The position numbers and the translations under genes were made by a program. 64,000 bases of DNA from Thunnus maccoyii (lineage: Eukaryota; Chordata; Actinopteri; Scombriformes; Scombridae): contig NC_056553.1 in NCBI RefSeq assembly GCF_910596095.1, positions 18,809,725-18,873,724 of the forward strand, written 5' to 3'. Positions 1-64,000 of this stretch are shown here, piece after piece. The notes beneath the pieces are model-generated. The model was not told the DNA's origin, searched no databases, and saw nothing but the letters and a program-made list of their open reading frames with translations. The number at the start of each line of letters is the position of its first letter. Position 1 is the first letter of the stretch.

Positions 1-1019
1 CTGTGTAATGTGAAAGGGGCTGCTTGTAGTGAAGAGAATTATCACCTGACACAGCAATTCCTCTCAGCTCTCTATAGAGCTTTTTAGCTTTTTCAATTTG
101 TTTTATTGGAATTGACAAAAACAATTAGGGGTTCTGTGTTTATGTTCAATGTAAGCTCCGAAGTTGTGACCAGTTAACTGAACCATACAGTGTGAGTTTA
201 GAAGTTATTCACAGACATTTTGGCTATACAGAAAGGGAGATTGGGATTGAGTTTGGGAGAAACGTGGTGTGTAACATAGAAGATTAATTAGATCATACAG
301 TGCCAGGTAAACACATCAAACTGACTGATCTTCATTCTGATTGTTTGATTCAATCTGTAATTCCCCTTTGTCTATCACAGCCTTCTCTCTACCACATGAA
401 AAACAGTTTGTACCGTGCCCTTAAAGCAACTCCCTTTTTATTCACATAAAAACTGTTGTCATGGCTGCTTCTCAGGGAACAGTTATAAACCAGTTTAAAG
501 TACAATGAAATGAACTAAAAAAAACACCTGATACTCAGTATTGTGAAAAAAAGCTCAAACCCAAAAAAGCAGCCAGAAGCAATATTGGAAGGCAAAGTGT
601 TACTTATTTTTCTCGGTGCCAAGCAGCAGAAAAAGTTTCTTCCATTCCAACAACTTCCACTGTTGCATTATTACATTTGATCATTACAGTTGTTGAAACT
701 TGTTTGACCTTTTGTACCCTACACAGTGGATTATGCTAAGGTTCTTAAAACATTTCAGTTCCATCAAAATTATATTTAAAGTGGAACACTTATGTCATAT
801 TGGCAGATAATTACAGTACATATGAGTAATAAACACATTTAGTGAACCATTTGGCACCATAATAACATGCAATGACCGAGGTGTTGGAGGAGAAGGAAAA
901 GTGGAAGATTTTTTTTTTCTTCCATTCAAAACTTGCATTTTGATTTCTGTGCTGTACAGCAAATTTTAATTGATCTTAAATTACTTTTACACTCAGATAA
1001 AACAAAATGCATGCCATTT
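1..1019. other. AT-rich non-coding sequence
   Basis: I see no open frame with coding character, no tRNA-like structure and no repeat I recognise, only short A and T runs. Confidence 0.5.
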
Positions 1020-2220
1020 TCTAGAAAACTGAAGTTCCACTGAGGTGAATATAACTACCCTTATTGGGACATTAATTAAAAGAGTATCCTCTTATAATAC
1101 CTTGGTTTCTGGCTTGATGACAAAACATATTAATGAACTGACTAAGTCCTTAAAAGCATATAGAAATAAAGCATGTATAAGCCAGAATTGCAGAGAGTAA
1201 ATTGTTCAGTCAACCTTTTTATCCGTCATGGACTATGGCGATGTAATTTATATGCACTCTCCTGTCACTACTCTTAAACTTCTCGATGCAGTCTATTCTG
1301 CCCTTAGGTTCATAACTGGAGAAAGTTTTAGAACACATCGTTGTATTCTTTGTGAGAAAGTTGAGTGGTAGTCGTTGGCAGTGAGAAGAGAAAGGCACTG
1401 CAATCTATTTATATACAAAGCTCTCCTTGGCAAACTTCCTGGGTATCTCACATGTCTTTTTAAGTATGGATCATTGTCACACTACACTAGATCCCAAGTC
1501 AAACAAGGCACATGGACCTGCGTTATCGTTTTATGTTTCGTTTGATTGCAGTGAATTGGTCTCATCCACCTGTGTGACTATGAATCACACACCTGCAGAA
1601 TCTGGTTGATGCATAATTGACAAATACTTTTTATCACAGGAAAAAACCAATATGTTTAGTCAAGTATTAAATTGTGCATAAGTGTAATGGCCAATGATGT
1701 ATTCTTTATGAGAAAGTTGGGTTGGCAGTGAGAAGAGAAAAGCACTGCATTAAATCTATCTATAAAGCACTTATTAGAAAACTTCCTGGGTATCTCACAT
1801 CTTTTTGACTATAGATCACTGTCAAACTGCACTAGGTCCCAAGACTATTTGGTCCTCGAAAATCATCATGTTAGTACTGAGATTGGGAAACTGGCTCCAC
1901 ACAAGTGGAACATTCTGCAGAAGCTCGTAAAATTAGACAATCTTATCCCTTTTAATCAATTTAAATCTCTTTTGATTGACATAGAGCAGTGTAATGCATG
2001 TGTTTTTGAATTGATGTTGTCCTTTATGTTGATGTCTTTCGCCTGTTTGTTGTATAATCTGTTGATACTGTAATTTTTGTGTGCTTTTATTGTTTTTATA
2101 TTTACTTTTATTGTTTCTATTGTTCTTATATATGGTTTGATGTTGAAGTATACTGTAACTTTTGTGTGCTTTCATATGTACTGTAATCAGGGTGTCCTTG
2201 TAAAAGAGAGTTTATAATAA
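1020..2220 (+). mobile_element. Decayed non-LTR retrotransposon (LINE), 3' part of the reverse-transcriptase ORF
   Basis: Broken frames on the plus strand resemble the C-terminal part of fish LINE reverse transcriptases: FLSVMDYGDVIYMHS and AVYSALRFITGESFRTH near 1213-1340, then YKALLGKLPGYLT near 1420, and later KLAPHKWNILQKLVKLDNLIP and LIDIEQCNACVFEL to 2072. The segment from about 1340 to 1500 recurs at about 1697-1840, so the element is internally duplicated or made of two insertions. The end, AGGGTGTCCTTGTAAAAGAG near 2189-2210, resembles the usual 3' terminus of such elements. Stops and frameshifts make it non-functional. I cannot fix the clade from sequence alone. Confidence 0.7.
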
Positions 2221-2619
2221 TAACTGCTATGCATTTGTAAAAGCAGTTCAATTTGACCAATGGATCGTGTGACTCTCATTAATTATAGGCTAAATGTGTT
2301 GCTGATTTAGTCCAGTGGTTTCCAAAGACCCATAGCCCATAATTTAATCAGTAAATGTAATCATAGCTTATAGAACAATGGCTCCCCAATGGAGGTATGA
2401 CCTTCCCAGCTCAGTCATTACCACACAGGCAGTCAGTCCCTTGGTGCCAGTGTGAACTGAAAACACATTTCTTTAAGAAAAGCTTCAGATCCCATTGCCC
2501 ATTACTGTCTCATAAACCCTAAATTACATCTCTGCCTTCCTGTTCTCTTCTTACGCTTCACCTAATTTATAATAGAAACATTTTCTGCCTGTCTAGTCAT
2601 CCAGTTCAAAAGCTGGCTA

Positions 2620-2960
2620 TTATTCAAATATTTTTGATACCAGTACCGGTACTGATACCTTGACTTCGATACCAGTTCCTGAATGATACTTTTTTCGATA
2701 CCATTTTTATAAAATCCATTTTAACAAAAAGAAAATTACATTATGGTACAAATCTTAAGTTTTATTTTTCAGTTCCTTGGCATTTTGATACACTCAAAGC
2801 AGTTTCATAACATAAAAAATATAAATATATTTGGCATATTGCGCTGTTTGTGTTGAGAAGCTACAGCCAGATGTTCCAGACAGGTCCGCTCTTGCTTGAT
2901 ATCGAAAATTGGTACCAAATTACAAGGCATTTTTCAATACTTGAAAAATGCCCTACCCAG
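2620..2960. repeat. Probable interspersed repeat with repeated GATACCAGTACCGG-type units
   Basis: The stretch begins with several near-repeats of GATACCAGTACCGGTACTGA and ends near 2960 with similar GGTACCAAATTAC text. This unit type recurs widely in fish genomes. Boundaries are approximate. Confidence 0.4.
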
Positions 2961-3154
2961 TTCCCCTCCATCACGTGTTATAATGTTCTTTATCATATGT
3001 AAAACTTGTGTATTTCATTTGTTGTTTGGACAAGGATGCGCCATTCTCTATTGTTTGGAAGAACTGCATAAATATATGAGGGTGTTTTCAGAAGAATCCT
3101 CAAGTTCAAATCAAGCAGCCAACCTTACAAACAGACAGCAATATTAGGCAATGT

Positions 3155-3850
3155 ATTATTATCCATCTATTTTCTGCTGCTTATTCAGGTCTGGGTTGTG
3201 GCAACAGCAGACTAAGCAAGGTACACCCTTCTCACTAACTGTACTACAGGTCTTCCTGTTGGATCCCCACAACTGCCCAGTGCCTCTCACCCTGGGAAAG
3301 CAGAGAGTCAAGAGTTCAGCCCTTATCTAGGAGTTTGGCTCCAGAACTGGTGCTGTACATAGAGGTAATGGAAACCATATCTAGTTGGCATGGCTCCACC
3401 TACCACACTACCTCCGGCTCCTTCCTCACCAGAGATGACATTCCATGTCCCTAGAAGTAATTTGTGCCCAAACCTCAGCCTGCTGCCCAATTGGCAGCGC
3501 ATCCTGCCCTCATGAGTTATGGGCCTTTATTGGTGGTAGTTCTATGTTGCTTCTATGAGCTGAATCACCTGGGCCCCACAGATATAGGCCTGGCCACTAG
3601 GCGTCCACTGGTGAGTTCCCCTCTCTGGTCTGGCTCCAGAGGGGGCCCTGGTTTCCCTAGTTTGGATGAGGTTACTTCAACCCAAAGAATCAGATTCATA
3701 GAGGTCTTTTGAACTGTTCTTAGTCTGGCCCCTCACCTGATACAGTTTGCCTTAGGAGACCAGGTGGAATTGCCCCTGACAACAACACTGCTCTGAGGAT
3801 CACAGGGATGCGTAAACCCCTCCACCGCTATATGTTGGCGATTCGCGGAC
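3155..3850. repeat. Probable decayed retroelement-type interspersed repeat
   Basis: This block is more GC-rich than its neighbours. It ends in a gene-like but stop-ridden passage with GGATGCGTAAACCCCTCCAC near 3810, a string I associate with a dispersed teleost repeat family. No intact frame remains; a short open stretch at 3464-3712 has no recognisable domain. Family and boundaries need a repeat-library search. Confidence 0.4.
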
Positions 3851-5749
3851 AAGAGCTCATAGCACCTGATATTAAATTTATTTTATTTACAATCATTTTG
3901 AATTGAATAATAAAGATTGCCAATTTGTGATTGGCATTTGGCATTCTGTAGTCTAAATACATTCTGTAGTCTTTCTGACTTATTGATTGATCAAAAAGTA
4001 TTATTGCCAGTTCCAGCCCTATTTTAATCCAAAACACCATTGCAGAAAAAACTAAAAAGGCTGACTGAAAAGAGAAATGACTTTAGAAAAAGTGGAACAA
4101 TTGCTTTTCATGCTTTTATTTGGTGGTTGTTGCTACTTCAGTTGTGACAAGTCATTGCAGAGGCTAAATGGCTGAGTTTCTTGAAAGTGGTGGAATTCCC
4201 CATGGTGCTTCTCATCTCCAGTCATTCCTCTCCTGCTGCCTCCCAACTGTCCTCTTCTCCTTCCTTTCTCCTTTCCTCCTCTCCACTCTTGTATTTTCTT
4301 CCCTCTGCTTAATTTGTCCAACTCTACATGTAGAAAGAGCTCTTCAGCTGAGGAGCAGAGATGTGGGGGAGAGAATGAATTATAGATGGATGAATAGAGA
4401 CTGAATAATTAAAAGAAACAGAGGCAGATGGGACTGCTTTTGGGCAATCAGGCAGTTCTCCTGATATTCAAGTTCAATTCATCTGACAGAAAATGCAGTT
4501 GGTAGATCCAGCGTGGTATGATGGTATGTATGTGTGCACACTTACTTGCATACATATACATTCATGTGCTTGCTCAGACATCCACGTGTAATGATTGTCC
4601 AGGCGTGAGCGGGCAGACAGACTCTCCATGTTTGTTTTGCCTCCCGCCTCCCTGCAGCTAAATCTGGTAGACACACAGACAAAACCGTCCGGTTGCTTGA
4701 TGTATTCAAATGGCTTTGGTGAATAGAATGAATAATAGATGGTGATTGTATGTGTTTTTTGTGTCAGTATGATAGAGAGCGGTGGCAGGGAATGTGCCTG
4801 TCTGAAGCAATAACATCAAAGCTTTCTGTGACTATGGAGTAGTTGTGAAAACAAACAGCAGAAGAGTTGTAACTGCCTGTCAACCTGCCAACCAGTCTGT
4901 CTGAATATCTCACTGCCTGTTGGTCTGCCTGTCTCCATATCTCTCCCTCTCTCTATGTGGGAATTTTGAGAGTATAAAGCGGTTGAATATTGACTATAGT
5001 GGTCTTTGAAGTGATGTCCAATACATAAGAGAATGACACAAGCGTTGTATATTACATTGTAAATCAGTGTTTCAAACAGCAAACAGCATTTAAATGAGTG
5101 AAACTGCACCATGAGAACAAACACAGGTTGAACAATATCAAACAATCAAAAGGTTAATTAGGTTACATAACCTAATTTACTGTTTCATTTTGCTATTTTG
5201 ATGTGCAGACATTGAAATAGTAGTGTCTCAATGCAATGCAGGGAACATTAACTTTTTCAGCTTCAGTGATTAAAGTAGCCTATATACTGCTATAAAAGAA
5301 GCTCATTTGATTAATTATTCCCTTAAGCAAAGTTTACCCCAATTGTGAAGCAGTGCAGTCAACAGCTAGTCTAGCACCACAGATAGGAGGTGTAAATGTC
5401 TTGCTTTTCAGGGAATCCAAGCTGAATACATCTGCAGTACTACCCATTAGACTGGCCAACTGTGAAGTACATGGAGACAATAGAGACAAAGAGGAAAGTA
5501 GGGTTAACTTTCTCCGTTGACATCCCGCTGTGGAGACAATGAAGACATGAAGACAGGAAAAGGATGGCAAAGTCTGCCAGAAAACTGCTTTCTCTCCAAT
5601 ACAGTAAAAGTCCTCAGAGGTTACTGTGAAAACAACACATAGCTTTTGATCAGATTGCAACCTGCAACTTGAACTTTGAACTTTGCCGGGAAAAGTCACC
5701 GCTAACCTGCTGTTACTGTGATTTTATGTTCACAAACGTGTATATATAC

Positions 5750-5751
<2 letters not shown>
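3851..5751. other. Non-coding stretch, nothing recognised
   Basis: Short random frames only, with no splice-bounded exon, RNA gene or repeat that I can name. Confidence 0.45.

Positions 5752-5780
<29 letters not shown>
5752..5780. repeat. (TG)n microsatellite
   Basis: Uninterrupted alternation of T and G over about 29 bases. Confidence 0.9.
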
Positions 5781-6669
5781 TTTGCCCCACCAGATAGAGC
5801 AGTGATGATGATAGGGTAATTAGGTTGCCGATGTGGCTGCCTGCTTGCAGAATAGGTCAGAGACATCAATCACAGAAAGCTCCGCAATTCAGGCCTGCTG
5901 GGAGACGCTGTGTGTTTATGTGCATGAGACACAGAGAGATGTGCTCATACGGGTGTGGGCTCGCTCTCTATGTAATTACAGAAGCAATGTTTGCCCAGTC
6001 TGAAGATGTGTTCACAATGCAGCAAGAAAGCCACATCACACACAAAACCACCACCTTTCTTTTCTTTTTTTATTTCTGTACATTCATCTAATTTCATCTC
6101 ATCACTTCTCATAACTGTCACTGTGAATAGAGGAAGCCAAACCAACACCTATTATATAAAGAAATACTTTTTTAAGATACACCACACTTTGACTCTAGTC
6201 CTATTGGGACAGTTTCCCTGAGAAACTATTAATTCAAGGAGAAGAGAGTCCTCATCCTTGAAGCTTTCTCTCATAAAAGTGAACTTAAATCCTGCATTTG
6301 TGTAGCTGGTCTATCAGTCACTCACACTCTCCTCTAAGCCTCTTTGGAGCAGTCAAAATCATTTTCTTCAGTGGTTAGCCTTTTTCAGATTGTTTCTGTC
6401 TTGATGATTCACGTAATTTCCAAAATAAAATATCATCTTGTATTCAGGCAGTGCACTGTACTGTTTCCATAACTGTTTTCAGTCACCATGACAGCTGCTG
6501 TTTAAGCCTCCAAAAGGGCTTACTGCTGTTTTTTCTCTTTCTTTTATTTTTTCTTGTTCCCACGTTCTCATGCTCCCGCATGTTGACGTGGCATTTCATA
6601 GTCAGCCATTAGCATGACTCATGTTGTTTAGCAGGGGACTGATGAAGAGACACAACGCTGTCAACACTA

Positions 6670-7975
6670 TGGATGGAGATGTCAGAATCTCATAAATTCA
6701 ACAAGCAAGTTTTAGTTGACTAAATATCAGAGGATTTTAGTCGAGTAAATCTACAGAAGAATTAGTGAACTAAGATCTAACAGATTTAGTTTAAGTATAA
6801 AGCATTATTTAAACATTTCTCTAAAACTCAATATGATGTCCTGGAGGAAACATCTATTTACCTGTTATTATGGAATGATATTAAGGTTTGATCGTGCAAT
6901 ACAGACAGTTTTAACGGTTGTGATATGAAACATATCTTTATTTATCTTCAAATCAAATACAAATAAAACCAAGTCTCATATAAAAGAATCAAGAATATAG
7001 ACTTGCTTTTTCGCAAAAGACCATCTCAAACAACAACAAAATAACATCAATGAGCATTATGCCCACTCTCCCTGAATAATTAGATATACTCTAGTGTCTC
7101 CATCATCAGAACAAAGTCCTCATCTTCAGTCGTTGTGACTAGTAATTCTGTGTGCCCAATTCATTTTGCTACGCCCTGCTCCGTGGTATGTTGTTCTTTA
7201 GAGTCACTTTTGTAATTTGAAGCACTTAGAAGAGCTGTTGAAATGTTCTGCTGGGATGCACTACCTTAATTTGCACTCAGTGGCCCATTCTCGTCATTGA
7301 AGGTCTTTTGTATCTGTGAGGTTGAACAAGGGGAAAAAAATCAAGTTGATTTTTCTCTCTCACCCCCTAACCTCCCTTCCCCTCTCTCACTCATACACAT
7401 GCACACACACAGCTCCAAGTTGTCTCTATGCTACATTTCTGCTCTTTTCTCCCGTCATATGTCTAACATTAAGTTAACATGAACATTAAGTTTAATATTA
7501 CATTTTTTTGACACGTCAGTGTGGTACTGAGAGCTCGATGTAAACATTTCTTCAGACGTGCATTCTTCTGTTTGTATTTGTTTCAGTTTGAGGACAGAGA
7601 AACTTTACACTTATTATGTTTAGCATGTCGTTCAATCTTTTAATTTATGATCTAAGATTAGCTACTCTGGGTCATTCACTTCTCTAAACAGTACAGGACA
7701 GCGGTGGTTTCTTTTAGCTTGTATTGTGCTACAAGGTTGGCGAAAACACACCAGCTGGGGTTAGCTAATAAAATAACATTAGCTTGCGCTTACCTTTGCT
7801 TGAATTTCAGGATGACTTGTCTGCAAATGTCGCTTCAAGTTCGTTGTTTTTACCAGTGATTGTCGCTGCACACAGTTTACAAAGGGTCTTGTGAAAGTCA
7901 GTGAAAAAATGTCACTGACAAAAACTATGACAAAAATTATTTGTCAACGAAATTAACACTGCTGCAAGCAGCAGC
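6670..7975 (-). mobile_element. Decayed hAT-type DNA transposon with broken BED zinc-finger exon
   Basis: The right end, read on the minus strand, starts CAGTGTTAATTTCGTTGAC and continues with TTTGTCATAG-type repeats. The left end carries degraded TTTTAGTCGACTAAA-like repeats. Both are typical of a dispersed fish hAT family. On the minus strand at about 7792-7890 a BED-type finger can be read: KTLCKLCAATITGKN, then a one-base frameshift, then TNLKRHLQTSHPEIQAK and a GTAAGC donor. C-x2-C and H-x5-H spacing fits a BED domain. The element is non-functional and its exact ends are unsure. Confidence 0.6.
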
Positions 7976-8289
7976 TCAACAGGACCAGTAAAGCATATCC
8001 AGTAGGGTAGAGTAGCATGCAAACGGGTACAATACTTCCTACCCACCCACCAAGCAATTTTAATTAATGATCAAACAAAGTGTGCAGATATACTGTATGA
8101 ATCATTTCCTGTGTGAGAGCTTTTTCTGACAGCTCCATTCACAAGTCCTGCCAGAGCTTGGAGAATTAAGATTTTGTTGAATAGAAATTGTAACACCATC
8201 TCACAAACTCAACATGTTGAATGAAGATGGTGACAAATTAAGGAAAAACCTGAATAAATGAGTAGGAAAACAAAATAAATGCAGATGTT

Positions 8290-8625
8290 TTCACACAGGT
8301 CATAGGCGGGTCACTGAATGTTTTGATGAGTATGAGAATGATCTGAATCATATGCTATGGCCCTCACAGTCAACAAATCTCAATCCAATTATTTTGGACT
8401 GATGTGTCAGACAGCGCTCTCCACTGCCATTATCAAAACACCAATTGAGGGAATATATTTTTGAAGAATGGTGTGCATACCTCCCATAGAGTTTCAGAGA
8501 CTTGGAGAATCTACGCCAAGCAGCAATGAAGGTGTTCTGGAGGCTTGTGATGGTCCGACACCTTACTATGACACTTTATGTTGGTTTTTCCTCTATTTTG
8601 TCACCCATATATATGTTTTATATAA
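8290..8625 (+). mobile_element. Decayed Tc1/mariner transposon, 3' part of transposase
   Basis: Plus-strand frames give [13 protein letters not shown] (Tc1 transposases carry WPSQSPDLNPIE, with the second catalytic Asp), then [22 protein letters not shown]. The catalytic Asp is replaced by Asn here and the following text is frameshifted, so this is a dead copy. Confidence 0.7.
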
Positions 8626-10039
8626 GGTGAAGATTGGATTAAAAGAGTTTATAAAGAAGCAAAAAGGGATTGTGACAACAGATGATATGTCAGTGTATAT
8701 TCCAGATAATAGAGTAGAACACAGTCCACATTTTAATGCAGACCATTTGGACTGGATCAACAATAGACCTGTTAGCAATTATGGATTGGGACTTCAAGCG
8801 GGCGAAATTGGCTAGAATATATTCATCAGACAACATGGTTATTGACCAAAAAATGACCTCAACTTCGATCTGATCGGGCCACTCAAAAAACTAAATGAAC
8901 ACATTGATGCATTGAACAATCCACTGAGCAATTTTGATCATGATTGGGGAAAGCTATGCATAAATACGGATCACTTTCATGGATATGGATCACATGCTGC
9001 CCATTCATTGATGTAATGAATTTAATTACTTGTACCTATCCATCATGCAAAAAGTAGATTACAAAACAAATGTCTCTCATGAGTTTCCAGAGTCCAGTTT
9101 AAGTCTTCAGCTGTTTTTTTTTGTATCAGAAAACCAAAAGGTATTTAAAATATTCCTCCATATGTAACATTTCTGTACCAAAGTCTAATGTTGGATTCCC
9201 TTTGTGCAGCTCACATCATCAACATTTTAAAAGTCAGGTGGTGAGCTCCTTCTTCCACCCTGCAGCTTACCCACCTGCCAAGTCGAGCATGGCTTGTCAA
9301 TGATGAATCCTCCAACATTGAGGACCTCTGTCCTCTCCAACCGAGTCATGCATGACTTTTGCTGAGCTCTGCCTCATAGCTCCAAGGTTATTTTAAAAGG
9401 TTCAATGCAAGACAAGCTCAAAGAGCCTGCATGCTAAATCAGTGCTCATACATCTAGTCACACTGAGGCCAACAGGGAATAAGCTGCCTGTGGTATCTGC
9501 ACTTGACTTCCTTCTGATGGTGTTCTTGCATTTGTAAGCATAATGTAATACTTAGTTTATGGTTATTGCACCTCATATGAGACACGATGAGCTCAGTTTG
9601 TCAGTTATACTGGAGCCAAAGTTAGCGGCATTATGCTGAGATGTGCTGTTTGAATCTTTTTAAACAATATTCATGGGACTATGGAGGGTTTTCCTTTACT
9701 TCCGAAGTCTCAGAAGGACCACATGTGTTTTTTTGCAGCCACCAAAATGGAAATGAGAAGTACACTATGGATTTAATTTTCTTTCCTGCATAATGATCTA
9801 AACAGTTGGGAATCATGACTTAAAAGGGATGCTGTGTATACAGTATATACAGTATACAGTATATCTATGAACAAATGGGGAAAAAGCATTTCAGAAAAGG
9901 GTTAAATGTCCAGACAAGTAATATATATTATATGTATAACAAACTACACAACATGAATTGTCTGCTACTTGCACTGAATGAAGACACCTCACTAATTAGA
10001 TTTCTGGGACCTCCACTTCATTGGCTTTGCTCCCTTTGA
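8626..10039. other. Non-coding stretch, nothing recognised
   Basis: A 115-codon frame that begins in the Tc1 remnant runs on to 8815 but shows no known domain. The rest is AT-rich sequence with ATACAGTATA-type short repeats near 9840-9865. Confidence 0.4.
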
Positions 10040-10165
10040 GAAACAGTAGTCGACATTTTTCACCATTTTCTGACATTTTATAGACCAAACGACTTATCGA
10101 TTAATCGAGAAAATAATTGACATACTAATCGATAATGACAATAATTGTTAGTTGCAGCCGTACCA
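10040..10165. repeat. Interspersed palindromic repeat with ATCGATTAATCG core
   Basis: The text TTATCGATTAATCGAGAAAA followed by TAATCGATAATGACAATAAT and TAGTTGCAGCC belongs to a repeat seen widely in teleost genomes. The ATCGAT units are self-complementary. Confidence 0.55.
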
Positions 10166-10179
10166 AATACCATTCAAAA

Positions 10180-10385
10180 CTAATGACATTCCCATCAGCC
10201 TCAACTGTACTTTGTGTTTAGTGCTAACAACTAATGTTAGTATACTAACAGGCTAGACTAAGATGGCGAACGTGGTAAACACTCTACAGTATCTGCTAAA
10301 TATCATCATGTTGCTGTGGTAACATTAGCATTTAGCTCAGATTTAGCCTCATTGAGCCACTAGTGTGGCTGTAGACTCTGTTTTG
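10180..10385. repeat. Interspersed repeat rich in GCTAAC/TTAGCAT units
   Basis: Repeated GCTAACA, TTAGCATTTAGC and the end TGTGGCTGTAGACTCTG mark a dispersed teleost repeat. A related GCTAACATG-rich stretch is at 41740-42000. Confidence 0.5.
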
Positions 10386-10906
10386 CATTTTTCAAATGGC
10401 ATAATTTTTGCTGTTTCATTTGCTACTTCAAAAGCAATAATGGATTTACATTATTAGTGATTCTTTTTGATTTTTGGATTTCTATGGCAACAGAAAGCTA
10501 TTGTCCTTCTCTAGCACTTTATTTGTTGTAATAAAATATTTCACTGTTCTGAATACTTCACAGCTCAGTGGATAAATAAAACCCTAAAACAGCAAAGCTA
10601 TGCTATTCTTAAAACCCCAAGGTCAGGCCGTGAGGAGTGCTTGGTCTTCATTCTGCTTTCACAGTAAACAAACATCTCTAATTAATTCAGGCTTTAACTG
10701 CTATTTTTATACAACTCAGTGACACTTACAGTATCATAAATTTTCCAGTGATAATAATAATTGCTCCTTTAATCCTTCCATATATTTGTAATTAATGGGT
10801 GGAAAAGTTTATCATTTTGAGTACAGGGATGACTTGAATTATTCTTGGGGGCAAAAATCATTTTCTGAAGTGTCAAGGATTTGTGGCTACTTGATGTACG
10901 TGTTCA

Positions 10907-10909
10907 CGT

Positions 10910-10940
<31 letters not shown>

Positions 10941-11042
10941 TGTACAGCAAGGAGCTGAGCAGACAGAAGATAACAATTGTGTAAGCAGGGTGGCAGATTC
11001 ATTTGTGTGGTGCAGGGTGTGTGTGTGTGTGTGTGTGTGTGT
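10907..11042. repeat. (CA)n and (GT)n microsatellites about 80 bases apart
   Basis: A CA run at about 10910-10936 and a GT run at about 11018-11042 are mutually complementary and could pair as a hairpin. A GAGA run follows. Confidence 0.85.
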
Positions 11043-14000
11043 ATGAGAGAGAGAGAGATTGATAGAGAGACAAACAGACAGACAGTGTCCTATGCCAGAG
11101 GGGGTCAGCTTTGTGCTGCAGCAGTGTGGTGCTGAGTGGTGACTTGTACAGCTTCTGTTGATAACATACTCCAGAGAGTTTGTCACTCAAGAAAAACATG
11201 GTAGTAAAGAGACGGAGACACAACACAAGAGGATGATCTAAACTGCTGCACCAACAGATGCTGACACAGTCCATCCACTGTCTTGTTCTAATTTCTCTTC
11301 ATCTGGCTTTCTGTTTCAATCCGCCTCTGCTTACTTTTTCCATTTCCCCCAATAGCTTCCATATTTATACCACATCACCATTTCCACCAACCACACTCTC
11401 TGAAACTTACTTTGCATTTATTGTAGCAATATAACCAAAATTGGTGTGTTGTGATTAGGGCAATTAATTATTTTTATATTGAAATTGCAATTTGAAAGAG
11501 TGCAATTTTCTGATGCTAATTATAACATTAATTCTGTAAGTTTTAAAGCACCAAAAAATAAATATTGGCTGTTATCTGGTCCACAGGCTTGTGTCTGTAC
11601 TTTTCATATCAAGCCACAGATTGTGTTGTGAAAAAAAAAAAAAAAACACTCAACAACCAAAAAAGTGGCAAGTCTTTTTCTAAATAAACACATAAACCTA
11701 TAAGCTGTAGGCACAACTTGATGCCTAAGGTATGAGGTGATTAGTCATAAGCACTAAAAAGGCCCCAAATCACGGTGAATATCATTAGCATGGCTTTTGA
11801 ACAATGGCTATCAAAGCATGACTACAAACTGAAGCCATATTCAAATCTGATTAGATACATACTAATAAAAGACAAAAGCAAACATAACAAAAGACAAAAG
11901 CAAACAAAAGGGAAGATCAAAACAGCTGCCTGGTTGTCATAAAAGTTGGCAGAGAAACCAAAAGACAGCTAAATATGCTTTCATGAGAAATATCAGAACC
12001 ATTGGAACACATCTCACCAGACTCCTTGGATGAAAATGCTTCCTCACTGTTGGAAAAGATTACAGTCCTCCGTCATCAATCTGTCATCCTTAATAATCAC
12101 AATGATGCTGATTCCAACTGCACACATCCTGCTCCTCAAGATTCAACACATCAGAGGCTTTCACAACCAACACTCTGGGCGTTGAGGTGTTGGATCAGAT
12201 TAGCTTGAGGTCTAGTAACGCCCAAACCTCACAGTATAGTTTTCAACACAGCTTCAGGGTATCAGTATCAGTAAAGATACCTGCTGTTAGTGACCTGACA
12301 AGAGACAGAGCGCAGCCTTGCTCCGGCCGATCCGACACTATCTTACTGGCCACGAAATACCTTCATTTCCCCACTATCTCCAGTGGATGTGGCAGCAGAA
12401 CATTGCCACTAAAGCAGAGTCAGCCGGTGACATAAATCATCGGGACACCGTTGATAAGAGCTATCTTGCCGAAAGTTGGGGAGCAAAGAGCCCCACTGAC
12501 TAGACAGCAGGCAAAGTGGGATTAGGGTTGAAAAAAGAAAGGTGGTGAACTTAATTCTAAGTCAAAGTGCCACTTTCCCTCTGTGATAACAGCAGGGGGA
12601 GGCCTTCGCTGGCTTGATCAGTGGGATCTGGAGACTTTGATTGCTTCTGTGATGGCCTCGACTGTCCTCTTGTTTGTTTTGTTCTTACATCTTTTTCTTG
12701 CCTCTTCAGAAAGAACTTAAAGGGGTCCAAGGTCAATCCTGAGGAAAAAGCCTGGCTGGTCGACTTTCAATTTCACCAGCAGTAGGGGATTGCAAAGGAT
12801 ACTGTAGCCCGGTCATGTCTTTGGGGGACTGTGGGGCAATGAGATTCCTACTAAAGCCATTTAGAGATTTATCAGCACTAGCCAATCATTGCGGCCACTG
12901 TGGAGCGCAGAGGACCATCCATCACAGTAGAGAGAGCAGGGTCTGGGACGCCTCTGTCACTAGATAATGCATTGTGAGGAGAAAAGGGGCAAAGAACATC
13001 TCAAGAGGAGGGTGAACGTCCTCCACTGTCCTTAAAGGACCTGTCTTATTTCAGTCTGATGTAGTCTTTCACTGTGGGCGTGACTTGTACACTGCAGCCA
13101 AGACAGAGACAAAGTGAAAAACAGTCCATAACAAACACCAAAAATACAGAACTTGCACAGAAACTTCAAACCCTTCCCACACTCTAACAACCATGTTTTT
13201 CTAGAAGCCTCAGCCAAACGCCAGCAGCAACAACCAGGCCTGAGCACAGAGAGCCAGAGGGCTCAATGTCCACCATCATCACCCAGTCTGGAGCAAATCC
13301 CAACACCCAGCCACTGGAACACTGGGTTTGATTAATGCCCTGACTCCTCCAACTGTTAACAAGTGAGAGAAATAGAGAGCCAGAGGATGAGAACAACCGA
13401 ACAAAAACGAAATAAATGAGCAAAGCAAGGGTGTTTAGAAGAAATCTTTTCTCATGGGGATTTCCCCAGCAGCAGCAGCAGCTGTCTTTAAACTGGAAGA
13501 GAGACCTGGCAGTGGGATGTGAGGTTATGTCCCACCTCTGCCAGAAAGAATTCAGTCTCGACAAAAAGAAATCCACCACAGAGATTAGATTGATAATATT
13601 TCAACTGACTATGAGGCTCTGCGGCAGCCAATCTGAGTGCCAGTGAGAGATCGGAGAGAAAGGGGAGAAAAAAAAGCAAAAGATGCTTTTTTTCTGAATC
13701 CAGTATGAGATAGATGAGGTCTATTATATTACCTAACAACCAGAGTATATTTTTTATTATTGGCAATAACATCTTCCCCATACAGTATGATAAAAGAAAA
13801 AAATCCAAGCCCTTTTTAATAAAAGTGTCTATCAGATAGCTGTTCTCTCTTTTGTGTTTGCAAAGGAACCACAGATTAATCCTCACCACCAAGGCCTCTG
13901 TCACTGAAAACTGGGAGATAATGCTTACTAATAGAAATAATATTCTGTGACAAATCAGTTCTCTTTCTGAGGGCATGCAAAAGTATCAATACTTCATGAG

Positions 14001-14687
14001 CAGGCATGAAATGAATGTATATTGTAGTTATTTTAAAGCTGAAAACATGCAACAATGTTTAGTTAGTGTTGTTAAATTTGTCACATCACATATGTGTCCA
14101 GACCAAAGGCCAAAATATAATTAGGATAATAGTCAGAACAACTTTCCCAGAATAGGTATGTGAAACTTTTTTTTAAAATGAATTCACTAACAGAAAGCCT
14201 TCATTCATTCACTGTGGTTTTTAAACCGTAGTTTTCTTATTTCTCATTTTGGGAGTGCTGTGCATGTTGGCCTGCTGTAAGCGTCTACAGTGTGTCCAAC
14301 TTGGCCTTTGAAAAGTTGGACATTTCGTTTGTGCACCCTTGAATACTGTCTGAGTGATATATCACTGTCAAAACCATATTGTGTTGTGAGTTTTTATGTG
14401 CTCTATTTGGACAAAATGATGGAAACAGTAAGGTTTTCCAGCAAAGAAGAATTGGTGCCCGTGGGGTTTGACTTTGCCATGGTACAGACAGCAGATCCAC
14501 GAAGATGCCAGCTGTGGCTTCAGGTTTATTGAGGATATTTGTGGAGGAGATGTTGGTATCTTGATATCTGTCTCTCAGATGATAGATTTCTATCTGGCTG
14601 TCTGTGCAGAATGTCAGTGTGAGAAAGAAGCTCTTGAGCAGTTGATACTAAAACATGATATTTTGATGACTGTGGGTGTTATCAGCA
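11043..14687. other. Long non-coding stretch without recognised exons
   Basis: Overlapping frames on both strands at 13000-14000 lack domains and coding character. Bases 12000-13000 are less AT-rich and carry little recognisable repeat, so they could hold conserved non-coding elements. That is an inference only. Confidence 0.35.
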
Positions 14688-16560
14688 GTGGTGGGCAGAA
14701 ACATATTTCTTGGTAACACAACACAATAACATTGTTATTTTTTCTCAGTAACATGTAGTGTAAGGGATTACTATTTGAAATTCACAAATTACATTACAGT
14801 TACTAATCCCAGAAATGCTGTTGCTTCCACAGTTGCAGGTCAGCCTGTTGTCTGTGTTACCGCAAGTTAGATGAAGGGTTGATGTCAGTTTTGTCACTGT
14901 GGGTTTCGTGAAAAGATGTTTCTGTGATGTGTTAGCTTGGCACAGTACCTTTACAGTACCTGCTGTATTTTCTTAGCTGGCTTGCTAACATTAGCCACTG
15001 GAAAGCCTGCGCTCAGGAATTACCTGGTTTTGTTCAGAGTTGGAGGGTATTTGATCCCTGCAGCAAGTACAGGACTTCTGGAGAGCTGTGTGCGATCGGT
15101 AGGGCTAATGCTAAGCTAGCTGTTGATGGTCTAAACTGTAAACCACAATGGGCCCTAGTTTAACCGTGCAACAACAAGAGCAGCATGGTAGGTCTTGGGT
15201 TCACAGACAGTGTGGGCGTCTCCATGCGCACCTGCTATTTTGTTTCATTTATGTGCAGCAGCGCAAAGTGCAAAAGAGCTGAGTGAAGGTGAATATAAAT
15301 CAGCAGGTGTGGTGATTATTAAATACTCTCTCAACCAATGATGTTAATTTATTATCCAATCCAGTTTACTGATGGTAGAAATGAAAAGAATAAAAATACA
15401 TTTGGTGAAGCCATTTATATGAATATGAGATATGGACCCACACTATTTCAGCCATAATTATAATGTATTTCTCCGCGTAAATGGTCAAATAGTTTAGTAA
15501 ACAATATTATACAACAATGTTTGCACCACAATGTATTTCAAGAATAAAACATTAGATGCTACTTTTGCTAAAAAGGGAGTAAGAAAAGAGGCTATGATGA
15601 GCCCTGCATGATAACCAGACTCCCACAAAAAGAGCAGAATATCAAGCTATAACCGACCAGTCTGATGTGCGTAGAGGTGTGTGTGGTTATTTTGTAGCAG
15701 CTTGGTGTCGTTTTCAGCCAGTTTAATGAAGGTAAACACAGTGAACGGCTGTGCGTAATAGCAGTGCGCTCTGGCGCTGCACTTCTCTAATTGGAGGCTT
15801 CAGATTTATCAACATGTCTGTCCTACTGCCTTCAAATGCTTCAGGGATTTAATGAACTGGAGAAGCTTCTCATACAGAAGCAGCTGCTGGACACCATATA
15901 CTGTAAGAATCACCCACATTCATTTATAGATCAATACAGACCGATTAACTGACTTTCCAATTTTGGTTTGAGAGTGTTTAATTGAAATTATTTATTTATA
16001 TTTCAAGCATTAATCCATTATTGCGGCACGTTTTCAAGTATTTACTTTGTTCTTGTTGATAAAATCACCAAAACACCAAAGCTTGACGCTGCCAGGAGCA
16101 GACACAGTTCTGAGATTTCTATTTTCAGCACAATGTCTAGGACCAAATTTCATCCAAAATACACTTTGCACTGCTTCATTTGAATGGACCTCCCATCTGT
16201 CTGCAGCTCTCCTCCCACCTGTGCACCCTTTGCTCTGTGCTGGTCACCAAAATACCACACATACGGGCAAAGTGAGTTTGAAGGTCAGGGAAATACCAAA
16301 CAGTCGGATGTCGTTGGTCATTGTGCCTCCACGAAAATAGGGCCCAGTGTCTCATTTTCTATTTCCACAGTACATGTAGAAGATGTGAGACGTGAGTGTG
16401 GAGGCTTTGGTTTTTTTGTTTAAAAGCAGCTTTATCGGAGCGGTGCTGTGTAATGAAAGTAATGTAAAGAGTAATGTAATCAATTGCTGTTGAGGCTACT
16501 CAGTAATGCAATTACTTTTTCAATGAGTAATATGTCATTAATGATCAATTACATTTATCA
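14688..16560. mobile_element. Nested DNA transposon remnants
   Basis: The outer element begins near 14688 with GTGGTGGGCAGAAAC and AGTAAC-rich text, and ends near 16440-16560 with AATGCAATTACTTTTTCAATG. These resemble the two ends of a fish element whose termini are rich in GTAATTAC. Inside it, an element from 15150 (GGGCCCTAGTTTAACCGTG) to 16345 has a matching inverted end (CACGAAAATAGGGCCC), a TIR pattern of a common fish DNA transposon. No transposase frame is intact and I could not confirm target duplications. Confidence 0.5.
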
Positions 16561-19500
16561 AATAACTTGTCTGCTTGAGCTGCTATCAAAAGGTGCTACA
16601 GTATCATGTGCGTTGAATAGTCAGTAATTGGTTTTGACAATTTTCTTCCAAAATGAGAAATTTTACAATTTGGGCTTTTTCTTTGGGCTTTGTTCTTGAC
16701 AGCACACTTTGACTATTTGAAGACACATGTCCCTGTTTCACGCCACATCATGGCATGACATGTTGAAAAAATTATACAGATAATTCCACTGTTGTTTTTT
16801 TTATTTCAAAAATGAAAACAGGGACATAATGCACTTACAACATTTAAACTGAGTGGTATTTCCATCCAGTAGTCAGCCACCATGACTTCATCTGTTTGAC
16901 TTAAGGACCATTTCTACCCTTAACATCTGTCTGTGAGTGTTATATGTAGGAGGACGATCCAAAGTTCATTTCCACTGCTGGCTTGTGTGTCTGGATGCCT
17001 TGAAGTTAAACACTCAGCTTCCATTAAAAGAGCAACTCCCATTGTCTTGTGTATAGTGATGTGTCTTTATAGCTGTGCAACTCTGCTCAGAATTGATAAA
17101 TGTTGTCTTCACAGAAGGTCTATCTTAGGAAATTGCCTGAATTTTTCCAGAAACCAAAATCACATATTACATATTTGCTTGATACTCAGTGATGTCTTTG
17201 TAATGTGGGGTAAAAACCACACATCTCTGCTAAGGAGAAAAGTTGAGGCACTCACTTCAGACTGTAGATGCAGGTGACCATGCTGTCACATTGAGATTCA
17301 AATTTCACTTTTCCTGAAAATGTCAGTTTCCTCCTCTATTTTTTCTTTCATTAGGTGACTGAGCCGAGCTGTGCTCTGTAATCTTCTTCGCTCCAGGGAA
17401 CTCTCAGTCTCTCATGTTTCACCACTAGACTGGAGGTACTCCACAGGCAATTGTAGAGTGAAGAGTTCATGCACTCATAATGAATGACGCTGCCACCTCC
17501 TTTGGCCTTTTACTGAGTCCTGAAATGACTGCCTAGCCTGCCTAGAAAACTGAAATAAAATACAGTGTTTCTTGCTTGACAGTAAGCTGGGTAGGATTTC
17601 CATGCACCTGACTAGTCCTGAAAGACGCTCTACCTCGGTTGACCCTAAGAGCGGGATGGAAAGGAAAAGTCATTTAGCATTGTGGCGCTCCACAGGATGA
17701 CTCACTCCTCCACTGCCAGAACCAGATGAGAAGGGAACTTCCCTTCTTTCTTCCTTCAGCGACTCCTGTCTCTCCGCTCCTTTCTCACTGTTGACGTTTC
17801 CACAGCATGATGAGTGCCTGGGTAATATTTATGTCCTGCTTCTTTTTCCCCTCCCGGCACAGTGTCTGACACATTTAAATAAAAAAAAAGGAAAGATGGG
17901 CATAAAATGAGGTGAGCGCCAGAGGGTGAGGGGGGGGGGGAGAGTAATCTGGAGAGATATTGTATTTCCAGTACTGTATGGCTGCAGGAGGGTTTTATCG
18001 CTGGACTGGCCATGGTGCTAGAAAGCTGCTTCCAAGCACCTGTCTCATATTGGAGAGTGACGCTCTGCCTCCCAGTGTTGTTCACTCCATCATTCCTGTG
18101 GCAGGCAAAGTGCTGGCAGAGACTTTACAGCTATCTGTTCCATCTCCTGGGCTGGCACTGCATCTACACAAATCTCCTATGCATACTCTACTGCATTAAG
18201 ACAATTTCTCTAGTGCACATAAGCCTAGCAAAGACAGCTGTGGATTTTAGTACCATGCAGTGTGCATAAGCATGATCGACTTATCAGTCTAGATGTATAT
18301 CACACTACGAAAACATGCAGCAGCTCCTCAGTTTGATTCATCACACACAGCACACAACTCACATTAACAGGGCTGAGGTTCAGCAGAGAGGAAGATGGTT
18401 AAATCATTTTCTCATGAGACAAGATATCACTCCCATCCAGGGCTCTGGCACCACTTCTTTGGATGTTCACAGTTGCTATAAAATACTTCAACACGCCGTA
18501 GTCCTGTAGGTCTCTTGTTTCTGGAAAAACCCAGGAAGAGCAGAGTTTATAGGCAAAACAGAAAACTGGAGCGATCCATGCTTTTGTACACTGGTCCCAG
18601 TTTAGGGATAATTCCAGTTTCAAAGGCAGATCTTAATCATTCAACAGACATTCAATTGACATTGTTCATTATTTCCTTTGTCAGCAGGTCTTCACCCCTA
18701 ATGGAATGTCATTACCTTTCAGACTTCTTTTGTGGTCTTTAATACTGAAACCTTATTTAAATTTAGATGCCATATCATTCAAACCATAGTCTATACTCCT
18801 CAGAGGCAGTCATTTACGAACCTTCCTCAGGGGAGGTAGACTTGGGTCTTAAGCGCCTTGTAGTCTCTTCACGAGCTGCGCAGATTTGACCTGTTTGACA
18901 GTTAATACTTGAAGGAGGGAATGAGATTAGTATCCCCCCAAACTGTCATGGCAATTTACCTTTTGCACTTGACTTCAATGAGGAAAGAGACAATTCTCAA
19001 TACAGTATTGCAACACTTTAATGCTCAGAGCATGGCACACTCGACACAGACATACCAGCTGCTGCAGAGGAGTGAGCCCCGAAGAGTGGGACAGACACTC
19101 CTTTACCTCTTTCTCACCGTCGTCTAGGAGTTTTTGTGACTAATCTTTGTGTGGCTATATCCGAACAGACATGACAGGATATGCTTCAGCATGAACAGAT
19201 GTTCTTTGTTTCTCTTTCACTTGGGAACATACTGTTCAGACGTACAACCATGATTCCTATAACTGTCACAAAGCATTTTAACCTTTCACAAGTTTGCACA
19301 AGCATTTGTACATATTCATACAAGGATTTCCCTCATAACTGTAAGGTTATTAACCAAACTGTTTCATCATTACCATCACAACCATAGGTGCTAGGGTCAT
19401 GTATCTCTTCTTTTCAGACAATTTGATACATATCAGAGCTAATTCGAGAAGATTCAACTTGGATTTTTTTAAAATAATTAAAGAATGACTAGAATAAATC

Positions 19501-22149
19501 AATTGTTACCACATTTTTTTAGTCAAATGCTGAATCAGAAATACCCCTGAAAGATTATGTCCTTTGCTACACAAACTAGTAAACATGGACAGTGATACAC
19601 TGGACAACTTTTTAGTTAGTTCCTAAGGCAATTTCACTGAAATGCTGCTGACAGGGTATTGTTTACTTCAGTTCCTGGAATCTTCTTTCTGAATATAGTA
19701 TTTTCTCTAACACTCAATGGTCGCAAGTAACAGTTTTGCCTGCAACCAGGATGAGATAGCCACTTGGAAGTAACATTACCTGCTAATGCTAGCATTTTTC
19801 ATTCTGCGTTGACTGCTTCTCTTTGTCTTTCTCTTTGTAACTGTATCATTGGCACCTTCTTAAATTAGTATTGAGGTATGTGTTGCATGACTGCTGATGT
19901 CAGGCAGTGTTGTACATTGTAGTTTCTTTTAGTGTGGGAAAGTTGCGGATGACTCGAGGCAGATATGTGATTGGGAAACGTTATTGTTAATGAGTTATTT
20001 GGAAAGATCCGTTGAAGGTTTGTTGACAGCCATTTCTTTTTCCAAATTTCATGTAGAAATATCTGACTCGTGCCAGTTTTCCAATACGTATGGGTTAATC
20101 TTTACACCCCTAATATTTTCTGGAGTGCTTAGTTCTGGAGTTCTGGCAATTGTGAGCACCCACAGGAAAATTACACTGTTGGGTGACCATATGAGGAGAA
20201 CGGTAATATTGTCCAATGAAGATAAAAAGAGAAAATAAATAGTGTCAAAACAGTGACTTAAAGCTGTGAAAAAGCACAGGTGTTACTAATAACATTAATG
20301 TTGGATATGTTCTCTTACGTATCCCAGTAAGCCATGCCAGAGTGACAGTGAGTGAGCATGCACAATACCAGCTAAATGGAATTCAGCCATCTTTAAATTG
20401 ATTATTTACACATGAGCTTTTTCCACTATGACATGTCAAAATATCTTTTGTGAAAAAGGCCTGTACAGTGTCATTAACAACCAGACCTATAAAAAGAAAT
20501 GGATATGTTTTCAATAAAACAGTCTGCAGTGTTTTGCTGTGGCTTGTCAAGTGACAGCAATGCTAGTCAATCTAAACCTGTGGTGAGTTTGCCTAATGTA
20601 GCTTCAGATTTTCTGGATAAAATGTCACTTGTTTAAGTAGTTCCAAATGTAGTGTTGGTTCCAACTGCTAAGCAGCATGTGTGGTGGGCGTGTGTGTGTA
20701 TGACTGTGAGTGTGTGTGGGTGTAGCCAGCTGTATTTATGTTTGGTGAAACCCATGATTTTTTGCACTGATTATATTCTATTGACTTGTTCAGTGATTAA
20801 TTCAGCAAATCAATCAGACCCAACTTGTAATAAACTGGAATTATCATTTTAAAACATTACAGTACATAACCTAGTGTGGACCAGAGCTCTTCACTCTTTG
20901 CAGGATTACAATGCAGCAACCAGGTTACACGGGCACATCAATGAGCTTAGCTTTTAGACCATGAGCCACTATGTCTGATGCCTCAGGACTTGCTGCATAT
21001 TGATCACAGCCTGTAGTTCAGTGGACAAACACAGACACAAAACCAGAGCAGGCTGGCTATCACATTTCCATATCCACTCTAACATGATGGTGCTTATTGA
21101 TTGCTCTCATCCCAATGGCTGCTAATAAATACCTTGTTGCTTCAGCTCCTGCAGTTTTTCCCTGAGCTTGCATCTCTCCAATATGGATCCCTAGTACTGC
21201 GTAAATCCCCCATTTGCTCTAAGTAGGACCATCTGCCATTACTTTCTAATAAAGATTAAATATATAATATATAAAGATTTAAGATCTTGGATAATAGTGT
21301 CGAGGCAAATAGATTGATAATGATAATAGATGGCTTTAAGACAAGCAGAGCCATCAGCTAGGGCAGGGAGGAAATCAGGAAATGAATAGCTGCAGTAATT
21401 GTGTGTGCATGCGCGCGCGTGTGTGTGTGTGTGCGCACGAGCATGTCTTGCCTGGCAGAATTTGCGGTGCACAACACAGAGACAGCAGGCTGTCTGGCAG
21501 CCTTCCATTTGTTTAATTATTTTTCCTTTTTTTTTTACCCACCTGACAGGTCTTCACTCATTCAGAGTGTTGTGACAGTTGGTAGCAGCAACATCCAGAC
21601 AGATGAGTGAACGACATTATACTGAGCTGCTCACTTCTCTGTGCTGTCCTCTCCGTTAGCCTTTGTACACTTCCTTTGCTGAGGCAGCGTGTCAGTTTCT
21701 TATTGTAGGTCACCTCAATCATAATGAACAGGACTGCTCGATTCTTAGTAGTCTAATACGACTACTTACTAAAGTAAAACTAGTAAACTAAAGAAAAAAA
21801 GTTATTTACTGATAATATTGGTGATTTACTTTGTGTGTTATATTGTACGTTTTGTTAATAGTTCTTCAAGTTTTTTACAATGTATAATTTAAAAAAATCA
21901 TTTAAGCCTTGCAAGCATTCAGTGTGTAGAACATCGACACGGCACATACAGCTTATAGGGCTGTTTGTTCATTGATTAGAATAAAAGTATACTGTAATGA
22001 TGTTTATTTTGAATAATACAAAATGAATGAAAACAGAAATCCAGGCCAAGAAATGGTCAAGGACATGACCCACCGTAAAACCACAAAATGTTGTTTTTAC
22101 AATTTGGGTTTTTGTACTTATTAAAGAAATTTGATATATTGTAAAATCT
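16561..22149. other. Long non-coding stretch without recognised exons
   Basis: The longest frames (114 codons at 16933-17277; 109 codons on minus at 17756-18085) show no domain. A mixed GC/GT run lies near 21410-21432. I recognised no RNA gene. Confidence 0.35.
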
Positions 22150-22188
22150 GCTTACCAACACCTCTAAACAGCTTTAGTGTTGGTAAGC
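22150..22188. repeat. Perfect 12-bp inverted repeat with 15-base loop
   Basis: GCTTACCAACAC at 22150-22161 is the exact reverse complement of GTGTTGGTAAGC at 22177-22188. It directly adjoins the left side of a dispersed fish repeat, so it may be part of that element. A short structured RNA is possible but unsupported. Confidence 0.6.
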
Positions 22189-22330
22189 GGATTCCTTTAC
22201 CTTCAGACAGACCCAGGCTAGCTGTTTCCCCCTGTTTCCAGTCTTTATGCTAAGCTAACTGGCTAGTTAGCTTAGCTTAGCACAAAGACTTTTCATAAAT
22301 ATAAGGCTACCAGCTGTAGCCTAATACTAA
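22189..22330. repeat. Interspersed repeat with CTAAGCTAACT inverted pair
   Basis: The run GCTAGCTGTTTCCCCCTG, TTTCCAGTCTTTATGC and then CTAAGCTAACT is a dispersed repeat known from many teleosts. Arms at 22250-22260 and 22265-22275 are perfectly complementary. Confidence 0.6.
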
Positions 22331-22899
22331 ACAGCCAGATATGAGAGTGGTACTGTATCAATCTGGCACAGCCGTATTGAGTGGTATCAAGAACATTGGT
22401 AATACAATAAGCATAGACAAGGTAGTGGCCAGAGTAGGGGAGGAAAGGAAGGGAAACAGTCGTTTTTCTGTCTGTATCCACCTACTGTACCAGTGCTTGA
22501 ATGTTTGGAAAGAGGAAATGGAACTGGGAAAAAGAGACTAAGAGGGAGAGAGGGGTGGCTGATCCATAAAGAAACATAAATAGACAAAATCAGAAAGAAA
22601 AACATAGGGAAAATGCAGACAAAGCAGGTTCCTTGCTCGAGTCCTGTCTTCCTTCAGAAAACAAGCCATAAGTTCCGCTGAGCTCGCGCATCAAGAGCTC
22701 CTGTCCCTCTGGCTGTTACCCATGAGCACAAGGGCTGGACACCCATCCCATCCTGTCCCAGAAAGACGCATCGTCCGACGTGGTTGGGGTGGAGGGGCAG
22801 GTGCTGCTCCCCAGTGGGATGACGGTGGGGGGGAGGAGGGACAATGTATGCAATTCCTGTCTGGCACACTGTCAAGCTCTCACGGGAACAAGGCACAGG

Positions 22900-22901
<2 letters not shown>

Positions 22902-22955
<54 letters not shown>
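22902..22955. repeat. (GT)n microsatellite
   Basis: About 54 bases of uninterrupted GT. Confidence 0.95.
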
Positions 22956-22956
<1 letters not shown>

Positions 22957-23090
22957 TGTCTGCTACTATTGGGACTCTACTCCCCTCCCCTGTGAAAGTG
23001 AAAATCTGGTGAGGCAGCAGGCATAAGTGGAAAAAACTGCAATGCACTTGGATGTGATATAAGGTCAGCAGTACTGTATATGCACACAGA

Positions 23091-23130
23091 CACACACACA
23101 CACACACACACACGTGCATACACACACACA
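23091..23130. repeat. Interrupted (CA)n microsatellite
   Basis: A CA run of about 23 bases, then CGTGCATA, then a second shorter run. Confidence 0.85.
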
Positions 23131-23525
23131 TACACCATAAATGCCTTTCAGCAGGTCTGTTGTAAAAGTCAAACGATCCATTTGAGCCCCATTATACCCC
23201 AGCTCCTCCTCTGCCTCGCATGGAACAGATTCAGACAAACTCCCACAGACTCACATATTTACAATCAAAACATTTATCAAAAATAAATCCAGTGTTTCAC
23301 TCAATTGACAATCCTCCAGGAAACATGTTCAGCAGTCAGAAACATTAGCAGTCATGGTTTCAGCAGGTTGAATTCTAAGAGGTTATATGGTCTTGAAATC
23401 CACACAGTCTGTGCTACAGTGTAAAGTCATATTAAAGTTGAAAAAGGCAGCTTCACACCTCGACAGCATGTGTTGCAGCGAGAGATCCTCAAGTGTTTGG
23501 GCTTTTACAGGTTTAAATTACTTTT

Positions 23526-25052
23526 GCTACATCCACACTAATATGTTTTCATTTTAAAACACATAATTTTTGCTACGTTTATGCATGGCGTCCACACTAC
23601 TCCGGCGTTTTCAAACCCCTAAAACAGAGACTTTTGAAAACGCTGCTGACCCTGTTTTAGTTTGAAAACTCCAGGATTGCATTTTAGTCTTGACAGGTGG
23701 AAACAGAACAATGACGCAGACACCCACGTTCGTTTCCTGATTGGGTCTTATCAGTCATGACTTATATCGTGTTACTTTCAGTAACAGTTCCACCTCGTTG
23801 TCGGTCCAAGCAAAAAAACCTCTGGTCTTACTTTTCGCTATTGTTGTTCTTCCTCCATAGTATTTTCTGCAACTAAGCAACCAACCGCAGAGTCCATCTT
23901 TTTGTGGTTTTATTGGCGGTTGGCAAACAGCTTTTGGGTGCTGCCAACTACTGGATTTTATCAGTTCCACAGTGCAAACTATTTACAGCATTCACCCCAA
24001 ATGCTCCCATTCACAACACTGTCCATTCTATAACCCAGGCCCAATTGCCTGAGTTCATGCAAATCCCTCCCTCAGTGTTACATCCAGCTCTTCTCCAGAC
24101 ATGTCCACAACGTTCAAGAATCTCCTGGCAGCATCCAATACCATCTTAATCCTTTCCGACTTTGCCTGTATTTCAACAGCACAATTGATAACCATGGCAA
24201 TGAATGCCAAAAGGCCTTTCTTGTCCATGCAGATATTTTGTTCAGCTCCATTCCTTTTCTGCTCCAGTTCCTTTTGTATGGCCACTATCTTGTCTTTTTC
24301 TCCATTCTCATAACAGCTTCGGTGTAAGACCATCCTTTTTCTGCTCTGATCTTACTCACTTTCACTTCTTTAATCCTTTTTGTACAATGTGATGACCCCG
24401 CATGGTGCTTCCCCTCGCAGTGCGGGCACTTTGCTGGCTCTTTAAAATCCTCCATATTGCAGTTGTCCTCTTCCCACATCGTCTGACTCCTCTGCACACT
24501 GCAGTAACATCTCCATATCCCTGACAGTAGAAACATCTGAGAGGAGCCCTCTCATATGGCCTCACCTTGTAACACACATAATCCAGGCACACTCTTTCCA
24601 GTGCTTCTCCTTTAAAAGTCAAACATATCGACTTACTGTCCTACTTTTTTTTTCCTTTTCTGAATCTTTTCATTCTTCTTGCTTCAAACACACCTTCAAA
24701 ATTCTCAGACGACTCAGCATCGGTAGACTGTTCCAAGTCAGAAGCATTCCACACAGCTATAATCTTTATATGTACTGATATCCAGGGCCCTGACATTTAG
24801 ATACACAATCGATAATGACTATCTCTCTTCTAGTTATCCTGAATGACTTAACAGCTCCAACTTTTTCTTCAACAAACTTTCCAACCTCATGTGGATTCTT
24901 CCTCAATTGCTGACTGGAATCACTTGAAACACTTGATAAATACTTCTTGCACAGAGTACACAATCTGTTTCATGCTTACAACAGCAGGACGGAGATCGTG
25001 TTTTGTTTTAAAAAGCTGTTTTAAAATGAAAATGTATTAGTGTGGATGTAGC
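23526..25052 (-). mobile_element. DNA transposon with 36-bp terminal inverted repeats containing a LINE ORF1 remnant
   Basis: Left terminus 23526-23561 and right terminus 25017-25052 are 36-base inverted repeats with about two mismatches; both begin GCTACATCCACACTAATA. On the minus strand near the left end (about 23755-23830) is FFAWTDNEVELLLKVTRYKS, which resembles SANT/Myb-like N-termini of some fish DNA-transposon proteins. Most of the interior (24055-24965) is a broken LINE-type ORF1 on the same strand. Clear target-site duplications are not visible. Best reading: a non-autonomous TIR element that received or captured a LINE fragment. Confidence 0.6.
24055..24965 (-). pseudogene. Broken LINE ORF1-like nucleic-acid-binding protein with zinc knuckles
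   Basis: Minus-strand frames in order: VGKFVEEKVGAVKSFRITRR (24963-24766), then RVCLDYVCYKVRPYERAPLR and CFYCQGYGDVTAVC, then after a frameshift NMEDFKEPAKCPHCEGKHHA and KVSKIRAEKGWSYTEAV, and a last frame to 24055. CFYC-x-GYG-x4-C and CPHC-x2-KHHAGSSHC are retroelement-type CCHC knuckles; the His of the first is replaced by Asp. At least two frame breaks make it a pseudogene. Fish copies of this protein are commonly linked to non-LTR retrotransposons. Confidence 0.6.
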
Positions 25053-25109
25053 CTTTATTATCTGGGAATATTGTGAGGAGATGTCAGATGATGAGTCCTG
25101 TGTGTTCAG

Positions 25110-25402
25110 GATGCTTTGTGTTTGTTCCAGTTTGTGGATTACTAGTTGTTAGATGTAACTGTGGTTTGCAGAGTAGCATGGTTTCTGGGTTCAAATCTAC
25201 AGGCTGTGCTGGGGTTTTTCTGTGTGGAGTTAGCATATTTTCCCATGTCTGTGGTTTTCCTCTCCCTCCACAGTCCAAAGACATGCATGTCAGGTGAATT
25301 GGAGACTCTAAATTGCCTGTAGGTGCAAGTGTACATGTTGTATCCTGCCTCTCTCACTGGCATAAGCAGGGATAGAAGATGGATGGATAGATGGATGGAT
25401 GG
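25110..25402 (+). repeat. L2-like LINE 3' fragment ending in a (GGAT)n run
   Basis: The passage TTTTTCTGTGTGGAGTTAGC, CAGTCCAAAGACATGCATG, ATTGGAGACTCTAAATTGCC and GCAGGGATAGAAGATGGATG matches a very common fish dispersed repeat. The GGATGGAT tail spans about 25377-25402. Confidence 0.7.
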
Positions 25403-27230
25403 AGATTACATTACATTTACTGTTAGTAAATACCCAACAGGTTTTTCCTGTTTTCCTCAAAGACACATACTTTAGCTCTTGACAGTCCTACTGGTAGACA
25501 CATTAAACATTAGGTTACACCACAGTCTCTGTCTTGGCAATGCTGCCACTCATTTGTTTAGACTTGGAATGCAGAGTTTGAAATGATCCTCTGTGGGTCT
25601 GTGGGGCTAAGTAGAAGCCAAAGCGTGGGCGCAGAGTGGAGGAAGTATACAGTGGCCTGGGTGAAAGTTGGTCTAATCTGTGCCAAGTGTGAGAGGAGGA
25701 GGTTGTGTTAAGGCTCCGGGAATTATAAAAACAATGTGTGGCAAGTGACGGACCCTCTCCCGGTGCCCCGAAGGATTTTTAATTTATCCAATGAATGCCA
25801 TATTGTTGCTTTGTCAGCTACAGTTTCATCACAGACTCAATTCCTGAAAGAAATAAAATTGCATGAGTTTGTTTACAGTTTTACAAGAACATAACAAATG
25901 TAAATGTAAATAATATAACATGCATGAAAAATGCATGATGGTGTGTGCTGTAGTACAGCTGCTAGCTAACATGTCTCATTGCTCTGAATAGTGTTAATTA
26001 AAATGCATCTGGAAATGGAGGATTGTATCTATTGCATTATAACTGAACATCACCTTAACTTAAATTTTGTTACTTTTACTACTTATTTTGTGTAAAAAAA
26101 AAATCCATCACACAGATTTGTGAGTTCAGTACCTACAGCGGCCCTGAAAACTCAATGCACTGCAAGTTAAGAAAACACAAACCACAACCAAATACACAAA
26201 TGGTGAAACAGAAAAAACACAAATGGGTTAGGGGAAGGGAGGGAGGGGATCACAAGTACTGGCTGCATTCTGAGAACCAAATCTATATTTGCAGTCTTTT
26301 TGTATTTGGTTGTAATTTAACTTCATGAAAGCTTTTGCATTTTTTGCTTCAAGCATTTGATGTCTGGTTGATCTTGCATGAAAAAAAGGCCATTAGTTCA
26401 CAGGAAGGGATGTGTTTATATGTCTGTCGGAATAAACAGAGTAAGAACTACAGTCAGTATTTAGCATGAAATGATAGTCACCAAAACTAAACAGACAGAG
26501 TAAATGGCTGCAAACTAAAACTACATCTTTAGAAATACCCCCAAAAAGACACTGATTACAGCACTTCATTTATGATTGAGGTGATATCTGGGAAGTGCAC
26601 TGTAAATCACCAAAGACTGAGACAAAATGATGAAAAAAGAAGGCCACAGATTGCCACTTTTACAGGATAATACCAGTGTTTTTGGTGCCTGTATTTCCGT
26701 TCTTGCGGCTGGTGTCTGCACGCAGTCTGAGAACAAGGAGAAGCCACTTGCATGTCATGTAAAACATGAGATGTTTGGGTGAAATATACACTACGCTTGT
26801 TCCCGACAGGCAACTTTGTCTGGCATTAGTGATTTTAAATCAGAATAGCTTTACAGTAGGGTGCAGGCAAAAGGTTAAAGTTGCAGTATAAAAAGAATTA
26901 CGATATAAGTCAGATGAAATAACAGTGGCACTGCAGTGTTTGTTCAAGTAGATGTCCACCTGCTGTGCACCATGACAAACCTATCATAAGCAAAACAGCA
27001 TTTTATCACTTTGAAAACACCAACTGGAAGCACAATATGTATCCTTAACCAGAGGCCGACTTCCCTTTGTTATTCTAACATGGCTGCTTTATCTTGAGGA
27101 GATCATTTTCACATAAAAGGCATGATACAGTATCATTCATTACCGTGTTTCATGCTGTATAGTACACACACATACATGGTATCAAAGACCACAATAAAAG
27201 GCTGTCCTATATTCCTCACAAATGAAAGAT
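25403..27230. other. Non-coding stretch, nothing recognised
   Basis: AT-rich sequence. The passage near 26100-26230 with repeated ACACAAA text may be a decayed dispersed repeat. I see no exon. Confidence 0.4.
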
Positions 27231-27278
27231 ACACACACACACACACACACACATAAACACACACACACACACACACAT
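27231..27278. repeat. (CA)n microsatellite with one interruption
   Basis: CA alternation broken by ATAAAC near 27253. Confidence 0.9.
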
Positions 27279-29249
27279 ACATAGACCTGACGGATTACAG
27301 CCAGCATCTGTTGCCCAGATATGAAGATAGTCGCTGCCACAGCTGTTATCCAGAGGAAGTGGAGCTCGGCAGGGAGGCAGCCCGGGGCCAGAATGCAGCC
27401 AGGGCTCGGAGAGGAAAAGGGAGGATATTATCAGCGTCTCCATCTGTGGAGACACAAGACAAGATGAGAGACACACCTTTCATTAACCTTCACCTTCCTC
27501 CTCTTGTTCTCGCATGTGCATGTGTGAGTGTTTGTGTTTATGTGGTCAGATGGCAGATAAAACGCTGGCAGAGCAATTTAGTTACAGAGAGTGAAACGGG
27601 TTAAAACCCTGCTTTCAATCTTTGTTTGAAGATTTTTCTACAGTATTCTATATCTACTGTATCTATATGAACCACGTTCTTCAAATTTGTTTTGTATTTC
27701 ATTTATATTAAAATTTTGAGGACTGTTTAATTGTCCGATATGTTCCATCTTTGGTGTTTTTATCATATTATGTTTTGCACATATTACACATCCATTTCTT
27801 TATCTCAGTATCAAGGCATTTGTTGTTTAAACCCTACCAGGAATTAAATTAAGACAAATATTTAAAATGAAAGAAACAACAGAAAAATATCTTTTTATGA
27901 AAAAAGGAGCAGGCTAGAATCCATTTAGTGCATCATTTTGAAATAAGTGGTTCTGGACACTTGGCCACAGTTAATTTTCTAAAGAACATGAGTATATTGT
28001 GAGATACAGGACTGACCCGTGGCACAAAAGAAGAGGAAGGGATAGAAAGTGGAAAATGCTTGACTTTATGCAAATGAGGGCACATTTCTTCACATGTCTT
28101 AAGACATATAAAAATACTCTGCTTTGAATAGTAATTTGTGTCTAATATGGTTTTTACACCAAAAACATTCAATTACCTTGTTAAAGTCTTGAAAATTACA
28201 TCTAATGCTTCTCCCTCATTGAAACATGGAGATATAAATATGCTTTCATTTCAAACTGCTGGACACAAGATGTCTCCTACTTCATTGGAAAGTCCATTCT
28301 CAGTGTTTGTGCACTGGAGGCTTCAAGTTTGGCTCCAAACTAGTTGTGATGTCACAAATCATGCTTGTAGGTACACGCCTTAAATTCAGATTTTAAGTGA
28401 GCACAGAGAAACTTTCCTCCTGCTGCAGATGAATGTGAAAACAGTCCTCTAGTGTCAAACTCTGCACATATGTCATTATACAATGAAGATAAAACATCCA
28501 ACTAAAGCCATAGTAATCAAAACACATTTTTGACTGGAGGGGGACTTTAAGTTCTTTAGTAACAAAGAAAAAGTGATGCAGTGTTGGAACAGGAAGTCTT
28601 TACCAGAGTGGGGATACATGTCTTGGGAAGAGAGGCATATTATTGTAGTTTGAGAAATTAAATTGTATAAATAAGTAACACAAAATATTCTGTAAGCTTT
28701 CTCACCAAATAATGCACTCATAATTTTTCAAATTTCTGTAACCTGTGCTCTCTCACATACTTCATACACACTTACATATCATACATAACACGTGTTCCAG
28801 ACCTTTGTAATGCATTTCTACTGTATTCTAATATTTATCTGGTCTGGTTTTATATCCTGCAGCTGTTTACTGCTGTAATGACCATTTCCCCCCAAGGATC
28901 ATTGAAGTTTCATCTTATCGTCTCTACCTCTGTCAATCCTAATTCAGGAGTGTTGACCCAGGGAGTAATATTTTTCAGAAACAGCTGACCTTTGTCAGGC
29001 TGAAAGTGTTATGATGAGGAGACCTGTAGCTTAACGCCAGCTGACAGGTTTGACATGTAAGATTTGATTGGTGCCAAGGGGTGTGTCAGACACTGACATG
29101 AAAAAGAGGAAAAAGAAATTGGGCTGTTAACATTCATGAGAAATGATCACAGTGTCAGAAGGACAGCATCCACTTGTCATCGCTCCAGACGGCACTTATC
29201 TATTTGACTGGCCATCTTTCTTCTTCTTTCTTCATCCCAGTGATGTTTG
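27279..29249. other. Non-coding stretch, nothing recognised
   Basis: Only short frames. The text near 28260-28380 looks like a dispersed fish repeat but I cannot name it. Confidence 0.4.
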
Positions 29250-29830
29250 AATCTATCTTTCTTTCATTTTTTCTGTCCTTCTGTCCTTCCTTCCTTCACT
29301 CTTTTCCTTACTTACTTTCTTCCTTCTTCCCTTCTTTCCTTTCTTCCTCCCTTCCTTCTGTCCTTCCCTCCTGCTGTCTTTCCTTCCTTCCGTCCTTCCT
29401 TGCTTGCTTCTTTCCTTCCCTCCCTCCTTCCCTCCCTCTTTCCTTCCATCCTTCCTTCCTTCTTTCCTCCCCTCTTTCCTCCATCCCTCACTTCCCTCCT
29501 CCTTTCCTTCCTCCCTTCCTTTCTTCCTTCCTCCTTTCCTTCCTCCCTTCCTTCCTTCCTTCCTTCCTTAATTCCTCCCTCCCTCACTTCCTTCCCCTTC
29601 TTCCTCCCTTACTTCCTGCCTTCCTTCCTTTATCCCTTCCTTCCTCACTTCTTTCCTGCCTTCCTCCCTTTCTTTATCCCTTCTTTCCTTCCTTTTCATC
29701 CTGCATTCCTTCCGTCCTTCCTTCCTTCCTCCCTCTCTCCATTTCTCTGTCATTTCCCTCCCTCCTCTCCTCATTACTTTCTTCCTTCCTTACTGCACTA
29801 CCTCCTTCCCCCTTTTCCATTTCTTTACCT
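29250..29830. repeat. Long imperfect (CCTT)n polypyrimidine tract
   Basis: About 580 bases are almost only C and T on the plus strand, built of CCTT/TTCC/CCCT units. The 273-codon and 209-codon frames across it encode Ser/Pro/Phe/Leu-rich translations of the repeat and are not genes. Such homopurine-homopyrimidine tracts can form triplex DNA. Confidence 0.92.
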
Positions 29831-32800
29831 TTCCAATTTTTTAATTTCAATTTTTTCTATCTTCAAAACTGTCTGATTGAAGATCAGTCCAAGCGTCACC
29901 ATCCGCCTTTGTCAACTTTTATCAGCCGGTTGCACAAAGACCTATTCAGTGAAGCTCTGGATGCACAAATATCACACATATTCTATCACTGCTAACAAGA
30001 GATAGAAGAGCTCGAGTTTGCAGTGTGATCAGAATCAGGGCACAATGCACATGCGAGCAATATAAATAGACAAAGTGAAAAAAAAAATGCAGACATACTG
30101 TAGATAGGAATAAATAGAGCCACAAGAGATGTTTAGCATCATGAAGTAGATCTCAAAGCCTGTCGTCAAATGCTAAGTGCATATCCCTGCTTATCAGCCA
30201 CCTGTCCATCCAGCCCCCTCTGCTCTCCCAAAGCACCTGAGCTGCTGGCCGCTCTTCACAGGCCTGGACCCCACTGTTGTGACTGTGGGAAACATGTGAC
30301 TGAAAGACTTAATGGGCAGTCTAAATCACAGGCCTGTCACTTTGTGCCTTCATTCAGATTAATGTGCACACCAACCGGCCAGGCATTAAGCCCCACAGGC
30401 CCTCTCAATGACACACCTCAGCGCTCTGTGGCACACTGCTGCGCACCTGCTGCACACAAATACACACTGAAAACCCACACGGAGGCTTGTCATGCTCCTT
30501 AAGAAGCTCATGCACTCAAAACACACACGCCTTCACCAGGAAAAGCAAATAAAATCAGCACACTGCAACCTTGGAAAGAGATGAAATGGAAAGAGTGAAA
30601 CAATGGGAATGTCGGGGAATCAAATGTATCGCAACTGCGGAGTCCTCCAACAAAAACAAGACCATGGCCTTGCTTGCTACTTCATCCCACCATCAGCCTT
30701 CAGCTAGCAACTGAAGCACTTAAACATGTACTGTAGGACATCTCCTCATGATTAATATTATTAGTTTCCATTCAAATGTCCTGTAAATTTTAAATGATTG
30801 GTTGACATGAGACAATAAATATGAATCAGGTGTGTTTCCATAAGCCTGGGGGATGAATTAATATGATTCCTCAATAAAAGAATGAAGTAATGTTAGAAAG
30901 ATTTATAGAAATCTGTTCAAAAGGATGTCAGCTAAAGATTATGTTTCACTTTTACTTGGAGATTTTACAGACAGAAATGACAGCACATCCAACATCTGTA
31001 GAGGTTGCTGATCTTTGCTGTTTACTGCTCAGTATCTTAAATGACAGACCTTTGTCACCTTAAGTGAGCATTAAATGTTTTCTTCTTTTTTTTTCCTGAA
31101 ATGTGTCCACCTCTACAGTATCATCATTTCTTTGAAAAGACTTTGTTGGAAACAAAGCTTTTGACACCCTGAGTATCAACAGTCTCAGTCACTTCCCAAA
31201 AACTGGTTTCATCCAAAAGAATCAGATGTTAAGTATTAATTCTTTGGGATTCGGCAATGAATTAGTGCCTCTTTTTTATTTTCTTGGGACAAGTTCTGTA
31301 GTGGCACCTGATATTGCTGTCTTGAAAATGCTCATAAATCATGATGTCTTCTCTTTTTCGCTTTCTTGGAGCTCAAAATAAATCTCAACAGCATCTGGCT
31401 AATTTTAATGAAAATAGTTTCATCATCTGTTGGAGAGGAGAGGAGAGGAGAAGAGAGGAGAAGAGAGGAGAGGAGATATGAAAGGATGCTCTGCCCTCAT
31501 TTGGTAGAAGAGAGAAATGCAATATTCAGCATTCAGGACTGAGACCTTATAAAGCACCAACACTCAGCCCCTTCTAACTTTTCAAGTATTTTCCCCTTGA
31601 AGATAAATTTAGTACTATTACAAAGCAACACTAAACACTGACCTATCACAAGTTAAATTTGGATGATCAAACACTTTATACATGCATAGATTATATTGTA
31701 AAGGCTCAGAGAGTTGCTACAAACACATTTATTAAACACAGTTTTTCCAATTGTGAATCCAAGATACATTATACAGTATTACACAAAGACTCTGCATTGA
31801 TATGAGGGAATAATGTGTCATTATTATGTATAAATATGCAACAGTCCACAGTATGTGTACTTTCTTAACAAATTTTATGGCCTTAACTATCTAATTCATA
31901 CTTTCCAGTGTCTTATACAGTAAATGGAGAAGAACAAGGTACCGTATTGAGCTGTGAGAGCCAATATGGCTGACAACAAACACCTAAGATACCTAAAGTC
32001 AGAGTTTCTCAATAGAAAAACAAAAATAACAGAATGCTTAGCAGGAACATTGCCAAAATACCCCCACAAGGATTTCTAGGATTATTACTTTAGTTCATGC
32101 AGACTTGCTTGGAACTGACCATTTAATACTTGTTTAACACCACTGAAAGTGGTTATAACTACTTACAACTCAGCTACATCCTGATTCCAAATTTGTTTTA
32201 GCGCACAGAAAGACAAACTAATAGATGACTAATAGATGACTTCGATGACATATATATATATATTTATATATATATATTTATATACATAAAGAGAGACTAC
32301 ATTATATTCTTTCTATTGGAGCCTAAATTATCAATTTAGTGAGTGTGTGTGTGTGTGATATTTAATTTTGAAGAACTTTATTGCTTTATTGCTATGCTGA
32401 ACTCATCAGCATAGTTTTCAGCCACAGCAGGCAGCTATTTCCACTGTCCCCTACCTACTCAGCAACAAATACAGAGTTATTATTGGACTAACATTCATCA
32501 GGTGGTAGGAAACACAACTTCAAATTAATGATTGTGCAACGTGTCTGCTGGATTTGAAAATAAGCTACCATATCAGCTTTATAAAGTGATGATATGTCAG
32601 TGTTTTGTTTACAGCTTGTTTCTGCTGCCACCAAATGGACAATAAAGCACTTGAAGCAGGGTTTTGCTGGTAAGCACCATGTCTAGTTTCAGGCAGAGGA
32701 CATCCATCAGCATACTGACAATCTAACAATTACATTTTCCAAGCTAAACAACAAAACTAATGTTAAGGTGTAAACTTTGCATGTAGAAAAAAGTTCTAGT

Positions 32801-33484
32801 CATTTTTTTTATGTTGTGGAAAACTGTGAGAGCCAAAGTGAGACAAGAAAGGGTTGTCATACTTGAAAGAAACTATAACAATAGCCTCCAGTGTCTGTGG
32901 TCATGTCAGGCCTCAGATGCTCAATTATAACCAGTCACTCTTTTATACAAAGCAAAACTAAAGGTTTCTGTAAGCTTCATATAAAAATAAACATAGTTGT
33001 CAAGCCCATTGACTTCCAGTAGCATCAGACAAACAAAACACACTTGGTCTCTAATATTTCAAACACAAAAACACTAGCATGAGTGCTCTTTTTCAGTAAC
33101 TGGAAATAGTCCTTCTAAGAGCTCTTTTCTGGGAACAAACCATCGCTATACTTCTCTTCACTGAAAGGAGACCCCTCACATAGTAGCTGAACAATGTTTG
33201 ATTTTTATGGCGTTGTTAAAGGACGAACCATTTCTATGAAATGGCCTCCCTCGGTAAGAGCCTTCTTATAATTTCCAGACCCCTGGTTGAGTGTAGCTCT
33301 GTATTACACCAATTAGAGCAGTGAGTCATATGTCACTAGCCACCGGAGGATTCTGCCTCCTCCACTCTATGCTATAAATTTACCTCTAGCTGTTACACTG
33401 GCAAGGCCTATTGTCGTTCAGCTGCTGACTGACAGCTGAAACTGATATGTTACCTACACTCTGGGGTCAGGGTGGTGTGTTGAG

Positions 33485-33548
<64 letters not shown>

Positions 33549-34579
33549 AGGTGAAAGGTCAGGGTTCAATCCAATATTACAGTATAGCGCAATTGCAGTC
33601 ATTCATCTCCTTTAACCACTTTTTTTCTTTTTTGCTTGACTCACCTTCAGTCTCTGGGTGACACACTGACAATTCTACAACAAAACACATAGGTTAAAGG
33701 GTTTTCTTCACTGTTCTCTAGGTTCACAGCAAGTAAAACAACAAAGAGCTCCATTTTTTGCTCTGTCTAATATGTATCAACCTCTTTGACAGCTATGTCA
33801 GGGATTTGGCCCAGCCCCTAAGGCTTAATTAGATTAATGGAAGAGATTGGAAAGTATCTAATGACTTATCTCCTTGTATCACTGGACAGTGGAAAGATGG
33901 AGAGGCATGAAAAAGTGAATGGACACTAGTCTGCTTCCTCCTCCACTCGTCCTCTCCTCTCTTCTGCCCGCGACAAGTCAATGGTCCTTGAGAGAGCTCG
34001 GAGATGCATTACACGAAGCCCACGGCTGAGTCAAGCCCCGTCTGTATCACAGTGGCATTTCATTGGTTGTTCCTCAGCGTGACAAGAGGAATGGAACAGC
34101 AGAATATGGGCTGAGTGTGTGGGTGATAGTGGTGTAATTTTATTCTTAACGAAAAGCCAGCGTATGAGTGTCTTACTGTGATAAGGGCTAAATGAAAACA
34201 GGAAAATATGCAAAAATGTGTCCTTTTGATTATAAAGTCTACTGTGAATCACAGTCACATGTGTGCTGCACAATATCTACAGTAGTAGAGTGCTTAAATG
34301 TACAGGTTGACTACTGGAAAGACAAAACATATGAAAACTCTTTAGATTTTGCTGATTTAAAGCTGCCCTGTGGTGTGTTTGACTACTTGTGCCAGAGTGG
34401 AGTAATGTTTTGATGAGTGGGTCCACTTTTGTTGTCTTTTGTAACAAACAGGCCTCACACAGAGGGAGAAATCAGAATCTAGCTGTAAAACTGAATACTT
34501 CTCACTTTATATTTTATATTCTCAAAATCATTTATGGTAAAGTCTACATGTTTTTAAATGAAAATTAACTTTCCAAATA
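29831..34579. other. Non-coding stretch with short repeats
   Basis: Holds a GAGAGGA run (31429-31476), a TA-rich run (about 32253-32285), a likely dispersed repeat at about 32390-32700 that resembles 40690-41110, and a GT microsatellite listed separately. The stretch at 30170-30470 is richer in GC and low in repeats. No exon is supported. Confidence 0.4.
33487..33547. repeat. (GT)n microsatellite
   Basis: About 61 bases of uninterrupted GT. Confidence 0.95.
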
Positions 34580-35493
34580 CAGGGTTGGGAGGGTTACTTT
34601 AAAAATGTATTCCAATATAATTACTAATTACCTGTTAAATAATGTGGTCAGTAACGTAATCCAAGTATCACAATATTAAAGTAACATAACTTGATTACTT
34701 TCTGTTACTTTTGGATTACATCAATACCAAATATGCAAATAAAGACAAGAGAAAAGAAATATCAATAAGAGGACTTCAAGTTAAGTGTATTCTGTAAGAT
34801 AAAAGAACAATGTAACCTTAAAAAAGAAAATGGGGAAACCAAGATATTTACCATCAAAAATCTGTCCTCTGCTCAGTGTATTTTTAAAGAAGCTCTTATA
34901 CTATATGTGCAGCGGCATCGTGGCCTTCAACGCGTTTTTTATTCAGATTTATCTGCATCATACGAGTTTTCTCTAATTCATTCAGTATTGAACGTGCTCT
35001 GCGACCACTGACACATTGTCAACTCCGGGCGAGTTACGCACGCAGTCGTCTCGGTGGAGAGCCGTTATGTGCGCTACAAGCTGTCATATACTCAAGCTCT
35101 CTTTTGACTTATTTGTACGAGTCTTTGGGACTGCCACAGTGTGTAACGACCGTCCCTGCCTGCCCTCGCAACATAAGTTCACTGTGTGTGAAATGTGTGT
35201 ACATGCGCCCGCTGTGCGCACCTGCGCGCGCCATGTGTCATCATCCTCCACTCACATCATCGTGGATCAGTGAGTTATTTTGCCCTCTCATTCCTGCTCT
35301 GCTTATTGGGGACTTTAACAGCACATTGTAGTATATCGTTCTTTATTTTAAAATGTATTTTAAAATTGTAATCATGCTAATAATCCCAGTTTTTACTAAA
35401 TGTATCGTTAATCTCATAACGTCTTTTTTTCTGTAACCTTTTTTTGGAATCCCAATTACGTAACGTCGTGTATTCTGTTACTCCTCAAGCTTG
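34580..35493. mobile_element. Non-autonomous hAT-type element with 8-bp target duplication
   Basis: The left end CAGGGTTGGGAGGGTTAC and the reverse-complemented right end CAAGCTTGAGGAGTAAC form imperfect terminal inverted repeats. The element is flanked by TCCAAATA (34572-34579) and TCCAAACA (35494-35501), 7 of 8 identical. An 8-bp duplication and a CAGGG-like terminus are hallmarks of hAT elements. The interior has no transposase frame. Confidence 0.7.
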
Positions 35494-36187
35494 TCCAAAC
35501 ACCACTACAATGCATCTGTTTTAGAAAAACTAAACCCAGGATCTTACCTTTTCTAGGTAAAAACATGTCAGGGAGCTCAATGATTGGTGGTCCCTCTATA
35601 ATTTTGTAGAAGGCCTGACCAATACACCTGAACACTTCTTTGGAGGGCCATTAAAACATACCGATCAGATTTTACCTCTAAGAAGGAGGTAAATATATGT
35701 ATATATTAATAAAAGACGCCAGCTGGAAGGCTCACAGAAGCCAATAAGGACAGCAGCTTCTACACAAGGAAAGTAGGGATACTGTTGTTAGGTTGCTGGT
35801 AACACTGTCTTCGTGACTGACTTTGGTGAGGAATGAGAAATATCTGGCCAAAAGTTTTGGTTATTTTATTTTTGTGGATTTAGTCTCAGAGAGTTTTGGA
35901 GAGCATTTCTGAAATTTTTTTCTAAGTCCAATAGTCATAATTCACCACTTTCACATTATTTCACTGACTGACATTTAGTGGCGGTAATGTGCCCAGAAAT
36001 GTACTAATGTCCTAGAAAAAAGGCAAGAGAGATGAAAACTGCTTGCTAGTAAAAATTGATGGAAACAATGAAGGTTTCGAATTACTAAAAAAATCAACTT
36101 TGCAAATGTTCCCAAAGGAAGAAGATGAATCCAACACTTGTGTTTGGCCTCAAGGATACAACCACACAATGCATTTTAGTGAAAAAC

Positions 36188-36692
36188 ACTTTAAAGAGGA
36201 CATACTATGCTTTTTGTGATTTTTCTTATTTTTTTTAATATTGTTATGATGTCAGATGTCTGTGCTAAACATGGTCAAAGTTCCAAGACTTGAAGTGAAC
36301 GTATATAAAAAATGGTCCCTGCAAGTCAAAAGCCAGGGCTTCGCTGTCAATGTTGCTCCTTGTGATGACATCAGATTGTTTGTTTGTGCCTTGTTTATTT
36401 GTACCGAGGGGCAGCTTCCAGAAGCTAGCCAATCAGAACAGAGTGGGCTCATCAGGAGGGGGGCCTTAAAGAGACAGGAGCTAAAACGGCCTGTTTCAGA
36501 CAGAGGCTGAGCTGAGGGGCTGCATAAAGGGCCAGTATAACACAAATAAGGAGTTTTTAAAACTGTAAATCATGTAAAGATGTTCCAATAGATCCCCAGA
36601 ATATAAATATAGACCCGGAAGTGTGCATGATACATCCCCATTAATGTAAACATAACTTTGTTTACAAGAAAATTACACAGGGTACCTTTAAA
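36188..36692. mobile_element. Probable MITE-like dispersed repeat
   Basis: It opens TTTAAAGAGGACATACTATG and closes GGGTACCTTTAAA. Internal text such as TTAAAGAGACAGGAGCTAAA and ACGGCCTGTTTCAGACAGAG recurs in fish genomes. The short matching ends suggest a non-autonomous DNA element. Confidence 0.55.
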
Positions 36693-37388
36693 ACACTACA
36701 TTTGTAAAAAAATAAAAAATAAAAAAAAAAGAGTAAAAACCTCAACCTCATTAATGCTACTTGTTCTTCAATGTATTTAAGTAAGTAAGAGTCAAGTCAA
36801 CCTCAACTCCACTTGATTCCCCTTTTCTTTGTGCCAACTAGAAATACCGATACTGTGTTATTGACTCACACACACATACACAAAACACAACATAAGCAGA
36901 CACAAATAATCAGGTATAATCAGGTATATTATTTAAATCCTACACAGCATACATGTACAGTATGTGCTGCAGTGCATGGAGGATGATGTGTCAACATCAG
37001 TTGTTGCAGTTGTCATGACAGGACAAGTAGTAGTATTCCACTCATGATAAGTGCAGTCTGTATGCACAGACAGTCCACCAATGCCTCAGCCCTGCTTTAG
37101 TGGTCAGCCATAAGCCTATTGGGATCTTATATGACATGGTGATGGGCTTAGATGCCGCTGGTGATGGTGGCAGCTATTCTCTGTGCAAGAGTATTAGCGG
37201 TGCTAAAAGCAGTACGTAATACCATCAGGGCCAACTGTGTTATGAGGACGTGTTACTTTAACTGAGGGAAGAGGGCAGGGGATGAAGCAAAGGTTCACAG
37301 TGACGCTCTTTAGCTCCTCAGGAGTCAGTACATTCCCTTCCTAGTCACTTACAGACAACACAGCAGATGCACCTTTAGGTTTCTGGAC
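36693..37388 (+). other. Upstream region of cngb3 copy A, presumed promoter
   Basis: This sits between a MITE-like repeat and the copy A start codon. I see no convincing TATA box or upstream exon. Two AATCAGG copies near 36906-36927 are weak homeodomain-like sites. Confidence 0.3.
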
Positions 37389-40300
37389 ATGTTTAGCAAG
37401 TTGAAGGGCCTCCTCAGTGGCCCACAGGTGCCACAAGCTTCTGGGACCACCAGTGTAGCTCCTAACCCGGCTCCAGACCCAGCTCCAAAACCTGCTCCAC
37501 CTCCAGCTGCAGAAAAGGTAAAACATGCAATGGAATAAAATTCTTCTGTGATCCTCTTGCAAACTTCTGTTAGATATCATACTGTTCAGTATGTGCCAGT
37601 AACAGCAGCAGCAGCCAAGACTGAAACCAAAAAAAAAAAAAAGAAATATTGCATCCAGCTTGTAATACAGCAAGTCTGGTTACATTTGTTTCTCCTAAGA
37701 TCACCGCAGTGGCTTTTTATCTGTCCCTCTATCCATTTAACTGCTCAGTGCTTATGCCAACAAAGAATCAAATAAATTTGTTTCATTACAAGGACCTCAT
37801 TGAAATCGCTCATTACCCGACAGGCACTTTTAAATTCATTTCATCTTGAACACAGCAGATTTTTAAAAGTGTCTATCAGGCATGGGAGTAATTTGTCAAA
37901 TGCTAAATTCACTATGCTTTAAAAACGCTCTCTAAATTAAAGTGTCTCTCTAATGACTGGGCTTTGACTAATGAAGTCGACTATCTGACTTTGGGGAAAA
38001 TGTTGATTTGTCGTGTAGGAGGAGAAGCCAGCCGATAAGGAGAATGAGGACAACAAAGTGGACAAACCGCAGGGTAAGTAATAATTCATTTTAGAGGCTG
38101 AAATGGCAGGTTTAGAAGATAAATTGCTGTATGTCATTGTTTGTTTAGCTTTATGTAAGATGGGCTGTCATCTCTCATTTTACAGAGGGTTCAGGAATAT
38201 GTTGTAACCCTCTAAATTATATTTCTGTCCGTTAGTTTCGACAACATACACTTACAACAATACACAAATATCACAGTTTCACTCATGTAACTTGATTATT
38301 TGATCACTCTTTTCTTGCTCGCTATGTCCAGCTGCTCTGACTGTAAATATGTGTAGAAGCATTTTGGATCTTTATTCCTGTAATCCTTTTTCAAAACAAA
38401 ATTTGCAGAGTATCGGGAAGCCGCAAATGGCTGCAATCAGCTTTTGGCACACTTGTAAGTCGGCGGTATTGATCAAGAAGAAAAATCAGATAGACAGAAG
38501 ACAATAAAGATGCACACAATGACAAAATTTGACTGTTGACAGCTGATCAATATGGAAAGTTCAGCTCTGAGCTTATTGTCAGTCCAAACATCAGTTTTCC
38601 AGGTTTCTGAGGTCTATAGGAAATGTAATTTTAGTGACTTGTTGATTATGTTGTTCATAGCTTAGATACCTTTCTTCTAGAGATTTTAGAATCAAGGACG
38701 ATCACCCATTTTCACCCAAAAGAGCTGGTCATTCTCTTACTTAATGTATCAGAAAGTCAGGGAGAGAGCAAACCCAAACTCCTAACCAATCTTATGACTG
38801 CAGGACATGCCGTTATGGACATGTACGGATGAATCTGGACTTGTGGAAATTATGAGTTTCATCCATGACTTTGGTTCAATTTATGCATACTTTGTGTCCT
38901 TCTCGTCCACAGTATGTCTCAGTCATGTATTTAACCAGTGCAGCACAGATGCCAAAAAAGAATTAAACAACTGTATTTTGCCTCACTGCTTTATATAGCC
39001 CTTTCTTGAACTGTGGTTTGGACTGTTAGCATTTTAACATACTGATACTGTAAAGCCACATCAACTATACACTGTAGAATCATCTGGAGGGCATTATTTT
39101 TCAAGGAACTTTGAAATCATAGCACTTTTCAAAAAACAAGTTACAAAGTGATTTAAAGTAAAATAAGGAGTAAAAAAGTTAAATAAAACATATAAATACA
39201 TATAAACATATAAATTGAGATAAAAAAAAAAAGGCTTTAAAAGGAGCAGTAAAATCTCTTAAAGTAAAATTTTTAAAACTTGCAGGCAACCAGTGAAGGG
39301 CAGCAAGTATTGGTGTGATGTGGTTTCTTCTCTTAGAGCATGTCAACAGTGATGTGTATAACTTGTAGTCCTGGATGCCTCACCTACTGAGACCAGAATA
39401 AAGTGTATTACAATAATCATGTCTCCAGGAGATAAAATGTAACTGTGGTTGTCCACCTTTCTTAGAATCAACTCCAGCCCCGGCCCCGGCACCGGCCCCG
39501 GCTCCGGCCCCAGCCCCGGCCCCGGCCCCAGCCCCTGCCCCGGCTCCTGCCCCTGCTCCAGCTGCAGCTCCAGCTCCAGCTCCAGCTCCAGCCCCAGCAG
39601 CAGCCCCAGCCAACCCTGATCAAGCGGGAACTGAGGGGTAAGATATATATCTGTTTGTTGTTTGTTTTGTAGAGTGATGACATCAACAAGCATAATCAAA
39701 TAATTTAGCACCAATCACAATGACATCGATACACCTTCATCAGCAAGTTTTTCTCTACCTGATTTGTTCTCAGCATTAGAATATGGAACAGCATAAACAT
39801 AAGCAATTAAAGAGACTAGATGTAGTGTTTTTATCCCTAGAGTATCTGCTCTGTCTCCACACTCAACATTAGCCTACCAAAACACACACCTGCCAAGACA
39901 CTGACACCACCAACTAGTATCAAATTAATCAGCCAGTGGACACTAATTAATCAGACTCCCTGGCAAGATGGCAGAGAGAGACACAGAAAGCCGCATGTGA
40001 GATCTTAATCCCCTGGTGCAACATGCATATTAACAAGAGGATGACCTGAAAGTGGATTAAAAGCTTTTCAGCTTTTTAGATGTAAGAAGCTCACCAGGGC
40101 TGCTTCTGGCCCAGCAATAAAAGCCATGAGGGCGATAGGTAAAGACAGATACAGCTGATCCTCACAGTTATAAACACACTTGTCCAAATGAGGAGACTTG
40201 ATGTGAATGTTTCATCAGTGAATAACAAGGGAGTGATTGTAAGAGCTGGGGGCTCTGTGTGGAGCACAATTAGAGATGCCTGCAACCAGATTGAATGATG

Positions 40301-43300
40301 TGTGGAATAAATAGCCTGTGAGTGTCAAGAGTTCAAAGGTTATGCTATTACACTGTACTCCACATGAGGGCTGATCTTTGGCATGTTATAAAAGAATATT
40401 TTGTACCTCTGATGAACATAATGTAGTGTTCTATTATTTTTATTGATTAAGAAAAAACCTTCATCGACTGATGATTATAATGATTTTTTTGTCATCTTGG
40501 ATAGCAGCAGAATAAAATTCCAATCAAAATTTGATCTCAAAATACATGCTCATTATTACTTAAAGCAGGCATGATCAGTATTTGTAAGTAAAAGGGGTCG
40601 CTCGTTGTGATGAACCCACAGAGAATTAACACTCGACTCTGCTGTTCGCCTGAGCTCTATGAAACTTTATAGCAATTTTCAGCTTATTATTTTTGTTTTA
40701 CAGTGCGACTATTTTGGTTCAGTGTCACGGCTCTCATAGCATTGTTATTGGAAGCAGCAGGCAGCTGTTTTTGGTGACAAAGCTTTAAAAACAGTTGATA
40801 TGCTACTTGTCCAGCACCAAACGACACACAGAGTTGTTGACTACCTGATGAATATAGTTGCACATTTAGCAGCTAATTAGCCAAATATTTCCTTCAGGAG
40901 TTAGTGGAGATCAAAAGAAAAAGCTAAACAGAGAGTGAATATTGGACTTAAATCTGACCTGGTGGCCAGAAAAATAACTCAAAATGAATGCTAATGCTAT
41001 GTGTCTACTGGATGTGTAAATAGGAAACTGTTTGGTAGCCAGTTCACTATATCAACTTACAGGTTGATAATATGTCACAGCTTTGTTTTCACTATCCCCA
41101 AGTGGCTAATAAATCGTTTATTGCAGGTTTATACAAGACCAAGTGTCTATACAGCCACACTTGCAGCTTCGTTGAGACCAGGGTTGCCAGGTCTGTGTGA
41201 CAAAACCAGGACAGTGGCCAATCAAAAGCAGCCTAAAAACCAACCCAATACCAGAACTCAAAATATGCCTCTGCCAAACCATATACACTGCTTTTAAAGT
41301 CCAACAGCATGGTTATCATTGCCAAATGTATTGTAATATCTACAAAGTGACACAATAAATATTAAGTGTGCCAGCATTAAAAGCAGTTTTCCAGAGTTGG
41401 AATTGAGAGGCGGGCGCTGGGCGGCGGAGAGCATTACAGCACCTTGTGTGTGTCTGTGTGTACGTGGGTGGTGCGTTGGCATGTGTGTATATGCTGATCT
41501 GGATCAGCATATACACGCAGTTGGTAGGATTTATGTATAAATAAATTATTTCATTTAAAACATTTCATTTTATTTATGGATATTATTCATGTAATTTGCA
41601 TGCAAAATAGGTCTACCCAACTAGCAGACAAAATTCAACCTACGGCAACACTTCAAAAGTAGCCCAATTCTGCAGGAAAACCGCAGACCTGGCAACCTTG
41701 GTTGAGACTTTACTTAGGCACAGCAGTTCTTTAATCCAAATGCGTCAGCATGCTAACATGCTCACAGTGATGATGCTAACATGCTGAAATTCAACTGTTA
41801 ATATTTACCATGGTCACTTAGTTTAGCATATTTGTATGCTAACATTTGCTAGTAGCACCAAACATGTTTCCACTGAAGCTGACGGAAATGTCTTAAGTTA
41901 TGCAGATGTTTGGTCATAAACCAAAGTTTTGGGCATGTTAAATTGCACCAGGTGAAGAGTTTTGAAGAAGCACATTTTGTGTCGATCTATCTAGTAGATG
42001 TTGAATCTTGAGATATTTCAACTGATAAGTGAAAATTTTGACCTGCTGGTTAACTATAGGTAGTTATTAAAATGTATCCTCTGTGCACCATGATATCAGT
42101 ACCAAATAGTGGAGGTGGGGGATGGTGTGTTTGTGGTGGAGGGATGGGTAGGAAAGTGAGTGAGAGGAGGAAGCCCAACTCTTGGACTGTTTGAATCAGT
42201 CTCCTCAACTGATGTGTGCTTAACCAGAACTGAGTTCACATCCTCACTGCTGTGCAGGAAATCTTCCACTTTGTGTCCAGCATTGTTCCACCTCACTGTG
42301 ATGCCTCCCTCATGATGCATGGAAAGAGTTTTTCTGATTCATGAGGGAGTGATAAAGAAACAGGCTGTATGCTTTTTGATTATTACAAGTATATTTTATT
42401 GGCTTTGATTTGAAGATCTTAAATTAAATATATTGTTTTTTTATGTCACCAAGTTTAGGGCAGTTATGGTGCAGTGCTGATTGATTTGTAATGACACATA
42501 TGAATCCCTTTTCTGGCTCCTTTGAACCAGACGTGTTACTGAATTTTGTCCACTAGGAGGCGACATATGAACCCAGATTCCTGTGTCTGTTGCACTGATT
42601 CTGGCTGTCAGCTGAGCCTTTCCACTTCAAATGACATTTCACAGTTTAAATGTCTTTATTTGACATTACAAATCACAATTACTGTACTAAGTCATGTATG
42701 AATGGTAGTTCCTGTAGACTCATTTTATTTACATTTATTTTATTTACCATGTTATATTTTGCTCTAAAGTGTATCACGAGGAATTTTTCTAAGAAAGTCT
42801 TATCCAACATAAACACGAACATTGTAGTAAACTGTTCATTTTTTTCCTGACCTTTCTTTTCCTTGTTCAGACAGGAGGCGGCCTCACCTCTACCCATAGT
42901 CATCAACAAGTACTCAGATGCGCAGCTCAGAGCCATAGCCAAACAGATGAAAGAAAGACTGAACATCTACAAGGAGAAAGTGACTGATCCGCACGCTTCA
43001 TCTCCAGAGATCAGCCCTCCTGTCAGTGAGTACAAACACAGATTTATTACGTTTCAGCTGTGTTATAAAGCATAATATTTGTGATATATGTGAATGTGAA
43101 TATCTTGTTAATCATAAGTGACACAGTTTTCAAATTATGAGTATTTCCTGTAACATTGAGTCTTAATGTTGTCCTTTCAGCACCACTGCTGCGCAAAGAC
43201 CACTACACAAAAGTCATCGAGGAGAGGAAAAGGCAAGCAGAGGAGGACCGGATAAAGAAGGAGGAGGCTGAGAAGAAGAAGAAAGAGGAGCAGGAGCAGA

Positions 43301-46300
43301 AAAAGAAGGAGGCCGAGCAGAAGAAAAAGGAGGAGGAGGAGAAAAAGAAAGCAGAGGATAAAGATGAGAAGGAGGAGGAGAAGAAAGAGAAGGTGGACAT
43401 AAAGGCCAAGTTTATTGCATTTTTCTGGTCTTTTGTTGACATTCTGCTGAAGCCAATAGAGGACAGCATGGACTCTGTGGTGGGGACGACCATCGACCCT
43501 TTCACAGGTAAACTCCTAAATCTTAAGACTATGGTTTAGAGTTTATCAGGCACATTAAATTCCCATCATCCCCTCTCTCTGCAGACCGTCGCTACATCGC
43601 CTGGCTGAGCGTGGTGACTCTTGCCTTCAACTACAACACCTGGTTCGTCACAGCCCGTCTGTGTTTCCCGTATCACACTGAGAGCGCCATCCCTCTCTGG
43701 TTCGGACTGGACTTGCTGGCCGACGCCATCTACCTCATAGACAGCATCATCTTCCAGCCCCGCAAACAGTTTGTCAAAGGAGGAGACATCATAGTGAGTC
43801 TTGCATAATCCTTTTTTTGTGTGTGTGATCAGTTTTTATCAATATTTAAACATGATTATAGTGGTGAGGTTACAAGTTGATAGATCACAAATAAAGTAGA
43901 TGAACATAATCACAAATGTCCATTCATTAATCAGCATAAAATTGCCATTCTATGTACAATCTATTAATCGCTTGGCAGCTGTAAGGCTAGCGACCCAGAG
44001 ACGTCTCTGCTCAGCACAGAGTTCCAAGTTGGAGCTGTTATTAAGTAACGGGACTTCTGGAAAGTAAGAAATTGATTTGGACAACATATATGGCATCTTT
44101 TAGCATTTCTGAAACCCTCTTCCAGAACTCTGCAACCCTTGGGCACTCCTACACCATATGAAAAAACGTGCCCAATGCATTTTAGTGCATAGGAATGCAA
44201 TGTGTAGGGAGTGAAATATGTTCTGTGTATGAAAATGAGTCATAACCCTAACCGATGGAGGCTGTCACATGGAGACTGAAAACTTTTTTTTTTTTAAATA
44301 TTTTTTCTTTTTATTATTCTTTCAGAAAGACAGACAGTTGACAAAGAAGAACTACAGAGAATCAGAGAGATTTATGGTATGGTATTTGAGGGATTCTTTG
44401 AACTTTGAATTTTAGGATGATGTCATCTTAGTGACCTCATACACGTCTCTTCTTAACAGGTAGACATGGTGTGCCTCCTACCTTTCGACTTCCTGTACTT
44501 CCAATTTGGATTCAAGTCCATTTTCAGAGCCAATCGTATGCTGAAGGTGAATTTACTCATGTGTTTCTCCCGTGTTGAGGAAAACATTAAAAAAAACATG
44601 CTAAGGTGACTTTCTTTCTTGTCTGTTGCTGATTTTTTCATGCTTGTTCTCAAGGCAGATACGTTTTTCGAGTTCAGTGACCGTCTAGAAAGCATCATGG
44701 CCAAGGCTTACATCTGGAGGTAAGTTACAAGACATTTAGCAGCTGTAGCCATCACTGTTGTTATCATACATAATAATACAAAGCCAGGATGTGTTTGACT
44801 TATCATCGGGTCAAGACAGAAACTCATCTTATGAAATTGTCAGAGTAAAAACATAAGTAAGCTATTCCTGCAATTTAACAAACTCCCTAAACGTCAGATA
44901 TCTCCCTTTTTAATGGCATAACCTCTTTACTCATCTGTTAGAGTGATTCGCACCATCGGCTATCTCCTCTTCATGCTCCACCTCAACGCCTGCTTCTACT
45001 ATGTGGCTTCAGAATACCAGGGCATTGGCAAAACTAAATGGGTTTACTCCGGCCTGGGCAGTGCGTAAGTGTTATTACATTAATGCTTGTGTATGGCTAA
45101 ATAGCATTCTTGTTTGTGTTTGCATATTGCACAGTTTTAAAGTATCATTAATGTGTAAAGTGAAGGTATAAAATCTTGCTCACCATTACTCTCACTATAG
45201 CAATACTACTACTACTACAATACTATTACAATACAGTTACCCAATAACTTACCATGTTTTAACTGTCAAAGTGTAGTCAAAATGAAAACTGATACTTTAT
45301 ATCGATTTATATCGATACAAGATAATCCACTCAGTATTGTCATTTTAATTAAGATTTGTTAAATAAAGCTCTATTTAATTATTTAAAAAATAGAGTTTTT
45401 GAAAAGTTAAATGCTTTATGAAAATGTAATTGCCCTTTTGCTGATAAAAAAGATAAATTGAGCTGTAAACGACCAAAATTTGACCAACATGAATTTCAGA
45501 CATAACACAGAGCTTTTATCTGTCTTTATGTTGTCATTACAATGGCTGCTGCACTGAAACAGAGTTCCAGTCTTTTAAAAATCATCCCTTAAATATCTGA
45601 AGAAAATGCCCAAATGTAAAATCCATTGTATGTTCCATCTCTGCTGCTGCTGCAGTTACCTCAGCTGCTTCTTCTATGCGGAGAAATCCCTGCTGATGAT
45701 CGCTGAGTTGCCAATTCCTGACACCATGTTCGGACAGATCTTTCAGATGACAAACTACCTTTTTGGGGCATTCTTTATGTCCGTCATGCTTGGCCAGGTA
45801 GTTTCTTTCTTTGTGATATTTTTAATCACTGTTTTATGTTTTCTTCATTACATTTTTTTCTTTTTTTTTTGTCTTTTTTAATGGTGATTTGGTCGATCTG
45901 TTTTGGGATCTTTTTTTCCTTTTCTTTCTTTCCTTCTTGTTCTTTTTTTACCTTTTTACCAACTGTCGTATACTTTCTATTTCTTTTGGGTTTTTATTTT
46001 TTAAATTTGGCAGCAAGACATCCAGGGAATCAAACTCGAAAAATAGGGGTAATAACAACTCAAAGCGTTCACTGAGCTCTGGACACTCCCTCCTAAACTC
46101 ATGCGCATGCATACTGTACTTATTCCCCTTTCCACAAAACAGACCAGTGACATAAAGTATAGTTTATGACAACCCCTCTAATGCCCCCCACCCTCTCCAC
46201 AGGTACCTGCGATGTTACTACTTTGCTGTCCGCAGTCTGATCAACATCGGGGGTCTTAACGAACCCCACACCGTCTTTGAGATTACCTTTCAGATGACTA

Positions 46301-48591
46301 ACTTTTTCACGGGCGTCTTTGTGTTCTCCAGTTTGATTGGACAGGTAACATAGAGACTCGTTCTGGCCCCGTAGCATGAGTCACGGTCCCACCTTCCTCA
46401 CTTCATCTGGAAACTTCATAGTCTTTTTAGTGTAGTGATGTAGAGATAGAACGAAACCTGTCCATTTAGGATTGATACTGCTGATCACTAGTCTCCATCA
46501 TCCATCACTCCATATGTTGTTGTATTTTAATGGTTCCCTGTAAACGTCTTGACTGTCAAAAAGCTTGTCAAAGGTTCTAAATGTGGCATTTTAGCATCTG
46601 GAAGACATTAATCCTTCTTTTCTAATAGTTTTCCAAAGGTTTCCTTAGTTTGTGTATTTATTCTCACTGTCATCCTGCCTCAGATGAGAGATGTCATTGG
46701 TGCAGCCACAGCAGGGCAGACCTATTTCCGGACCTCCATGGACAACACTGTGGCCTACATGGTGACCAACCACATCCCCTCTTTGGTGCAGAACAGAGTC
46801 CGCACCTGGTACACCTACACCTGGGATGCTCAGGGCATGCTGGGTCAGTAGACACTGCATGAAGTGTGTCAGAAACTGTCAGAAAGCCTGGAGTTATAGG
46901 GAAACTTCAAATCCTCATGCACACGTCATCTTAAAAACAAGACATGGTTCTGCTTTCCCTTGTAGCTCCAGACTCATTTGACATCCAATTTAGACCTAGA
47001 ACTAACTTTTCTGTTTTGTTTTAATGATTTCAGATGAGTCAGAGTTGCTGGATAAGATGCCTTTGGTGATGAGAACTGCCATTGCTGTGGACATCAACCT
47101 GGCAACTTTTCAGAAGATTGATCTTTTCAAGGTGCAGGCACACTGAAGCACATATAAACACAACAGACACAGTAAATCAAGCATATTCCATTGTATGTTA
47201 AATATATTTTTTTTCCCATAGGGCTGTGACCAGCAGATGTTGGTTGATATGTTACTGAGGCTTAAGTCTATCGTCTATCTACCAGGAGATTTTGTCGTCA
47301 AGAAAGTGAGTTATCTTATTGTCATCCTGGATTTTAAATGTTAATTTTAGTTGTTTGGCCTTACCTCAACACAAAAATAATCCATCCCTCCAAAAACCCA
47401 TCAGTGAAACCTTTTCGGAAATATCTGCTGCTTACTCTGTCAAATTGTGCCCATTTGTGTTTGTCATTTTCTTGCTTTGTTTTCTCTGCAGGGTGACATC
47501 GGTAAAGAGATGTACATCATCAAGAGTGGAGCGGTGCAGGTGGTGGGAGGACCTGACAACAGTATTGTGTTTGTCACACTGAAGGCTGGCTGTGTGTTTG
47601 GAGAAATCAGGTAAGATAAAAGGTTATGCTTTCTAGCTGTCAGTCCACAACAATGTATTGCTTCTAATCAGTTTGTTTATTCTCAGTCTGTTGCAATCAT
47701 CCAAAGATGGAGGAAACAGGCGTACAGCTAACGTCAAAGCTTACGGCTTCGCTAACCTCTTTGTCCTGGAGAAGAAAGACCTCTTTGACATCCTCGTCCA
47801 CTACCCAGAGTCTCAGAAAGTGCTGGCCAGGAAAGGAAGGTGAGACAGAGGCCTGGCTGAAGACAACACTTTGTTTGGTTTTACAATAGTTTTGTCATCA
47901 CTCACTCATACACAATAAATAAACAGCATGTATCGTTGTCATCACATACACTGACCAACAGCTTAAACCCCTAAAAGTTGTAAAAAGCTGTTTGTATTAA
48001 TAGTGATAGCCTCAGCACTTATTGACAGTTGTAATTAAATCTTTTACTATCAGAGAGAATATTATAAAGTGGATCCACATCCTTACAGTCCTAACTATCT
48101 TTTCAGATCTGTCTTTTTTTTCAAATATTTGCTTATATATTAGACTAGATCGTGTTATTAGATTATTTACACACAATATTTTCTCCACTGTAGGGACAAA
48201 AGGAGATTTTTGATACAATTGCAACAGCTCAACAAAGCTTTAACTTACAAGTATACATACAGGCACTTTATCAGTGAGCATTTGTTCATATTGTGTGTAG
48301 GAAACTAATGAAGGCCAAGGGTCCAGCAGCAGTTAAAGTTGAAGAGGACAAGAAGAAAGGACTGGCGCTGTTCGGACCCAAACCTCCCACACCCAAACTG
48401 CTGCGTGCTGTCGGTGGAACTATTAACAAAAGAATGATTGACAAATTGAAGGTAACAACTCCTTTCTCTCAATTACTGTTTCTCACATATCTACATTTGA
48501 TCATAGTAAAGTCATTGCAGTTGTGCTGACTGCTTAACATAATGTACTCTATTCTTTTTTTTCCCCCCAGAGTGCTGCTGGTGGCCGATGA
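37389..48591 (+). CDS. cngb3: Cyclic-nucleotide-gated channel beta-3 subunit, tandem copy A (complete, 18 exons)
   Basis: CNGB3 is the modulatory subunit of the cone cGMP-gated cation channel in the outer-segment membrane. Coding exons: 37389-37517, 38019-38073, 39466-39637, 42871-43025, 43181-43507, 43585-43793, 44326-44376, 44460-44546, 44655-44719, 44942-45064, 46203-46344, 46684-46843, 47034-47131, 47222-47305, 47492-47610, 47687-47839, 48301-48451, 48571-48591. All junctions are GT-AG with consistent phases, giving 766 residues. The start MFSKLK resembles mammalian MFKSL. Order: Pro-Ala repeat (about 62-118); a CNGB3-type motif INKYSDAQL ending SSPEISPP; Lys/Glu coil (about 181-245); S1 about 281-306; S2 about 315-335; S3 about 367-382; S4 about 388-405; S5 about 417-440; pore and S6 458-505 (filter IGGLNEP); C-linker 506-600; cyclic-nucleotide-binding domain to about 709, with FGEISLL and NRRTANV in the phosphate cassette. 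The N-terminal motif and filter glycines favour CNGB3 over CNGB1. The C-terminus is shorter than human CNGB3. A duplicate pore exon lies in intron 10. Confidence 0.94.
39100..39445. repeat. LINE-derived repeat in cngb3 copy A intron 2, ending just before exon 3
   Basis: The strings AGGCAACCAGTGAAGGGCAG, ATTGGTGTGATGTGG and CAGAATAAAGTGTATTACAA resemble a common fish dispersed LINE-type sequence. Recognisable repeat runs to about 39440, within about 25 bases of the exon 3 acceptor at 39465. Confidence 0.6.
40690..41178. repeat. Dispersed repeat in cngb3 copy A intron 3 (left part)
   Basis: Text such as AGCAGGCAGCTGTTTTTGGT and GTCTACTGGATGTGTAAATA resembles the stretch at 32420-32580 in this window, suggesting two copies of one family. 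The hAT-type element at 41179 is inserted at its right side, and GCTAACATG-rich repeat text resumes at 41740. Confidence 0.5.
41179..41700. mobile_element. Non-autonomous hAT-type element with perfect 8-bp target duplication, in cngb3 copy A intron 3
   Basis: The left end CAGGGTTGCCAGGTCTG and the reverse complement of the right end CAAGGTTGCCAGGTCTG match at 16 of 17 bases. GTTGAGAC flanks both sides exactly (41171-41178 and 41701-41708). No transposase is encoded. Inside, 41485-41516 is a perfect palindrome with 15-base arms and a two-base centre. Confidence 0.85.
41709..42060. repeat. Dispersed GCTAACATG-rich repeat, right side of the hAT insertion
   Basis: Repeated GCTAACATGCT units and GGTCATAAACCAAAGTTTTG are typical of a widespread fish repeat. 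It was split from the text left of 41179 by the hAT-type insertion. Confidence 0.55.
45656..45797 (+). CDS. cngb3: Alternative (duplicated) pore/S6 exon of cngb3 copy A
   Basis: This lies in intron 10 of copy A, 591 bp after exon 10 and 405 bp before the normal pore exon. A pyrimidine-rich tract and CTGCTGCAG form the acceptor, and CAG|GTAGTT is the donor. Spliced to exon 10 it opens in the same phase and encodes 47 codons from YLSCFF to MSVMLGQ without a stop. The normal exon is also exactly 142 bp and ends at LIGQ. By direct comparison 21 of 47 residues match, including the FQMTN stretch that opens S6. The pore loop differs: [16 protein letters not shown] replaces [16 protein letters not shown]. 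Glutamate therefore replaces the second filter glycine, the position of the pore glutamate in CNGA subunits (TIGETPP). Including both exons or neither shifts the frame, so mutually exclusive use is expected. Expression is inferred, not shown; a non-expressed exon relic is the alternative. Confidence 0.82.
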
Positions 48592-48859
48592 TTGTATGTT
48601 ATTTTTATTTTTTTTTTATAATAACTCCTTTTTGGGAGTGAATGTACAATTTTATTTTCAACCTCTTACTGCTCTTTTGTACTGAGCGTGTTTTGTTTTA
48701 TGTTAAGATGTTGTTTGAGATGGATTATCGATAGGTTTGGTTTGACATATCTGGAACTCTGCACAGACAAAGTTGACCACAGTGAGGAGCGAGCACGATT
48801 GTGAGCTTTACTGTAACTAAATTAGATGTAACTGGATGAAAAGAAAATTCAAAATTACA

Positions 48860-48865
48860 ATTAAA
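48860..48865 (+). terminator. Candidate polyadenylation signal of cngb3 copy A (ATTAAA)
   Basis: ATTAAA lies about 270 bases after the copy A stop. Overlapping canonical AATAAA hexamers occur at 49778-49787, about 300 bases before the copy B start codon, so copy A transcripts could also end there, very close to the copy B promoter. Confidence 0.3.
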
Positions 48866-49991
48866 ACACCTTTAAAAAAACAAATCTATAACCCAACCTG
48901 GCTGAGACAACAAGTGGTGCTAAGCTAACAACAAAAACTTTATTCACACATGTATTTCCAAACTGCTGTGATGAGATGTGCTGTAAATGATTCCAGAGAC
49001 TGTCTGTCAACCTCAGCTACTGCCCCTTGTGGATACTGCCTGTTGTATACTGAATATATATTTTTATAGTTTATAGTCTGTCTGCTTTTATTGGCTATAT
49101 TTATTTATTTATTTACGTTTGCCAATGCACATTAGTTGTAAAAGCAGACAGAGATTATCCACCATTATAACAATTTATAACAATCACTGAAAGTAATGCT
49201 GACTATATAATATTTGATTGATTTGATCTCCGTCTATATCTACTTAAATAAATAATATCCAGCTCACTTATAGTTGCATCCTGTCAGTTATATTCTGTCC
49301 TGTTTGTTTGTTGTGTATCTGTCTGTCAGTTTTGTGTTGGTACACTAGGAGTTAAGGACCAGACAGAGAGAGAGAGAGGTGCTAACTAATCCAGTTAGCC
49401 AGACAGTGACATTGCGAGGGGGTTAATTAACTAAGTGATTTGTGTGGTTGGAAACTCTACAGCCAGAAGTGACTGAAATAACCTCAGCACAGGCTAATTT
49501 TGTTAGCTAATTTAAACCGTGACTTACTATAATAATTCATATGTTATCACATAATTGATTATGTTATATTGAAAAATGCATTCAATTCTGTGTTGAATGT
49601 AGAGGTAAAGCAGAGAACTGACATTTATTTCAGTAAGATTAATGGCAAAAAGAGTAACCAGTTTGTAATAATAGCAATAACTCTGATTATCAAACCTTCA
49701 GTACTGTGACTGGGTGTAATTATTATTAAGAAGACATGTTTGTATTCCATATCAACTATCGCCATTACTTATGTGCCAATAAATAAATGGTCCATGTTAA
49801 ATTGCCACTTTGCTGGCAAGAAGACAGTTGTCTTGCGTGACACTGATTAGTGGCACTGATAGCTGATCTGTTGACTCTGGGAGAAAGAGCACTCCCCTTT
49901 ACAGGGAATTAATGGGCCTTAGGAATAAATTACCGCAGTCTGTTGTTTGGATGTGAGGCGTGGACTACTGTGGGTCATGGGATTCTTGTAA

Positions 49992-49997
49992 GGATTA
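49992..49997 (-). promoter_or_regulatory. Possible CRX/OTX homeodomain site upstream of cngb3 copy B
   Basis: GGATTA (TAATCC on the minus strand) sits about 80 bases upstream of the copy B start codon. The match to the photoreceptor homeodomain consensus is exact, but a hexamer alone is weak support. Confidence 0.22.
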
Positions 49998-50077
49998 GTG
50001 ATCCATGGAAAAAGGGGTCTTCAGGAGGAGAAGTGGATGAGCAGGTCTGTTCGCTGTAGTCCACACACAACCGCACC

Positions 50078-53000
50078 ATGTTCAGCAGGTTGAAAAGGTT
50101 GATAAGGGCGCCCGAGCCTCCCCCTGCTCCAGCCGCTGCCCCACCTTCTGCAGCAGCTCCACCAGCGAAGGTAAGGCCTCGACTACTATTATTACCTTTG
50201 AAAATTCAAGAAACTAGAATAGAAATGTACTTTTGAAAACATTTGTTTTACCTTGACATTTGTAAAATCAATGCATTTTACTTGCTAATTTTATAAAATT
50301 GTTAATATTTATCAGCTGCCCCCTGAACAACTGTCTGGCAGTTTTCTTACATGCAAATATTAAGTGAATCAGCTTTTGTATTTTCTTCTTGTTTGTCACA
50401 CACATGTTGTTTTAAGGTAAACAGTAAGAGCCTCTGAAGCAGCTTGGCACTGATAAAAACAGTTGTTGTTGTAGCCTCAGCAAAGAGGCTGGGCCTAGAT
50501 GAGCAAAGTTAAGAAGGGAAAGACAAGAATTAATTGCCAGGGTCATTGTGTGAATTAGCAAATATCAAAACTGAAGCCTGGGTCTGGATTTGTTGTAGTA
50601 GCATTTTCAGCATTTTTAGATGCACTTGCAACAAAATAAGTCATACAACCGGGTCCTACTCTGTCTCATAATTTGTCTCTCTCATTTTCGTCTGTTCGCT
50701 ACTTCGTTATTTTGTCTTTCCAGGAAGAAAAGCCTCCTGAAAAGAAGGATGAAAATGAACCGCCAAAGAAGGAGGATGAAAAGAAAGAAGAGGAAAAGAA
50801 AGAGGAGCCAAATAAAGAGGAAGAAAAGAAAGAAGAGGAGAAAAAAGAAGAGGAGAAGAAGAAAGAGGAAGAACCCAAAAAGGAAGAGCCGAAGCCAGGT
50901 TAGAAGTCTTGCTTTATTTAGTCTAACTCCATCCATCCATGTTCAGTTTTATACTGATTATAATGTTTGCATGCTTGTTTTCCAGTAACGCCAGATTACG
51001 CTTAGTGTTACATGTACATTCTTTACACAGACCTGTACAGACCAGGATTTGGTGTTATTTTCTATGCTCTATATTAGTTTTTGTGGAACATTGTGTTGTA
51101 TTGGACTCTCTTTATACACTTTGATTTTAAGTTTTGCTAAATGGAATGACATGGTCATGAACTGAACCATATCGAGTGAACCAGTGAACTCTTATTTACT
51201 GACTGGAAATGCAGCACCTTTCTTCATAAATATAATGCAGAAACTATCAACAACTTACTGACATAAACGCATGATGCAAACATTCTTATGTAATGGCAAG
51301 TCTTTCGGTGCACAGAAATGCAAAAAATGTTGACACTCAAGTTTTATTACAGTGATGAAATGGTGTGTGAGTGTGAAGAACACTATGCTGTAAATTACAT
51401 GCATGGAGACTAATGTCATATTTTATCAGTCTGCAAAAATCAGATGAGGATCAATCTTTTTTTTTTTTTTACAACAACACTGGTATATAATGCAGAAATG
51501 AGTGATTTCAGGTTATGAGGGAACTGTTAAGCAGTTGGTTCACTGTGTTGTTCTTTTTGTCTCGGGTATTAATAGCTGCTGATATTAGTATTAAATTTCA
51601 TTTTTTAGAAACAGATTAAAATATCTTGCTATCATTTTCTTACAGCTCCAGCTCCTGCCCCTGCTCCAGCTGCTCCAGCTGCTCCAGCTGCAGCAGCAGG
51701 TGCTGATCCTGCCAATCCAGAGGGGGCTGAAGGGTAAGAACACATCATGCACCTAAAGAAATGACTGATCAGATGACAAACTAAAAGTCAGCATATAATA
51801 TTATTTTTAGTACTGATGACTGAATTAATTTGCCATTCATCTGTCATCTTAAGCTTTCAAAACTCACTTTTTTTTTTGCTTTGCTTTGACTGTTCTCATG
51901 GGACTCATATTCAAAATTAGATTTCGGGCATGAAAAGAAAGCATGAGCCCTTCCATAAAGTAAGCAGGAAAGCAGGAAAGCAGGAAAGTGCCATTTTGGA
52001 AACTAATTGAATGATAGTACAAGTGTTCAACTCAAGCATTAACTGCTGTGGAGACCAGATGACAGATGGTCATCTGAAATTGTCGAGGTTGAGAAGTTGT
52101 AAAAAAGGCTTAAAAAGGAGCGCTGACATCTGTGCACAGATAAATGTGGGAGAAGAAGATATATTATCTCTGAGCTGAATGTTTATGTTGGATATCAGAT
52201 GTTTTATTTCCTACTGATCTCACAGATCATACTTCAGTATGATTTTTTTTTAATCTGACTTGAGACCATTTTATCCAGAGAATGTTAGAAAATCAGGATT
52301 CTACACAGAGATTGGATAATCACAACAATTATCTTCTCTTGCCGTACAACAAATAATTCATAAATCAACAAAACCTTTCCATTATGTGTCATTGGACCAT
52401 CTTGTTCAATAAGTGTTTGTTAGTCAGTGTTAGTGATGAGTTACTTTGTTTGCCTGTTTGAGTAAGAAGAAGATGACAGAGAATAATTGTTTATTACTGT
52501 TGATAAAAGAGACGATTGCTGGATTGGGAAAACCTGCACAATTTAACACCTAAATTTGAAGAATGTTTGTATTTTCAGCTGATATAGTTGGTACTGCATC
52601 AGGGCAGTGGTGGAAGAAGTACTGACATTTTTACTTAAGTAGCAATACCTCACTGAAAAAATCGCTTATTATTACCTCTGAAATGTAGTGTAGAAGCAGT
52701 ATAAAAATGCATAAATTGCAAATACTCAAATAAAGCACAAGTACTTCAAAACTGTACTTTGGTACAGCACTTGACAACACTCTGCACTCTAACAATCTTT
52801 CAGGTCTTTTGTGTTGCCTCCAGGCTGAGATCATATGAGATTAAATTCACTGAGCTCTGTTTGAGACAGGAAGAGGATGTTTTAAACATATATTTTAAGC
52901 ATTTAAATCACCACTCAACATTATAGATGCATTAAGCAGTGCCGTTTCTATGTCTCTAGTCACTGTATTCAAAATACAAGTACTGTGATACTAGCTGAGA

Positions 53001-56000
53001 CTGTAGTAGTGATTAAGAGCTACGCAAATAAACTTGACTTGGCTGAGAATACTTTGATCCTGCTTGAGGTTGAGCTCTGTCCATTTTAGGAACTCCTCAT
53101 TAGTTTCTAGGAATCATCGTAGCGTACTACATCAGCTTCAGACAGCTTACATGGACAAGCTGTCATTTAACTTCAAATGATTTGACTTTAGGCACTGGGA
53201 CTAGGGACTGTTGCTCCAGTCTGACATCCAAATGTCAACATCTTGTATTTACTTTCCAAACAGGATACATTAATCCTTTTCATGTTATTGTGCAGACTGA
53301 CTCTATATAACTCCCCACATATTATTTTATCTTTCCTTACAATAAGACACAGTGACTGTACGCACTGCAGTAACAGCAGCCACAATAACACCGTGACTTG
53401 CAGCCTGTGACTCCTAAAGTAGGAAAGGAGATTAGGAGCTTAGCAGTATTTGTGACTGAGATAGAGACAGCATTCACATGCAAGTTGGAGAGTTGATATA
53501 TTGTTTTTCTGATAATGATTTATATTATTTTTTTGCAAGACAGCTTCAGCTGAAATAGTCTTGTCTAAAAGAGAAAGAAAAATTATCTTAATCATATTTT
53601 CTCTTAGAGGTTTAGTTAAAAGTGGAACAGAAATCCAACCTGTTTGTGGTCTCGCCAATGTTTGGCCTCTTAAAGAGGTGATGTAGGGTAGTGTGTCCGC
53701 GTGTTTTTTCTTCTACTACAGATGCTCAATAGTGATAATTATAACATGAACTACACTGTCATACCTGATAATGTTATTGAGAATAGAATACTCATTAACT
53801 GAGAATGCTCTCTTCTGGTTTATAAAAAGGAAATTCTTATTTTAGCAAAGTAAACCTCCCTGTTCTTTTTGTCCCTCTTCTCTTCTTTCCTTACAGCTCT
53901 TATTATCATTTTTATATTATTATATTTTATATTTAAATATTATTTCTCTCATTAGGACCCTTCTCTTCCCTCCCATATAATTCAGTGTCATCTTGTCTAT
54001 GGTATTCCTTAATTCGTCTTTCTTTTTTGATTTGTATTCCTGTTTTCAGTGAAGAACGCCCTCCGACTCCACCTGTTGTCTACACCCGTTACACAGATGA
54101 CTGCCTCAGATTTGTGATCAAGAAGTTAAGAGAGCGGACGCAGACGCTCAAAGAGAAAGTCAGCGACCCGTATGCCACTTCTCCGGAGATCACCCCACCT
54201 GTCAGTAAGTAATGGCGAAAACAACCCAATGCATACATACAGAAAACAAACCCACAAAGAAGTGCCATTTAACAAGTCATCATTCTGTTCTGTTCAGCGC
54301 CCATTCTGAGGAAGGAGGACTACATCAGATTGAAGGAGGAGGAGCGCATCGCAAAAGAGGAAGCGGATAAGAAGAAGGCAGAGGAGGCGGCCAAAAAGGC
54401 AGAGGAGAAGAAGAAAAAGGATGAGGAGAAGAGGCTGGAGGCAGAGAAGAAAGCTGAGGAGGAGAGGCTGGCAGAGGAGGCCAGGAAAAAAGCCAAGATC
54501 CTCCCGGACATCAACTGCTCCTGCTTCGAGGTCCTCCTTCTTCCCATAGAAGAGAAGATGGATACGATCCTGGGGACCACCATAGATCCTTTCACAGGTG
54601 GGTGAGCTCATTGCAGGCTAAGTAAGTAATGAGATGCATAAAAATACTGAAATCTGTGTGTTTGTCTCTGCAGATCGTCGGTACATAAGCTGGTTGACTT
54701 TCGTAGCGGTGGCATACAATTACAACGCTTGGTTTTGCTCTGCCCGACTGGCCTTCCCTTACCACAACCCCTTTATGAACCCCTTCTGGATAACTTGTGA
54801 CATTCTTAGTGACGTAGTGAATGTTATTGACATTGTGGTTTGGCAGCCTCGGCTTCAGTTTGTCAAAGCCGGAGACATTATTGTAAGTCACAATATCATT
54901 ATTGTATTTTGTGTTCCACACACATTCTGAATGTTATCACTGTATATAATTAACATAAATACTTCTATACTTTGCAGAAAGACAGAGTCTTGACTAAAGA
55001 ACATTATCGGAAATCGCAGCGATTTAAGGTGAGAATGTAATATGACCAAATCAAATTACAGAATTAAACAAACTTGTTGTGAAACATAACCAAATTTCTG
55101 TTTTTCCTCTTTTTGTAGACTGATATGATCAGCATCATCCCCTTTGACCTTCTCTGCCTGTATTTTGGATTCTCTTCTATATTCCGACTCAACCGCTTCA
55201 TCAGGGTAGGCAGGCAGCTGATTATTTTTAACTGAAGATGTAAATGAAGAAAAACAGGGATTTTTGTTTGTGTGACTTCATAGCTCCTGTTCAGTTTCTC
55301 CTCTTTTATTCCTTGTGTGTTCTAGATTGAGTCTTTCTTTGAGTTCAGTGATCGACTGGAGAGTATCATGGCAAAGGCCTACATCTGGAGGTAAATGCTT
55401 GTGGAGTAAATACAGGAGTAAAACAAGCCTCCATGGAGATTAACACTGATTTTATTGAATTCTTAGTACAAAGGCTAAATATTTTTTTTTTTATTGTTAG
55501 GAATATGAGTGGGCTCTGTTGCTAAATTGTTTGGATTAAAGATTGGCTTTTGAACATCATCCATATTATGTTGAATTAATTATTATAAAATTTTCTTCAC
55601 ATTATACATCTTCTGCTGATTTCATGGCAATATACAGTGTATAAAGTACCAGTCAAAAGTTTGGACACACTTTCTCAGTCAAGAGAATAGGAAGGTGTTG
55701 GAACTGCATTGGCTATTGATTCCCACATGGATCAGTGATATTTTATCTAATCTACCTCATCTATTATTGTCTTTTTCTATTGCTCTCTTTCTGATGCAGA
55801 GTGGCTCGCACCACAGGCTACCTGCTTTACATGCTGCATATCAATGCCTGTATATACTATAGTGCCTCAGTATACCAGGGTCTGGGAAAGACCTTATGGG
55901 TGTATAGTGGAAAGGGCTCAGCGTACGTACTTTTTACATTTGTCTTGTTTATGTTTGTGATATTTATGATTTAAGGGCCATTAGTGGCATTGTTAGAGTT

Positions 56001-59000
56001 CTCCATGGTGCTTTCACGCCGACATTCAGGCCAAGTGTCTCTGTCTCTCTCCGTGGTGCTGAAACACTGTGAGCCCATCCCTCTTTCAGCCTCTGTCCAT
56101 GGTGCTGAAAATGTCATTTAGTCTCTCTATGGCTGCATCTGAAATCACTATTTTCACTAGTTTGCCATTTTATTAAAGTGTCCAAATTTAAGCTCTATAC
56201 AGCACATCAAAAATTCACACAGTGGAATGAAAAAAGTAGCATCCATCGTATGTACACTGCTTCCCAATCCCACAATTCAACAAGTCACAATTTATAGATA
56301 TGAAAATTCCAGTCATAATTACTATAGAGTAAATTACTGAGTATCCATTATATCAGGGGCAGTTGGAGTGATGCCAGATGCAGCCTATCTGTCTAGCTGG
56401 AGCACCTGTAAATGCCCTAACAACCACAAGCATCATTTAGTCATGCCCTTCCAACCACCCAGAATACCATAGCAACCACCTACTGACACCCAAGAAACCT
56501 TGCTAACACAGAGAAAGCAAGATTAATGTGGCAAACACCTAGCAATACCATACCAACCATTTAGCATCACCTCAGCAAAAACCTAATCTGATACAGCTTT
56601 ATTTAAGAAGGAAATGTGTAAACTTTCTTCAGAAAATGTACCCTTTACCAGTGTTACACCATCACTGTTTTTATGTATTATGTACCCTTTAATGATTCCA
56701 TATATTTCTCTAAATGCACTGTGACATTCCCCTGTCATATGGGTTGTATGTGTTATTGAAAAGAGCAAAACATAGCATGAAGGTACTATAGTGTCTTTTT
56801 ATTAAAATGAAATAAAGATGCTTTGCTGCATGTTGTCTGTGTTTTTTCACTCTTTACTGTCCTTCCACAGGTACCTGCGTTGTTATTACTATGCTGTGCG
56901 CAGTCTGATCAACATCGGGGGTCTTTCAGAGCCTGTAACCATCTTTGAGATTTGCTTTCAGATGGCTAACTTTTTCATTGGTATCTTTGTGTTCTCCAGT
57001 TTGATTGGACAGGTAGGAGGATTCATAAATCTATCATGTGGCAAATGTTCGAGGATCTTAGACCAGTATATTTGTCCCTGTCATTCAGTGTGTTACTAAG
57101 TACTCTTATCTATTCTTAATGCACTTCTTATCAAAAGCTTTTCTCTGCAATTGTAGAACATATTTTAATTTAATTTCTTTTCAACACTCTCCCTTTCTTT
57201 CTTTCCTTCTTTCAGATGAGAGACGTCATAGGAGCAGCAACAGCAGGTGAGACATATTTCCGGGCAAATATGGATGAATGCGTTGCCTACATGAACACCT
57301 ATACGATCCCCAGGCATGTCCAGAACAGAGTCCGGACCTGGTACAACTACACTTGGGCTGCTCAGGGCATGTTGGGTGAGTCTTTTCTTTCTTTCTTTAT
57401 TAGGATTAGCACCAGCATTGCATTGGCTATTCTTCCTGGGGTCCACCACACATACAGTCATACACACTACACTATACATATACACTATAATCACATAAAC
57501 ACGAGAAACAAAACAGCTCATCTCATAGGATGAACAATCAAGTACCTATAGAAGAAAAACAAAATTGTCATCTGTTCAACAGGAAAACACTAGTTTACTA
57601 GTTTACTAGTTTACAAACACACACAATTCAATTATGGTTCCTGAAATGTTTGGAGATACTATTTAACGATATTTTAAACCTATCTTTTGTATTTTTTTAA
57701 CAATATGCACTGGCAATGAATTCCACCTGCTAATGGCTCTGTACATTACTGTTTTCTGTATCATATATGTTTTGCTTTAGGCAACATGAACCTTCTTTCT
57801 GTTGCATATTGATTTTGATAATTGTGTTGAACAAACTGAGAAAATAATCGTTCATATAATATCTTTGGTGCTCTTGTCACCAGTATACTTCTGATTAAAC
57901 TTAACAAAGCATAGGTGGATCTCTGACTGACAGCCCAGTCTGTCATGTATGTCTATCTGTAAGAGCACTGTAAAGCACAACATGCAGATTTATTTTGAGC
58001 TACTTGTAATTTTTTTTTAATCTGTTTCATTGAAGCACTGGATCAAATCATGAAACACTAACCAATCTGTTACAGAACTAAAGCATTTAGAACTTGTCTG
58101 ATGACATGTGGTGGCATAGCTTTTAAAACTTTACTCAGTCTCAGAGCACTTTATCCCAGAAACCTGATGAGACACTAAAACTCTACTCAAAACCAAACTG
58201 ATGAAACTCTTATAAGATTAGTTGATGCATAATGCAGGATACAGTACTACAGAAAACTGGAGAGGACATGTGTTGTGTTTACTATCTTCCTTTGTCTGTT
58301 TTTCTCATGATCACAATTTTGTTATCTTGACAGAACAAGCTGTGCTTTGTTGTGGTCACAAAATCACAAATCAAAGATCAGTAAATAGTAATACACACTG
58401 ATTTTTTGTAGGGCCTCTTCAGGCTTCCATACTGCATTACTGCATTTCAATTAAGAATTCCTTTAAAAAAAAAAAAGGCAAACCTGTTGGTGGGATGACT
58501 GAATAATGATGAAGTATCATTTACCTGCTGCCACGTTTCTCTTATCCTTGTTTCCTTGCATGCAAACACGTTGTCACCTTCAGATGAGTCAGAGCTGCTG
58601 GACAAGTTGCCTCTGGTGATGAAAACGGCCATCGCTGTGGACATCAACCTGGCGACTTTCCAGAAGATTGCACTGTTTCAGGTGTCGTAACATTCACTGT
58701 GTTCTTGCATTAGAGCTGGGAAACCAGCCTGTGTCAGGACTGTTGACAAGAAGACAAACTAAACAATCAGCCCACAGTCATGAAATCATATGACATTGTT
58801 TTAAAAGTTTACCCTATTTTTCTGTCAAGACACATTGGCTGAGAAACAATGAATGTATTTGACTACTTAACCTAAATATGGAGTCAAACAGCATGATAAT
58901 AACTGTAGCATACTGATATTGTTTCTTCCAGGGCTGTGACCAGCAGATGTTGGTGGACATGTTGCTGAGGCTCAAGTCTATTATCTTTCTACCAGGAGAT

Positions 59001-60605
59001 TTTGTTGTGAAGAAAGTGAGTATTTGTGAGAGCGTGTCCGTCTCAGTGTGAAACAGTTGGATAAAAAGATTGTTAAACTATGGTGATGATCATGAAGTAA
59101 ACAACCAACAATATGACCGAGGTTTTGTGATCTGAGTGTAATGCTGACCTGTGTTTCCATCTTGCGCTCTCCTCTGCAGGGTGACATCGGTAAAGAGATG
59201 TACATCATCAAGAGTGGAGCGGTGCAGGTGGTGGGAGGACCTGACAACAGTATTGTGTTTGTCACACTGAAGGCTGGCAGTGTATTTGGAGAAATCAGGT
59301 TAGTCTGCAGGAGCATTTACTAATCATGATGTACAGTACAGTGTAAGGGATGACACTTATTGGCATGATAATTATAATATATTTGCTTTGGTCAAATCTT
59401 GTGCCATCATATTTTTCTTATCTTAAAGCTAAATTACACCAAATTTTAACATTTACAAGTCTGTTTTAAGCAAGAGGGTGTAGTAAGAATAAATTGATTT
59501 GCAAGCTTAAAATGCTGTACCTTTGTTACAATACGGGCATATTAGCATGTTATAAAGATGCTACTTGTATCAAAGTATGAATAACCTACATCCTGCAAAT
59601 TAACTTATGTTTTCTGAACAGTATCAACTTAACAAAAGCAGTGCATATCACAGGGCTGTTGCATTAAATTGTATTATATTGTGTGTTCGTTGTTTGTCCC
59701 ATGCGTTTCCAAATTGTACGGAATGCCAACACCGACTTTTTTTGTTAGCTGAGTGTTCTACCCTTAATGACCAAAAAATTCATATCAAACCAATTCTGTG
59801 TTAACTGTCATGGACAAGTGGTTTATTTCTGCTTCCATCTCCCACAGTTTACTACAGTCTGCCAAAGATGGTGGAAACAGGCGCACAGCAAACGTTAGAG
59901 CACATGGCTTCGCTAACCTCTCTGTCCTGGAGAAGAAGGACTTGTTTGATATTCTCGTCCACTACCCAGAGTCTCAGAAAGTGTTGGCCAGGAAGGGAAG
60001 GTGAGTCATGTTCTAACTGTGCTTGCGCAACAGAAAGAAGAGTTTTAGTCAGATTTTCCTTAAGTATGCAAAGGATTTATTGTGATTATGGCTGTTTTAG
60101 TGAATTTTTTTAAAACATCAGTCAAATCCTTGTTATACTACTGTACATAAGATGCAGCTTGTTAAGGATTGTGTGTGTATGTGTGATTGTAAAGGAAACT
60201 GATCAAAGCCAAAGGCCCTGCAGGTGCTAAAACAAACGAGGAAAAGCAGAAAGGACTCACCCTCTTTGGACCGAAACCACCAACACCAAAGCTGCTCAAA
60301 CTCTTTGGCAATATGCGCAAGGTAAGTTTTCACACTGAGGCAACATTCTTCATAGAGAGATAGCTGCTGAGTAGCAGGTGGTGTGATTTAGCAGTAAACA
60401 ATTTGAAATAAGCCTGAATTTGTCAATTTTTGGAAGCTAAGTAATTAAGTAAATACCTTTTCACTTTTTAGAAAAAGTATTTACTTAAATACAGTTTTAG
60501 AACATTAAATCTACCAGAGAAACTGATGAGCCTCTAGTATAGTATTAACTTTGTGTCTTTTTTTTGGTCTTTTGTCCACAGAAAAATGCAGCGGAAAAGA
60601 AATGA
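50078..60605 (+). CDS. cngb3: Cyclic-nucleotide-gated channel beta-3 subunit, tandem copy B (complete, 18 exons)
   Basis: This is the second cngb3 gene, starting 1.5 kb after copy A in the same orientation. Coding exons: 50078-50170, 50724-50898, 51646-51733, 54050-54204, 54298-54597, 54674-54882, 54978-55028, 55119-55205, 55326-55390, 55800-55922, 56871-57012, 57216-57375, 58584-58681, 58932-59015, 59180-59298, 59848-60000, 60195-60321, 60582-60605. GT-AG junctions are phase-consistent and give 750 residues. Exons 4 and 6-16 have the same lengths and phases as copy A, so they are direct duplicates. The start MFSRLKRL has an A at -3. Exon 2 encodes a Lys/Glu-rich segment absent from copy A, exon 3 a shorter Pro-Ala tract, and exon 5 a second Lys/Glu coil. 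S1-S6 occupy about residues 272-496, with filter IGGLSEP. The cyclic-nucleotide-binding domain (about 583-700) keeps FGEISLL and NRRTANV. No alternative pore exon is visible in its intron 10 (55923-56870). Confidence 0.94.
52603..52790. repeat. Dispersed fish repeat with AAGTACTT/AAATGTAG units, in cngb3 copy B intron 3
   Basis: CAGTGGTGGAAGAAGTACTG, TTTTTACTTAAGTAGCAATA and TCTGAAATGTAGTGTAGAAG belong to a very common teleost repeat with GTACTT-rich ends. Confidence 0.6.
55625..55700. mobile_element. Tc1-like terminal inverted-repeat fragment in cngb3 copy B intron 9
   Basis: TACCAGTCAAAAGTTTGGAC followed by ACACTTTCTCAGTCAAGAGA resembles the end of a common fish Tc1 family. Only this terminus is visible. 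Confidence 0.6.
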
Positions 60606-61104
60606 GATATGTGATACTTCTGAGCTTCAACATTTCACATTTGAATCACTTATGTTCCACTTTTCATTGGCCACTGAAAGGCTCACAAGGCAACAGATTC
60701 ACAAGGAGAGTTGTGACATTGTTCACTTGTTGCAATTTCTAGTCCATTCCAACACCAAAGCTTTCAGATAAATGATGTGACAGTCTTTAGCACAAACATT
60801 TAACTGAAACCAATGAGATGTAATGAAAAGTTGCAGAAACTGAGTGGAAATGTAATTATAATCTAATAATATTCACCTTGTAAACTTTTTGCTTTAGATA
60901 TAAAGAAATGTCTAAGTTTCGATTGATTAGTGCCAGTAGCCAAATCTTTGTATGTATATTGTAAATTGTGCTTCATTTTTCACACAAAAGAGGACATCTT
61001 TACTACAAAATGTGTTGTTTTGTTACCTCAGGATGAGCTCTTTCACACGCCAGACTGTGATCCTGTCTGTAGTTATTTAGTTTGGACTCTGGAGTTTGTT
61101 TTTT

Positions 61105-61110
61105 AATAAA
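61105..61110 (+). terminator. Candidate polyadenylation signal of cngb3 copy B
   Basis: AATAAA lies 500 bases after the copy B stop codon, in an AT-rich, otherwise featureless 3' region. It is the first canonical hexamer I noticed there. Confidence 0.4.
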
Positions 61111-62034
61111 TGAATTAGAAGAACTGGAAAGTTAGCGTGAGCAGCATTAGCATTGATGTTTCTATGGACACTGTGATACTTGTTTCCACCATGAAATTTA
61201 CCACTATTGGAAGACATTATAACAGACATAATTCCAGCCTGTCAAGCTGAAAATTTTCTCCATGAAGAAGCAAACTTTGTACAGCCACCTTTCAAGTCTA
61301 CATAAGGTATTTCATACTCCAATGTTAGTTGCATGTTGGGGTAGCACTTTTAATTCAAGACTTGTTAATTTGTCCTCTTATTCTTACGCTTGCTGACACT
61401 TTTTATTCTTTTCCTCTCTTCCATTTTCATAAAGCACTTTTGTACAATTTTTTGGATAACTGCTATGTGATTATAATTATTCACAGGTTAACTAGATAAT
61501 ACTATACATTATGGTAACAAAGGAGAGACAGGAAAGATACACTTTAAAAGTCAGTGTTATTTGGTAATGATAACACCTGAGCAGCCTGAAGCTTCTGACA
61601 GACATTATGAGTCCACTTCACAGAATAAAACGCACATAAAGCTATAGAAACATGATTGCTAATTTAAAAAAGCAGTGTAACATGACACATAATAAATGGG
61701 AAAATAAAAGTACAAACAATTGCAGAATAGGCTGAAAACAAAAGTGAAAAATAAGGCGTGTACACTGTTTTAGTAGCTTCCTGTTCTCATTCACAATACT
61801 GCAATTGGACATTTTCTCTCAATATGCAGAAAGCAATTGATCTTAACATGACCTTTTGTTTAGTTTTGGACTGACATTTTGTTGAGACTGTGACCATCCT
61901 CCCCCTCCAGCTGCTCTGTGATAGTGTACATTTACAGCAAGTTCTGGAGTCTTCACGGCTGTTAAATGAGTCTCTGTTCAAAGTCAGATGTTTGGGTCTT
62001 GTAGTCTGCAGGATACTTGGCCAGTGTCGTCCAG

Positions 62035-62040
62035 TTTATT
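62035..62040 (-). terminator. Candidate polyadenylation signal of nsmaf
   Basis: TTTATT on the plus strand reads AATAAA on the minus strand about 32 bases after the nsmaf stop codon. A very short 3' UTR would result. Other AATAAA hexamers lie further downstream, for example near 61404, so the main site is uncertain. Confidence 0.35.
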
Positions 62041-62071
62041 GCACTGGAAGTCTTTTTCTAAAGACAGTTCT

Positions 62072-64000
<1,929 letters not shown>

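Follow-up and report, generated by a model that had tools for sequence, protein, structure and literature searches.

A conserved pair of alternative pore exons in a teleost cngb3 gene

We confirm here that a vertebrate CNG beta-subunit gene has two alternative, protein-coding exons for its pore, and that this pair is conserved. The gene is the first of two tandem teleost cngb3 genes (copy 1 and copy 2) found in the window, i.e., the whole stretch of 64,000 nucleotides of Thunnus maccoyii DNA that was analysed; an earlier note on this DNA had described the exon pair but not the tandem arrangement. The data also support the reading that the two pores are used exclusively.

The best explanation as a whole is an early exon duplication, followed by purifying selection and exclusive splicing, with a filter acid that alters Ca2+ block and flux; we hold this explanation to be reasonably probable. 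According to it, exon 11 of cngb3 would have been duplicated in tandem early in teleost history, and the duplicate would have diverged and then come under purifying selection. Exclusive splicing would yield two beta subunits, identical outside the pore, one with a neutral GG filter and the other with an acid filter. Three CNGA3 subunits with one standard CNGB3 would bring together three filter glutamates; the alternative subunit, which presumably assembles with CNGA3, would complete a ring of four and would also swap the cavity-gate Phe for Met or Leu. The likely outcome would be a stronger external divalent block and an altered Ca2+ flux and gating.

The locus and the two exons 11

The two genes and their exons relevant to this study are as follows.

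37389..48591, + strand: cngb3 copy 1, 18 coding exons, 766 aa with either exon 11; model assembled manually on the basis of splice sites and homology
44942..45064, + strand: shared exon 10 of copy 1; the next exon starts in phase 2
45656..45797, + strand: alternative exon 11 (pore helix, filter MIAEL, start of S6, Met at the cavity gate)
46203..46344, + strand: normal exon 11 (pore helix, filter NIGGL, start of S6, Phe at the cavity gate)
46684..46843, + strand: shared exon 12, carrying the arginine-gate Arg (R442 in human CNGB3; PMC10761061, excerpt)
50078..60605, + strand: cngb3 copy 2, 18 coding exons, 750 aa, single exon 11
56871..57012, + strand: exon 11 of copy 2, filter NIGGL

The residues encoded by exons 6-17 of copy 1 have human CNGB3 chains as their best matches (E = 8e-188 to 1e-187; best-aligned chain 8ev8_D, E = 8e-188). 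The match covers the transmembrane and cyclic-nucleotide-binding domains, as expected of a CNGB3 protein, and the product is a single-domain CNG subunit, not a protein of the four-domain NALCN/Cav/Nav type. A local duplicate of CNGB3 in teleosts is on record (PMC9803222, excerpt).

Several other features of the locus were observed. A long N-terminal Ala-Pro repeat is encoded by exon 3 of copy 1 (39466-39637), and the counterpart in copy 2 is shorter. On the minus strand, an ORF at 62537-62833 looks by eye like part of a WD40-repeat protein and probably belongs to the next gene downstream of copy 2. A long low-complexity stretch of CTTCCTTC-like repeats at 29147-29995 is open in several frames of both strands. 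No Rfam match was obtained at E <= 1 within 44900-46900.

The alternative exon 11 (flanked by CAG and GTAGTT) lies upstream of the normal exon 11 (flanked by CAG and GTAACA), and a 405-bp intron separates them. Both 142-nt exons are open and, entered in phase 2, finish with a complete codon. Between them, 21 of 47 residues and 76 of 142 nucleotides are identical. The earlier note had given the coordinates, the phase, the 142-bp lengths, the splice sites and the 21/47 identity, all of which proved right on re-derivation. So did its frame rule, according to which inclusion of both exons or of neither shifts the frame: a stop follows after 523 residues in the former case and after 458 residues in the latter, and such truncated products are probably decayed. 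The pair thus has the anatomy of mutually exclusive exons, i.e., two homologous exons in tandem, alike in length and phase, of which exactly one keeps the frame. Since the reading frame survives only with one of the two, we infer exclusive use of the pair in RNA.

Homology and relatives of the alternative exon

The geometry of the exon was rejected as proof. Both strands of the window contain 494 spans of the form AG-142 nt-GT, and 40 of these are open in the same phase, real exons included. It is homology to the normal exon of the window, to CNGB chains of the PDB and to 38 database proteins that places the alternative exon beyond chance. A tblastn comparison within the window matches it to the normal exon with E = 7e-11. 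Over its full 47 residues it matches CNGB1 and CNGB3 chains of the PDB (E = 1.5e-8 to 1.7e-6), and a profile of seven relatives of the exon finds the CNGB chains with E down to 1e-10. The PDB sequences that match the exon at E <= 10 are ten in number, six CNGB and four NaK or NaK-based ones, with no native CNGA chain among them.

Protein searches scored on the 47 exon residues only gave 25 proteins, then 27 (8 new) and then 5 (all new), which makes 38. These relatives are gene models chosen by their likeness to the query exon. All of those with an organism name come from teleosts, among them carps, catfishes, anchovy, salmonids and percomorphs. The named genera include Carassius, Cyprinus, Sinocyclocheilus, Phoxinus, Triplophysa, Danionella, Hoplias, Silurus, Clarias, Engraulis, Oncorhynchus, Coregonus, Osmerus, Perca, Morone, Xiphias, Scophthalmus, Paralichthys, Dunckerocampus, Anabas, Astatotilapia, Neogobius and Notothenia. 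We take these genera to fall in both Otocephala and Euteleostei. With bearers in both groups, the exon probably arose no later than the split between them. Gar, eel, arowana, shark, tetrapods and zebrafish are absent from the named matches, which is weak evidence as only annotated proteins were searched. Scans of two collections without fish, genome_contigs (122 pattern matches) and viral_contigs (94), gave no relative, as was to be expected.

The earlier note had named stops or frameshifts in relatives as the observation that would speak against its reading. We sought them and found the alternative exon complete, and continuous in frame with exons 10 and 12, in 23 of the 38 models, in a test that is biased because broken exons seldom reach a protein database. 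The other 15 models are fused, truncated, oddly spliced or intronic and were left out of the conservation count (P0001, P0013, P0014, P0021, P0022, P0023, P0024, P0025, P0026, P0033, P0034, P0035, P0036, P0037 and P0038). Six of them (P0001, P0023, P0024, P0025, P0026 and P0033) hold the sequence of both exons, the alternative one first. These are probably fusions made by gene prediction, i.e., annotation errors that arise from an unrecognised exclusive pair, and they point to an identical order of the exons in those fishes.

The pore encoded by the alternative exon

The alternative exon aligns to residues 394-440 of the 809-residue CNGB3 chain 8etp_D. In CNGB3, R403 points to the filter, T407-I408-G409-G410 form the filter, G430 is the hinge of S6, F434 and I438 make the cavity gate, and R442 is the arginine gate (PMC10761061, excerpt). 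The normal exon of the window has the neutral filter Gly (G410) and the pore-helix Arg403 that are expected of CNGB3, with Asn at position 407. In the alternative exon the filter reads M-I-A-E: Glu takes the place of the neutral Gly at 410, Ala that of G409, and Met stands at the position of T407. Compared with human CNGB3, its pore helix has the changes V402E and R403K; CNGB1 also has Lys at 403. The arginine gate is present in the alternative isoform as part of MRDV in the shared exon 12.

A CNGA subunit is recognised by a TIGE or TVGD filter in a CNGA-like sequence, and the alternative isoform, with its filter MIAE, is not one. The earlier note had described the pore glutamate as CNGA-like. 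This holds for the acid, which occupies the CNGA filter position in 38/38 relatives (Glu in 37, Asp in P0019; a biased count, as the query was the exon itself), but the rest of the exon is CNGB-like. The alternative pore is therefore a hybrid, with beta-type features outside the filter and a gained alpha-type acid, because the exon is closest to CNGB1 and CNGB3, its residue 403 is basic and the arginine gate lies in the shared exon 12.

Channels of CNGA3 and CNGB3 have a 3:1 composition with three filter acids, not four; the filter glutamate is essential for both Ca2+ permeation and Ca2+ block, and a glycine-to-glutamate mutant of CNGB1 shows a much enhanced Ca2+ block (PMC10761061, section 12, excerpt). 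Since the filter acid is essential for block and the CNGB1 mutant enhances it, the alternative subunit would by analogy confer a stronger divalent block, together with a changed Ca2+ flux. Because residues 407 and 409 differ as well, permeation could change to an uncertain extent and even in either direction, and Ala at 409 and Met at 407 could harm conduction.

The alternative subunit might instead assemble but conduct poorly, or alter assembly or gating, with the filter Ala and the changed cavity gate as the dominant features, and so serve as a brake in which the acid matters little for Ca2+. Such a role would suit the Met or Leu found at 407 in all 23 clean models, the Ala found at 409 in 22 of them, and the cavity gate, where F434 is replaced by Met in 13 and by Leu in 10. 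It agrees less well with the retention of the acid (Glu in 22 of the 23, Asp in one), with the hinge G430, which is kept in 23/23, and with the filter of the Anabas model P0017, which is MIGE and hence nearer to that of CNGA. We consider a brake unlikely.

Conservation and evidence on RNA

Among the 23 clean models, which range from otocephalans to percomorphs, the mean pairwise identity of the alternative exon is 0.836 and the lowest is 0.702. The corresponding means are 0.863 for exon 10, 0.850 for exon 12, 0.923 for exon 13, 0.734 for a segment of exon 6 and 0.635 for exons 7-8. Besides the hinge, residues E402, K403, L405, L406, I408, L411, P412 and P414 are invariant, and I438 is replaced by Leu in 22 of the 23. 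Both exons 11 were available for five genera. Over the same spans (24 residues for Danionella and 41 for Dissostichus; the Perca data combine two species), their ten pairwise comparisons give a higher identity for the alternative exon in five cases, an equal one in one case and a lower one in four.

In a tree of 47 columns, 22 alternative exons are separated from 8 normal CNGB exons with support 100/100, although the bootstrap was unsettled. The stem totals about 2 changes per site and the branches within each kind are short, which we read as fast change after the exon duplication and stasis afterwards. An estimate of dN/dS between the exons was dropped owing to saturated dS (no finite value with the normal exon of copy 1, 2.2 with that of copy 2); dN is about 0.5. 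The old duplication under selection proposed in the earlier note is supported by the intact frame and the conserved sequence across many teleosts.

One database protein bears on splicing. The 2226-nt contig of P0006 codes for 610 aa, in which the alternative exon sits between exon 10 and exon 12 with the frame intact. The exons that it covers (4 to 18) span 5.7 kb in the window, so P0006 is either a spliced transcript or a retrocopy of one. It has odd residues at otherwise conserved sites and may be a retrocopy, though still of a spliced RNA. Isoform labels are present in the source names of five models (X1 in P0010; X2 in P0011, P0016, P0018 and P0032). Models P0034, P0035, P0036 and P0038 read through intron DNA and hence were not counted as evidence on RNA.

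A frame shift that leads to a stop on double inclusion is also what a poison exon would produce, its inclusion beside the normal exon lowering the amount of productive cngb3 mRNA and its protein sequence being useless. We regard this as very unlikely: the amino-acid sequence, beyond the DNA of the splice sites, is kept as in exons 10 and 12, and P0006 joins the alternative exon directly to exon 12. That the exon is a functionless relic of an exon duplication or of a lost gene copy is barely credible, for a relic of that age should have decayed instead of keeping an intact frame and at least 0.70 pairwise identity in 23 models, even if a standard channel needs the normal exon only and copy 2 does without the alternative one.

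Candidate splicing control

Returning to exclusive splicing of the pair, three features near the alternative exon are candidates for its control.

45641..45655, + strand: CTGCTGCTGCTGCAG-type acceptor of the alternative exon
45798..45997, + strand: U-rich intron stretch after the alternative donor, candidate splicing control region (62% T over 200 nt)
46012..46044, + strand: candidate conserved intronic element (AAGACATCCAGGGAATCAAA and neighbours), with counterparts behind the exon in four read-through sequences

A run of Cys that results from a CTGCTGCTGCTGCAG-type tract precedes the exon in the read-through ORFs P0035 and P0036. The 405-nt intron between the two exons has 11 TCTT sites, compared with 4 in the upstream 591-nt intron. 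When three short introns were searched with filtering switched off, the element at 46012-46044 matched P0034 and P0035 (E = 0.001 each; the two are near copies of each other), P0036 (E = 7.6e-10, mostly low complexity) and P0038 (E = 0.054). Its 20-mer AAGACATCCAGGGAATCAAA occurs once in the window. The flank before the alternative exon matches P0036 (E = 4.6e-7) and P0035 (E = 0.004), largely through the run of Cys codons, and the same search gave nothing convincing for this flank in P0034 and P0038.

By a rough donor matrix, the donor of the alternative exon scores 2.0; the 34 others in both genes score from -1.5 to 8.5, with 2.9 for that of the normal exon, and so bracket it. A distant-branch-point rule as in OGDH (PMC7969005, excerpt) was considered as well. 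By eye, AG dinucleotides are found shortly before the normal acceptor, which gives no hint of such a rule.

The two gene copies

Intron 10 of copy 2 (55923-56870) gave no tblastn match to the alternative exon at E <= 10. The DNA identity between the copies is 76-98% in exons 11-16 (98% in exon 15) and 59-77% in exons 4 and 6-10; the compared tracts of exons 11-16 are 46203-47839 in copy 1 and 56871-60000 in copy 2. A tract of gene conversion likely begins at the normal exon 11 and leaves out the alternative exon.

A tree of the shared exons did not assign the bearers of the alternative exon to either paralogue. In this tree copy 2 has a long branch and is nested in the euteleost group (99/99), copy 1 and the euteleost bearers stand apart from it with weak support (81/47), and the otocephalan bearers are placed outside both copies. 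Given how much closer the copies are in exons 11-16 than in exons 4 and 6-10, gene conversion may blur the tree.

In zebrafish, cngb3.2 is enriched in UV cones and cngb3.1 in other cones (PMC8405809, excerpt). According to the source names, the gene that bears the alternative exon is duplicate 1 in trout (P0031) and duplicate 2 in carp (P0022).

Discussion

The closest precedent that we found is the pairs 15a/15b and 31a/31b of invertebrate NALCN, which are mutually exclusive pore exons (PMC3557258, excerpt). As in cngb3, the tandem duplicated exons span the re-entrant pore loop (NALCN exon 15 also starts S6), the upstream copy has Glu at the key filter site, and splicing swaps the charge of the filter. 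Unlike cngb3, NALCN is a four-domain channel akin to Cav and Nav, its pairs are reported in invertebrates, and the swap is between Glu and Lys (PMC3557258, excerpt); in cngb3 a separate beta subunit is switched between Gly and Glu, so that one subunit in four changes. By alignment, the exon choice in cngb3 gives G410 -> E, i.e., it works like the NALCN swap without being a member of that system.

Splicing near the pore also changes Na+/Ca2+ selectivity in invertebrate T-type Cav3 channels (exons 12a/12b), although those exons encode an extracellular turret, not the filter or the cavity gate, of another channel family (PMC4436565, excerpt). CNGA subunits, with the filter TIGE, have an acid at the same filter position as the alternative exon (PMC10761061, excerpt). 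In contrast to them, the alternative exon is otherwise CNGB-like and keeps the beta-type basic pore-helix residue, together with the arginine gate. As in our case, splicing is said to tune cone CNG channels: Dai and co-authors (2014) reportedly found that it governs phosphoinositide sensitivity, through a CNGA3 exon outside the pore.

Among the titles and abstract starts listed by full-text searches of open-licence PMC papers, none describes alternative pore exons for a CNG channel. To the extent of these searches, the alternative exon is undescribed, although predicted proteins place it in public databases. Several public fish cngb3 gene models also appear to be fusions of the two exons 11.

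Beta subunits are neutral and alpha subunits acidic at the filter, and this charge, as mutants show, sets Ca2+ block. By splicing, teleosts seem to have arrived at the same filter change, and to have kept it. The idea that, over much of their tree, they swap the ion path of the cone CNG beta subunit in this way (pore helix, filter and cavity gate), giving a second class of CNG channel with a ring of four acids and a Ca2+ entry and block set by cell type or light state, seems to us evenly balanced between right and wrong. Such a switch would be a vertebrate case of filter switching by exclusive exons, and could account for differences among cone types or other light-sensitive cells. It would also offer a natural means to ask why the channels of photoreceptors have three filter acids instead of four.
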